From NCBI GenBank assembly GCA_021845665.1, contig JAJZVO010000030.1:1-51156 (forward strand): a DNA stretch of 51,156 nt, read 5' to 3'. Under the pieces are notes generated by a model. That model did no database searches. It worked only from the letters and a program-made list of their open reading frames with translations, and was not told the origin of the DNA. The stretch's first letter is position 1, and every line of letters begins with the position of its first letter. Both the position numbers and the translations under genes were made by a program. Positions 1-51,156 of this stretch are shown here, in pieces. Source of the stretch: Bacteroidota bacterium (GTDB lineage Bacteria; Bacteroidota; Ignavibacteria; Kryptoniales; JAKASW01).

Positions 1-2140
1 TCGCGTCTTCGGCGTGGAGCCCGTCCCCGCCGTTGCCTGAGATTGTATTCCCGCGCATGTAGGGGGTCGAGCCGTGGGAGCCCCATATACCGCCGTCGGT
101 GTTGCCACTGACAGTGTTGAACTCGAGGTACATCGGGGAAGAATTGTAAAGATAGATGCCGTACCTGTTCGACGAAATCGTATTGCCCGTTATCCAGGGA
201 TATGAAACAAAGCCCGTGTTGCTGATGCTTATGGCCGTGCCGTTGCCGGTGAATGTTGAGTAGGTGATCCTGGGGAGCTGGCCGGACGAGTACACTCCGG
301 CCTGGGCGCAGTTTGAGATAGTGCAGTGGTCGACGGCTATGGTAGCGTTCGATGCGTAAATGCCATAGGAGGCATTCTTTATATTGCAGTAAGAGAATGA
401 ACCGCCGGAGCCGCTGTTGAATTGTATGCCGTTCATGCCGTAGGTGTATGGCGCGGTGAAATCAATTGTGGCCGGGTTGGAAGAGGTTCCGGCAACGTTC
501 AGATTGCCGTTGACCGTGATTCTGATGTTTGCAGAGGGGAATTTCAGAACGGCACCAGGATTTATTGTTAGTGTTACGCCAGGAGCTACGGTCACAGTAT
601 TGTTGATGTACCAGGTGCCTGCAGTTAGGGTGGCATTCTCGGTTATCGTATGTGCCGCGTCCCCCGTGACGAAATCAGCCTTGGCCTGTCCTCCTTCCCA
701 TCGCAGGTTCTTCATCGCAAAGCCTGGCGTGATCGATCTTGACTCATCTGCCGAAGCTATTTCGTTGCTGCTTGGATTAGTGTAGAAGGAAAAAGTTTTG
801 TATTTCTCCGGATCGAAGAAACAGGACGAGCTGCCCCTCTGGTACAGGCTCCCCAAGTATTTCTGTACATCACGTTCGCCAGTTTGAGGATTATACTTGA
901 ACCAGATATATGAATTACGGACTTGAAGACTGTCCAAACCGTTGAGGATATCAGCTCGACCTGTATTGATGTCGTGTATGTCGGGTGGATTGTTTTCATT
1001 CCAAATCCACTTCCCATGCGCGGACTCGAGGGTAATAGGCATTGCTTTCCGGTCCCTCCAATAGCCTCCATCCACAGTTCGCCAAACGAGGACGCCGGCA
1101 CGAACGACTTGATCTGAGAGCAATGGCACCGGCCAGTTTGTTTGCCAATGGTTATTGGGGTCTTTCGTGTAAAAGGTGAAATAATACTTCTGGTTAGATA
1201 GCGCGCCAGAGTATGAAGGGAGCGAGTAAGCATAGATTTGCCCTGTTGCATCGAAATCGGAAAATGTCTTTGTCCCGAAAGCATCAGTAGGTGTAACCCA
1301 CCCTTTTTGCAGCCTAAAGCATGGATTATATAACGATGCAACCTGGTGGAATCCGCCCCATTCAGAAGACATGGGATCAAAATCGCCAAACGATTGATGG
1401 TTGAAATAAGTAGTCCCGCCGTGTTCAACATCGGGAAAACTAAAGAGCGAGTGCCCTAGCTCGTGGGCGGCCATCGAAAGCACATTTTAAAGATCCGGAT
1501 TCTTCTTTCTTTGAATAATCGCCTGCTTGCCAGCGAAACTCATATAGCCGTTTCCGTCAATCTTAATTTGCCGCCCGTTCCTATAGTCATCAATTGACAA
1601 TCCGGTTGTCCCATTTGAATTTCCTACCGCAAAGCGGACAACCAAGAATGCAAGATAGTCAACTTCTCCGTCGCCGTCCCCATCATAATTTCCGAAATCA
1701 TAAATTGCATCCGCCTGGCCCAATACGTCTGTTACCATCCAGGGTGGGACAACGAAACTCTCATCCGCGGGCGGGTAGGGAACAAGTGTACCCGCAAGTT
1801 CAAATGCATGCGCCGTTACGCCGTCGTTGTCTTTGACAAGAATATCAACAACATTCACCTGATAGTTGTTGAATGTTGCCTTCTCAAAGTATTTCGGGAT
1901 CTGGTCTTTAAGATAGGCGACAAACCTTACTGCGTCGAGTTCTGTGCTCTGCCCTTTTTCAACGCACAGCAGTATTGCCATATTTGTTGTCCCTGTGACG
2001 GGAGAAGCAGCAAGTTATTGAACCTTAGTACCCTCTCCGGAAGCTTCAACATAACACCTGAATCCTGGGTAGTCGGTTTGAGCCCAAAGGTCCCCACAAA
2101 CCAGGAGAGCCATGATAAAAGCAAGTAAGTTTTCTTTCAT
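1..2140 (-). pseudogene. M6-family metallopeptidase with beta-helix C-terminal region, interrupted by two in-frame stops; 3' end outside window
   Basis: One reading frame stays open from the ATG at 2140 (preceded by GGAGG six bases upstream) to the window edge, except for TAA codons at 2017-2015 (codon 42) and 1489-1487 (codon 218). Residues 1-21 form a signal peptide ending in LWAQ. Next comes an M6 (immune-inhibitor-A-like) domain with an Asp/Gly-rich DGDGDGEVDY segment and the zinc site HELGH, which lies just after the second stop. From about residue 490 the frame encodes right-handed beta-helix repeats (NTISGN, NCTFS-like turns) that run off the window. There are no frameshifts over about 710 codons. 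Neighbouring genes also terminate with TAA, so codon reassignment is unlikely. Translation stopping at either TAA would lack the zinc site. A recently inactivated secreted protease is most likely; a consensus error cannot be excluded. Any T9SS tail would lie beyond position 1. Confidence 0.75.
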
Positions 2141-2167
2141 CTTAATCCTCCATCGTTTTGTGATCGG

Positions 2168-3427
2168 TTATTTTATCAACATGACCTTGCTCGTGAACAC
2201 CTTTGCAGGCGTTTCAAAGAGCAAGATGTATGTTCCACTTGCCAGACCTGTGCTGTCAAATAAGACTTGGTGTTGACCCGGAACCTCTGCGCCTTCCTTC
2301 AATACCCTTACACGCCGTCCAAGAATGTCATAGACAGTAATTCTGATGTTGGTTCGGGTGGGTACGGAATATGCAATCGTCGTTGTCGGATTAAACGGAT
2401 TAGGATATGCCGGGTATAATTTGAATCCGAATGGAATATCAGGCGAACGCTGGTTTACGGCATCAGTAACCGAGTCTCCGTTTTCATCAACAATCAGATG
2501 CGAAACGTATATCGTATACTTTCCTTGATAATCCGCGGTGAAGAAGAGTGTCTTGCCGTCACCTGTGATTGCAGGAAATCCTTCGAATCTACTAGCATAT
2601 TCGCCTCTGAAGTACAGGCTGTCCGAGTCAATACAGAAATTCAGAGCATAATATTTGCCGTAGCCTATGCGGTTAGTCGTGTCTGTAGTATCGCGATAAC
2701 AGACAAAGATGTCATAATTGTCATAGTACTTCCCGTCAATTGTAGTGTCTGCACGGCTCCATGGCGAGGAGTAGACTTTCTTCCCGTCGGGAGTCACGGC
2801 AATGCCGCAATCGGCAATGAAGCTGAATCCATCCCAAGACCTGTCAGGGAAGCTATACGGCCACATGACCACCGAGTCCCATGTCGCGGTCGTACTGTGC
2901 CAGTGAGAAATGAACGTCATATTGTGCTTGAGAACAATTAGGGTCGTGTCATCGAGGAAGCAACCGGCATCCGCTCCAGGTGCCCCCCAATCAGGGTCTG
3001 GCAAACCGTTTATCCTCGGGCCCGGATCCTGTACAGGGCCCCAATCGTTTATGGTACTGTCCCAATCAGAATAAAACGCGAACCAGCCGGCTCCGGTCCA
3101 CCATGTGAAAAACAATCGCTTCCCATTCGGGGAAACAACGGGGTGCTCGGGTATGTTCTCGATTGCGGTTATATGTTTCGGGAGTAGTTTTGGAGTAGAC
3201 CAACCTATGTCTGTCAGGTGCGTTACCCAGATATAACCGAAGTAAAGGATCTTTCCATCAGCCGTCACACTCGGTGACTCAGCACGAGCGAAACTATCAG
3301 ATATTACTCTTATCGGTTCCGGCCTGCTCCACTTTTCCGGTGCTTCCGGATACGATTTTGGTTTCTGTGCGATTGCTTCAACCGACATGAAAAGCAGAAA
3401 CACAAATAGCGAATATCCTGTTTTCAC
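2168..3427 (-). CDS. Secreted TolB/PD40-like beta-propeller protein with T9SS sorting tail
   Basis: 419 aa, GTG start preceded by GGGAGG. Residues 1-20 are a signal peptide (FLLFMSVEAIAQ). The body carries WD40-like/PD40 propeller strands: SPSVTADGKILYF, HPVVSPNGKRLFF, AVTPDGKKVYSS and FPAITGDGKTLFF, each a hydrophobic strand after a xxDGKxLxF turn. The last 80 or so residues are a T9SS sorting domain (YPNPFNPTTTI, YDILGRRV, LASGTYILLF, ending SKVMLIK), so export to the surface or medium is expected. Propellers of this type bind protein or glycan partners; no catalytic motif is visible. The gene ends 28 bp before the M6 peptidase start and may be co-transcribed with it. The precise substrate is unknown. 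Confidence 0.8.
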   Translation of the reverse strand: MKTGYSLFVFLLFMSVEAIAQKPKSYPEAPEKWSRPEPIRVISDSFARAESPSVTADGKILYFGYIWVTHLTDIGWSTPKLLPKHITAIENIPEHPVVSPNGKRLFFTWWTGAGWFAFYSDWDSTINDWGPVQDPGPRINGLPDPDWGAPGADAGCFLDDTTLIVLKHNMTFISHWHSTTATWDSVVMWPYSFPDRSWDGFSFIADCGIAVTPDGKKVYSSPWSRADTTIDGKYYDNYDIFVCYRDTTDTTNRIGYGKYYALNFCIDSDSLYFRGEYASRFEGFPAITGDGKTLFFTADYQGKYTIYVSHLIVDENGDSVTDAVNQRSPDIPFGFKLYPAYPNPFNPTTTIAYSVPTRTNIRITVYDILGRRVRVLKEGAEVPGQHQVLFDSTGLASGTYILLFETPAKVFTSKVMLIK

Positions 3428-3658
3428 TTTAGCCTCCCGTCATCCCTGTTTGCACACTACCGCGACGATGCCTGTTGAAGGATTCTTCGGATAAGACTTA
3501 ATCTGCGAGAATTGATGCCAAGCACTTTCGCCGCCCTGATATAACCAACAGAAGCTTAAGCAAAGATAAGCGGAAAGTCAACTCGACGACACGGCATGAT
3601 CACTGTCATGGAGGGCCCTCACCGCAAGCTCAACTTTCGCGGCCGGCTGTGCCTGCTG

Positions 3659-6172
3659 TTACTTGACCTTGAGCAACTCCTGTGCTGCGTTTGCCAGGTA
3701 TATGTAGCTCGCCCCGGGAGTGATCACATACTCGTTCTCTCCCCAAAGGAACGGCCAGTCTTCTTTGTTCTCGGGAAAGTCGGGTTTCAATATCAGGTCA
3801 CCCGGAACGACGCCTCCTGCGATGAATGTGAGATCAGCCCTGCTGTTTCCGTACGCAACTTTCTTCGAAACCGTTCCGACATCTGACACAAACGAGATGT
3901 TCGAGCCGGGGTGGCAACCGTAGATATAGTTCAATCCAGCGAAGACCCATTCTTTCGGGATGATATTCGGAAATGCTTCGTGAAGGACATAGTTCGTCAG
4001 CGCGAAATTCACGACTGTGCCGTCTCCCGCCCAGCCTCCGGTCGTGATCGGAACGCCGAACGGATTTGCTTTGCGAAGCTTTTCCACGATTTTCTTGTAC
4101 GTTTCTGTCAACTCTCCGATCTTCTTCGAATACGACGCGTCCATGTACGGAATCGCTCGCGCCGCCCAGACGGCATCGAGGAAGAAATGTTTTTCAATTT
4201 CCGGCAGCAGCTGATCGATTCTTTCCGCGTACTTCGGATCTCTCGTCGTAGTGAGGAGCTCGATCGCCGCCTTGAACTCCTCGTTTTCAAGCGGACCGCC
4301 GGTCGTGTTGCCATGATGGTACAGGTAAGGCGGGTGGCCGTGCTCTTCATCCCATACACTCTTCGCGGTGGCTATGCACTCGCCAGCAAGGGAATCGTCA
4401 TAACCGCGCAACGCCCGGCTGGCCGCCGCAAGCGCCGCTACAGAGCCGTAATCGAGCGCGCTCGATCTCGTCGTGAAGGCCCACCTGTCGTCGAATGTCC
4501 CGCTTTCGAAACCGTTGGATTGCAGGCTGTCGAGTTTCGGATCATAGATGAGACCGTCGGTATCGGAATGCGCGTCGCCGAGTAGTGTATACTGCGAGAG
4601 ATGCCCGTCGATGATCCCGTCGATGGCGTGCCCGACCGCCTTGAACTGAGCGATGAGCGCAAGCGTGCCATGCTCTATCTGTTCCACGATGTCGGGTACC
4701 CCATCCGGCCTGTGTATTTCGACATAATGGGTCTTCTCATCTACGGTCGTCTCGTCGCTCATCGGGTGAAACTCCTCCCAGGTGTGGACCAGGTCGAGCA
4801 CGACTGAGTACTGCGACTGCGTGCGGATATCGTAGTCGCCCGCATCGAACCATCCTCCGACGTTCAGACCCGGGATGTGCTCGAGCGGTTTGTAAGGCGA
4901 ATCCGTCGCCGGACCCTGTGCATATAAATCAAAGTGAACGTGGTCAACCGGCGTCTGCAGCGCGTCGTCCATGTGAGCCGCGCCGTGCCAGATCCGGTAG
5001 GCCTCCCTGACGAACATGTGATCCATCTGGACAGGGAAGAAAACATCAAGTGTAGGGCGCCAGACATCCTTATAAACATCGTTCGCTATTCGGAACGGTT
5101 TCGTCCGTATGTCGCCATATTCTATCACGTAGAGTCCGCTTTCTTTCACATTTGAAAAATCGAAAGTCGAATAATCATACCTGAGATACTTCCCCCAGCT
5201 CTTCAAGTGTCCTTCGTACGACTGCACAAATCGTCCGGCTTCCGTGACGCGCATGAGTCTCGCTGTCGTGAGCGGGTGATCATGGATGTCGAACTCGAAA
5301 ACGGCAACTTTTTTCTGACTGGGCGCGTAACCGACTTGAGAATATTCGATCACAGGTTTGCGAACCCAGTCCGGGACCGAGCGTGCGGTGAGGAGCCACT
5401 TCACAACCGTTCCGGTCTTGCCGGAAGGGATGAGGCTCCGTACCACGAACCAGCCGTTCTGTGCCAGGTTGCGACCGTCATAAAGTGACAGCTCGCCGTC
5501 TTCATCTGTAATCGTCACCATTTGCAGCGAGTCCTCCGGCGCGAGGACGATTGTCCTGCCTGTGGCAAGAGGCCTGGGCTCGATATTGCCTGACTTCGTT
5601 CGCTCCATCGGTCCATCTGGATAATGCGGAAAGATCCCGGGCTTATCGTCCACCATGTACGATTTCTCGAAATAGGCTGACGGAAGAAATTCAATATTGA
5701 ACGCGGCGCGCCCCCGGAGCTTTTCCGGCAGAGGCTTGTCCAGATCGACGGCAATAAGTACGCCCTCCCCCTCCGCCCGCGTGATGATCGTGTACGAGAA
5801 ACCATGATCAGGATAGGCCAGACGCACTTCGACAATCTTGTTCTTCTCATCTATTTTTCTGTCTACGAGCTGCGGGACCGCGTCCCACTGACCGGGCGTC
5901 GGGCTCAGCCGCACGTCGCCATTAGTCGCGGTTCGCACGCCGTGATGTATCAGTTCGATCCCGGCCATCTTCGCGTCGCCGAAGCTGCCGTCGTACCAGT
6001 TATTGAAGATGAGCACATCGAGACCGCGCTTCTCGAAATAGCCCAGCTTGTTGAACTTCATCGGCGTATCTTTCTCCTGCGCATTTGAAATGAAAGCCAT
6101 GAAGATACCGAGAACGAATGGCAAAAGGGATAGTGTCATCATTCCGAATTGGGCAATTCTGCTGGCAATCAA
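3659..6172 (-). CDS. GH9 glycoside hydrolase (cellulase family) with extra N-terminal domain
   Basis: About 837 aa. I prefer the TTG at 6172 because GGAGGTTACT sits directly before it. The paralogue at 29674-32277 has GGAGGTAACT before its ATG. An ATG at 6184 has no ribosome-binding site. A signal peptide ends near ISNAQ. Residues about 40-260 form a domain shared with the paralogue (KRGLDVLIFNN, RTATNGDVRL, PGQWDAVP). Then follow a CelD_N Ig-like domain (KPVIEYSQVGY) and the (alpha/alpha)6 GH9 domain. The catalytic Asp pair is in GGWFDAGDYD (about D443/D446), and the candidate acid is the Glu of GENEYVI near the C terminus. GH9 enzymes are mostly inverting endo- or processive beta-1,4-glucanases. 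There is no T9SS tail, so the enzyme is probably periplasmic or anchored another way. Substrate assignment is by family only. Confidence 0.88.
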   Translation of the reverse strand: MIASRIAQFGMMTLSLLPFVLGIFMAFISNAQEKDTPMKFNKLGYFEKRGLDVLIFNNWYDGSFGDAKMAGIELIHHGVRTATNGDVRLSPTPGQWDAVPQLVDRKIDEKNKIVEVRLAYPDHGFSYTIITRAEGEGVLIAVDLDKPLPEKLRGRAAFNIEFLPSAYFEKSYMVDDKPGIFPHYPDGPMERTKSGNIEPRPLATGRTIVLAPEDSLQMVTITDEDGELSLYDGRNLAQNGWFVVRSLIPSGKTGTVVKWLLTARSVPDWVRKPVIEYSQVGYAPSQKKVAVFEFDIHDHPLTTARLMRVTEAGRFVQSYEGHLKSWGKYLRYDYSTFDFSNVKESGLYVIEYGDIRTKPFRIANDVYKDVWRPTLDVFFPVQMDHMFVREAYRIWHGAAHMDDALQTPVDHVHFDLYAQGPATDSPYKPLEHIPGLNVGGWFDAGDYDIRTQSQYSVVLDLVHTWEEFHPMSDETTVDEKTHYVEIHRPDGVPDIVEQIEHGTLALIAQFKAVGHAIDGIIDGHLSQYTLLGDAHSDTDGLIYDPKLDSLQSNGFESGTFDDRWAFTTRSSALDYGSVAALAAASRALRGYDDSLAGECIATAKSVWDEEHGHPPYLYHHGNTTGGPLENEEFKAAIELLTTTRDPKYAERIDQLLPEIEKHFFLDAVWAARAIPYMDASYSKKIGELTETYKKIVEKLRKANPFGVPITTGGWAGDGTVVNFALTNYVLHEAFPNIIPKEWVFAGLNYIYGCHPGSNISFVSDVGTVSKKVAYGNSRADLTFIAGGVVPGDLILKPDFPENKEDWPFLWGENEYVITPGASYIYLANAAQELLKVK

Positions 6173-6408
6173 AGTAACCTCCATGGTTTAGTGAAAATGA
6201 ACCGATTTCTCGGGATCCGCCTTCTATTCGACAGGCCTTTGTAAAACATTTTTCACCTTGCGTTCTTCACAAATTCTGCGCCCGCCAGCAAATCGGCTCC
6301 GATACCGTGCAGATCGTTGAGCGGCGCGAACAGGAAAAGCAGGATATCGGGCTGGCAAGGAAGATCAGCGAGTGGGTTTCGCGGCCACCGCTATAGACTC
6401 CGCGCTTT

Positions 6409-6753
6409 TCAGTTCGGCGAAATTTCGCCCAGGCTTTTCCCATCGAGCGAGAACACGCCTGAGCCCGCAATCCGCAGCCGGCATCCGGGCCCGAAGACTC
6501 TCTCAAGAGATCGGTTGACGGCGGCAATTACCTGTTCTATCTCCTTCTCATTCCGTGTGGTGCCCCCGACGAAGTCCTCCTTCTTCCCCGTCGATCTTTG
6601 TATGAAGTGAACCCACTCGCAGGTTCCGTCGGCTTTCTTTTTCGCGAGAAGCTTGTACATGCCGACGCCCGCGATTTCAGGCGTGATCCATCCGCCGACA
6701 ATTCGCTCCCCTTTCTCGATCCTCATTACCGCGGGTAACATATCTCCATTCAT
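6409..6753 (-). CDS. Small hypothetical protein
   Basis: 114 aa if started at the ATG at 6753, which follows AAAGGAAGGAGG with six bases spacing; a longer reading from 6777 lacks a site. I do not recognise the family. The sequence looks soluble and mixed alpha/beta (GGWITPEIAGVGMYKLLAKK, EWVHFIQRSTGKKEDFV), with no signal peptide, membrane segment or metal motif. The same frame, beyond two stops after codon 114, carries another coding-like stretch (DILLFLFAPLND, GIGADLLAGAEFVKNAR) down to 6268. The gene may therefore be a shortened remnant of a longer one. It sits between the GH9 gene and a 370-bp gap, with no obvious operon partner. Confidence 0.5.
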   Translation of the reverse strand: MNGDMLPAVMRIEKGERIVGGWITPEIAGVGMYKLLAKKKADGTCEWVHFIQRSTGKKEDFVGGTTRNEKEIEQVIAAVNRSLERVFGPGCRLRIAGSGVFSLDGKSLGEISPN

Positions 6754-6777
6754 CGGCCGCCTCCTTCCTTTAGCCAC

Positions 6778-7150
6778 CGCGTATTCCTACGATGTCCAAC
6801 GCCGATTCCGACTGAACTTGATGCATCGGCTACCGGCTGAAAATCCCCTGAATTTGCAGACTTTTTGAACGGTCGGGATCCCGGCTGCCCCCTGCTATCA
6901 AGGGCGATCGACATCAGACGACAACCGGACGGATCCGGCCCGACATTTCAATCGGGATATTGTTCTTCACTATGGAGAAACGCCGTCGCTGCACGAACCG
7001 GCAAGTATCGGAAAGCCCACCGCAAACGAAAGAATAACCTTCATCAAAGAAAGATCCCTTCATTTCAATTCCCTGACTGTGTCGCTAATAACTTAACAGG
7101 CGTTAAGGTCAACTGAAAACGCTGCGGAGGAAAAGCGCCTGCTCGGTTTC
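6778..7150. other. Intergenic region, nothing recognised
   Basis: About 370 bp between the small hypothetical gene and the UroD-like methyltransferase gene. I see no convincing reading frame, hairpin with a T-tract, or repeat. It must contain the 3' end of the methyltransferase transcript and probably a promoter for 6753-6409, but no consensus-like boxes stand out. Confidence 0.4.
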
Positions 7151-8179
7151 TTACCTCCCGCGGACCGCTTCGATAAACGCCCTGATGTTCTCGGTCTTGA
7201 CTCCGGGAGGCACTCCTCCGCCGCACGACATTATCACCCTCGACTTGTCATCGAGAGAATTCAGGAGAGCCTTAGTCGCTTCAGTGACATCCTCAGCAGT
7301 TCCACTCCCGAGAACGTCGCGCGGAGGTATGTTGCCGACCAGGGTGACTTTCCCTTTCGTCAAAGCCTTCAACTCGTTCAGTGTCACTTCAAATCCCATG
7401 TTGAACAGGTTTACTCCCATCTCGGGAAGGAAAGGCGCCGACACTTTGCACGGCGCGTCGTTGTGAAGGAACTTGACGGATACGTTCACATCGAACAGCT
7501 CCTTGAAATACGGCAGACCGAACGTACGGAATTCGTTCTCCCCCATGAAACCGATTATGTCGTCCAGTAGGAAGATGCCGTCTATCGAAGGGAACGTCTC
7601 CATCTGAAGACTGAGCCAGTTTTTAAGGTACGCGGTAATCTTCTTCATGAGGATCTCTGCCTTGTCGGGCTGCATCATCATCATCGTGAGAAACTCGGTC
7701 GAGCCCATAAGGTAACTTGCGACATTGAGCGGACCGCGTGCCACCGCAAAACGTATCTTGTGTCCGGCGGCTTCGATCTTAGGCTGGGCAAGCTTCAGTC
7801 GGTTCAGCATGAATGGCAGGAGTCCGTCTGTCCGAGGGTCGGGTTCCGGAAGATTGTCGATATCGTCGACGGAGTGGATGACTTTATGCGCAAACGGGAA
7901 CTCGTCGGGTGGAAACGTGCCTCGGGCGCCTAATGCCGATGGCTCGGTGCACATACCGAACTCGGACCAGAAGCCTGGGAGGAACATGACTTCCGGGAAA
8001 TCATTTATCGCCTTTAGGTTCGCATTAAGCCAAATCTCGTCGTTCGAGAAATAGTCGAGTATCTTTACGCCGTACCAATTCGGCAGCCATGGGCTGTCGA
8101 TTATGAAACCGATAGGAAGAGGAGTCGATGCCTCGCCGTTGATTGTCTTTAAGAGTATTTCCCATTGTCGGTCTGTCAT
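7151..8179 (-). CDS. UroD/MtaA-family corrinoid-dependent methyltransferase
   Basis: 342 aa, no signal peptide, cytoplasmic. The fold markers belong to the uroporphyrinogen-decarboxylase superfamily branch that contains MtaA, MtbA and CmuA rather than haem-biosynthetic HemE: a central IDGIFLLDDIIGF segment, FLHNDAPC (H239, C244) and MSCGGGVPPGVKTENI (C319). Those residues are candidate zinc ligands for thiol or methyl transfer. Such enzymes move methyl groups between a corrinoid protein and a thiol or folate acceptor, or demethylate a substrate. It lies 147 bp downstream of three genes for a dissected methionine synthase and is probably part of that unit, although a palindromic repeat separates them. 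The methyl donor cannot be read from the sequence. Confidence 0.8.
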   Translation of the reverse strand: MTDRQWEILLKTINGEASTPLPIGFIIDSPWLPNWYGVKILDYFSNDEIWLNANLKAINDFPEVMFLPGFWSEFGMCTEPSALGARGTFPPDEFPFAHKVIHSVDDIDNLPEPDPRTDGLLPFMLNRLKLAQPKIEAAGHKIRFAVARGPLNVASYLMGSTEFLTMMMMQPDKAEILMKKITAYLKNWLSLQMETFPSIDGIFLLDDIIGFMGENEFRTFGLPYFKELFDVNVSVKFLHNDAPCKVSAPFLPEMGVNLFNMGFEVTLNELKALTKGKVTLVGNIPPRDVLGSGTAEDVTEATKALLNSLDDKSRVIMSCGGGVPPGVKTENIRAFIEAVRGR

Positions 8180-8229
8180 GAAGGTTGCCTCATTTTCTTG
8201 ATCGTTGATTTTACAATGGCATCATGTGC

Positions 8230-8346
8230 AGCAAACTCTAAATGCCAGGCTCTAAATTCTAAACAAATAATGAATTCAAAAGCCACAGGCGAAACGCTTC
8301 TTTGAATTTCAATATTTTGGATTTGTTTAGAGTTTCGGATTTAGAC
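8230..8346. repeat. Imperfect inverted repeat of CTAAA/TTTAG-rich type overlapping a gene end
   Basis: The left arm (8251-8282) contains TTCTAAACAAAT and TGAATTCAAAAG. The right arm (8297-8345) contains CTTCTTTGAATTTC, ATTTGTTTAGAG and CGGATTTAGA in inverted order. A further CTCTAAAT unit lies at about 8235. The pattern resembles AT-rich palindromic intergenic repeats of other uncultured bacteria. It covers the last codons and the TAA of the reactivation-domain gene. Confidence 0.6.
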
Positions 8347-9070
8347 TTTCTCTTCGCCGGGTTGCACGGTAAGTGCAGTCCTTCACGCCGCAGCGGTCGC
8401 ATATATAATCTTTCCACTTCACGTCCGGGCCGATGCCAATAATTCCGCTTACCGATTTTATCGGATGCATCAGCGCGGACTCGGAAAGCGTGACGCCGCA
8501 GAAATTCTCAGGAAGAAGAGAAAACAAGAGATGCTGTTCCGAAACGGACCAGTTGCAGTAGCCAGGACTGTACCTGTTCGTTATATTGAGTCCAAGTGAC
8601 CGCATCTTCTCACCGATATGGTCGTGAAGCAGGTTCGTTACCGTTTCCGCAGCAGTGGACGCCGCGACATCTGCGATGTAACCGAGCGCCGGTTCATCGC
8701 CCTTCAGGAGTTGCCTTGACCATTCCTCCATTGATGGACCGATCGTCGCTACGAACAGAGCTGCCTGCGTCGATTTCTTCATTTGGCCTGTGACGATCTT
8801 GTCCAACCTGAAGAACGTACCGCCCACAACGAGTCCATCCAAACGTTCTTCCGGTCTACTTACATCGAGGATCCTGTAGCCTGCCCTTATGTCGCATCGC
8901 CTGGGGAGCTGTCCCGCTGCTTCATCGATCATTCCCGAAAAATGGACAGGTATCTCGCCGTCGGAATACCCAAGTGTTAGTTCTATTTCCGTCGTGTCGA
9001 ACGGGAGGTCTTCGAATCCGATCGAGACTTCGAAGGAATTCTTTTCTATTTCTGTTTCGCGAAGCCTCAC
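8327..9070 (-). CDS. Stand-alone methionine synthase activation (MetH C-terminal) domain protein
   Basis: 247 aa. The GTG start at 9070 overlaps the upstream TGA (GTGA) and is preceded by AAGGAG. It matches the MetH activation domain, which binds S-adenosylmethionine and reductively remethylates cob(II)alamin. The hallmark is NRYSPGYCNWSVSEQ followed by FCGVTLSESALMHPIKSVSG, the SAM and cobalamin contact region. The C-terminal segment has a cysteine cluster (CDRCGVKDC). In classical MetH this is the last domain of a polypeptide of about 1,200 residues; here it is separate, next to a separate corrinoid protein and methyltransferase. The final residues (ESLNPKL) and stop are encoded within a palindromic repeat, so the original C terminus may have been replaced. 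Role: keep the corrinoid protein active. Confidence 0.85.
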   Translation of the reverse strand: MRLRETEIEKNSFEVSIGFEDLPFDTTEIELTLGYSDGEIPVHFSGMIDEAAGQLPRRCDIRAGYRILDVSRPEERLDGLVVGGTFFRLDKIVTGQMKKSTQAALFVATIGPSMEEWSRQLLKGDEPALGYIADVAASTAAETVTNLLHDHIGEKMRSLGLNITNRYSPGYCNWSVSEQHLLFSLLPENFCGVTLSESALMHPIKSVSGIIGIGPDVKWKDYICDRCGVKDCTYRATRRRESLNPKL

Positions 9071-9951
9071 GCTGTCTTCAGCTCCTTCACGAGTGCTCGA
9101 ATATGCGCGGGCGTGGTCCCGCAGCATCCGCCGATGATGTTGGCGCCAGATTCCGCGAGCTTGCGCGCCTTTACGGCGACGATCTCCGGTGTTTCCGTAT
9201 AAATGAGTTTGCCGTCCTCGACAATCGGCAGGCCGGCGTTGGCATGGACGAGAACGGGCGTGGTGGAATCGGCTTTCCTGATTTCTTTGACGACGTCGAT
9301 CATCTGGTCGAAGCCGTTTCCGCAATTAGCGCCGATAACCGAGGCACCCGCATCCTTCACAGCCTTCACCATTTCTGCAGGAGTAACCCCCATCATGGTA
9401 CGATACTCGCCCTGTACCGTCCTGTCGAAGGTAAATGTGCAAATGACCTCCAACCCCGTCGCGTCCTTCGCCGCGCGGATCGCGATCGTGGCCTCGTCTA
9501 TGGCGGACATCGTCTCTATGATAATCGCGTCCACCCCGCCTTTCTTAAGGGCGGAGGCCTGGAGTCGAAAGCCGTCAGAAACCGCTTCTTCGCTCACCTG
9601 TCCCATCATGAGCATCTCGCCGGTCGGGCCGATCGAGCCGAGCACGAAACGTGAATCGCCGGCTGCTTCCCTGGAAATCGCGGCAGCTGCCTCATTGAGC
9701 TCCGCGGCGCGTCCCTGCAGATCATAATGGGCAAGTTTGATAGGCGATCCGCCGAAGCTGTTTGTGAGGATCATGCCGGCGCCAGCGTCGACATAACCCT
9801 TTGCCACGGCAAAGACACTGCTGCGATGGGTAAAGTTCCATAATTCCGGACATTCACCCGGCTGAAGTCCGCGCTCCTGAAGCATGGTTCCCCAGGCGCC
9901 ATCGGACACCAGCACCTTGCCGCTCTTCAGTGTTTCGATAAAAGAAATCAT
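9067..9951 (-). CDS. Homocysteine S-methyltransferase (MetH N-terminal / BHMT-like domain)
   Basis: 294 aa. It overlaps the corrinoid gene by ATGA at its start and the activation-domain gene by GTGA at its end, so translation is coupled. A pterin-independent homocysteine methyltransferase barrel opens with VSDGAWGTMLQERG. The zinc-binding cysteines are C210 (IGANCGNG) and C276-C277 (IIGGCCGTTPAH), the standard triad for activating homocysteine. Length matches the isolated Hcy domain of MetH. With the neighbouring corrinoid protein it should transfer a methyl group from methylcobalamin to homocysteine, giving methionine. No methyltetrahydrofolate-binding (pterin) domain is found in this operon, so the methyl source may be another donor handled by the UroD-like enzyme, or a folate enzyme elsewhere. 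Confidence 0.88.
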   Translation of the reverse strand: MISFIETLKSGKVLVSDGAWGTMLQERGLQPGECPELWNFTHRSSVFAVAKGYVDAGAGMILTNSFGGSPIKLAHYDLQGRAAELNEAAAAISREAAGDSRFVLGSIGPTGEMLMMGQVSEEAVSDGFRLQASALKKGGVDAIIIETMSAIDEATIAIRAAKDATGLEVICTFTFDRTVQGEYRTMMGVTPAEMVKAVKDAGASVIGANCGNGFDQMIDVVKEIRKADSTTPVLVHANAGLPIVEDGKLIYTETPEIVAVKARKLAESGANIIGGCCGTTPAHIRALVKELKTA

Positions 9952-10616
9952 TTCTGCACACCGCCGTTCAGGAAAGCGACGACCCCTTGTGGGTTGGGAG
10001 CATAACCGTCCGCACCCATTTGATCGGCGGCCTTCTGAGTCAGAGGCGCGCCCCCGACGATAACCTTCGTTCCGGGAAATTGCTCTTTTATCTCGCCGAT
10101 TGTCCTGGACATGTTGACCATCGTTGTTGTCAGCAGCGCGCTCAGACCGACCGTGCAGCCCGGATTCTGTTTCACCGCATCGATGAACTTAGCCGGCTTC
10201 GCGTCCACTCCCAAATCTATTACTTCCCAGCCGTTTCCCTCCACAACCATCGCAACCAGGTTCTTCCCGATATCGTGAAGATCTCCCGCAACCGTGCCGA
10301 TCACAAACTTACCTTTAGCTTTCACACTGCCGGTTTGGAAGAACGGTTTGAGGTGAGCCATAACGGCGTTCATCGCCTTTGCGGACATGAGAAGCTCAGG
10401 CACAAACACTTCGTTGCGACTGAACCTGTCGCCGATTCGCTTCATTCCGTCGCTGCATGCCTGAAGGATCTCGTCTGGTCCGACGCCCGCATCGAGAGCC
10501 CGGCGCGTCAGCTCATCGGTCCCTTCCTGACCCTGCATATCTCTAGGATAAGGAGATGATTTATTGACTTTACCGCGTTCAACACACTCGCCGATTCTTG
10601 CCACAAGATTTTCCAT
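9948..10616 (-). CDS. Corrinoid (B12-binding) methyl-carrier protein, MtaC/MtmC type
   Basis: 222 aa. An N-terminal helical cap (about residues 30-95, with GMKRIGDRFSRNEVFVPELLMSAKAM) precedes a Rossmann-like cobalamin-binding domain with the base-off/His-on motif GDLHDIGKN (His114 as lower ligand), then GLSALLTTTM and VIVGGAPLT for the nucleotide tail. It corresponds to the two central domains of MetH and to MtaC, MtmC and related carriers. As first gene of the operon it would shuttle the methyl group between the donor enzyme and the homocysteine methyltransferase. The start ATG has only a weak upstream AAGGG. An operator-like palindrome lies about 70 bp upstream. Confidence 0.88.
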   Translation of the reverse strand: MENLVARIGECVERGKVNKSSPYPRDMQGQEGTDELTRRALDAGVGPDEILQACSDGMKRIGDRFSRNEVFVPELLMSAKAMNAVMAHLKPFFQTGSVKAKGKFVIGTVAGDLHDIGKNLVAMVVEGNGWEVIDLGVDAKPAKFIDAVKQNPGCTVGLSALLTTTMVNMSRTIGEIKEQFPGTKVIVGGAPLTQKAADQMGADGYAPNPQGVVAFLNGGVQK

Positions 10617-10680
10617 TCAGCAACCCTTTTTCCACATGAAATATAACAAATCGGCGCGATTGAACTTATATATCGACGCA

Positions 10681-10702
10681 TTCAATGTTTGAAACGGTTT
10701 AA
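10681..10702 (-). promoter_or_regulatory. Operator-like palindrome upstream of the corrinoid operon
   Basis: TTCAA-TGT-TTGAAACGGTTTAA. The 14-base core TTGAAACGGTTTAA (10689-10702) differs at one degenerate position from cores at 29415-29428 and 50837-50850. As at those sites an upstream TTCAA faces TTGAA, though here with a spacer of three rather than six. A central CG with A/T-rich flanks is typical of LacI-family operators. No consensus -35 hexamer is evident beside it. Confidence 0.45.
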
Positions 10703-10726
10703 ACGGTTCTGCCCTATAGTTATTCC

Positions 10727-10829
10727 GGGGCTGTCTCAAAGCGTCCCCCGGTAAGTTGGGTCCAACTTATCGGGATGTACGGTTGGCAGCCGTCCCGATT
10801 CATCGAATGGCTGCTTTGGGGACAGCCTC
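10727..10829. repeat. MITE-like palindromic element of about 100 bp
   Basis: The ends are inverted near-repeats: GGGGCTGTCTCAAAG at 10727-10741 and CTTTGGGGACAGCCTC at 10814-10829. The interior holds AAGTTGG-GT-CCAACTT (10753-10768) and GCAGCC/GGCTGC arms. Ends of the GAGGCTGTCxCAAAG type are common as insertion-sequence termini. No transposase is present, so this looks like a non-autonomous remnant. Confidence 0.55.
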
Positions 10830-10878
10830 AGAATCCACCAGGAGTCTGAAATAGATGGTTCCGATAAGCCCATTCTCT

Positions 10879-12024
10879 TCACGGTGCCGGAGAGTAAGCT
10901 CCAACGTTCACTTCCTGATTCTCTGGCCGCCCTAGAAGCTTTGCGATTTTATCCGGAAGTTTCATCCTGGACTTCGAGCCGGGAAATGCCGGCAAGAGCC
11001 TGTAGTCCCTCAATTCCATGCTCTTAAACAACGGACCGTCATAGCCCGCATAAACTTGCCCGTTCGCTTCAAAACGTGAGTCCAATCCGTGAAGACCCTT
11101 GAGTGAATCGAATCCGAACTGACATTCGGGATTCTGTGCGGAACTCCACAACATCAAATGATATGTCGGCTTGCAGGCTTCCCGGACATACACGTTGTGA
11201 TCGAGTATAGAGAGCTGAGAACCGTTCAATCGCTCTCAGAGCGATGCGGGCTGCCAGACAAAGAGCAGCGGTCTGGTAAACTCCGTACAGCCAACGAGTA
11301 GGTTATTGACGAACACATGACCATCACGCTCGTCGACATCAGGACCTGTAGTAGCGTGCCATCCGAACCGGTCGCCCGCAGCCACGCGCCCGTTCCGCCC
11401 GACGCAAGCGATGCTGTTGACAAACGTATTGTTATAAATCCTGACGTTGGAGCTGTTGAGTATCATCATGCCGTGATCGCAATTTACAAATATATTCCCT
11501 GCAACAACGACGCCTTTGGATATTTCGAAGAAGAAGCCGTTATTGAACCGGCACAGCGGTGTCTGCTTTCCAAACAGAGTGCGCTGCCACCAGTCCGCAG
11601 GTCTTTGCGGGAAAAGGCGAGTCCACTTCGTAATCCATAGGCCATTCCCCAGATCCTTCCAGCCTGAAGCTAAGTATGTTCCCATCAGGAGCGGTCTCTC
11701 ATCGCCGTACGGCTGTATGGTGATTCCCTGATTCAACAGAAGATTGCCTGTCCTGTAGGTTCCGCCTCGCATGACTATCGCATCGCCCGTCTTCACTCTC
11801 GCGACGGCAGCTTCAATCGTCGTTGGTTTGCTAAGTAACCGGCCGGATTGACTCGAGTCGCCATCCACCGCGACGTAACAGATCGTACCGGTCACTTTCG
11901 GCAATTGATAAGTTTGCCTGACGGGACCGTAAGGCCCGCCGGATGGCTGCCCAGTTACTGCACGGGCACCGAAAAAAGCATAGAGAATAGCCGGTAGTGC
12001 AAGAGACTGAAGAATACTTTTCAT
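10879..12024 (-). pseudogene. Right-handed beta-helix protein (polysaccharide-lyase-like), decayed
   Basis: One frame runs from the ATG at 12024 to 10879 but is broken by a TGA at 11238-11236 (WQPASL stop ERLNGSQ). The first half has a signal peptide, a DUF1565-like opening (YVAVDGDSSQSG, KTGDAIVMRGGTYRTGN) and late helix coils (ISKGVVVAGNIFVNCDHGMMIL, NVRIYNNTFVNS). After the stop, coding resumes with LDHNVYVRE and ends VGAYSPAP. The text passes from PLCRFNN directly into GFFFEISKG. From family memory, about 200 residues of central coils normally lie between these points, so an in-frame deletion is likely. Both a deletion and a nonsense codon argue for a pseudogene. The intact ancestor would have been a secreted, probably carbohydrate-active, beta-helix protein at the end of the xylanase operon. 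Confidence 0.7.
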
Positions 12025-12067
12025 CGGTTTTGCCCTCAGTTTATTCGGGTATCACAAAGCCATCATC

Positions 12068-13312
12068 TTAGTTCGAAACGAGCGTCGTCACACTCGACGG
12101 ATCCAACGTTGCCGTGAAAGTTCCACCGGAGACCGCGACACTGCTTTCCTGTGAACAGTTCTTGCCGGCCGAGGTCACATAAGTGACGAATGAAACAACT
12201 GTTGAATTCCGTATGTAGAATTTCTGGTCCACCAAAGATGAACCTGTATTCAGCGCGACGATAACGATTTGCGGCCCCTTTTTGTAGGCTGTCAAGTAAA
12301 CATTCGACTGAGGATTTACCGTTGCGGAGACCCGGTAAAATCCCGGCCTGACGAACCTGGCAAACTGGGACATGACATAACCTCTCTTTGTGACGACGCC
12401 GTTCTCGTCGATCGGGCCATAATAGCGCACGATGTACCACCAAACGTAAGCGCTCATTTGAGATATCATGCAATCGTTGACACTCTTGGCGCTTCCAAGG
12501 TTCGCTGCCCATGTCGTGTCGAGGTCGAGATACTCTGTCATCCAGACTTCTTTCCCAAGGGAGGTAGCAAGCGGATACCGCGAAGGACTCGTGCCGTAAA
12601 GATGGCCGCCGATGAAAGAAATATTTTCAGCAGCTCCCGCGTCGCTGAGAGCCGGATCGGAAAGGGTATGGTTGGAGTTCTTCGATTCGGGCATGAATAC
12701 CGGAACACCGACGGACGCTGCGTTATTCTTCATGAACCTGACAAAATTATCGGCGGTCCAATAACAAGATTCATAGCTCACATTCGCATCGGGTTCGTTC
12801 TGAACGGAGATCGCATAGATCGGGATGCCGTTGCTCGACATTGTATCGGCAAATGATCTCAGGTGAGCGGCATACGCAGCGTACAAATTCGTGTCGAGGA
12901 CACCGCGCACGACATTGTTTGTGCTTTTCATCCAGGCAGGAGGCGTCCAGGGAGTCGCAATTATCGTCACCCCCATCGAGTGTGCGGCCTTTGCCGAGGG
13001 GATGTTGACGGCAAACTCCGTTGAATCGGGCGAGATGCGCAGTCGCATTATCGTGAATCCAAGCTGCCCAGAGCCTGTTCCGAACGCAGTTTGTATTTCG
13101 CCGGCCGTCATGTCCGGCCGCCAGCTGACGATGTTCGCCGCGCCGAATCCCCTGATAATCTGCTGTGTGCTGTCCGGGTAAACCGTCGCAGAACCTGCCC
13201 CTGCCGGAGGTCCGGTAACCGATGCTTTATTTGTGCAGCCTGCTATCAGTAATGCGGAGACCGATATGAACTCACTCAATAATCTCCAGGTTAGTCGAGA
13301 GCTTCGTTTCAT
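12068..13312 (-). CDS. GH30 subfamily 8 glucuronoxylan endo-xylanase, lipoprotein
   Basis: 414 aa. The signal peptide ends in a lipobox (ALLIAGC, Cys26), so it should be membrane anchored; it is the only intact xylanase here without a T9SS tail. GH30 catalytic residues: acid/base E173 in SVQNEPD and nucleophile E260 in VWMTEYL. The segment WWYIVRYYGPIDENG, then KRGYVMSQFARFVRPG, is the subfamily-8 signature. The W-x3-R-x-Y spacing (W292, R296, Y298) keeps the residues that bind the 4-O-methylglucuronic acid side chain in characterised XynC/XynA enzymes. This predicts cleavage of xylan next to methylglucuronate decorations. A C-terminal side beta-domain completes the fold. GGAG precedes the start, and it lies downstream of the GH10 gene. 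Confidence 0.9.
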   Translation of the reverse strand: MKRSSRLTWRLLSEFISVSALLIAGCTNKASVTGPPAGAGSATVYPDSTQQIIRGFGAANIVSWRPDMTAGEIQTAFGTGSGQLGFTIMRLRISPDSTEFAVNIPSAKAAHSMGVTIIATPWTPPAWMKSTNNVVRGVLDTNLYAAYAAHLRSFADTMSSNGIPIYAISVQNEPDANVSYESCYWTADNFVRFMKNNAASVGVPVFMPESKNSNHTLSDPALSDAGAAENISFIGGHLYGTSPSRYPLATSLGKEVWMTEYLDLDTTWAANLGSAKSVNDCMISQMSAYVWWYIVRYYGPIDENGVVTKRGYVMSQFARFVRPGFYRVSATVNPQSNVYLTAYKKGPQIVIVALNTGSSLVDQKFYIRNSTVVSFVTYVTSAGKNCSQESSVAVSGGTFTATLDPSSVTTLVSN

Positions 13313-13402
13313 ATGATGTACTCCTTATCGATGATAAACTTACAGGATATGCTCACTATTTCCCTTCTTATCGTGTCGATAGGCTGGCAACATCGGGAGC
13401 CA

Positions 13403-13428
13403 GGCGGCATCCCGCATGGAATACCGCC
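13403..13428 (-). terminator. Short hairpin downstream of the GH10 gene
   Basis: Arms GGCGGCAT (13403-13410) and ATACCGCC (13421-13428) pair with one mismatch around a 10-base loop. It lies 60 bp past the GH10 stop and 90 bp before the GH30 start. There is no T-tract, so it may be an mRNA-stabilising or attenuating stem rather than a terminator. Confidence 0.3.
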
Positions 13429-13487
13429 CGAGTTCAACGGATGACTGTTCAATATCCTGATTGTTATTCACCTGGTATCGTTCGATA

Positions 13488-15884
13488 CTATTTGACAAGG
13501 ACGAGTTTCTTGGACGCGGTGAATGTCCCGGCAGTAATCCTGTAAAAGTAGACTCCGCTCGACAGCTTGCTTGCGTTGAATGTTACTTCATAATAGCTGG
13601 GGTTCTGCTTTTCGTTCACCAGGGTCGCGACTTCTCTTCCGACTACATCATACACTTTCAAAACCACATGGCTGACCTTCGGAAGCTGATACCTGATGGC
13701 CGTGGTCGGATTGAACGGATTGGGGAAGTTCTGTTCGAGCCGAAAAGCAGTCGGCAGATTCGCGGCAACCTGCTGAACACCCAGCGGGTTGTTCTTGATA
13801 TAGTCGGCCATCCAAAGCAAAGCGGGCCTCACGCTTCCATCCGACCTCTCCAGGTAAGTGGATGTCTGCCAGACAAGCCCTTGTTTGTACCCCCACATCG
13901 TAATTCCTTTTATGCCGCGATGCTGCCACAACAGCGGAAAGATCTTCTTATAAAGATTCAACTGTTGATTATCGTCCGGAGTCCCTGAGTTGCCGGGGTT
14001 TCCAAGGTCGAATTCGGAAATATATATCGATATTCCTGTTGCCCACAGTTTATCCAGATTGCTTCTCATCATGGCGGTATCGGCGCTTTCGAGCTCGAAG
14101 CGATGCCCCTGGATCCCGATCCCGTCTATCAGATTACGATCTTTCAGCAAATTGATAATCTGCAGAAGGGCGGTCGTGTTCGTATTGCTGTTGATGATGT
14201 TGTAATCGTTCAAAATCAGTTTTGCATTCGGCATGTACTGTCTCGCCTTCTGGAATGCCCAGATGACCCAGTCCCATCCGGTAGCGCCCGGACCTCCGAG
14301 CGCCGGAGCATAGGGGGCGGGTGCGTGCCCGGGGAGCGGTTCATTCACGACATCTATCATGTCCATCTTCGGGTAACGTTGGCCTACCATCCTGATCCAT
14401 TGTTCGATGGCTGCGCGCTGTCGGGCCGAATCGAGACCGGAGCCGGTGATCCACGCCGGCTGTTGATTGCCCCAGACAAGGCAGTGTTCTTTGAACGGGA
14501 GTCTGTTGTTGATCGCGAAATTATAGGATGCGTCAAGACCGGTCCAATTCCATTGAGACGAATCGGCGGACACGGCGACCGAACCGAACTTGCCGGCATT
14601 TTCCGGCGTTACCTGATTCCAATAGTTCAGGAAGTTGGCTTCCTGGTTCGGCAAGTAGGCACTCCCGAGGAATTTTGCTTTGCCTGCGGCGAGTGCCGGT
14701 CCGTTCCAGACTGTGCCAGTATCGACCGAAGGCGGGGTCGCCAATCCGGCCTGCACGCTGTCGAGGTTTCTCACGGTGAAGTACAGGTAAGATTTCCCGA
14801 AGGCGAATTTGTCGATATCCAGCCCGTCTTCGCGGCTGCCGATCTGGAATATCCTAGTTAGACTGTCGGGATCGACATAGAAACTGTCGGCAGACTCACC
14901 CTGGTAGCCGTTCCTTGTAACATTTACCCATTTCCACATTCCGGAGCCGAGCGTTCCTGGATTCCTTACTACTGCGGAGGAATCCGAGAATCCTGCGCTC
15001 GCAAGACCGTTTATGAAAATCCAGTCTGCGCTTGCGGTATCATTCTTCACACCGAATCCGTTTCCGAAAAAGTAGCTGTCGTCATCGAAGGTATTGGAAC
15101 CGACGCGCAGCCGGGCAAACAGATCGTAGTATCCTGAATCGGGAAATGTAATCTGATAAGTCGCCACTCGACTTGTGTCGCCGGGGCTGGTAAGACCGGT
15201 GTAGGTCGTTTTCGGGGAAATGTAAGCAGTGGAACCATCCTGGAGAACCGAGTATTTACTCCCAAGGACTCCGGATTCGGCCTCCACAATAACAGGCTTC
15301 TTGCCGGCATTCGCATCGGCTATCCGAAGATTGTCTATGTAGATGGCGTTTCCGGTATCCGCAGCCGAGTAGAAATGGATAGGTGCCCTGATCACCCTAT
15401 TGGTGTCATTCACCGTGAACTGCATTGTGAACTGCTGCCATTGAGTACCGAGAGTAGCTGGACGTATCGTCTTATATTCAGAATATAAATAGTTTCCAAC
15501 CGTAAAATTCACGGTCGCTCCGCCTTTCTGTGCTTTTGCCCAGATCGAGTAGTTATACGTCGCGCCGGGCGTAACGTGGATGCTGTCGGCAACCAGTTGG
15601 ATGTCCCATTGATTGTTGCCCAGGCCGTGTAGCGTGACCTTGAGAGCACGGCTGCCGGACTGGACTGTGTCGCTTACTATTTCGTAAACCGGCGGCGGAG
15701 TTATGCCGGACGTAACGAGGATCAACCATCCTTTGATATCTGTCGTGTCCACAATCCCCGTGCTGGAGCTTTCGAAGCCTCCGTTCGTCACAAGCTGTGC
15801 CCTGATCGACGAGGTGCTCGTCAGCAGTGCCATGATCGTCAGAACAATCATGGCACTCAAATATTGTTTTGTTGCCCTCGACAT
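13488..15884 (-). CDS. GH10 endo-beta-1,4-xylanase with two carbohydrate-binding modules and T9SS tail
   Basis: 798 aa; ATG preceded by AGGAGG. Order: signal peptide (1-30, ending SIRAQ); CBM4/9-like jelly roll (about 31-190, opening LVTNGGFESS); a second beta-sandwich opening with VEAESGVLG, CBM35/CBM6-like (about 197-365); GH10 barrel (about 395-700); T9SS tail (about 715-798, FPNPFNPTTAI, YDVVGREVATLVN, SKKLVLVK). Catalytic Glu residues are E515 (DVVNEPL, acid/base) and E624 (YISEFDL, nucleophile); HCLVWGNQQPAW is the conserved substrate strand. It cleaves internal bonds of xylan and is probably attached to or released from the outer surface through T9SS. It sits between the decayed GH8 and GH30_8 genes in the same direction. 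Confidence 0.93.
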   Translation of the reverse strand: MSRATKQYLSAMIVLTIMALLTSTSSIRAQLVTNGGFESSSTGIVDTTDIKGWLILVTSGITPPPVYEIVSDTVQSGSRALKVTLHGLGNNQWDIQLVADSIHVTPGATYNYSIWAKAQKGGATVNFTVGNYLYSEYKTIRPATLGTQWQQFTMQFTVNDTNRVIRAPIHFYSAADTGNAIYIDNLRIADANAGKKPVIVEAESGVLGSKYSVLQDGSTAYISPKTTYTGLTSPGDTSRVATYQITFPDSGYYDLFARLRVGSNTFDDDSYFFGNGFGVKNDTASADWIFINGLASAGFSDSSAVVRNPGTLGSGMWKWVNVTRNGYQGESADSFYVDPDSLTRIFQIGSREDGLDIDKFAFGKSYLYFTVRNLDSVQAGLATPPSVDTGTVWNGPALAAGKAKFLGSAYLPNQEANFLNYWNQVTPENAGKFGSVAVSADSSQWNWTGLDASYNFAINNRLPFKEHCLVWGNQQPAWITGSGLDSARQRAAIEQWIRMVGQRYPKMDMIDVVNEPLPGHAPAPYAPALGGPGATGWDWVIWAFQKARQYMPNAKLILNDYNIINSNTNTTALLQIINLLKDRNLIDGIGIQGHRFELESADTAMMRSNLDKLWATGISIYISEFDLGNPGNSGTPDDNQQLNLYKKIFPLLWQHRGIKGITMWGYKQGLVWQTSTYLERSDGSVRPALLWMADYIKNNPLGVQQVAANLPTAFRLEQNFPNPFNPTTAIRYQLPKVSHVVLKVYDVVGREVATLVNEKQNPSYYEVTFNASKLSSGVYFYRITAGTFTASKKLVLVK

Positions 15885-16003
15885 TATTGCCTCCTGTGTT
15901 TTTTAAGAACGATGGTCATGAATATGAATCCGTGAAGAATGCAACGACTGCCCGGTAGAACCTCCAAAGATTCATTATCCGACGTCGACGGTCGAAATCG
16001 TTA

Positions 16004-17117
16004 TTACTTGATCAAAACCATCCTCCTGCTGAGGTTAAAACTCCCTGCCTGAATCGTGTAAAAATACACGCCGCTCGGTAGACCGGCGGCATTGAAGGAC
16101 ACGGTGTGATATCCCGAATTCTCCCTCCCATTTATCAGCGTTGCCACCTTCCTACCAAGCATGTCGTAAACCTTAAGCGAGACAAATCCGAAATCCGATA
16201 TTTGTCGTTGGGTTGAATGGGTTCGGATAGTTCTGGTTCAGACCGTAAACTTTCGGGGGTTCCTTTGAGGAGCTTATTGCATTCCATCACTTCCCAAGCG
16301 TCGCTGCCGAACCATTCGTAGTCCATCGCGGCGTTCATCGCAACCCTCCAGGCATCGAATCTGAAATCAGCATGTCCTCCGGGCCAGGCGCCGACCAGCG
16401 TCCCATCGAAGCGCGAGTAGTCGGGACAAAGCCCAGTTTAACGAGCTTCTCTTTGCCGTCGAACATATTCGTTACCCTTCCGTGTTCCGGCTCATCTTCC
16501 TTGTGAAGCATCGTGTGAAGGATTCCGTTCGCTTCATTCTCATAATCGAAAATGCCGGAACCGTTCCCCCACCTTCCGGAAGCAAAGAAGAGCGACATGA
16601 CGAACCACTCTTCTCCGTCGGACGCGGTATTCGAGTCGATAACCGATCCGTCGGTCCGGCAATGCCAGGCAAAGTAACCAGCATGAGGGCCATCCTTGAA
16701 TTGCATATGAGTCTTCGCCCACTTCCAGATTCTGTCGAAGACATCTTTCCTGTCCATCTGCACAGCTATCATCATTCCATACGACATTCCCTCAGAGCGG
16801 ACGTCGCCATTGCCGATGTCCTCGATGTACCCCATTGTGGAATTGATCCTGTCAGGATAATACACGCGCTGAGTGGAGTCGTTCCCGAAGAAAAGGAGGT
16901 CAAAAGCGCGATCGATGTTTTCCTGCACGGAAGTCTGACTCTTGCCGACCAGGTCTGAAAGCAGATTATCATAATGGCCGGTATGGAAGGCCCCCTTTTG
17001 TTCGGGACCATTCCGCAATGAATTTGAAGTCTGATCAGGAATCTGCGGAAATGCTTTCGCTGAGAAGATCCCGAAAGCGGAAATAATTAGCGAAATCAAA
17101 AAGAGTGTGATCTTCAT
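16004..17117 (-). pseudogene. GH8 (Rex-type exo-oligoxylanase-like) gene, frameshifted and internally deleted
   Basis: The ATG at 17117 (AAGG upstream) opens a signal peptide (ISAFGIFSAKAF) and a GH8 domain with the catalytic acid in VRSEGMSYGMM and a second acidic motif SDGEEWF. At about 16380 the frame shifts: APGPEDM leads to a stop, while GGHADFRFDAWRVAMN continues one frame over, consistent with one lost base. Coding goes on to WEVMECNKLLKG and then directly enters PPKVYGLNQNYPNPFNPTTN, the T9SS tail, after a shift in CCCCC at 16251-16255. A third shift lies in the GGATTTCGGATTT repeat near 16195; the tail then ends normally (SRRMVLIK). About 110 residues of the GH8 barrel after NKLL seem to be missing. 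Multiple lesions make it a pseudogene. Its ancestor would release xylose from xylo-oligosaccharide reducing ends. Confidence 0.85.
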
Positions 17118-17302
17118 GTGCACGACCTTGAAGTGGTTGAATTTACCGCGATCATTGTGCCCGTCTGCCGCACCGCCGCCCCCCTCCACTCGCGCTGAGT
17201 GTGCAGTGAGAAATCCGAGGCGTTCCTTATTGCCAGCTGCGCAGGGTCAAGTCCTGAACCGACGCCGGCACCACAGATAGAAAATGGTGACAGGAGATCC
17301 CC

Positions 17303-17333
17303 CCGTCCCTCCCCGATTTTCGAGGAGGGACGG
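17303..17333 (-). terminator. Strong hairpin downstream of the 999-aa gene
   Basis: Perfect 10-bp stem CCGTCCCTCC (17303-17312) with GGAGGGACGG (17324-17333), 11-base loop. It lies 23 bp past the stop codon of the large secreted-protein gene. On the transcribed strand it is followed by GGGGGATCT rather than a T-tract, so it may act as a 3' stabiliser or a weak terminator. Confidence 0.5.
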
Positions 17334-17355
17334 TAGAAAAAGTGATCTCAACAGT

Positions 17356-20355
17356 TTACTTCATAAAAACGAGTTTCTTCACAGAGTTGAAGCTACTCGA
17401 TCCATCTTGAGCGTGGGCTTCGATACGGCAGAAGTAGACACCGCTGCTGTATCTCTGCGCGTTCCACTGTACCACATAACTGCTCGGTGATTGGACACCA
17501 TTCACCAGAGTCGTCACGACTCGCCCGAGGACATCATAGATCGTAATGCTGACCTGGGAAGTCTTCGGTATGTCGTAACGTATAGTGGTCGACGGGTTGA
17601 ACGGATTCGGGTAATTCTGGCTCAAGCTGAACTCTTTGGGGACATTGCCCGGCGTGCCATTTACACCTGTGAGCACCGTCGGAAGATTCACTGGAGTACC
17701 CATAGTAACGTGCACGTTCGTGATCGCAAGGGATGTCGTCGGTGTCCCACCTTCCAAGGCGAAGTTGATGGAATTGAACGACTTCGTAGCGAGCGAACTA
17801 CGGTCGGTGGCAGATGCTCCCCACATATAGGAGCTGTCGCTGTTGACAAGTATGGCGCTGACGATCTGCGATCCGTCAGCCTGAGGAGCGACCGAAATTG
17901 CAAACGAGTACATGCCGGTATCGGCTACGGCATTCTTGGGTGCCTGCAGACGAGTGCTCAGCACGTAATTCTGATCTCCGTTAGTACTCAGCCAGGGCCT
18001 GTTCACTACACCGCCCATTGTTCCTTGCTGGGCAGTGGCTCCGATCCAGTTTGCCGATCCGGCATTGCCGCTCGGCGGGACAAACAAGTAACCGGAATTT
18101 CCGGCCTCGCTACCGGACCACATGTAACCGTTCGTCTTTGTGGAATCAAGCTTCCCAGGATCTATCGAGCTGTTGAATATTCCGAATTCGAACGACTGCG
18201 GCCTGGTGAAGCTTCCGCCGGTGAAGTCGAGGCTACCGGTGATCATCAGGGTCGAATCGACGCCGTTGATGGGCATCACCTTGCCAACAAACCCGCCGCG
18301 CACTGCGGCCCATTGCTGGTCGGGGATTGTGGAGTCGGCCGAGATCGTCGTGTTGCCGATGATTCCAGGCGTCAAAGCCCAACCGCCAGTCCTGCTGCCG
18401 TAGAAGCCCCAGTCACTCACGTAGTAATCCTGCCACGGAGCTCTCGGCACAGTTATGTCCGCACCAAGGCTGTCGACCACATTAAACAGTATCATTCCGG
18501 TCATGTTCGCACCGCCTTCCACACCGAAGCAGACGCCATTTAATGTATCAGACCTGGTTTGTGATGTCGTGTCGACCAGGCTGCCTCCGTACCAGTAGGG
18601 CGTTGGAGTTCCCTCCTCAATGAAGTAGAAGTTCACCAACTTTGTCCCGTTGGATTGCGGATGCACCGAGATAGCCCAATCGTAAGTTCCCTCTGCCATA
18701 TTGGCCCTTGCAGGTGCCTGTTGAATCATACCGCCGAATCCGACCGCACCGCCGTAGGTGCTGATCCAGCTTCCGCCCATAGTCACACCCTGCGAGGCGC
18801 CTGTACCGCTTGGGATATTCCCCGCGTAGGAAGTGCCGCTCTGAGGAGTGAACATATAGCCGTACGAGTTTTCGGCAAATCCGACCCATCGCACTGAATC
18901 CGTGCCCGCGTATGTAAGCGTCCCCGGCGTCAAATTGTTGAATACTCCGTATCGGAGACCGCTCCACACATCGGGACCTTCACCAATGAATGTCACTTTG
19001 CCGGAAACAATTACGGCTCCGTTCGCAGCAGCAGTAGCCACGAGCGGATGGTTGAACTCGCCGCGAACCGCTTCCCACGCCTTGACGCCGGAACCGTGCG
19101 AGTTGGAGCTATCGCCACTTACGGTAAGTTTCCACCCCGCCGCATTTCTAACGGGAGTTATACCCCACTTTGTTAACTTACTTGCGGTCGTTGTGCTCAA
19201 TCCCAGCTTGACTGAATCGACATACCAGACCGTCTGGCTCCCGGCACCCCCGATGCTCCCGGTCCCGGACTGATTCATGCCGAAAGCTAAATAGACAGTA
19301 TCGGTCATGCTGTAACTTCCCTTGATGGGGATATTGATGTTCTCCCATTTCGTAGAGCCGGTAGCGACGGCACGGTTGTAACTTCCGATGTTGTTGAGGG
19401 TATCTGCCTGATATTGGAATCCACCCGTCGGCATCTTCTTGAAGGCCTGGACATAGATCACCTTATATGCTACGTCTCCACTGGCGAAGTAGCCTTTGAA
19501 GTTGAACGTGTTATAGTCCGCCATCGTTTTACCCGAGGGGAGGATAGTCATGAGAACCGGTGCTGCATTATAATTCTTGACAGTGACTTGCAGGACATGG
19601 TTGCTTGCCGAAGGAGTGATGGTATCCTTGGCAACCACAGGTGCAAGGTCCGTCGATGACCATCCCTTGCGGGCCGTGGCAAATCCAATGCTATCGGCCT
19701 GGAAATCCCAAAGCTGGGTCGTGCTCAGCGATGGGTTGATGGCGTAGCCGGACATAACGACGTTGCCGAGGTAGAGATAACTCGTATCGCTCGTCGAGCT
19801 TGTTTTGGTCCACGGGTAAAATCTCATGTACAGCGTGTCTCCGGAATTCACGACCAGCTTCACTGGAACGGTCTTACTAGCCGCTGCGTTCACAGCCACC
19901 GTATCCAGTTCCACCAGTTTGGTTGAGTCGGAGAAGTCGCTCTTCATCGAATAGAAGATGCTTGCGTTCATCCCCGCCATCGCCTTGGACCCGATCATCA
20001 TCGAGATCGAATCAACATAGACACTGAAATTCGTTTTCGGAGTTACCGAGAATTGGACGTAACGTCCAATGTTGAGATCGGTTTCGACGGGCCACGATCC
20101 TGTTCCCGACGTGCCGCTTGTGGCTGCATTTGGCCGCAGCTTCTGGACTTTGTTCGTGGTCCCGGCTGCCGGCACTCCATACGACGAATCCAAACCTGCC
20201 TTGGACTCCGGCCATGCAGTCAGGCTTCCGGTTACGGTGACACTCGAATCACCTTTGAGAGGCCATGTTGCGGTAGCGGCCTGGCCGAAAGAAAAACCGG
20301 CAGTGACCAGTACCAAAGCAGCGGCGCCTAAAACTAAACTAAAAAACGCTTTCAT
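17356..20355 (-). CDS. Large secreted protein of unknown function with tandem duplicated domain and T9SS tail
   Basis: 999 aa; start preceded by TTAGGAGG. Signal peptide ends near residue 25 (AGFSFGQ). I do not recognise the body as a named family. Residues about 27-210 look like an all-beta domain (GRYVQFSVTPKTNFSVYVDSI). Residues 220-385 resemble a galactose-binding or CBM jelly roll (TKWENINIPIKG, WYVDSVKLG). Two related units follow: A (about 394-635) and B (about 645-890). Matching pairs are WEAVRGEF/WAAVRGGF, LRYGVFN/FEFGIFN, YGYMFTPQSG/SGYLFVPPSG, YDWAISVHPQSNG/YSFAISVAPQADG and FGVEGG/FALEGG. The last 85 residues are a T9SS tail (NYPNPFNPSTTI ... VKKLVFMK). No catalytic motif is evident. 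Its position after the receptor and beta-helix genes suggests a surface glycan-binding role (inference). Confidence 0.75.
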   Translation of the reverse strand: MKAFFSLVLGAAALVLVTAGFSFGQAATATWPLKGDSSVTVTGSLTAWPESKAGLDSSYGVPAAGTTNKVQKLRPNAATSGTSGTGSWPVETDLNIGRYVQFSVTPKTNFSVYVDSISMMIGSKAMAGMNASIFYSMKSDFSDSTKLVELDTVAVNAAASKTVPVKLVVNSGDTLYMRFYPWTKTSSTSDTSYLYLGNVVMSGYAINPSLSTTQLWDFQADSIGFATARKGWSSTDLAPVVAKDTITPSASNHVLQVTVKNYNAAPVLMTILPSGKTMADYNTFNFKGYFASGDVAYKVIYVQAFKKMPTGGFQYQADTLNNIGSYNRAVATGSTKWENINIPIKGSYSMTDTVYLAFGMNQSGTGSIGGAGSQTVWYVDSVKLGLSTTTASKLTKWGITPVRNAAGWKLTVSGDSSNSHGSGVKAWEAVRGEFNHPLVATAAANGAVIVSGKVTFIGEGPDVWSGLRYGVFNNLTPGTLTYAGTDSVRWVGFAENSYGYMFTPQSGTSYAGNIPSGTGASQGVTMGGSWISTYGGAVGFGGMIQQAPARANMAEGTYDWAISVHPQSNGTKLVNFYFIEEGTPTPYWYGGSLVDTTSQTRSDTLNGVCFGVEGGANMTGMILFNVVDSLGADITVPRAPWQDYYVSDWGFYGSRTGGWALTPGIIGNTTISADSTIPDQQWAAVRGGFVGKVMPINGVDSTLMITGSLDFTGGSFTRPQSFEFGIFNSSIDPGKLDSTKTNGYMWSGSEAGNSGYLFVPPSGNAGSANWIGATAQQGTMGGVVNRPWLSTNGDQNYVLSTRLQAPKNAVADTGMYSFAISVAPQADGSQIVSAILVNSDSSYMWGASATDRSSLATKSFNSINFALEGGTPTTSLAITNVHVTMGTPVNLPTVLTGVNGTPGNVPKEFSLSQNYPNPFNPSTTIRYDIPKTSQVSITIYDVLGRVVTTLVNGVQSPSSYVVQWNAQRYSSGVYFCRIEAHAQDGSSSFNSVKKLVFMK

Positions 20356-20531
20356 TATTCCTCCTAAGTGTTTTTGTTATCGGAGTAGAAGATTATCGAT
20401 AGAAGACCTTTTCTCCCCGCGGTACGTAACCTATTTCGCAGGGAAAAGACTTCCAGATTACTTCGATACCTGTACTCAAAACGAAACTCAATTCGAACTC
20501 GACCACCTCCTTTGTTGCCGCGGAAAAGGTC

Positions 20532-20579
20532 CTTCCTTCCCGGATGCCGGCCGACCAGGACTCAGCCCCGGGAAGGAGG
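20532..20579 (-). terminator. Intercistronic hairpin after the first beta-helix gene
   Basis: CCTTCCCGG (20535-20543) pairs perfectly with CCGGGAAGG (20568-20576); flanking T-A, wobble and C-G pairs extend it to about 12 bp, with a 24-base loop. It lies 16 bp past the stop at 20595 and before the 999-aa gene. The second beta-helix gene also has a hairpin directly after it. No T-tract follows, so attenuation or processing is as likely as termination. Confidence 0.45.
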
Positions 20580-20594
20580 AACTTGTGAGAACTG

Positions 20595-22346
20595 TTATTT
20601 CATCAGAACCAACTTCTTCGTGATGGAGAGATTCCCTGCTTGCAGACGGTAGAAGTAGACGCCGCTGGCAAGCCTGCCGCCATTGAAGGTCACGGTATAG
20701 TTCCCGGGAATTTGTTGACCCGCGAACAAGGTAGCGACCTCCTCGCCCAGTACGTTGAACACCTTAAGCGTCACATAGCCCTTCGCCATAATGGAATAGT
20801 CAATCTGTGTAGTTGGGTTAAACGGATTCGGGTAGTTCTGCGCCAGTTCGAACTTCACGGGGAGAGGGCCAGGCCTTCCTTTCACGGCGAGGATTCTGCC
20901 GTTCGCGAGCCAGGTAGAGAGGCTGTCGTTTTCTGCTGTGGCCTGAGAACTCCACGATGTGTATTGAGTTGACCACCATCGGTACAGATCTCCCAGCGGA
21001 AACCCACCCATCGCAAAAGTCTTCAGCGTCGAATTCTGGTAAGCAAGATTCTCCTCCATAGGCCACACGGCATTGATGTCGTTCATCGGTTTCCACGCCC
21101 AGTTTGTGTCCGTGTTGTCATCCCATTTTTTGTTCATGAATATCTTTAACACCGCCGTGTCGGTGGGTGGATTAATGAAAAGGGGATTATTTGTCGTATC
21201 GAAACTAAACGCGGTCATGTAAGGAAACAGCTTCTTCCCGTCCGCACCCAACGAATCCAGAAAATACCACGATCGCGCGTTCATGAAAGGCTGCGGAACC
21301 GGTATCAGATCATCTTCCCTGTTTTGATGGCGGGTTTGACTGTATGGACAGTTCTTCATCCAATCGACAAGCCATGGATCAAGGCTGTAACTGCAGTGGG
21401 CAAACAGAACATGACGCTGCTGGTCCGTGAAAGGCACGCTAAATCCGAAATTATCGACGCTGTCTATGGCAAAAATGGCCCCATTCCCGCCTGCGGTATC
21501 CTGTGATGGTATGCTGCCGAACATCCAGGTGTTCTGAAAAACCGAATTCGTCACGATCAGATTATGCCACCAGCTTGATTCCAGCGGGAACATTATGATG
21601 TTCGAAAAAGTGCAGTGGTTGAACTTGACGTAATCCGCATATTCTCCGCCTTCTTGCATGAGGACATAGCCCATGTTCGCAAACGTGCAGTTCTCGAACG
21701 AAACGCTGTCTATGTGCCAGCCGGTAGAATTGTATGGGTAAGAGACCGCCCTGCCGTAATAGCGTAGATGACGATCAATGCAATTCTTCCAGTAACTATT
21801 CTTGAAATTTGCCACGAGATTCTTGCACGCAACGGTAACCGTACCGCCGGCATCCGTGGGACAATTGCAGTAGTCGAGGATGACTCCATCAAGTGTTATG
21901 TGTTCGTGCCCGTCCACTGTTGCAGTATCCTGCTGCATTCCGATGACGGTCTGCACCTGATTCCCGCTCGCATCGGCGAACATAAGCCAGACGTTCTTGA
22001 GGGTCACATCACCGAATGCGTTGATAAGGTAAGTGCGGTCCGGATTGCCCTGGGTGGTCCATACTATCTGAGGTGGCGCGGCGGTAGACGTCGGTTCCGG
22101 CGCTACGATCGTGAGCTGCTTGCCGGCCGGAACTTGTATAGAGCTTGTCAGGACATAGTAACCGCCGGCCTCCAGTTGAAAGACCGTGCTGGAGAGACTA
22201 CCCGCGTCAATCGCCGCCTGCACGGCTGTATTCAGATTTCCTTCCTGAGGAGGGTTGTCGCTTGCGACATTTACAATCGTCTGTGCAAACAGCGATGCGG
22301 GAAACATCACTGCCGCAAAGACCAAAGACCGAACAAATCGTTTCAT
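20595..22346 (-). CDS. T9SS-exported beta-helix protein paired with a TonB receptor (paralogue 1)
   Basis: 583 aa; start preceded by AGGAGAAG. Signal peptide 1-22 (ASLFAQ). The body is a right-handed beta-helix: LTIVAPEP, VTLKNVWLMFAD, ITLDGVILDYCN, SVSFENCTFANMGYVLMQ, VKFNHCTFSNI and IVTNSVFQNTW follow one another as coils. Before the tail is WPMEENLAYQ ... LKTFAMGGFPLGDLYRWW, a motif also found in the paralogue at 44967-46739 (GGFPVGDLNWF). It resembles the end of DUF4957/DUF5123-type beta-helix proteins of Bacteroidota glycan loci. T9SS tail: NYPNPFNPTTQI, FNVLGEEVATLF, ITKKLVLMK. No lyase catalytic pattern is clear. It follows the receptor gene by 125 bp. I infer a surface glycan-binding or delivery partner of that receptor. 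Confidence 0.8.
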   Translation of the reverse strand: MKRFVRSLVFAAVMFPASLFAQTIVNVASDNPPQEGNLNTAVQAAIDAGSLSSTVFQLEAGGYYVLTSSIQVPAGKQLTIVAPEPTSTAAPPQIVWTTQGNPDRTYLINAFGDVTLKNVWLMFADASGNQVQTVIGMQQDTATVDGHEHITLDGVILDYCNCPTDAGGTVTVACKNLVANFKNSYWKNCIDRHLRYYGRAVSYPYNSTGWHIDSVSFENCTFANMGYVLMQEGGEYADYVKFNHCTFSNIIMFPLESSWWHNLIVTNSVFQNTWMFGSIPSQDTAGGNGAIFAIDSVDNFGFSVPFTDQQRHVLFAHCSYSLDPWLVDWMKNCPYSQTRHQNREDDLIPVPQPFMNARSWYFLDSLGADGKKLFPYMTAFSFDTTNNPLFINPPTDTAVLKIFMNKKWDDNTDTNWAWKPMNDINAVWPMEENLAYQNSTLKTFAMGGFPLGDLYRWWSTQYTSWSSQATAENDSLSTWLANGRILAVKGRPGPLPVKFELAQNYPNPFNPTTQIDYSIMAKGYVTLKVFNVLGEEVATLFAGQQIPGNYTVTFNGGRLASGVYFYRLQAGNLSITKKLVLMK

Positions 22347-22471
22347 TTGACTTCTCCTTATATTTGTTTAAAGCTGCATAAAGCCAATGATGATTAAGTA
22401 AGAGGAGTATGATTACTCCAATTGTGTGTGGAGCTTTCCACTTTTTCGCCGACCTTTCATCCCTGGCATTT

Positions 22472-25400
22472 CTAAAGAGTTACTCTCAAGCCGACGTTTG
22501 CCGTGAAGCCGTAATACTGTTCATTTGTAAATCCACCGATCGATTGCTGAGCGGAAATATTGGTCTCACTATTCAGGTTGTTCGCATCAAGGTAAAGCTG
22601 TAGTCCAGACCACGGCAGCATCTGCCTGGCAGAAACGTCTATGCGGAAATAGTCCTTGGTGAAGCCGTCCTGTTCAGGGAAGTTTCCGATGGAGCTGACT
22701 GAATTTCCCTGGAAGACGAACGAGACACGTGCGGAGAATCCCCTGAAATCATAACCTATGTAAGCGTTCATTATGTCGTTCGGCTGGTAAATCAGGCGAC
22801 CGCTACGCGTACTGTCTATCAGTCTGAAACTCTGGTTTGGCGGTCTGCCGTAAGTGATGAGGTCCATCATCGGATATTGAGTGCTGGACCAGATGTGGGT
22901 GTAATTGGCACCAAGTAGCACACCGTTAAGAGGGAACGGTAAATACCATAGTCTTGTCTGAAAATCGGCCTCTATTCCCCTGACGTAAGCTAGATAGCGA
23001 TTGTTCACATACGTATACAGTGTGGTGCCTGGGTTTGGAGGGCTTCCGAGACCCGCAAACGTACCCACCGAATCAAGACCCGAGGGTATGATATGGCTGG
23101 CATCAGGGCTGTAGAGACGGTAAGAGGTGCTGTACGAGAAGTTCTTTATCTCCTTGTAAAAACCGCCGACCGACAGCAGTCCCAGTTCGTTGCTGTAGAA
23201 CGTCAGGAGCAGATCATGGTTATACGCCTGAGCAGGCTTCAGATTCGGATTACCCGACCACACCGGGCCGCCGCCGTAGCCTATGTTGTAGTGCGGGGAT
23301 AGTTGCGAGTAATCGGGTCTTGCGAGCGTCTGAGTATAAGAATAACGAATATCGCTCCAGCTGTTGATATCGAACTTTGCCTGAACCATCGGAAGCCAGA
23401 ACTTGCTGCCCGGATGAACTGTTACCACCTGTACATACGCGGGCTGCGTTGCGGGGCTGCGGCTATCGCGCAAGTTGTAAGCTGTGAAGGAAGATGTGAC
23501 CTCTTCGTATCGAATGCCTCCGACTATCATCAAGTTTGTTCCGAGGTCGAGCTCCGACATCGCGTAGCCGGCAGAGTAATTTTCGAGATAGACATAGTTG
23601 TTGGGAAGCTGCTGGAACAGGCCGTCGGTCCATCCACCGGCATTGGTCGCTCCGCCGGTTTCGTAGGCATAAAACGAGCTGAGAGACGGCACTCTCTGAA
23701 CGTAATTCGTAATAGCATTCAGCGTCGTGGGATCTGCAGCCCAGTACATCCGCCCGAATGTATTATCAAGGAAACTGTTATAAAGGCTTGGATCACTCGC
23801 CGTAAACTGGCCGGCGGGCAACTTTCCTCCTGCGAGCGAGTCGTAGTGAACGGATCTGCCGAAGGGTTGGGCAAGTATCGAATCCATCATGTCCCGCTGG
23901 ATCGGAGAGCCTCTGTCTATGTTCGTGTACGGAGTATGTTGATTGTTGGTATGGTTGTTGCGTCGGTACTGGCCGCCGAACTTGAAGAAACCTGAGACTG
24001 TAGCTCCGACATTCAAGGGAATCTTGAAGTCCCCCTTCACCAGTCTGTCGTACTCTTTGTAATCTGAGCTGAGCAAACTGATCGAAGTTAAATAGGTCTG
24101 ATCCGCACCAATGTAGCTGACGTTTGCCGCTAGACTGTCGGGAACCTTATTGATGTTCTTCGTCGGATCGGTGACCACCCCACCCGTCTGCCGGAACTGA
24201 TAATATGGAGAGGATGGGAGTGAATTGGTCGAATAGGTTAAAGCTGCAGTTACTTCCGCAGACATGAAACCGAAGTCGTTTCTGAAATCTATGGAATTGA
24301 CGCCGACATTATTGGTCGTGTTCCCGTTTCTGTATGTGAAATCGATTCTATTTCCCTGGTAATTCAGCCCGACATTATAATCCCGGTACTCAGAAATCAA
24401 CTGGCTGAACATGTTCGTCGATGTAATACTTCCGTTAGGCAGTCTGTAGTCAAGAATCACGTTCCCGCCGTACCGCTTTCTGGTTTCCAAGTGACGGTTG
24501 AGTGTCACGGTATTCACCTGAACGGGCCTGTACCCTGTCAGCGGGTCGATAATGGAAGAGTAGGTTGAATACGCGGCATTCATGATGTCGGCACTGCGAT
24601 CATACTGCTCGACGTTCCCGAGTACATACATGCCAAGATTATCATTGAAGATTCTATCGCTGACAGAAGCCACGGCTCTGTAATTTCCGTAGGTATTGCT
24701 TTTCTCGGTATAGCCGGATTGCCAGAGGGCATCTCCATGAAGTCCCGACGGCGCTTCCCTGAGTTGCATATTTACATAGCCGCCGATTGCGTTCGCTTCC
24801 ATATCGGGCGTGAGGGTCTTGTAGACCTCTATCGATTTAATCATGTATGGAGTTACCATGGTGAGGTTTACGCTTCGGTCATTGCTGATCGCCCCGGCGG
24901 TACCTCCCTGAGAAGCAGCACCGATCGTCGTGCTCCCAGTGGACGCGAGCGTAATTCCATCGACCGCGACCTCATTGTACTGAGGTGCCAACCCGCGGAT
25001 GACAACTTTATCGGCTTCACCGGAGCTTTGGAGGGTAGATACGCCAGGAAGGCGGCTTATTGCCTGCGCGGCGTTGAAATCAGGAAGCTCCTGGATCTTC
25101 GCCGACGAGACCACGCTCACAATCTTGTTGGAAGTCAGCTGCTGGTTGATCGCCTGAATCTGTCCCTGCGCCTGAGCTGTGACTACCACCGCCTTGCCTT
25201 GCAGCGCAGTCGCTTCCAGGTAGAAATCCTTTTCCAAGGTTACTCCATCCGGGACGTTGACATCTTCACTTGCCGATTTATAACCGACGTAAGTGACGAC
25301 AATCGTCTGGCGACCGCTCGGCGCGTTATAAATTGTATACGACCCGTTCAGATCGGTAGATGCCCCAACGCTCGTTCCCTTCACCAAAACCGTCGCCCCC

Positions 25401-25579
25401 GGAAGGATATCTTTCGTGTCCAGGTCGAACACCCTTCCTTTAACGGTCGCAGTTGCAAATCCCGACTGCGCCATGAGAAGGATCGCTGCCCCGCTCATAA
25501 AAAGCCCCATCAGTCTCCTGTGAGTGCCTTTCCGCAGCGATCGTGTTCTTGTTGAGATGAAATTGTTTACCCTTTTCAC
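22472..25579 (-). CDS. TonB-dependent outer-membrane receptor with carboxypeptidase-like regulatory domain (1)
   Basis: 1035 aa from the GTG at 25579, which follows GGAGGCATTGAC; an upstream open extension lacks a start site and runs through hairpins. A signal segment (FMSGAAILLMAQSGFA) is followed by a CarboxypepD_reg-like domain (VKGRVFDLDTKDILPGATV, VVTYVGYKS). The plug comes next (IQELPDFNAAQAISRLPGVS, DKVVIRGLAPQYNEVAVDG, MEANAIGGYVNMQL), then a long beta-barrel ending in an aromatic-rich strand (YGFTANVGLRVTL). The linker AQAQGQIQAINQQL is shared with the second receptor. The plug style is closer to the TonB-Xanth-Caul type than to SusC. The expected substrate is a xylan-derived oligosaccharide. 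No SusD gene follows; the next gene is the beta-helix protein. Confidence 0.9.
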   Translation of the reverse strand: MKRVNNFISTRTRSLRKGTHRRLMGLFMSGAAILLMAQSGFATATVKGRVFDLDTKDILPGATVLVKGTSVGASTDLNGSYTIYNAPSGRQTIVVTYVGYKSASEDVNVPDGVTLEKDFYLEATALQGKAVVVTAQAQGQIQAINQQLTSNKIVSVVSSAKIQELPDFNAAQAISRLPGVSTLQSSGEADKVVIRGLAPQYNEVAVDGITLASTGSTTIGAASQGGTAGAISNDRSVNLTMVTPYMIKSIEVYKTLTPDMEANAIGGYVNMQLREAPSGLHGDALWQSGYTEKSNTYGNYRAVASVSDRIFNDNLGMYVLGNVEQYDRSADIMNAAYSTYSSIIDPLTGYRPVQVNTVTLNRHLETRKRYGGNVILDYRLPNGSITSTNMFSQLISEYRDYNVGLNYQGNRIDFTYRNGNTTNNVGVNSIDFRNDFGFMSAEVTAALTYSTNSLPSSPYYQFRQTGGVVTDPTKNINKVPDSLAANVSYIGADQTYLTSISLLSSDYKEYDRLVKGDFKIPLNVGATVSGFFKFGGQYRRNNHTNNQHTPYTNIDRGSPIQRDMMDSILAQPFGRSVHYDSLAGGKLPAGQFTASDPSLYNSFLDNTFGRMYWAADPTTLNAITNYVQRVPSLSSFYAYETGGATNAGGWTDGLFQQLPNNYVYLENYSAGYAMSELDLGTNLMIVGGIRYEEVTSSFTAYNLRDSRSPATQPAYVQVVTVHPGSKFWLPMVQAKFDINSWSDIRYSYTQTLARPDYSQLSPHYNIGYGGGPVWSGNPNLKPAQAYNHDLLLTFYSNELGLLSVGGFYKEIKNFSYSTSYRLYSPDASHIIPSGLDSVGTFAGLGSPPNPGTTLYTYVNNRYLAYVRGIEADFQTRLWYLPFPLNGVLLGANYTHIWSSTQYPMMDLITYGRPPNQSFRLIDSTRSGRLIYQPNDIMNAYIGYDFRGFSARVSFVFQGNSVSSIGNFPEQDGFTKDYFRIDVSARQMLPWSGLQLYLDANNLNSETNISAQQSIGGFTNEQYYGFTANVGLRVTL

Positions 25580-25895
25580 GTCAATGCCTCCTTGATTTAT
25601 TCCGGCAGCCCCACAGTACGCGACTCCAAAATGTCGAAGCGGGTTCGGGCCGTCGATTTCTCTTTTGAGATAGCTGGATTTAACCCCGCGAAGAATGAAG
25701 CCGATTATGCGGCTGAACCGTTTCGCTATCGTCGAGTGAAAGAGACCCGGTCTCCCCGGGTCGATGTCTTTGTAGAAATACCCGGAGTTGCGAGAGCCGC
25801 CCCTTTTAGGCGGCGAAGTACCATCCCGCCCTGCCAAGGAAGGCGCGGGCGGGATCGACCTCAAGGAGAAACAAATGAATCGTGCTTCCATACTC
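25580..25895 (-). other. Hairpin-rich leader region of the first TonB receptor
   Basis: About 316 bp between the truncated symporter and the receptor start. It holds three successive stems: ATCCCGCCCTGCC with its GGGCGGGAT partner (25823-25855), GCCGCC/GGCGGC (25796-25814) and a perfect GACCCGG/CCGGGTC (25744-25762). A weaker operator match, CTGAACCGTTTCGC, is at 25713-25726. No -35/-10 pair of consensus quality is visible. The structured RNA could modulate receptor expression. Confidence 0.4.
25823..25875. repeat. Copy 1 of a 53-nt palindrome-containing repeat
   Basis: A 33-nt palindrome (TCCCGCCCTGCC ... GCGGGCGGGA), seven variable bases, then AAGGAGAAACAAA. The second copy at 50138-50190 has the same 33 + 7 + 13 layout, with AAGGAGAAGCAAA. 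On the minus strand the 13-mer reads like the end of a T9SS tail gene (TTTGTTTCTCCTT encodes LFLL/CFSL-like ends) followed by a terminator-like stem. Confidence 0.6.
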
Positions 25896-26489
25896 TCAGC
25901 GAACCTCCGCAATCCCCGACTCACCGCCGACTGTGCGGCGCGATGCCAGGTCTTCTTCTATTGTTATCATCATCTTGTTGGTGAGAGGATAGAAAAGCAT
26001 AAGGAGCCCGCCGGCAAATGCCGATGCGAAACGGCAAAAAGATAGCACCGTCCGCTGTTCGGAACTTGACGTGATTGCTCCCATCAACGCCGAATACGGC
26101 ACGCTGATGGCAGAATACAGCGTCATCATGAAGGAGCAGGTTACGTAAGCGTAGATAAGTTTCCCTGGCGTGCCAAATCCCGGAGTCGTGAAGGTAAGTG
26201 CGCCGATGAGGCCGAAGGGAAGCGCAAACCAGAGGAGGAAGGGCCTGAATTTACCCCAGCGCGTGTGAGTTCTGTCCGAGAGCATCCCGACGATCGGGTC
26301 GAAGAAAGCATCCCATATCCTCGTGACGAGGAACATAGTTCCCACCGCCGCCGCCGGAAGGCCGAACACGTCGGTGTAGAAATAGAGTAGGAATAGAATG
26401 AACGTTTGGAAGAAAAGGTTCGACGCAGTATCGCCGAGGCTATACCCTATCTTTTCTTTCAGAGACAATTTGCCCGTAGTTGTCTGCAC
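25896..26489 (-). pseudogene. GPH-family sugar:cation symporter, 5' fragment only
   Basis: 197 codons from a GTG at 26489. It begins as a typical glycoside-pentoside-hexuronide symporter of the major facilitator superfamily: KEKIGYSLGDTASNLFFQTF, YFYTDVFGLPAAAVGTMFLVTRIWDAFFDPIVGMLSDRT, then RWGKFRPFLLW. Family members have 12 transmembrane helices and about 450-500 residues. Here the frame loses similarity after FAGGLLMLFYPLTNKM, at roughly helix 5-6, and ends in a polar stretch leading into a repeat element. The remaining helices are not found nearby, so transport is unlikely. The intact protein would have carried xylosides or other oligosaccharides across the inner membrane. It lies downstream of GH3 and was probably co-transcribed with it. 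Confidence 0.75.
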
Positions 26490-26682
26490 GACTCGCCCTG
26501 ACTTTTGTTTTACTGATCAGTTCACGTTGCCATGAATAGATTCCAGTTTCTCTGGTGCGACGACCGGTTTATTGTTCTTTGGAAGGTAAGGCCGCCCTGA
26601 CATTCGTACTTTTACAACACGTGCGCGGAAGATATGCCCGTATCTGACCGCGCGTCACGGCCTTTTTGCTAATATATTCCTG

Positions 26683-29001
26683 TCAGACTACTTTTAAAAT
26701 GACTTTCTTCAAATCAGAATCACACGACGAATTTCCTACCATGATTTCAAAATCTCCGGGCTCGACGGTCAACTTCATGTCGATATTAGTAAACTGCAAA
26801 TGCTCCGGAGTAATCGGAATTTCGACCGTCTTAGTCTCGCCGGGTTTCAGCGATATCTTGCTGAATCCTCTTAATTCTTTCACCGGACGCGTCACGGAGC
26901 TGAAGACATCGTGGATATACATCTGGACCACCTCTTTGCCCTCACGCTTGCCGGTATTCTTCACGTCGACAAATACACTCGTCGACTCTTTCGATGAAAT
27001 AGTGTCCTTCTTCAGCCTAACGTTATCGAAACTGAAAGCGGTATAACTCAGGCCGAAGCCGAACGGATAAAGCGGCGTGACATCGCCGAACAAGTATCCC
27101 CTTCTTGCGGAAGGTTTGTGATTGTAGTACACCGGGATATGCCCGGCAGATCTCGGTATGGATATCGGGAGTTTGCCGCTAGGATTGTAATCGCCGAACA
27201 AGACATCGGCGACGGCGACGCCCGTTTCCTGGCCGAGATACCAGCATTCGAGGATGGCCGGGACATGATCGTTGACATAATTAATCGAGTTAGGTCTGCC
27301 GTTGAAGAGAAGCACGATCACCGGCTTTCCCGTCGCGAGAACGGCTTTCACAAGGTCGTTCTGCATTCCGACGAGATCAAGATCGGCTCTGTCTCCGAGA
27401 TGGATCCTGCTCCAGGCCTCTCGAGAAGTCTGCTCGGTATCGCCCAACGCGAGTATTGCAAGGTCCGCTTTGCGCGCCGTCTCCACTGCTTCAGCGATGA
27501 GCTTCCTGTTCCCCTCCGGATCAGGAAGGACTACTGAATCTTCATTCCAGTTGCCGCCGACAGTCACCTTGCATCCTTCGCTATATATGACTTTCGCATT
27601 GCTACCGGCTTTCTCCCGGATCCCGTCGAGCACGGTGGTGTAAAATTTCGGAGTACCGCTATACCCGCCGAGAACCCTCCGGTTTGCATTCGGACCTATT
27701 ACTGCTACGGTGCCTGCCTTTTTCAAATCGATCGGGAGAAGATTCCCTTCGTTCTTCAGAAGGGTTATCGTCTCGCGCGCCGATCTGAGGGCCAGCTTCC
27801 GGTCTTTCTCAAGTTTCGCATCGTTCCGAATGGCTTCCGGATTTACATAAGGATCGTCAAAGAGTCCGAGACGGAATTTATACTCAAGCATCGATCCCAC
27901 CAGCTCGTCCAGAACGCTCTCGGCGAGCTTCCCATTCCCAACGAGCTCAGCCAGGTGAGGATAACAATCCACGTCGGGAAGCTCGATATTGACGCCGGCC
28001 TCCGCTGAAAGAAGGGCAGCCTCGGATTTGCTCGCGGCGACTGCGTGACTTTCGGTTTCAGGCTTCAAATGCAGCTCAGTTATGGCGTAGTAGTCTGAAA
28101 CGACATATCCCTTGAATCCCCACTCGTCTCTCAAGACGTCGCGCAGGAGCCACTTGTTGGCGTGCGATGGTACACCGTCGATCTCGTTGTAAGATGCCAT
28201 CACGCTCATCGCCCCGGCCTTCTGAATGACTTCCCTGAAAGGATATAGGAAGGTATCCCGGAGAAGACGTTCTGAAACATTTACCGGGGCACAGTTCGTC
28301 CCGGATTCCGGCTGACCGTGAGCGGCGAAATGCTTTAACGTCGCGATGACCCGTTTCTTGTCCCCGAATTTCCCGTCTCCCTGGAAGCCTTTGATGACGG
28401 CTATGCCGAGGCGGGAAATGAGATACGGATCCTCCCCGAAGGTTTCCTCGACTCTTCCCCAACGGGGATCGCGCGCAACATCGAGAACTGGGGTGAGTGC
28501 CTGATGAGCGCCACGGGAACGGGCGTCCTCGGCGATAGCGGTGTAAATTTCTTCCAACAATTCCGGGTTAAACGTCGCTGCCAGTCCGATCGGCTGCGGA
28601 TAGCTGGTAGCATCTTTAGCTGCAAGACCATGGAGACATTCTTCATGGAACACAGCGGGAATGCCGAGTCTGGTTTCCTCCACAAAAAATCTCTGAAGCG
28701 CATTGGCCAGTTCCGCCATTTCGACTGCGCTCAGTCCACCCCCGGTGTCGCTCAGCCTTCCCATCTGACCGATGCCATCCTTAAGATACTGTCCGAGGTC
28801 GCTCAACCGAAGCTTGCCATCGTGATCGAACAATATGCTTTTCTTCTGTCCCCACACGCAGAGCATCTGAGCGACCTTTTCCTCAACGGTCATACGACCG
28901 AGGAGGTCAGCCACTCTCTCTTCCACCGGAAGCTTCGGGTTCTTGTAGTCAAGAACTTCGTCCGGCCTAACCGATTCTCTCACAGGAATTTTCTGGACCA
29001 T
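26683..29001 (-). CDS. GH3 beta-glycosidase (beta-xylosidase/beta-glucosidase type)
   Basis: 772 aa, with no convincing signal peptide, so probably cytoplasmic. Three-domain GH3: an (alpha/beta)8 domain with DVARDPRWGRVEETFGEDPYL and KHFAAHG; nucleophile D303 in GFKGYVVSDYYAI; an alpha/beta sandwich (TITLLKNEGNLLPI, VAVIGPNAN, ILALGDTE); and a C-terminal fibronectin-like domain (PLYPFGFGLSYTAF, KNTGKREGKEVVQMYI). The family removes terminal beta-linked glucose or xylose from oligosaccharides; in this context xylo- or cello-oligosaccharides are likely. It is the first gene after the promoter at 29403-29456, with a leader of about 400 nt, and precedes the truncated symporter. The pair would have formed an uptake-and-hydrolysis unit. 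Confidence 0.92.
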   Translation of the reverse strand: MVQKIPVRESVRPDEVLDYKNPKLPVEERVADLLGRMTVEEKVAQMLCVWGQKKSILFDHDGKLRLSDLGQYLKDGIGQMGRLSDTGGGLSAVEMAELANALQRFFVEETRLGIPAVFHEECLHGLAAKDATSYPQPIGLAATFNPELLEEIYTAIAEDARSRGAHQALTPVLDVARDPRWGRVEETFGEDPYLISRLGIAVIKGFQGDGKFGDKKRVIATLKHFAAHGQPESGTNCAPVNVSERLLRDTFLYPFREVIQKAGAMSVMASYNEIDGVPSHANKWLLRDVLRDEWGFKGYVVSDYYAITELHLKPETESHAVAASKSEAALLSAEAGVNIELPDVDCYPHLAELVGNGKLAESVLDELVGSMLEYKFRLGLFDDPYVNPEAIRNDAKLEKDRKLALRSARETITLLKNEGNLLPIDLKKAGTVAVIGPNANRRVLGGYSGTPKFYTTVLDGIREKAGSNAKVIYSEGCKVTVGGNWNEDSVVLPDPEGNRKLIAEAVETARKADLAILALGDTEQTSREAWSRIHLGDRADLDLVGMQNDLVKAVLATGKPVIVLLFNGRPNSINYVNDHVPAILECWYLGQETGVAVADVLFGDYNPSGKLPISIPRSAGHIPVYYNHKPSARRGYLFGDVTPLYPFGFGLSYTAFSFDNVRLKKDTISSKESTSVFVDVKNTGKREGKEVVQMYIHDVFSSVTRPVKELRGFSKISLKPGETKTVEIPITPEHLQFTNIDMKLTVEPGDFEIMVGNSSCDSDLKKVILKVV

Positions 29002-29402
29002 CTTTTAATTCCGTATCGAATAGTCTTTCATTCTTGAATTATGAATTCACCAAATTGCCGGCAAGTCATCCGGCCGCGCTTCTGAAGACACTGATATGGA
29101 TTTAACGCCCAACGAGAATGAAACTAAAATCGTTGCGGCAAACAGGCGCAGCAATTTGCGGAAATCAACATCCTCCGTGTTTGCCGCTACACCCGCCGCT
29201 TGCTTCCACAAAAGGAGACTCTCGCGGGGTTGGCCGCCACACCGAGAGAAACAAAATTGTTTTGACCTCCCAGGCTCAGCAACCATCTTCTCAACGCTTC
29301 CCCTTACTCTTCGAGCAGGAAGAAAGAACTGCAAGATAACAGTCCGTCGAGGTGCTCCACAATTGCGACCGCCTCTCTACGAAGTTGCATCTTCTCATAT
29401 CA
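29002..29402 (-). other. Long 5' leader of the GH3 gene
   Basis: About 400 nt between the predicted transcription start and the GH3 ATG. A 95-codon reading frame (29047-29334) has one hydrophobic stretch (LLRLFAATILVSFSLGV) but no ribosome-binding site and an arginine-rich start, and I do not accept it as a gene. No riboswitch family was recognised. Confidence 0.35.
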
Positions 29403-29456
29403 GTTCAAACATAATTGAACCGGTTTAATTATACGAAGTATGTATGTGATTGTCAA
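29403..29456 (-). promoter_or_regulatory. Consensus sigma-70-type promoter with overlapping operator for the GH3 operon
   Basis: On the minus strand TTGACA (29456-29451) and TATAAT (29433-29428) are both perfect and separated by exactly 17 bp. Directly downstream, over the expected start site, is GTTCAA-N6-TTGAACCGGTTTAA as read on the plus strand (29403-29428), a palindrome around CCGG typical of LacI-family operators. The layout matches 50821-50878. Confidence 0.8.
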
Positions 29457-29673
29457 CAAAAAAGGTGGCAACAACCGCTTATGTCGAGGAACCGACGTCA
29501 CCGCCCGCCATCTCACTCGCCGGTGAAATCGGCAATCTCGGCCCTGACCTTTTAACCAGATGCACTGGGCCCCTCAATTCATCATATATGCGATATTGCA
29601 ACAATAACCGCTTGAGAGTGACAAGCCAGATCGCTCCAACCCTGCTTCCCTCTTCAGAAGAAGGACGGGCGGT

Positions 29674-32277
29674 TCACCGATCGATGTTTCTGCCGACCAA
29701 GTGCTCAACGGCATTTGAAAGGAATATGTAATCCGAGCAAATGTTTATGACACTCTCATTCTCGCCCCACAGGAAGGGCCAGCTTTCCTGGTTTTCCGGG
29801 AAATCGGGTTTCAGGACGAGAATGCCTGGGACAACACCGCCTGCAATGAATGACAAATCGGCCCTGTTGCCGCCGTAGAAACGTTCCTTCGAATGCACGC
29901 CGACACTTGAAACAAATGAAATGTTCGAATACGGATGACAACCGAAGAGGTAGTCGATCCCGCGAATCGTATACCCGGGCCCGATTATTCCGGGAAAGGC
30001 TTCATGCAGGTAATAGTTGGTGACCGCCCAGCTTACTACTTCCTGGTCTCCTCCCCATTGTCTCATCGAGATCGGAACTCCGTACGGGTTACTCCTGAGG
30101 AGCGAGTCATCGTATTTCTTGAACTGTTCCACGTAAGGCACGAGCCTTTCTTTGAAGTCTTTGCCGAAATAGGGAATTGCCTCGACTGCGGTCTGGATAT
30201 TCGCCATCGGGAAGCTCTCAAGCACGGGCCAGATGAGCGTATTGAATGTATCCGCGTACTGAATGTTTCCGGAAGTTATGTAAAGCTGCAATGCCGCGGC
30301 TATTTTCGGAGACTCTTGGACGTAGAAAGGGACTTTACTTTTATTGCCTAGAGAATCGGTCTGCTGTCTTGCCCATGATTGTTCCGCTACTGCCAGGCAT
30401 TCGGAAGAAAGAGAGTCGTTAAATCCTTTGAGGGCGCGGCTCGCCGAGGCCAGAGCACCTATCGACAGATAGTTCACCCACGGCATGTCGGGTGTGAATG
30501 CCCATCTGTCGTCCGATGTACCGCTCGAATCTCCCTTAACCTCGTACGGCTTCAACCTCGGGTCGTAGATCTTGCCGTCCGTTACATCTGCCGCATCGCC
30601 AACCTGGACATACTCATAAAGGTGTGCCTCGTTGATCCCGTAAATAGCGCGACCGAATGCCTTCTGCTGACCGAGCTGCTGAAGCACTCCGTGCTCTATT
30701 TGCTGAAGTATGTCTGGCTTGCCGTCAGGATCATGGATATCGACATAATGTTGCCTTTCGCTGATATAGGTCTCGTCTATTTTCGGTTTGAAAGCTTCCC
30801 ACGTTGCCGCAAAATTGGAAATTGTCTGACATTGAGAAGGCTCGTCAATGTCGAAGTCGCCGGCATCGAACCATCCTCCGATATTCAATCCAGGAATGTG
30901 CTGGCCCGGTCTGTAGCGCGTGTCAGTGGAATCGCCCATGCTGTATCCGTCGAAGTGCTCCTCATTAGGCGGTGCCTGACGGGCATCGTCCATGAACGGC
31001 AGACCGTGCCATACCCGGTAAGCGTCTCTGACGTACATGTGATCCATCTGGACGGGGAACCAGACGTCGAGAGTCTGATGCCACACGTTGTCGTACACAT
31101 GGGTATCGATTGGAAAGTCGTTCGACCTCACTTTACCATATTGAATGAAGTAGACGCCGCTGTCCCTGACCGAAGTGAAATTGAACGTGACGTAATTGTA
31201 CCGCATCCACCGCCCCCAGACTTTAACCGGCGCCGTGAAAACATTTTCGAACCTCCCCTGCGGGGTAACCCGGTACAGCAAGGCAGTCTTCAGAGGCGTG
31301 TCGTTCTTGTCTAACTCGATGACCGCTCTCTTTTCCTGCGACGGATGGTAACCGACCTGCGAGAACCCGATGACCGGCTTGCGAATCCAATCCTTCGGCG
31401 CACTTGCCGTCAGGTGCCACTCTACTACCTTTCCTGTTTTATTCGCCGGGATAAGACTCCTCACCACAAACCAGCCGTTCTCGGCGATGTTGCGTCCGTC
31501 ATAGAGCATGAGTTTTCCTTCGGTGGAACGGATCTCGACCTGTCTTTCAGGATCTCCGGGTGCGAGGATCAGCGTCGAACCGGTCGCCATGGGAAGGGGG
31601 TCCACGTAAACGTGTCTGCCTCGGCTATCGAATGTGGAGTGGCCTGCGAACTGAGGAATCTTCACGGAATCAGGCTTCAAGATCGTAGGTCCTGCGGGAT
31701 ATAACGGAAAGATGTGTGGGCTATTATCCATCAGGTACATTTTGTGAAAATAGGCCGTCGGCAGAAACTCGAGATTGAATCCGGCATGACCTACAAGTTT
31801 CTCCGGGAGCGGCTTGTCCAGATAGACATCGATCCATACTCCGTTTTTCTTTCCGGTGACGACGACCTTCGGACAAAAATCGTATTCTTTATAACTGAGA
31901 GTCACTTCGATGGTGTTGCTTTTCACATCGACTTTTCTGTTGGCCACCATCGGGACTGCATCCCATTGTTCCGGGGTACATCTCAACCTTACCGCGCCAT
32001 TCGTGGCCGTCCGTTTGCCGCACTGTATGAGCTCGATGCCTGCGTGCTTCTCGTCGAAGAAGTAGCCGTTGTACTCGTTGCTGAAAACAAGGACGTTGAG
32101 ACCTCGTGTCTCAAAATAGCCCGACTCGCCGATGTGCAATTGCTGGGCGGACGCTGATGCCGCCGGCAGAAGCAAGAGCGAGTAAAATGGGAGAAAGATG
32201 AGATAGAAGTTCACGCCCTTCATTGCGTCCGTTAGAAGAGATTGAGCTTCATTAAAGAGATCGTGACATCTCGGCAT
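29674..32277 (-). CDS. Second GH9 glycoside hydrolase (paralogue of the 3.7-6.2 kb gene)
   Basis: 867 aa from the ATG at 32277, which directly follows GAGGAGGTAACT. A signal peptide lies around residues 20-45 (FYSLLLLPAASASAQQ). The domain order is as in the other GH9: an unclassified N-terminal beta-rich domain (TRGLNVLVFSN, RTATNGAVRL, PEQWDAVP), a CelD_N Ig-like domain (KPVIGFSQVGYHPSQ), and the GH9 barrel with DAGDFD (about D471/D474) and a late GENESVI Glu. No T9SS tail. The two proteins align along their whole length, which points to gene duplication within the locus or repeated acquisition. Likely activity is on cellulose or mixed-linkage beta-glucan, possibly xyloglucan. Last gene of the long operon, 75 bp after the radical-SAM gene. 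Confidence 0.88.
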   Translation of the reverse strand: MPRCHDLFNEAQSLLTDAMKGVNFYLIFLPFYSLLLLPAASASAQQLHIGESGYFETRGLNVLVFSNEYNGYFFDEKHAGIELIQCGKRTATNGAVRLRCTPEQWDAVPMVANRKVDVKSNTIEVTLSYKEYDFCPKVVVTGKKNGVWIDVYLDKPLPEKLVGHAGFNLEFLPTAYFHKMYLMDNSPHIFPLYPAGPTILKPDSVKIPQFAGHSTFDSRGRHVYVDPLPMATGSTLILAPGDPERQVEIRSTEGKLMLYDGRNIAENGWFVVRSLIPANKTGKVVEWHLTASAPKDWIRKPVIGFSQVGYHPSQEKRAVIELDKNDTPLKTALLYRVTPQGRFENVFTAPVKVWGRWMRYNYVTFNFTSVRDSGVYFIQYGKVRSNDFPIDTHVYDNVWHQTLDVWFPVQMDHMYVRDAYRVWHGLPFMDDARQAPPNEEHFDGYSMGDSTDTRYRPGQHIPGLNIGGWFDAGDFDIDEPSQCQTISNFAATWEAFKPKIDETYISERQHYVDIHDPDGKPDILQQIEHGVLQQLGQQKAFGRAIYGINEAHLYEYVQVGDAADVTDGKIYDPRLKPYEVKGDSSGTSDDRWAFTPDMPWVNYLSIGALASASRALKGFNDSLSSECLAVAEQSWARQQTDSLGNKSKVPFYVQESPKIAAALQLYITSGNIQYADTFNTLIWPVLESFPMANIQTAVEAIPYFGKDFKERLVPYVEQFKKYDDSLLRSNPYGVPISMRQWGGDQEVVSWAVTNYYLHEAFPGIIGPGYTIRGIDYLFGCHPYSNISFVSSVGVHSKERFYGGNRADLSFIAGGVVPGILVLKPDFPENQESWPFLWGENESVINICSDYIFLSNAVEHLVGRNIDR

Positions 32278-32352
32278 AGTTACCTCCTCGGATCTTAATG
32301 TTAATGAGGTCGTGAATTCCAATCATCGAAACAATCCACCGGCAGACGCCTG

Positions 32353-33393
32353 CTATTCTTTGAGTTCGGATATGTAATTCGCTCCGCACCTGTGGCACAC
32401 AGAAAGCGGTCTTTCGCGCCTGTAATTGCGGAACCGGACGGCCATCTCACCGTCCCAGAGATCCTCAATCGTCGACTCTCTAACGTTTCCGATCGAATAG
32501 TCGGGGAAGTCGACACAGAAATTCGCCTCGCCGCTCGGTTGAATGTCTACCAGATTCTCGACGTTCAAACACCGGGTAGTTCCGACCGGGGTGACGACGT
32601 CTTCGAACCATTTCCGGTATTCGTTTTCGGTCAGCGGAAGAAAGGGAAAGTTATCAATCCCGTCCAGCGCGGCCAGGTACTTCGAGTGTTCTTCACGGAA
32701 GATGTCGAAATCGACGCCGGAATCTTCGTGATGAAAACCCTTCCATGAAAATGCGGAGCAGTCGAAATTGTCCCTGAGCTCCTTTTCGTATCTTTGCCCG
32801 ATTTGTTCGGGAAAATAGTAGTAAGGCACAATGTTAATCGACCGGATGGACATGCTTCGCGCGACATCGGGCATCGCCCCGAGATATTTGTAATTGTAGC
32901 CGCTGATGGTGAAACAAATGCTCTTGCTTATCCGGCCGCCTGTTTTCGCCTCCAGGCCGTTGAGTAGCGCTATGTTCTCTTTGATTTTCCTGAATGATCC
33001 TTTGGTCCCGCGGATGTGATCGTGAACTTCTTCCGGCCCGTCGACCGAGAATGTGATATGCATGTTCGAGATGCGGACAAGCTCATCGGCACATTTGTCC
33101 ACGAACATCCCGTTCGAGTCCACCGATAGGGCGATTCCCTTGCCATGTACGTAATTCAACAGCTCCATTATACCGCGGTACATGAATGGCTCGCCGCCGC
33201 GCATAAGGATGAACCTTATCCTGTGATATGCGATTTCATCGACGAGACGTTTCCAGTCTGCGAGTTTCATCCGAGTCCGCGTGTCGACGGTGTGGTTCAG
33301 TACGTAGCCTTCCTCGCTCCACTGCCCGCACATACGGCAGCGAAGGTTGCAGGCGTTAGTCAAGGTAAACGAAATGAATTCGGGGAAATCCAT
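32353..33393 (-). CDS. Radical SAM protein with SPASM-like C-terminal cysteines
   Basis: 346 aa from the ATG at 33393 (GGAGG seven bases upstream). The radical-SAM motif CNLRCRMC gives Cys15, Cys19 and Cys22. Barrel strands with ILMRGGEPFMY (the GGE motif) and FSVDGPEEVHDHIRG follow. The C-terminal part has Cys residues spaced as in SPASM/twitch domains (RCLNVENLVDIQPSGEANFC, then SVCHRCGANY), which usually hold auxiliary iron-sulfur clusters. Relatives modify peptides or proteins, or act as sulfatase-maturase-like enzymes. It is cytoplasmic, unlike almost all neighbours, and sits 27 bp after GH51 and 75 bp before GH9. No small precursor peptide or sulfatase is visible nearby. The target is unknown. 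Confidence 0.85.
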   Translation of the reverse strand: MDFPEFISFTLTNACNLRCRMCGQWSEEGYVLNHTVDTRTRMKLADWKRLVDEIAYHRIRFILMRGGEPFMYRGIMELLNYVHGKGIALSVDSNGMFVDKCADELVRISNMHITFSVDGPEEVHDHIRGTKGSFRKIKENIALLNGLEAKTGGRISKSICFTISGYNYKYLGAMPDVARSMSIRSINIVPYYYFPEQIGQRYEKELRDNFDCSAFSWKGFHHEDSGVDFDIFREEHSKYLAALDGIDNFPFLPLTENEYRKWFEDVVTPVGTTRCLNVENLVDIQPSGEANFCVDFPDYSIGNVRESTIEDLWDGEMAVRFRNYRRERPLSVCHRCGANYISELKE

Positions 33394-33420
33394 GTCGAGG
33401 CCTCCTTCATTCATATACCG

Positions 33421-34947
33421 CTATTTTACTCTTACGGTAATTTGCGTGAACGAGTGCGCCGGAAAGCTATAAGTGAATTCATGTCCTTCTACCGAGAACT
33501 CTTTCGGAACCGGAACATAGTCGTTGCGATCGGCATAAGTGTAAGGAGCGTGAATGTCCTTGCTGTCGATCAGAGTCACCGAGGCCTTCCCGGCAAAATC
33601 GCCCGAGTTGCTCACGATCTCCGTCGAGACGGCTTTGTTCTCATGACGGTTCACCACGTTTATAACGAGCGTCTTCGTACCTGGCTTGTAGACGCACGAG
33701 ACATCCAGATATGGTATGTCATTATAGTAGGCGCTCGTGCTGAAGGTGTCGCATTGGACCAGTGGGTTCAGGGCAATTCCCCTGCAGTTGTTCGAGAACA
33801 ACTTGAAAGTGTAGAAGCTTGGAGATTTGAAGAGGTGACCTTCTTTGTCGCGGTCCAGGATGGATGTAAGAAGCGTATAGTTTGCCATCTTGACGACATT
33901 TGCGTGGTTTATGAAAGTGTTGAAGTACTGTGCCATGGCGAGAGTCGGGAGAAGGCTGTTTCCAAACGCGCCCCACTCGTCGAACGATATGTAAATCGGT
34001 TTCGTCATCATGTATTTCGACCTGACGGCAGAAATGATGTCGGCAGTCGTAGTAATCTTCCGGTCGATGTCCATCGCGCTCTGTCCCACGTAGTCGTAGT
34101 AGTGTTTCGAATTATCCCAGTATCCGTGAATCGATACGTAAGAGGCGATGTCTCTCAACCCGGTTATCACTTTCCTGTTCCAGTCCACCCATTTCCCGCT
34201 TGGCGTGTACCATGCTGAGCCGCTGATGACGAACGTAAGACTGTCGTAAGCGTCCCTCATGATTTTCGCGGCCTCCCTCGCGAAGTTCACGTAGTCTTCG
34301 GCACTCTTGTGGCCGATTATCCACGGCTCGCCGTCCACCTCGTTGCCGAGATCCCAAATCCTGATATCGTACGGCTCCGCGTGTCCGTACTTCGCACGGA
34401 GGTCCGGATAGTAACTGTCCGGCGGCAGATCGCAGTATTCCACCCAGTGTGCCGCCTCGTCGAGCGTACCGGTTCCGGCGTTTATGCAAACAACGTTCTG
34501 CGAGCCGATGGCTTTGTTCAATTCCACCCACTCGTCGGTCCCAACCTGGTTGCTGTCGATGTAACCCCAGGCAAGGTCCTTCAGGATGGGGCGCTTGTCT
34601 TTCGGACCTATACCGTCCATCCAGTGATAGTCGGCCGTGTAGTTCCCTCCGGGCCAGCGCATCTGTGTTATCTTCAACTCTTTCGCCGCATCGATGTAAC
34701 GAGTGTCGAAACCGTCCTTGTTCGCGTAGGACGATCCGGGGTCGTAGATTGTTCCGTACAAAGTGTTGAATGACCGTCCGTTGTCGGCGGCTCGCCTGCC
34801 GCTGAACCCTATCGGCTCCATAAAGATTCCGTAAATCATGGAGTCCACCGGGGCAACGACCCTGGCCGTATCGATCGTAATTGTCGCCGTCCGGGCAGTC
34901 GCGGCCAAAGGAAATAGAAAGAAAATCGCCAAGAACAGGTTTTTCAT
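33421..34947 (-). CDS. GH51 alpha-L-arabinofuranosidase, exported
   Basis: 508 aa from the ATG at 34947 (CGGAGTAGGACA before it). Signal peptide about 1-20 (FLFPLAATA). GH51 markers: MRWPGGNY near the N terminus, acid/base E203 in IWDLGNEVDGEPW, and nucleophile E325 in ISFDEWGAFG. The C-terminal beta-sandwich (TKTLVINVVNRHENKAV, SFPAHSFTQITVRVK) is typical of the family. It removes alpha-arabinofuranosyl side chains from arabinoxylan or arabinan. No T9SS tail, so the periplasm is the probable site. It sits between the SGNH esterase and the radical-SAM gene in the long operon. Confidence 0.9.
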   Translation of the reverse strand: MKNLFLAIFFLFPLAATARTATITIDTARVVAPVDSMIYGIFMEPIGFSGRRAADNGRSFNTLYGTIYDPGSSYANKDGFDTRYIDAAKELKITQMRWPGGNYTADYHWMDGIGPKDKRPILKDLAWGYIDSNQVGTDEWVELNKAIGSQNVVCINAGTGTLDEAAHWVEYCDLPPDSYYPDLRAKYGHAEPYDIRIWDLGNEVDGEPWIIGHKSAEDYVNFAREAAKIMRDAYDSLTFVISGSAWYTPSGKWVDWNRKVITGLRDIASYVSIHGYWDNSKHYYDYVGQSAMDIDRKITTTADIISAVRSKYMMTKPIYISFDEWGAFGNSLLPTLAMAQYFNTFINHANVVKMANYTLLTSILDRDKEGHLFKSPSFYTFKLFSNNCRGIALNPLVQCDTFSTSAYYNDIPYLDVSCVYKPGTKTLVINVVNRHENKAVSTEIVSNSGDFAGKASVTLIDSKDIHAPYTYADRNDYVPVPKEFSVEGHEFTYSFPAHSFTQITVRVK

Positions 34948-35032
34948 TGTCCTACTCCGATTTAATTCTTGAAGCAATTTAGGAGATTCCAGCCATAGTT
35001 CGAAGTCAATATGTGATCGGCATTGAATGGTA

Positions 35033-36649
35033 CTATTTCAGGAAGAGAAGTTTTTTCGTTTCATTAAATGTTACGGGGCTTCCCGACAGGGGTCTGGCCG
35101 ACAAACGATAATAGTAAACACCGCTCGCCATTCCCGTTGCATTCCACCGGCGTTCGTAATTACCCGCAGGCAATTCTTCTGAAACTATCGTCGACACCTC
35201 TCTGCCGATCGAATCGAATATTACTAGCGATACGAATGAACCGGACGGAATACTGAAGGAGATGTTTGTGGATGGATTAAAGGGGTTTGGATAATTCTGA
35301 TCGAGCACATAGCCCTGAATCATGTTCATGGATTTAATGCCCGTCGCTGTCGTGTCCGCCCCCGTGAATAGGCTCAAATCGATCGAGCCGCCCATTTTTT
35401 TGTATCCCGTCGTATCGGGATGCAGGCCATCGTTTTGATATGTCGACACGAGACTCAGGGTATCCTGAGGATTTCGCATGACGCGATCGAAATCGATGCA
35501 CGCGTCTAAGTTGCCCGGCGTGCGGATCCACTCGTTGACGATCTCCCGGCACGATTCGCTGTAGTGGTTATAGTAACCGTTGCCCTTGAAGGGCGTTATG
35601 GTAGCGCCGTAGATCCTGATATTTTCCGCGTGGGCCTTGACGATCATCTGCTTGTAAGCAGCGATGAGATTGCTGGCCACTGTACTTGCAGCAGTGGCAG
35701 AGTGCACGCCGCCGATATCGTTGACTCCTTCGAAAACGATAGCCCAGCGCACGCCGCTCTGGCTGATAATATCCCGATCGAACCTGCTTACTCCCGTCGG
35801 TCCGAGTCCGCCCGCAAGCACACAGTTGCCTCCAATTCCCATGTTGAGAACTCCCACCTCTTGCGTACTCGAATCCTGGAGCAGGCGTTCCGAGAGGATA
35901 TCCGGCCACCGGTTCTGGAGGTTTGTGGTCGAACCCCGCCCATCGGTAATGGAGTTTCCGAGTATTGCGACACAGGCCGCTGTCGAGGGCGCGAGCACGT
36001 CGATTGTGTTGATGTTGTACCAGTGATCCGTAGTGACGGCGCCGGCAAAACTGCTCGATGAAGACTCATCTCCGGCCAAAATATAAGAAGTAGTGCGGGA
36101 GCCGGGATGGCCGGTTACAGTGGACGATGTCTGGCCATAATAAATGGTGATAGCCAGCTGCATCCTCGGTGTCAGGTGGAATGCGATCGGATCCGATATT
36201 ACCGCTTCACCGGCTGCCATTGTCACATCGGGGCTGCCGGCAAACTGGAGTTCTTTCTCCGTGGACGTATCGATGCTGCTTCCTCCCGCCGACACGGCGA
36301 TCCGGACGGATTTCATCGTAACGGCGCTCGTGCTGAATTCGTCGGAGAATTTTACACGCAGTGTGTCGCCGCCAATCGATACATCCACAACCTGTCGCAA
36401 TGAATTGCCGGTCAGGCCTGGCGAAGGAGGCATATTGCCGGGCTCGACGAGCTGCGGCGCGGTGCTCCACGTTCCAACCCACTTCTTTGCCGGGGATGGA
36501 GTTCCTGTCTGTTGACAATAACAAAACGAGGACAAAAAGGAAATCATGAGGAACATGATTGCAACGAAAGGGCTCCCAGGTGCAAACTTCACTGAGCGAA
36601 ACACCCTTTGGCCCGGAACATGGTGCAGATTAGAGTTAAGAGATATCAT
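35033..36649 (-). CDS. SGNH/GDSL-type carbohydrate esterase with T9SS tail
   Basis: 538 aa if started at the ATG at 36649, which follows GGAGAAGTTTCA; an ATG six codons earlier has no site. An unusually long signal region ends near FLSSFCYCQ. The opening VGTWSTAPQLVEPG and the blocks GNSITDGRG (Ser nucleophile), NMGIGGN, EGVNDIGG and NDGLHPDTTGY (Asp and His) are the four SGNH hydrolase blocks. Such enzymes include acetyl-xylan and rhamnogalacturonan acetylesterases. Given the neighbours, removal of O-acetyl groups from xylan is likely (inference). A T9SS tail of about 85 residues follows (NYPNPFNPSTNI, FDSIGREVSTIV, ETKKLLFLK), so it acts outside the cell. Confidence 0.88.
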   Translation of the reverse strand: MISLNSNLHHVPGQRVFRSVKFAPGSPFVAIMFLMISFLSSFCYCQQTGTPSPAKKWVGTWSTAPQLVEPGNMPPSPGLTGNSLRQVVDVSIGGDTLRVKFSDEFSTSAVTMKSVRIAVSAGGSSIDTSTEKELQFAGSPDVTMAAGEAVISDPIAFHLTPRMQLAITIYYGQTSSTVTGHPGSRTTSYILAGDESSSSSFAGAVTTDHWYNINTIDVLAPSTAACVAILGNSITDGRGSTTNLQNRWPDILSERLLQDSSTQEVGVLNMGIGGNCVLAGGLGPTGVSRFDRDIISQSGVRWAIVFEGVNDIGGVHSATAASTVASNLIAAYKQMIVKAHAENIRIYGATITPFKGNGYYNHYSESCREIVNEWIRTPGNLDACIDFDRVMRNPQDTLSLVSTYQNDGLHPDTTGYKKMGGSIDLSLFTGADTTATGIKSMNMIQGYVLDQNYPNPFNPSTNISFSIPSGSFVSLVIFDSIGREVSTIVSEELPAGNYERRWNATGMASGVYYYRLSARPLSGSPVTFNETKKLLFLK

Positions 36650-36688
36650 TGAAACTTCTCCGATCATTCTTATCGATTGGATCTCATG

Positions 36689-38203
36689 CTACTTCTCGTA
36701 TAGCATCTTAATCGTCTGTGAAAAATCTCCGGCCTGCATACGGCAGAGATAGACTCCGCTCGCAAGACCGTTCGCATTCCATTGCAGTTTGTGTTCGCCT
36801 GCGGGAACGCTGCCTTCCACCAATGTCTCGATCTCTCTTCCCGTAATATCATAGACTTTCAGGGCAACATGTCCAGCCGTTGGCAGATAGAAGACTATCG
36901 TCGTCGATGGATTGAAGGGGTTCGGGAAATTCGCACACAACTGATACCTCGTGGGCGGAGCGATTCCGGCATGCTGTCTAACGGCAGTCACCAGGTCCGT
37001 TCCATCTCCCACGAGCTGAATCTGCTCCAACTGGTTTGTGCCGATCCCCTTTCCGTTCAACAGGTAGAGATGATTATCGGTTATCGACGAAGTCGATGTC
37101 CCGTCCATCAGAGGGGCGGGGAGCGGAAACGACTTCGCTGCTGGATCGAGGCCCATTATATTCGCACCTATGCTGTCGGTTGCGACCGGATCCAGTCCCG
37201 CGAAGAGCGCATGTTTCGTAACAGGGGAGAAGTTCGCGCACCAGACCCCTTCCCCGCCGGTGGCGCACTTGATAGCATCGACAACGGCAAGATGAACAGG
37301 CCGGGCAGCATTCAGATCGCAAATCGTCTCCGGAAGATAATTCCACTCCGAGTCGGTGCTTTTCGCATGGTGGAGCATCCCTCTGCGGCCGTTGTCGTTC
37401 GTGATCATATATAACGGCTTGGGGACCGCGCCGACCTGGTTCTTGAGCGAACACGTGAGACCGGCACCCGAATGGTGCTTGAGTTTCGGAATGGACACGT
37501 ACACATCGACATCCTTAAGAATCTTATTCATCGTAAACGATGCAAAATTGTAGTAGTTGCTGCCGGTGGATAAGGTAGTGATATTAGCACTGCTGGTATC
37601 GTTCAGGTCGACCACATTACAGCCCAGCGCTTTAACTGCACCTGCATATCCGAAGGCATCGTTGGATCCGAAGGGAACTTTAGAACCAGTGTTCTGCCAC
37701 GTCGAGTCCCAAAGGGCCTCGACTATATAGAGATCGGTGGGGTTCACTCCCGCGTCGATGATGAACTGGCCGACGGCCTGGATGACGGCGGGGTGAGTCC
37801 ACATTGCTTCGGTCGCGGTATATCCGCCCAGCTTTGGATTTGAGGCATTTCCAGAGCCGCCCGTAAGATTAATTTTTATCGCCACCTTCTTCCCTTTTTG
37901 GAATAGTGCCGACACTTTGCCGGATTCATACTGATCGAGAAGCTCGAGAAGGTACCGCACTTTCTGCTTCACGCCTCCGGCGGCATCATCAAAGGCGTAA
38001 CTGTCAGCAGGGGTATTTGTAGAATCCGTTATGGCAACCGTCGCAAGGAAATAAGCGGTTCGTCTATGGCCGTAAGCGAACACTCCGGAAGGGCTGAGAT
38101 AGGGCACGATAAGCAAGCCCGCGACGGCGGTGCCTGCCCTTTTGATGAACTCACGCCGCGATGGCTTCATTTCATAGACCATTTCATTATCCCTTTTTGT
38201 CAT
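36689..38203 (-). CDS. Tat-exported DUF362 protein with T9SS sorting tail
   Basis: 504 aa; ATG preceded by AGGAGG. The N terminus has the twin-arginine motif SRREFIKRAG and a hydrophobic stretch (AVAGLLIVPYL), so export folded through Tat is expected. The body matches DUF362: VAIKINLTGGSG, IPKLKHHSGAGLTCSLKNQVG, VDAIKCATGGEGVW and FAGLDPVATDSIGANIMG. The C terminus is a complete T9SS tail (NFPNPFNPSTTI, YDITGREIETLV, TIKMLYEK). DUF362 is of unknown function and is sometimes linked to metal or iron-sulfur binding. Tat export implies a cofactor inserted in the cytoplasm before surface display. It lies 73 bp after the spermidine-synthase-like gene. Its role in the polysaccharide locus is unknown. 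Confidence 0.88.
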   Translation of the reverse strand: MTKRDNEMVYEMKPSRREFIKRAGTAVAGLLIVPYLSPSGVFAYGHRRTAYFLATVAITDSTNTPADSYAFDDAAGGVKQKVRYLLELLDQYESGKVSALFQKGKKVAIKINLTGGSGNASNPKLGGYTATEAMWTHPAVIQAVGQFIIDAGVNPTDLYIVEALWDSTWQNTGSKVPFGSNDAFGYAGAVKALGCNVVDLNDTSSANITTLSTGSNYYNFASFTMNKILKDVDVYVSIPKLKHHSGAGLTCSLKNQVGAVPKPLYMITNDNGRRGMLHHAKSTDSEWNYLPETICDLNAARPVHLAVVDAIKCATGGEGVWCANFSPVTKHALFAGLDPVATDSIGANIMGLDPAAKSFPLPAPLMDGTSTSSITDNHLYLLNGKGIGTNQLEQIQLVGDGTDLVTAVRQHAGIAPPTRYQLCANFPNPFNPSTTIVFYLPTAGHVALKVYDITGREIETLVEGSVPAGEHKLQWNANGLASGVYLCRMQAGDFSQTIKMLYEK

Positions 38204-38276
38204 ACAGCCTCCTGATTGTGCTGCGTTTTCCTATTCTGTCATAGACACTTTCATTCTTCCTTTCCGAAAACTAAAG

Positions 38277-40616
38277 TCATCCTCCGGCATAAGTCGCCGC
38301 AGAAAGAAAGACGACAACATAACAGAACAATCCGACCGCAAAAGAGAACGTAAAACCGATTTGCATTGACAGGATGACCGCCGCAACCGAGCCGAGGACC
38401 GACATCGCTCCATTCACGCCGTACATCCATGGGACATATTGTTCCATGTTGGTTTGCTTCAAGAGTTGAATCGCGGTCGGGAAAGGAATTCCGAGCAGAA
38501 ATCCGAGCGGGAGAATCAACAAAACACTCAGCAAGGCGCGCACGACATTGCCTGCCTCCGTGAAGCCGCTCAGGATCGATGAATAACCTGCGGCCAGAAA
38601 CACTCCGACAATGATGATAGCGGCGGATCCAATACTCAACCGCCTGTAGATATTGCCCGGAAAGATCTCATTTCCGAAGTAGCTGCCCAATCCCATGCCC
38701 ACTAAAAGTGAGCTCAGGAGTATGGACAGGGCAATCGTGGGCGATCCGATATAGAGCACCATCTTCTGGAACAGCGTCACCTCGATTATCATGAAGCCGA
38801 GCCCGATAGAGGCGAAGACAATCAGCGGCAAAACGAGTGCGGCCGTCTCGCTCTTCCTTTTTTTCCTTATCAAAGCAAATGGAATTAGAAACACAGCAAG
38901 ATTCACTCCCGCCACACCTCCGAGCAGCCAGGCAAAGTCCGGCGATATTCCTTTCCTCAGCTCGTAGAAATACGGAATATCGTCTCTGCACGGTTCAATA
39001 TTGAATTCGCTCCGATTTATGTAATTATCCATCGAGACGCGATTGGTCGCAATTTCTTTCAACAACCGGTTCACCATAGTATTCGGCAATCTGCCGGCGG
39101 CTCCGGGCAAGTAAGTTACGTTCGGAAACATCCCGGGAATTATTTTCATCACTCCACGGATGCGCGCGAGATCGTCCGGACTAAACGAAGCTTTCCGTAC
39201 CACGATAGTGGGTGCGTAATCCTTTTCCAGAACGACGAAGTGATCGCTTGCCCGCTCGCTGCCGATTCCCATGTCATGGAACGCCGTCATCGTCGTGATT
39301 ATCAGTCGAAGCAGCTCCAGCCTGTTGTGGACTGTAAAGGTCAACTCGCCCGATGGGGTCAGTATGTTCATGTAGTCTTTGATCGCTTCAACGGTGAGAA
39401 GATAATTCTCGCTCATCGCCAGGTTGTCGATGTTTTGAAGCTGCTGGGTGGACGGAAGCGACATCACTATGAGATCGTATTGCATTCTTGTCCGTTTGAC
39501 AAAGCTGCGCCCTTCTCCTGTGATTATCTTGACATTTGGGAAATCGTTGTAGATTCCGCCGTCGAATTGTCTATGATTCCTGACTATCTTGACGAAATCA
39601 GGATTCACCTCGACGCCCGTGATATTCTTAACGCCACCGAACAATCCCATCAGTATTTCCTTGCCTCCGCCGGGGCCTATGACGAGCATATTGTTTTTCT
39701 GCCCGTCATCGAGAAACAGAAATGGTATCGCGGTAGTCTGACTCAGCAACATATCATAGAGCACCTTCCCCGGTTTCGCCACATTTCCGTTGAACCGGTA
39801 CATCTGCGTGCCTGCAGCACCATCGATGAACAGCTGCCTTACGACATCCTGATGGCTGTAACTCACGAGATCGGTCCTGCCGTATATGCTCCATCGGCTA
39901 TCGATGATCGTGGCCTTCGTGTCGACATTCGGGTAGACATGGAAGAAATCTTTTTCGGGAACGTTGCCTATCGGTATCTCGCCGAGTATTTCCGAGCGCC
40001 CATTAATCACGAGGAACATTAGAGCGATCGAAAGAATAGAGTAAAGAGCCGCCGGCATCCCCTTGCGAACTCTCTCTCGAGAGAGCCGCACGGAAGCGGC
40101 GAATACTAAAAGGGAAATGAGAAGCACTGAGTTCGGGGCGCCAAGGTAGCTCAGTAAGGCTATAGACGCTATCGAACCCGCCGCCGCACCGGCGAGATCG
40201 GCCGCGTACAACCTGAAGCTCAGCCCAGCAAAACGCTTGAATATCTGTGCGTATGCTATCCCTGCCAGGAAGAAAGGAATTATGAGGAGAAAGGAGAAGA
40301 TGAACGGATCGGTAATGCCGAGCTTTGTTACCATTACGATAAAGAGAAGGAAAGATACACCGGCAAGAAAGAGGACGCGCAAAACTATTTTGCCGACGTT
40401 TGTTCCGTCGCCGCGCATGAGGAAGTAGTACGAGAATATCCCGCCCGCGCCAAGACCGAGGATGGCAAACGAAAGGATCATGAAGGCGAAATCATAAGCG
40501 AATATGACGGATGAAATCCGGGTGGAGACGATCTCGAAACATAAGACCGCCGCGGAGAGAAGAAACAGACTTAGATAGATTCGACTACTATTCATTTCAA
40601 TTTCTCTCAGCACCAT
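38277..40616 (-). CDS. Membrane-embedded spermidine-synthase-like protein
   Basis: 779 aa. About six or seven N-terminal transmembrane helices (from YLSLFLLSAAVLCFEIVSTR to about residue 220) precede a Rossmann domain with the nucleotide motif MLVIGPGGGKEIL, GVEVNPDFVKIV and YDLIVMSLPS, as in spermidine synthase/methyltransferase folds. More helices follow (from about residue 585: LLGGVAGVNLAVFLIPFALI, IGLGFMIIEVTLFQKM, LLILPLGFLLGIPFPTAIQLL). The long soluble domain would face one side of the inner membrane. Relatives with this fusion are annotated only as spermine/spermidine synthase-like, and the substrate is unknown. The gene starts six bases after the CE15 stop and precedes DUF362, so all three are probably co-expressed. 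An alternative ATG seven codons downstream is possible. Confidence 0.85.
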   Translation of the reverse strand: MVLREIEMNSSRIYLSLFLLSAAVLCFEIVSTRISSVIFAYDFAFMILSFAILGLGAGGIFSYYFLMRGDGTNVGKIVLRVLFLAGVSFLLFIVMVTKLGITDPFIFSFLLIIPFFLAGIAYAQIFKRFAGLSFRLYAADLAGAAAGSIASIALLSYLGAPNSVLLISLLVFAASVRLSRERVRKGMPAALYSILSIALMFLVINGRSEILGEIPIGNVPEKDFFHVYPNVDTKATIIDSRWSIYGRTDLVSYSHQDVVRQLFIDGAAGTQMYRFNGNVAKPGKVLYDMLLSQTTAIPFLFLDDGQKNNMLVIGPGGGKEILMGLFGGVKNITGVEVNPDFVKIVRNHRQFDGGIYNDFPNVKIITGEGRSFVKRTRMQYDLIVMSLPSTQQLQNIDNLAMSENYLLTVEAIKDYMNILTPSGELTFTVHNRLELLRLIITTMTAFHDMGIGSERASDHFVVLEKDYAPTIVVRKASFSPDDLARIRGVMKIIPGMFPNVTYLPGAAGRLPNTMVNRLLKEIATNRVSMDNYINRSEFNIEPCRDDIPYFYELRKGISPDFAWLLGGVAGVNLAVFLIPFALIRKKRKSETAALVLPLIVFASIGLGFMIIEVTLFQKMVLYIGSPTIALSILLSSLLVGMGLGSYFGNEIFPGNIYRRLSIGSAAIIIVGVFLAAGYSSILSGFTEAGNVVRALLSVLLILPLGFLLGIPFPTAIQLLKQTNMEQYVPWMYGVNGAMSVLGSVAAVILSMQIGFTFSFAVGLFCYVVVFLSAATYAGG

Positions 40617-40622
40617 TTGACC

Positions 40623-43004
40623 CTACTTCAACAAAAGCAGTTTCATTGTCTTTACAAACTTACCCGCCTCGATTCTGTAGAAATAAACTCCGTTCGCCAG
40701 TCTGCTTGCTTCGAAAGTGACTTCATAATAACCGGCGGACAATTCCCTATCGACCAGAGTTTCTATCTCTCTTCCCAGGAGATCGTAGATCGTTAGTCTT
40801 GTCGGCGCCGATATCGGCAAAGCGAATTTTATTTTCGTAGATGGGTTGAACGGATTCGGATAGTTCTGGTTCAGTGAAAACTCAGCGGGCATTCCGCGTC
40901 CTCTTATCACGGCCGTCGGATTCGAAGAAGCCTCGTTGCTGTATACCGATTCCAGTGAATCGTTATATGCCTTCACACGGTAGATATATGTTTGAGACTG
41001 GCCGGCACTTTTGTCCACATATTCGCTCCCGCTCCCGTGCAATGTATCGACGACGCCGAAAGTCGTATCGGTACTCTGCCGGCGTTCGATCACATATCCA
41101 CTTTCAATAGTGGAATTGTCCTTCCAGGTCAGGATTATCCCACTCGACCCGCTGTCCTGAGCGACAAGATTCGTCGGCGCGTATATAAATGTAAACCCCG
41201 GCACGTCACTCCATGGACCTGAGCCTGCGAGATTGACCGCTTTGACGTGCCAGAAGTATTCAAGTCCCTCAGAGAACCATGAGATGATTTTGAACGTATC
41301 GGACACCATCGCCTGCTTGGAAATATTATCGAACGTCGGCCAGCGTGATATCTGGATCTGATACTGATCCGCATCCTGTACCTTTTTCCAGGTGAATGTG
41401 CAATAGCCGTTCCCGGAAGGGAATGCGGAAACCGGCTCCGCGGTAGAAGGCGCAGTCTGCGTCGTGATGAAATTCCAGATATTGCTCCACGGACCTAGGG
41501 CAGCAGAAGTACTCACCCTGACGCGCCAATAGTACTTCCGGTTTTTCGATAGTCCGCTGAATGCTACAGACGTATCCGTCGTCGTCGAATCGGTCATGTC
41601 GATTGTCTTGAAAGACTGGTCGGTCGAAAGTTGAACCAGATATTTTTGGGCCTTCTCTATCCTGTACCATTTCAACGTAACGCTTGTATCCATGCCCGCC
41701 TGGGCGTTGGACGGATAGGCCAACTTCGCGAAATAAGTCGTGTCCTTGGCGAGTGTCGGGTCCGTCCAGGTAATCCATTTGGAAAGATCTATGCTGTAGG
41801 AATTGTCGGAGAAGTTGCTCGTGTTAACGGTATCCTTGCCGAGCATGTACTTGTCCACGAAGGCTTCGATCTCGGGCACCTGGCTAGACGGGACGAGGCA
41901 GTGCATATGCCCGCCGACGATGGAGAAGCCGAACCTGTCGGGTATGCCGAAAGCTTCGTAGACCTGCCTGCATGCTTCGCTGGCAACGTAGCACGACGGA
42001 TTTGAGAGCCAGGTGTAATCAGGATTTCCCGTGACAAACAACGCGCGGGGAGCACACATTGCCATCAGCTCGTGATGGTCCTCGGGGAGACGTGAGACAT
42101 TATCGCCGGAAAACCGGTTCATCGAATTCATGAACCAGTTGTAGTTCGTGTTACCTATGCCTTCAACGCTGTTGGCCGGCTCTGTCTGAGAATATCTCCA
42201 TGAGGTGGCCCCGCCGCCGCCTGATTCCTGTGCGATCGTAAGCGCGATACGCTCGTCGAACGCTCCGGCGAATAGCGCCATCTTGCCGGCGTACGAACAG
42301 CCGGTGACCGCAATGTGCTTCAGATCTATCGGGAGACCGTTTTGCACGAGTTCCAGGCCGTCGATCAACCGGCTGACCCCCCATGCCCAGGCGCTGTACT
42401 GCCCGGAGTTGTCGAGGTTGAGATAAGGATAGAGCCGGTAATAGGGATCGGTATTCGAGGGATTACCGTACGACGTCACCTGGTCGTGCAGGAACGCGAT
42501 CTCCGCAATGTTCCGGCTCGAAAAGATGCTCCCCGGAACGCCGCCGCTGGGACTGTTCATACCGATCACGACCGGAAAGGGCCCGGTCCCGGACGGAAGG
42601 ATGACTCTCGAAGTCAGTGTGAGCGTCCGGCCATTCACTGTTACATTTACCGTGAGTATGCTGTCGGAGTAGCTTGCAGTGATGCTGTCCGGCCGTGGAG
42701 GCTTTGGACCGATTTCGTAATTCTGAATCTGTGCGCCGATCTCGGCCCGCCTGAGCCGCCAATCCGAGTAGTTCGACATGCGCCCTCTTTCGTCGGCCCA
42801 CTGGAACGGGTCCGGCAACGGATGGATGATTCGCAGTTCGCTGAATGAAGGCAAGTAGGGGATCGGACAGTCGGCGCCCGTGTTTTCGACGTTATACACT
42901 AGGGGCATTGTTTGAGCCGATGCATCAATGAACGCGTAAGTGCCTGAGATCAAAATCAGGATTACCAGCCACATTCTCATCTTGATTTTCCTGCCTTTCA
43001 TCAT
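40623..43004 (-). CDS. CE15 glucuronoyl esterase with fibronectin-like modules and T9SS tail
   Basis: 793 aa. Its start overlaps the isomerase stop (ATGA). Signal peptide 1-31 (FIDASAQ). The CE15 alpha/beta-hydrolase carries the diagnostic nucleophile motif TGCSYAGKMALFAGAFDERI (Ser237), AWAWGVSRLIDGLE, the following AQESGGGG (acidic residue) and a histidine in GGHMHCLVP (His366/368). Known CE15 enzymes cut ester bonds between lignin alcohols and 4-O-methylglucuronoyl side groups of xylan. Residues about 405-700 hold three fibronectin-III-like domains (YYWRVRVS, YFWHVKAVN, YIYRVKAYN). The T9SS tail ends the protein (NYPNPFNPSTKI, YDLLGREIETLV, TMKLLLLK). Together with GH30_8 it marks glucuronoxylan as the target. 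Confidence 0.92.
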   Translation of the reverse strand: MMKGRKIKMRMWLVILILISGTYAFIDASAQTMPLVYNVENTGADCPIPYLPSFSELRIIHPLPDPFQWADERGRMSNYSDWRLRRAEIGAQIQNYEIGPKPPRPDSITASYSDSILTVNVTVNGRTLTLTSRVILPSGTGPFPVVIGMNSPSGGVPGSIFSSRNIAEIAFLHDQVTSYGNPSNTDPYYRLYPYLNLDNSGQYSAWAWGVSRLIDGLELVQNGLPIDLKHIAVTGCSYAGKMALFAGAFDERIALTIAQESGGGGATSWRYSQTEPANSVEGIGNTNYNWFMNSMNRFSGDNVSRLPEDHHELMAMCAPRALFVTGNPDYTWLSNPSCYVASEACRQVYEAFGIPDRFGFSIVGGHMHCLVPSSQVPEIEAFVDKYMLGKDTVNTSNFSDNSYSIDLSKWITWTDPTLAKDTTYFAKLAYPSNAQAGMDTSVTLKWYRIEKAQKYLVQLSTDQSFKTIDMTDSTTTDTSVAFSGLSKNRKYYWRVRVSTSAALGPWSNIWNFITTQTAPSTAEPVSAFPSGNGYCTFTWKKVQDADQYQIQISRWPTFDNISKQAMVSDTFKIISWFSEGLEYFWHVKAVNLAGSGPWSDVPGFTFIYAPTNLVAQDSGSSGIILTWKDNSTIESGYVIERRQSTDTTFGVVDTLHGSGSEYVDKSAGQSQTYIYRVKAYNDSLESVYSNEASSNPTAVIRGRGMPAEFSLNQNYPNPFNPSTKIKFALPISAPTRLTIYDLLGREIETLVDRELSAGYYEVTFEASRLANGVYFYRIEAGKFVKTMKLLLLK

Positions 43005-44752
43005 TGCGGATTGATTCCGCTGGATATGAGGTTCTGCCGGAGAACATCGCCGTAGATGGTAACGGCGTATTTCTTCCTCAGCAGTTCCGTTACGGATTGG
43101 GCAATCCTGTTTCGGTAGTACTTTCTAAAATTATCAACGATGGATTTTCTTGCATCGTCGAAGGTCAGCTGTTTATCGCCCCTTGTCGCCATGCATTTAA
43201 TGAGTGCATACTGTTTCCCCGTTGCAGAATCATCGTAGTCGATCGGCCCGGCAGTCTCGAACAACTTCAGCTTGAACGCGGCTTCGCCCAGGTATGGCGG
43301 CTCTGTAGAGAAATATGAAGCTATCGTGCCGTCGCGCTTCCTGACATATGTCTTCACCAGAACCGTCCCGGCCAGCTTCTCAAAGTGAACTCCCTGATCG
43401 AGCTTCTCCTTCAGCTTTTCGATCTCGCTCTCGCTCGAATCGACGACTGCGTAAATGTTCACCTTGGCCAGTTGATAGTATAATGAATCGCGATTTGCCT
43501 GATAGAAAACCTTGAGAGCTTCTTCAGTTGCCGGTGGAATCTGTTTGTCAATAACTTGACCGTCATAGATCCTGATAATCCCGTTAATCAAATCGGGGTC
43601 CTTAGTACCCGGATTTAAAATATCCTTCTCGAGGCCAAGCCCGCGCGCCCTCCGGACAATCTTGTCTGTCCGCACTGCCTCCAGGATGAATTTCTTGAAA
43701 TCGTCTTCTCCTATCCCGGTGCCTCTTCCCAGCGTGAGGACATCGTTTATCAAGTGAAGGTATTCCCTGAGAACGACTTTACCTCCGTCATATTCAAGTA
43801 TCGGAAAATTATCCCCTTGCGAAAGGACGCTGCCAATCGTATCTGAATATACGGTTTGATAGAAACCCGGAATGTTCGACCAGCGAAGGAGCCGTCTCAT
43901 TCCCAATTCGTTCCACTTTACAGAGCTCTCATTCACGAGGCTCTTTTTCATCCGATCAAATTCGTTGCCGGCCACAAACATATATTTCCCGGCGAGCGCC
44001 CGCCGAATGTCATCCTTCGCCTCCTCATATGATGGAACACCGACGGTGTCAATTCTGTCGACTTTGACGACACGGATGTCCTTGCTGGTTTCCACGATGT
44101 CGACGCGACCGACTGAAAGGTGAAAAATGGCGCCGTACATGGGTGCAAAGAGACTCATCTTCCAGGTAAGGGGAGGCATAAGATCGCAGTCATCGGTTGA
44201 TTTCGTGTCACTGGAACACTCTCTTGCCAGTTCGGTAAAGCTTACACCACTCTCTATCTTCGTCCTCAATATCTTCGCGAGCGATTTTAATGAATCCATC
44301 ACTTGTGGAGATGCGGACTTCGGCTTCATCAGGACAATTTGCCTGTAGACAACTTCCTTCCCCATTTGCTTGTATGCATTCCGCACGGCTTCCTTGCCGA
44401 CATATTTGTCGAAAAACTGTGTGTTGAAATACTCGATCGCCAGTTCTTCATTCAGTACCCGCATGATACCCTGAAGCAGATCTCTCTTCTCGTTCAATCT
44501 CCTGTCAAAGAAGTCGATCACTTTCATCCTGTTGAGTATCATGTCGTCGAGCGCCTTGCGAGCCGCCTCAGGGATGTTATTACTGTACCTGTAGGTGTAC
44601 TGATAATCGATGACATATCGCTTCAGTTCGGGAAAGCTTATAGTGTACTTGTCTGTTATTCTTGCGACGATGTCCTGCTGCTGGGAGTGCAGGGGTTCGC
44701 AATAGAAAAGGAGAGCCAATGCGATAAAAAGGAAGAACAGGTGTCTGGTCAT
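43001..44752 (-). CDS. Periplasmic parvulin-type peptidyl-prolyl isomerase (SurA-like)
   Basis: 583 aa from the ATG at 44752 (GTGGAGAACCATC before it); signal peptide 1-24 (ALALLFYCEPLHSQ). An N-terminal SurA-like helical region (YRYSNNIPEAARKALDDMILNRM) is followed by a PpiC/rotamase domain (YRQIVLMKPKSASPQ, SFTELARECSSDTKSTDDCDLMPPL). A second parvulin-like segment starts at about residue 430 (LAKVNIYAVVDSS, KTYVRKRDGTIASYFS). The family assists folding of outer-membrane barrels and secreted proteins. Its placement between the receptor/beta-helix pair and CE15, with a four-base overlap to CE15, suggests a dedicated chaperone for products of this operon (inference). It may equally be a general isomerase captured here. 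Confidence 0.85.
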   Translation of the reverse strand: MTRHLFFLFIALALLFYCEPLHSQQQDIVARITDKYTISFPELKRYVIDYQYTYRYSNNIPEAARKALDDMILNRMKVIDFFDRRLNEKRDLLQGIMRVLNEELAIEYFNTQFFDKYVGKEAVRNAYKQMGKEVVYRQIVLMKPKSASPQVMDSLKSLAKILRTKIESGVSFTELARECSSDTKSTDDCDLMPPLTWKMSLFAPMYGAIFHLSVGRVDIVETSKDIRVVKVDRIDTVGVPSYEEAKDDIRRALAGKYMFVAGNEFDRMKKSLVNESSVKWNELGMRRLLRWSNIPGFYQTVYSDTIGSVLSQGDNFPILEYDGGKVVLREYLHLINDVLTLGRGTGIGEDDFKKFILEAVRTDKIVRRARGLGLEKDILNPGTKDPDLINGIIRIYDGQVIDKQIPPATEEALKVFYQANRDSLYYQLAKVNIYAVVDSSESEIEKLKEKLDQGVHFEKLAGTVLVKTYVRKRDGTIASYFSTEPPYLGEAAFKLKLFETAGPIDYDDSATGKQYALIKCMATRGDKQLTFDDARKSIVDNFRKYYRNRIAQSVTELLRKKYAVTIYGDVLRQNLISSGINPQ

Positions 44753-44921
44753 GATGGTTCTCCACGAAGTTTGTTCAGAACGAACGAGTGAACAGCACAG
44801 GTTCATACAGAGGCAAAAATCCCGGCATCCCTTGCCAGGGCAAATTCTTTTGAGATAATGAAAAGCGAACATACCCTTCCCGATATTCCAGCTTCCCGCG
44901 ATCCAGCAGTCCGAAGACAAA

Positions 44922-44954
44922 ATCCCCGCTATCCCCAGCGGGGGATAGCGGGAT
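44922..44954 (-). terminator. Strong hairpin with T-run after the second beta-helix gene
   Basis: On the transcribed strand ATCCCGCTATCCCC, loop CGCT, then GGGGATAGCGGGGAT followed by TTTG. A 14-bp stem with one bulged base, starting 12 bases past the stop at 44967. It has the form of a rho-independent terminator. Because the next gene follows in the same direction without an obvious promoter, partial termination is likely, giving more receptor and beta-helix mRNA than enzyme mRNA. Confidence 0.7.
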
Positions 44955-44966
44955 ACGCGGGTGTAT

Positions 44967-46739
44967 TTACTTAAGGAGAAGCATCTTCTTTGTGATCGAC
45001 TTGTCGCCGAACTTCAGAGTATAGAAATACACTCCGGTCGCAAGGCTTGCTCCGTCGAATTCGACTTTGTAAGTCTTGGGAGCCTTGAAACCGTTAACAA
45101 GCGTGGCAACTTCCTGACCGAGCACGTTGTAGACCTTCAGAGTTACGACGCCGGCCTTAGGAAGCGTAAAGTTTATTACAGTGGTCGGGTTGAACGGGTT
45201 CGGGAAGTTCTGCTCCAACGCGAACTTAGCGGGCACTCTGCCGCGATCGTTGACTCCGAGAATTCCCGTGTTCAGCTCGTTCGCCAGGGTGACGTACTCA
45301 GTAGCCTTCTGAGCCACCCATGCCTGCTTCTGAGTCGGAAACCAGTTCAGGTCACCGACCGGGAATCCGCCGTTCCCGGATATCTTCAGATCCGCATCGG
45401 TATACGAAAGATTAATCGGAATCGGCCAGTCGGAATAGAGGTAATTATCCGCGCCGGTACTGGTCACCCGCCAATCCGAGAGTATGGCTGTGCTAGCATT
45501 ATCGCTTACCGTTGCCATCGCAAACGCTTTCAGTGAATCGATCTGCGAAGTGAAGAGATTCTTCGTGTCTGCAAAAGTGGGAAGCTTCTTGAACCACTTG
45601 CCTTCGGTCAGGTACGGATATTGGGTGTTATTATCGAACATCGACTGTGTCCTGGTGTTCATGGTGATCATCTGCGAGACCCAAGTAGTCGTGTTCCAGG
45701 CCTTGTTCGCATTTAGAATCGAGTCCATGTTGTCAAATCTGGGATCCCAGTAGACAACGTTCCTGTCGACCAAGATTTTCCTCTCCATCTGTACCATCGT
45801 ATCCGGCAGCGGTGTGCAATTGATGATGCCGGTCGGCAGCTTGTCGGGATCGACTTCACTCGCGTCCGTGATCAGGACACTGTCGGAGGTCGGCTGCAGG
45901 TTGGAGTTCACAAAAATGTTGTTGGTAACAGTCATACCGCCCTGGTATCCCTGGGTCTCGAAGGTACTGCCGGCGCAATTCACGAAAGTATTATGATTGA
46001 AGAAGAGTGTCTTGATCTGGAAGTTTCTGAATTTGTACATACTCCCTTCAGCCATAACGTGAGTAGTGTTCTCGACCCATATTGTATCGGTGTTGTTATT
46101 CACGTTATCATACACGCCACCGTTACGTCTGCAGTTCTGTCCGCTTAAATTGACAAAATAGCAGTCATTGATAAACAAGCTCGTGCCTGCCACATCATTA
46201 GATGCGACCTCGACCCATCTCGTCCGCTCGAACAGATCGTTCTGGAGGACGACTCTGCTGTTTGGAGCCGATCCCCAGAAAAAGGTCCATCCAAGAGTCT
46301 GATCAGACGCGCACGGAAGGATTGCACAGTTCTTCACGGTGAGGTTGCCGCCGTAGTTTATGCCGCCGGTGTTCGTAGTGCCACCGGAGATTGTGGATCC
46401 GCACAAGATCGGGGGTGCAGAAGCCGCGTTCGTGTTGTTAACCAGTGGGATAGCATCCGGACCCACGATCACGACACCGCGTGTGGACGTCGTTGGATTC
46501 GCGGTAATCGGATAATAGCCGCTCGCTTTCAGCTCGTACACACGACCCGCCGGTACATTCACGGTATCTGAATTCAGTGCGTTCGCAAGGCTATTCGCGA
46601 CACTTCCCATGTCCGTATAGTCCTTGATGACGGCCGTGTCCCCTTTCATCTCTTTGACATAGTCCATGAAGGTCTGTGCACCGGCAGTGCCGAACATGCA
46701 GAGTGTCACGACCATCATTGGTAGCAATGTTCTTTTCAT
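44967..46739 (-). CDS. T9SS-exported beta-helix protein paired with a TonB receptor (paralogue 2)
   Basis: 590 aa; start preceded by TGGAGGCAAGGTC. Signal peptide 1-21 (CMFGTAGAQ). Right-handed beta-helix coils include GVVIVGPDA, LTVKNCAIL, VVLQNDLFERTRW, LFINDCYFVNLSG, TLFFNHNTFVNC and MTVTNNIFVNS. The stretch WPIPINLSY ... LKISGNGGFPVGDLNWFPTQ parallels WPMEENLAY ... LKTFAMGGFPLGDLYRW of the gene at 20595-22346, so the two are paralogues despite low overall identity. T9SS tail: NFPNPFNPTTVI, YNVLGQEVATLVN, ITKKMLLLK. It lies 139 bp after its receptor and is followed by a terminator-like stem. Proposed role: surface partner of the receptor; an enzymatic (lyase-like) activity cannot be excluded. 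Confidence 0.8.
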   Translation of the reverse strand: MKRTLLPMMVVTLCMFGTAGAQTFMDYVKEMKGDTAVIKDYTDMGSVANSLANALNSDTVNVPAGRVYELKASGYYPITANPTTSTRGVVIVGPDAIPLVNNTNAASAPPILCGSTISGGTTNTGGINYGGNLTVKNCAILPCASDQTLGWTFFWGSAPNSRVVLQNDLFERTRWVEVASNDVAGTSLFINDCYFVNLSGQNCRRNGGVYDNVNNNTDTIWVENTTHVMAEGSMYKFRNFQIKTLFFNHNTFVNCAGSTFETQGYQGGMTVTNNIFVNSNLQPTSDSVLITDASEVDPDKLPTGIINCTPLPDTMVQMERKILVDRNVVYWDPRFDNMDSILNANKAWNTTTWVSQMITMNTRTQSMFDNNTQYPYLTEGKWFKKLPTFADTKNLFTSQIDSLKAFAMATVSDNASTAILSDWRVTSTGADNYLYSDWPIPINLSYTDADLKISGNGGFPVGDLNWFPTQKQAWVAQKATEYVTLANELNTGILGVNDRGRVPAKFALEQNFPNPFNPTTVINFTLPKAGVVTLKVYNVLGQEVATLVNGFKAPKTYKVEFDGASLATGVYFYTLKFGDKSITKKMLLLK

Positions 46740-46878
46740 GACCTTGCCTCCAGTTTGGATTTTGGAAATGAATCAAAAGAGTTCTGCTCAAACGCGTAAA
46801 TGTTCTCAGGGATTCCTCTGCCCTCCTTTCGTTCCTCAAGCAGGTTTAGTTTCATGACGGATTCGTCCACGATAATAC

Positions 46879-49800
46879 TTACAAGCTGTATCTCAGGTTG
46901 AGCTCGAAATATCTCGGCTCATATCTTACCTGCTCCACATTGTTGAAGACCGGTCCGTTGTCGACTCTAGCAACCCTCTGATATGTGGTTATCGGCTGAT
47001 GAGTCAGGTTTTCGACGTTGAAACCGAGACTCAGGCCTTTTATAGGCAGCTGCTGTCTCAAAGCAATGTCCCATCTGTAAATGTTTCCGGTGAATTGATC
47101 CCCTTCCGGTGTCGACGGTGACACGCTTGTTATTACGTTGCCCTGCAGATTGAAGGAAATCCGTCCGGAGAATCCCTTGTAGTCGGCCCCGACCGCCACA
47201 TTGAGGACATCGTTGCTCTGATTGAGAAGTCTGGCATTACGAACTGTCGTGGAGGTGAGAAAGATATGTCCGACTTTAGATCTTCCGGTTACCGGATCGA
47301 CATATGAATACGTCGAGTCCTGGTTCACCACCTGTTGGTAATCCATGTTGGACCACACGTGCGTGTAGTTTACGTCGAACACCAGAAAGCTGAGCGGTGC
47401 GGGGAGATACCAGAATCGTGTTTGCCAGTCGACCTCCACCCCATAGACATGTGCCGGGTTTGGATTGTCCAGATATGTCTGAATGGGGGTGGATGGAGAG
47501 GGCGCTCCCGGACCGATGATTCCCTTGCTGGCCCAAAATGCCGAATCGGGGAACCAAGCGTTGAAGTAGCCCAGATTCTGATAGTAGATGCCGGGTGTAT
47601 TCGCAAAGTAGAACACATTATCGAGCCGTTTGTAATAACCTCCGAGTGTGAAGAGCCCGATCTCATCGTTGAAAAACGACAAGCCTGCATCGTAGTTCCT
47701 GGACAACGTCGGTTTCAAGTTAGGATTTCCGGCCTGGCCGTAGTTACCGGGCTCAAATACGACATTCGGCATGATGGCGTTATAATCCGGCCGTACCAGT
47801 GTATTGGTGTATGCCAGTCTCACCTCCATCCACTCGGTAGACCTGTACCGGAGCTGGACGTTCGGCAGGAGATTGTCGTCGTTGCGATTAGCCGTATTCA
47901 ACGTATCGAACGGCACAGTAGTACCGTCAACCGAATGAGTCACATACAGGAGCGCCGGTGTGCTGTAGTTCATATTATAGTGTTCAAAGCGGGCCCCGCC
48001 GAGTATCGTCAACCGCGGTCCGATATTGAACGTACCCATCAGATACCCTGCACTGAATATTTCAGCGCCGTTGAAATCATATCGCAGAGAATTTTCCACA
48101 TGACGCGGATTTATCCATTGAGTGGCCGCCAAAGGGAGGAGCTTATCCATTTGCCCCACGTCCATCACATAATTGATATCATAAGTGCCGTCAAGAAAAT
48201 ACTGTCCTCTCTTGTAATCGTTGTTCATGATCATGGGAAGGTAGAGCGGGCTGCTCGGGGCCACCAGAGTTGCGCCGGGAATAAAGTTCTTCACAGCCAG
48301 GTACATGTCGGCATCCCCTGTTCTCTTGTAGTATTCCTCAAGGTTGTTAACCCTGGTTGTACGGGCAAACTTTCCTCCGAATTTGATGGAGGCGGAGACA
48401 TCGGATGAAAATGTCACAGGAACCGTAAAATCGAGTGCCGAATTGTAGAAATGCTGATTGAAATTGTTCCAGCGCAAAGTAGCCCAGTTCTCTAGATCCG
48501 CTCCGGTAGCATAAGCCGGATTGACCTGGAGGCCATTCATGTCACCTGGGGTGAGTGTGGCTCTCGTGTTAATCAACTGTGTCATGTCGATTGGATTCCC
48601 ATTCGGATCGAGGAAGGGAGAATTATTATGTGAATTTGTGAACCCGAAGAAATCTCCGAAATCCCCGTACCGCACGTTGGTCCCCTGGTTGCTGTAGGAA
48701 TGAGACAGAGTGAGGTTGACCTTCACGGGACCGAAATCGTTTTCCACCTGAAGGGCATTGACATCCAGGTCTCTAACGTATTTATTGCGGGCCACAGTGA
48801 AGCTCAAATAACCGGTCTGCTGGCCCTGAAGGCCGGTCAGATACTCATAATCGATATTATTGTTATTGTTCCGGGTCAGTGTATTTTGCAGCAGGATTTT
48901 CCCATGGGGGAGAGTATAATCAAGGATCAAACTGCCGCCGTAATTACTTGTTATGTATACCTGCTGATCCCAGGTATAAGAACTGAGCAGATATGTCGAG
49001 TTGTAAATTCCATAATCGTTGTTAAGTGCGTATTGCGCGGTGGTCTGATCGTTACCCGCGTTCGTGCGGTCTGCGTTTCCCTGAATAAAGACACCGAGCT
49101 TATTATCGAGAAATCTGTCGCTGACGCTTCCCCACAGCCTGTAATTGTCCGTCGTCCTTGCCTGGCTGTTATAGTTGCCCTGTGTCATGAAATCCATATG
49201 AAAATCACTGGGAGCCTCCATCAAGCGAAGATTGACGACACCTCCGATAGCATTGGCGTCCATGTCAGGCGTGACTGTCTTTACAACTTCAATACTCGAC
49301 AGCATGTTTGAGGAGATAAAACCTAGATCTACGGAACGGGTATTTAAGTCTGTCGAAGGAAGCTGCACACCGTTAACCAGGATTACGTTGTCTTTGGCCT
49401 GAATTCCCCGGATAACAATCTGATCGCCGTTCATGATAGAGACTCCGGGCAATCGGCTCAGCGCGGCGGAAGCATTCGCGTCAGGCAGCTGCCTGATCTT
49501 GTCCGCCGAAACGACGTTTATGATTGAATTGGAAGAGAGCTGCTGGTTGATCGCCTGCATCTGTCCCTGGGCCTGTGCCGTTACGACTATTTCTTTTCCC
49601 TGTATACCGATCGCCGAGAGAAACAGATCCTTCTGCAGTGTCTCGTTCTCCGGAACTTCAACCGAATCGCTCGTGGATTCATAGCCGACGTACGAGACTA
49701 CAAGAGTCTGAGTACCGGCTGGAACGTTATGTATGGTGTAAGCTCCATTTACATCGGTGGAGGCGCCGATGCTCGTCCCTTTCACCAGCACCGATGCTCC

Positions 49801-49986
49801 CGGAAGTCCTTCTCTAGTCTGCCTGTCAAATACCTTCCCCTTGATCGTTCCCGCCGCCATCAGTGACTGGGCCGTGAAAAGGAAAACTGCACCGAAAGTA
49901 AGAAGCGTCCTTACAGGGGAAGAACGGTCGGTCTTTCCCCGAAACGACCATCGTAAACCATTCGACAAAGCAATAGCCGTCTTCAC
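46879..49986 (-). CDS. TonB-dependent outer-membrane receptor with carboxypeptidase-like regulatory domain (2)
   Basis: 1035 aa, the same length as the receptor at 22472-25579; GTG start preceded by GGGAGA. Signal segment TFGAVFLFTAQSLMA, regulatory domain (IKGKVFDRQTREGLPGASV, VVSYVGYES), linker AQAQGQMQAINQQLSS, plug (IRQLPDANASAALSRLPGVSIM, DQIVIRGIQAKDNVILVNG, MDANAIGGVVNLRL), and a barrel ending with YFELNLRYSL. It is the first gene after the promoter/operator at 50821-50878 and heads the ten-gene operon. No SusD-type lipoprotein follows. The likely cargo is oligosaccharides from glucuronoarabinoxylan or cellulose, chosen by context only. Confidence 0.9.
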   Translation of the reverse strand: MKTAIALSNGLRWSFRGKTDRSSPVRTLLTFGAVFLFTAQSLMAAGTIKGKVFDRQTREGLPGASVLVKGTSIGASTDVNGAYTIHNVPAGTQTLVVSYVGYESTSDSVEVPENETLQKDLFLSAIGIQGKEIVVTAQAQGQMQAINQQLSSNSIINVVSADKIRQLPDANASAALSRLPGVSIMNGDQIVIRGIQAKDNVILVNGVQLPSTDLNTRSVDLGFISSNMLSSIEVVKTVTPDMDANAIGGVVNLRLMEAPSDFHMDFMTQGNYNSQARTTDNYRLWGSVSDRFLDNKLGVFIQGNADRTNAGNDQTTAQYALNNDYGIYNSTYLLSSYTWDQQVYITSNYGGSLILDYTLPHGKILLQNTLTRNNNNNIDYEYLTGLQGQQTGYLSFTVARNKYVRDLDVNALQVENDFGPVKVNLTLSHSYSNQGTNVRYGDFGDFFGFTNSHNNSPFLDPNGNPIDMTQLINTRATLTPGDMNGLQVNPAYATGADLENWATLRWNNFNQHFYNSALDFTVPVTFSSDVSASIKFGGKFARTTRVNNLEEYYKRTGDADMYLAVKNFIPGATLVAPSSPLYLPMIMNNDYKRGQYFLDGTYDINYVMDVGQMDKLLPLAATQWINPRHVENSLRYDFNGAEIFSAGYLMGTFNIGPRLTILGGARFEHYNMNYSTPALLYVTHSVDGTTVPFDTLNTANRNDDNLLPNVQLRYRSTEWMEVRLAYTNTLVRPDYNAIMPNVVFEPGNYGQAGNPNLKPTLSRNYDAGLSFFNDEIGLFTLGGYYKRLDNVFYFANTPGIYYQNLGYFNAWFPDSAFWASKGIIGPGAPSPSTPIQTYLDNPNPAHVYGVEVDWQTRFWYLPAPLSFLVFDVNYTHVWSNMDYQQVVNQDSTYSYVDPVTGRSKVGHIFLTSTTVRNARLLNQSNDVLNVAVGADYKGFSGRISFNLQGNVITSVSPSTPEGDQFTGNIYRWDIALRQQLPIKGLSLGFNVENLTHQPITTYQRVARVDNGPVFNNVEQVRYEPRYFELNLRYSL

Positions 49987-50137
49987 GAGATTGTCTCCCT
50001 ATTTGTTTAAGAAGCCTCCTGATATTCAGGGCGACAAACGCCCATTCCCGGTTCCTTGACTATGCCAGGCCAGGAATAACCAATTATCGCCGCACATAAC
50101 CGCATTGCCGGCTCCACGTCCGGTTGAGCTTAAGCTC

Positions 50138-50190
50138 TTCCCGCCCTGCCGACGCCGACCCGGGCGGGAATAACATTAAGGAGAAGCAAA
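50138..50190. repeat. Copy 2 of the 53-nt palindrome-containing repeat
   Basis: A 33-nt palindrome, TTCCCGCCCTGCC ... CCGGGCGGGAA, then TAACATT and AAGGAGAAGCAAA; same layout as 25823-25875. A perfect GAGCTTAAGCTC palindrome abuts it at 50127-50138. On the minus strand AGAAGTTTTGCTTCTCCTTAA reads like the terminal codons of a T9SS tail gene. Confidence 0.6.
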
Positions 50191-50820
50191 ACTTCTGCTA
50201 AACGGATTCCTCTCGGGCACAAAATGAACTTGCGTCGCGCCATCGATCACAGACGCTCCAGTCAAAAACCGGCCATAAGTCGAATAGATATGGTCGGGGA
50301 ACGGTTTTGAATTTGGTACAGTGGAATAAAGGGTGAGGTGCTTGGAAGGTGTTTGTATTGGTAGGAAAGGAACAGTTTTCAGACCTGAACAGAATTGAGA
50401 AATCGATTGAATCCCTGGTTGGAAGTGAAGATGAGCCTGATTGAAGTCAACCCCGTTTGGATATCCGGCACACTTTTCGCCACCGAAATACAGGGAGGCT
50501 CCATCCCGCACACCGGCCGACGGGCCGATTAAGGATGCGGACCGCTCCGATCCTATTGTCCCCTGAATGCCAGACATCTCAAGCCTCACTTCTTCGATGG
50601 TTACTTCGGCGACCAAACGGCATTTTGATCCAAAGCAGCCGCGTCGCCGCGCTTTCACAGTTCAAATTGTCGCCAAACTGTCAGGTCGGGCGGCTATTGG
50701 TTTAGTTGCCATCTTGCAATTCCACACGGAAGCCTAAATGTGGAACAATCGCGGCTGACCAGCCCTTGATCAACCGCCCACCCAGGTTTCACACCGGGCG
50801 AACGAAACAAAACGACTCGC
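50191..50820 (-). other. Long non-coding or decayed region upstream of receptor 2
   Basis: A 160-codon minus-strand frame (50176-50658) is open, but it has an arginine-rich start, no ribosome-binding site and no recognisable domain. Its end overlaps the repeat. I treat the stretch as a long leader of the receptor operon, possibly carrying the remnant of a lost T9SS-tailed gene. Nothing else is evident. Confidence 0.35.
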
Positions 50821-50878
50821 AACGGTTCAAGGTTCGTTGAACCGTTTTAAATATATTCATGCAAATTCCTAATGTCAA
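50821..50878 (-). promoter_or_regulatory. Promoter with palindromic operator for the long receptor-esterase-GH operon
   Basis: Minus strand: TTGACA (50878-50873), 17-bp spacer, TATATT (50855-50850). Overlapping the start region is a perfect inverted repeat AACGGTTCAA-GGTTCG-TTGAACCGTT (50821-50846), extended as TTGAACCGTTTTAA. The -35, the spacing and the operator position relative to -10 repeat the design at 29403-29456. Confidence 0.78.
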
Positions 50879-51156
50879 GGAATTTCTCTTTCGCGCAACC
50901 TCATGCCGGAGATGCAAAAGCCGGCGCAAGGACAGTATGGAGGGAAACTGCATCAGAGAGGCGCTCGCTAGATAACAAAAACAGCCATGCCGAACTGGTT
51001 TCAACATCCGGTTTCTTCTGACTCGAGGCCTCGAAATAAACCTGACGTTGATCCTGTCACGCCAGGGATCGGGATGACCAAATGCTAATTTCGGAATAAT
51101 CCCGATTCTTTTATCTCAAGAGTACCCGAGGAGGAAGCCGTTACTTTAGATCGGAA
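50879..51156. other. Right-hand edge of the window, nothing recognised
   Basis: 278 bp upstream of the promoter. No accepted reading frame, repeat or hairpin with a T-tract was seen; a neighbouring gene may begin beyond the window. Confidence 0.3.

Follow-up and report, generated by a model that had tools for sequence, protein, structure and literature searches.

A TIGR01782-type TonB-dependent receptor and a type IX secretion-tailed beta-helix protein form a recurrent gene pair and a candidate nutrient-uptake module in Bacteroidota

Results

Two receptor/partner gene pairs lie among glycoside hydrolase genes

The window analysed here is a 51,156 nt stretch of contig JAJZVO010000030.1 from a Bacteroidota genome of the class Ignavibacteria (assembly GCA_021845665.1). 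Two TonB-dependent receptor genes lie in it, each preceding, in the same orientation, a gene whose product, referred to below as the partner, carries a type IX secretion system (T9SS) sorting tail. The principal features are:

13488-15884, minus strand: GH10 xylanase with CBM4_9 and a T9SS tail (PF00331, 201.7 bits; PF18962)
20595-22346, minus strand: partner, copy 1; 583 residues, with signal peptide, predicted right-handed beta-helix core (20946-22286) and T9SS type A tail
22347-22471, minus strand: receptor-partner gap of copy 1; 125 bp, with a 6-pair hairpin at 22404-22419
22472-25579, minus strand: TonB-dependent receptor, copy 1; CarbopepD_reg_2, plug and barrel (TIGR01782; PF13715, PF07715)
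26683-29001, minus strand: GH3 beta-xylosidase/glucosidase, upstream of copy 1 (PF00933, PF01915)
40623-43004, minus strand: glucuronoyl esterase-like protein with fn3 and a T9SS tail, downstream of copy 2 (PF22244, 239 bits)
44967-46739, minus strand: partner, copy 2; signal peptide, putative beta-helix core, WPIPINLSY...GGFPVGDLNWF motif and T9SS tail
46879-49986, minus strand: TonB-dependent receptor, copy 2 (TIGR01782; PF00593, PF13715, PF07715)

The original prediction, made from the letters of the window, had the coordinates, strand and gene order of both pairs right, including the 125 bp gap in the first; the gap in the second is 139 bp. Attenuator hairpins in these gaps are unsupported, as folding compared with shuffled sequences gave z scores of -1.7 for copy 1 and +0.75 for copy 2. 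The prediction also pointed to an identical receptor length of 1035 aa. This is true of the chosen starts, but the copy-1 frame stays open to position 25924 (1150 aa), leaving its true start uncertain, and the two receptors are 34% identical with many gaps; we therefore do not read the equal length as a sign of a repeated cassette. The two partners are homologous from end to end (28% identity, E 1e-46), most strongly in a C-terminal motif and the tail.

Genes around both pairs encode GH10, GH8, GH30-like, GH9, GH3 and arabinofuranosidase-type enzymes, a GDSL esterase and a glucuronoyl esterase. The other pairs of this genome, described below, have GH3, GH10, GH2, GH53, GH8, GH43 and sigma/FecR genes as recurrent neighbours. 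The T9SS translocon protein SprA is encoded in the genome, which has about 150 T9SS tail matches, and T9SS proteins are common beside its CAZyme genes.

The receptors belong to the TIGR01782 subfamily

By profile score, both receptors are members of the TIGR01782 (TonB-Xanth-Caul) subfamily and not SusC: they reach 319.9 (copy 1) and 338 bits (copy 2) against a curated cut-off of 310, but only 65.3 and 66.3 bits with the SusC/RagA profile TIGR04056 (cut-off 368), all of it within the N-terminal ~200 residues. The AlphaFold2 model based on 28 receptors shows a TonB-type barrel containing a plug (pLDDT 81), most similar in fold to BtuB (top, Z 37), FhuA and FecA; SusC structures are absent among the top matches, a list that is not exhaustive. 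These results bear on the description of the receptors as "SusD-less". It is correct in that no SusD gene was found within the window, but it implies a SusC minus its SusD, and a SusC that has lost SusD is ruled out by the subfamily assignment. Indeed, carbohydrate TonB receptors of Xanthomonas function without SusD (PMC1790865), so the missing SusD is to be expected of this type of receptor and does not imply loss.

Elsewhere in the genome, PF14322/PF07980 (SusD) signals are weak and confined to one contig (C86), more than 32 kb from the receptor/partner pair there; one of them, marginal, adjoins a separate SusC-like gene. PF14322 has no match in 28 of 36 partner-carrying genomes of the class, and a match above cut-off in three. 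The original prediction would have been undermined by SusD genes beside these receptors in close relatives, and none adjoins them in the relatives checked. In a single-contig genome inferred to be that of Melioribacter roseus, a single SusCD is encoded in an operon apart from the receptor/partner pairs, and in another (G332) a SusD gene lies 7 kb away from a pair. Relatives from other classes that are rich in SusD genes retain the pair nonetheless. One of their loci (L259) looks, from gene order and length, like the published xylan locus of Rhodothermus marinus, with its receptor and partner corresponding to Rmar_1070 and Rmar_1071. In that locus, Rmar_1070 is a TonB receptor and Rmar_1071 a hypothetical protein bearing a por tail; both are predicted to share a transcript with a GH10 xylanase gene, and SusC and SusD are encoded separately by Rmar_1077 and Rmar_1078 (PMC6987092). 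Thus, the module coexists with SusCD there, and the partner does not replace SusD inside one transporter.

The partner is a T9SS-tailed member of an unnamed family with a predicted beta-helix fold

As predicted, both partners have T9SS tails, scoring 41.5 (copy 1) and 43.6 bits (copy 2) with TIGR04183 (cut-off 23) and 38.2 and 35.8 bits with PF18962 (cut-off 27). They thus combine the two marks of T9SS type A cargo, a sorting domain above cut-off and what appears, from visual inspection of the hydrophobic N-termini, to be a signal peptide. Signal peptides of partner proteins mostly finish A-Q without a lipobox cysteine (read by eye). The proposal that the partners are secreted beta-helix proteins agrees with these signal peptides and with an AlphaFold2 model of copy 1, which is a right-handed beta-helix (pLDDT 83, pTM 0.89); Pfam, on the other hand, makes no beta-helix call for either partner, giving only PF13229 at E 0.55 for copy 1.

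Eighteen paralogues from this genome were aligned across about 445 core positions. No SusD family appears among the Pfam matches of 18 members at E values up to 10; together with the missing lipobox and the predicted beta-helix fold, this means that the partner is not a SusD. The motif noticed in the window, WPxxxNLxY ... GGFPxGDLxxW (WPMEENLAY...GGFPLGDLYRW in copy 1), is real and, as a sequence signature, defines one unnamed family: its general form, WPLPENLxYxN...GGxPxGDLNWFP, is present in 145 of 148 members as counted by the GDLxW part.

Among solved structures, the copy-1 model comes closest to BcAlyPL6, a two-domain PL6 alginate lyase, which it matches in the C-terminal domain (Z 29.6 over 302 residues, 16% identity), well clear of the next-best match (Z 23.6); the leading matches comprise PL6 lyases, pectate lyases and tailspike depolymerases. 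The C-terminal domain of BcAlyPL6 is reported to assist in positioning substrate and closing the pocket and to have weak lyase activity (PMC8618178). Across the 148 partner proteins no lysine is more than 53% conserved, and conservation above 80% is limited, among charged residues, to D3, R167, D193, H224, R291, E412 and D433 (copy-1 core numbering, consensus letters). None of 18 members has a convincing Pfam match to an enzyme family.

Distant homology of the partner to DUF4957/DUF5123 (PF16318, PF17161) proteins is detectable by profile comparison. Against lipoproteins of this kind hhalign gave 96.6% (E 5e-10, 213 columns); the control, an unrelated beta-helix protein from the window, gave 1%, although as a single sequence it is weaker than a profile. 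Neither Pfam family reaches its gathering score in 18 members (PF16318, E 0.0028 in one member; PF17161, E 0.0092 in one), and neither has a curated match in the two window partners. Searching PDB sequences with the partner profile yielded nothing useful.

Receptor and partner are paired throughout this genome and in distant relatives

We counted receptors and family members in the whole genome (4.64 Mb in 135 contigs, 96% complete) by sequence and profile searches. There are 23 TIGR01782-type receptors, of which 20 can be judged: two run off contig ends, and a third (C58) has no partner within the 720 bp that remain on its contig. All 20 have a same-strand partner downstream, 18 directly and two after one gene. 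These last two (C41 and C55) had been candidate exceptions with other partners, until the family member was found one gene further. Conversely, a profile search recovered 24 family members: 20 are paired, two sit at contig edges (C7, and C98, which looks like the rest of a gene on C131) and two are orphans with no adjoining receptor (C30:94856, which has an added fn3-like region, and C124:1196). Because the pairing recurs genome-wide, chance adjacency is excluded.

Within the class, 48 of 197 genomes carry the family; a phylum-wide sample of 296 genomes yielded 44 carriers, 22 of which fall outside the class. Relatives that have the family include Kryptoniota, Ignavibacteria, Melioribacter, KSB1, Calditrichota, Latescibacterota and Saprospiraceae. 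Flanking DNA was available for 134 distinct homologues: 110 of them lie directly 3' of a receptor, with a median gap of 92 bp, a further 9 sit one to three genes from one and 14 are unpaired. Of the 14, at least one (L260, whose receptor is listed elsewhere) results from faulty gene calling; indeed, three cases recorded as having no receptor (L191, L260 and L263) are probably explained by long antisense frames, which concealed the receptor from a greedy gene call. Four Latescibacterota homologues without an adjoining receptor are real exceptions. In the genome inferred to be M. roseus (cf. PMC3534657), all nine strong TIGR01782 receptors have a partner; one of these receptors is interrupted by a transposase-like ORF. 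The pairing is therefore far more general than two copies. The original prediction, which would have failed had homologues usually been found away from receptors, is strongly supported on this point, both here (20 of 20 judgeable receptors; 20 of 22 placeable family members) and elsewhere.

Receptor and partner diversify jointly

Distances between receptors and between partner cores correlate closely for 17 pairs from this genome (Mantel r 0.864; the best of 10,000 permutations reached 0.62 and none matched the observed value). Since the test was confined to a single genome, species history cannot confound it. When 99 pairs from many genomes were pooled, r was 0.92, whereas within-genome shuffles averaged 0.78 and never exceeded 0.86 (0 of 5,000). 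Judged by sequence distances, this shows that receptor and partner stay paired and diversify jointly. Neighbouring genes that duplicate together yield matching trees without physical contact, so the matching trees do not by themselves mean that the two proteins touch.

Discussion

There is good support for a dedicated module made up of a receptor and its surface partner. We propose that it serves nutrient uptake at the outer membrane, with the T9SS beta-helix protein capturing substrate at the surface for the TIGR01782 receptor, and we consider this account probable. The receptor would import oligosaccharides, most likely from xylan or other plant cell-wall material, since GH10, GH8, GH3, GH9, arabinofuranosidase and glucuronoyl esterase genes surround the pairs. 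The partner would reach the periplasm by way of its signal peptide, be carried through the outer membrane by the T9SS and stay at the cell surface, where its beta-helix would bind glycan and, through contact with the adjacent receptor, pass it on. Type A cargo of the T9SS may be released instead of anchored, which counts against a partner held at the surface, and the orphan copies in this genome and in Latescibacterota suggest that the partner may also act alone. In gut Bacteroides the same capture job falls to the lipoproteins SusD, SGBPs and BtuG. For a surface protein other than SusD that caps a TonB receptor, BtuB/BtuG provides a precedent (PMC10404256), and the partner may likewise capture glycan as SusD does, a plausible reading first put forward in the original prediction, or cap its receptor. 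A bolder version is that the T9SS delivers a beta-helix lid that caps TonB receptors, docking through the WPLPENLxYxN...GGxPxGDLNWFP motif; this would be a second widespread solution to the problem solved by SusCD, and the main glycan route in Ignavibacteria- and Kryptoniota-like lineages that are nearly devoid of SusD. We put this forward tentatively and think it rather doubtful.

Alternatively, the partner could be an accessory glycan binder that gathers polysaccharide near any transporter or enzyme, as SusE/F or SGBPs do, beside a receptor that needs no cap. We regard this as a serious possibility, if somewhat short of probable. It differs from our preferred explanation only in lacking the SusD-like role. 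Orphan partners would fit it, as would the ability of Xanthomonas carbohydrate receptors to function without SusD (PMC1790865). The DUF4957/DUF5123 relatives, which stand third after SusC and SusD (L320-L322), would by analogy suggest a surface glycan-binding accessory role equally with a SusD-like lid. A loose accessory, however, would not be expected to show near one-to-one pairing and such closely matched evolution. The partner could also be an operon passenger that plays no part in uptake, such as an adhesin or secreted scaffold co-regulated and co-inherited for growth on plant polymers, a role favoured by the abundance of T9SS tails in this genome and their frequency beside CAZyme genes. 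We nonetheless think a passenger unlikely, because it is this one family, and not T9SS proteins in general, that trails TIGR01782 receptors across classes and phyla, and because the matching trees persist against within-genome shuffles.

The fold matches raise the question of catalysis. A surface lyase, hydrolase or epimerase that trims polymer for its receptor would be in keeping with the PL6, pectate lyase and tailspike matches and with the reported weak lyase activity of the BcAlyPL6 C-terminal domain (PMC8618178). The match, however, is to that domain and not to the main catalytic one, and the poorly conserved lysines, the few conserved charged residues and the lack of a convincing Pfam enzyme match also argue against an enzyme, which we consider rather unlikely. 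Lastly, adjacency and one-to-one pairing would also arise if the receptor served export or assembly of the partner, in the manner of Oar, a TonB-dependent transporter reported to be needed for PopC secretion in Myxococcus (PMC6434023). The partner, though, bears a complete T9SS tail of its own, the translocon is encoded in the genome and the loci abound in glycoside hydrolase genes, making this reversed logic highly improbable.

Glycan uptake loci of Bacteroidota are commonly detected through SusC/SusD pairs, and locus finding on this basis would credit genomes built on the receptor/partner module with few uptake loci or none. Our search of open-licence literature turned up no account of receptor and partner as one system. 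If the pairing is functional, a TIGR01782 receptor followed by a T9SS protein with the GDLNW motif would mark an uptake route that extends across several classes and into neighbouring phyla, type IX secretion would be tied directly to nutrient import, and surface-capture partners of TonB receptors would have arisen more than once. A family now annotated by its sorting tail alone would thereby gain a testable role.

Comparison with known systems

Like SusC/SusD importers, the module places a TonB receptor with an N-terminal CarbopepD_reg_2 domain beside a candidate surface-capture protein in glycoside hydrolase loci. The receptor, however, is of TIGR01782 and not TIGR04056 type, the partner is a predicted beta-helix T9SS cargo protein in place of a SusD-family lipoprotein, and where the two systems share a locus (L259), each keeps its own gene pair. 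Receptors of the CUT loci of Xanthomonas and Caulobacter belong to the same TIGR01782 subfamily and also occur in carbohydrate loci without SusD; those described here differ in having the N-terminal CarbopepD_reg_2 domain and a dedicated T9SS beta-helix protein downstream. T9SS is not known from Xanthomonas or Caulobacter.

DUF4957/DUF5123 lipoproteins resemble the partner in profile, in a beta-helix with a terminal G-D-x-x-W signature and in being placed after transporter genes. They differ in that they are lipoproteins with N-terminal Ig-like regions and come third after SusC-SusD (three loci), whereas the partner is predicted to be T9SS-exported and comes directly after its receptor. BtuB/BtuG likewise consists of a surface protein other than SusD dedicated to one TonB receptor, and the receptor fold modelled here is close to that of BtuB, but BtuG is a lipoprotein lid with another fold and a B12 ligand. 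With the PL6 alginate lyases (BcAlyPL6, AlyGC) the partner shares its closest solved fold, that of their C-terminal domain; it lacks the catalytic N-terminal PL6 domain, has a T9SS tail and a family-specific C-terminal motif, and is 16% identical. Rmar_1070/Rmar_1071 of R. marinus, the second published merely as a hypothetical protein, is apparently the same module.

Partner homologues and receptors at other loci

An orphan homologue of the beta-helix partner, for which we found no adjoining receptor in its locus, is encoded at L081:7321-10254 (-); its core is separated from the T9SS tail by ~400 additional residues, which appear fn3-like when judged by eye. Nor was a receptor found near the partner homologues in four Latescibacterota loci (L173, L174, L177 and L181), where the upstream genes lie on the opposite strand. 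A second group of receptors (~900-950 aa; loci L275, L280, L285 and L289) matches TIGR01782 more weakly, and at these four loci lacks the beta-helix partner family. In L275 and L289 a T9SS-tailed protein of another kind comes after the receptor; L275 also has a PstS-like gene close by. At ~2.7257 Mb in G152:C1 (presumably Melioribacter roseus; locus L319), a transposase-like ORF splits the TIGR01782 receptor gene that precedes a partner gene.

Other genes in the window

Immediately 5' of receptor 1, an apparently truncated gene for an MFS_2 sugar:cation symporter encodes the N-terminal ~155 residues out of 427:

25899-26489 (-), MFS_2 symporter gene

In the congener locus L292, the gene at this position codes for 501 residues, and its product resembles the symporter at the N-terminus. 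Elsewhere, the following domains are clustered:

7151-10616 (-), URO-D, B12-dependent methionine synthase activation, homocysteine S-methyltransferase and B12-binding domains

This cluster resembles a corrinoid methyl-transfer system.
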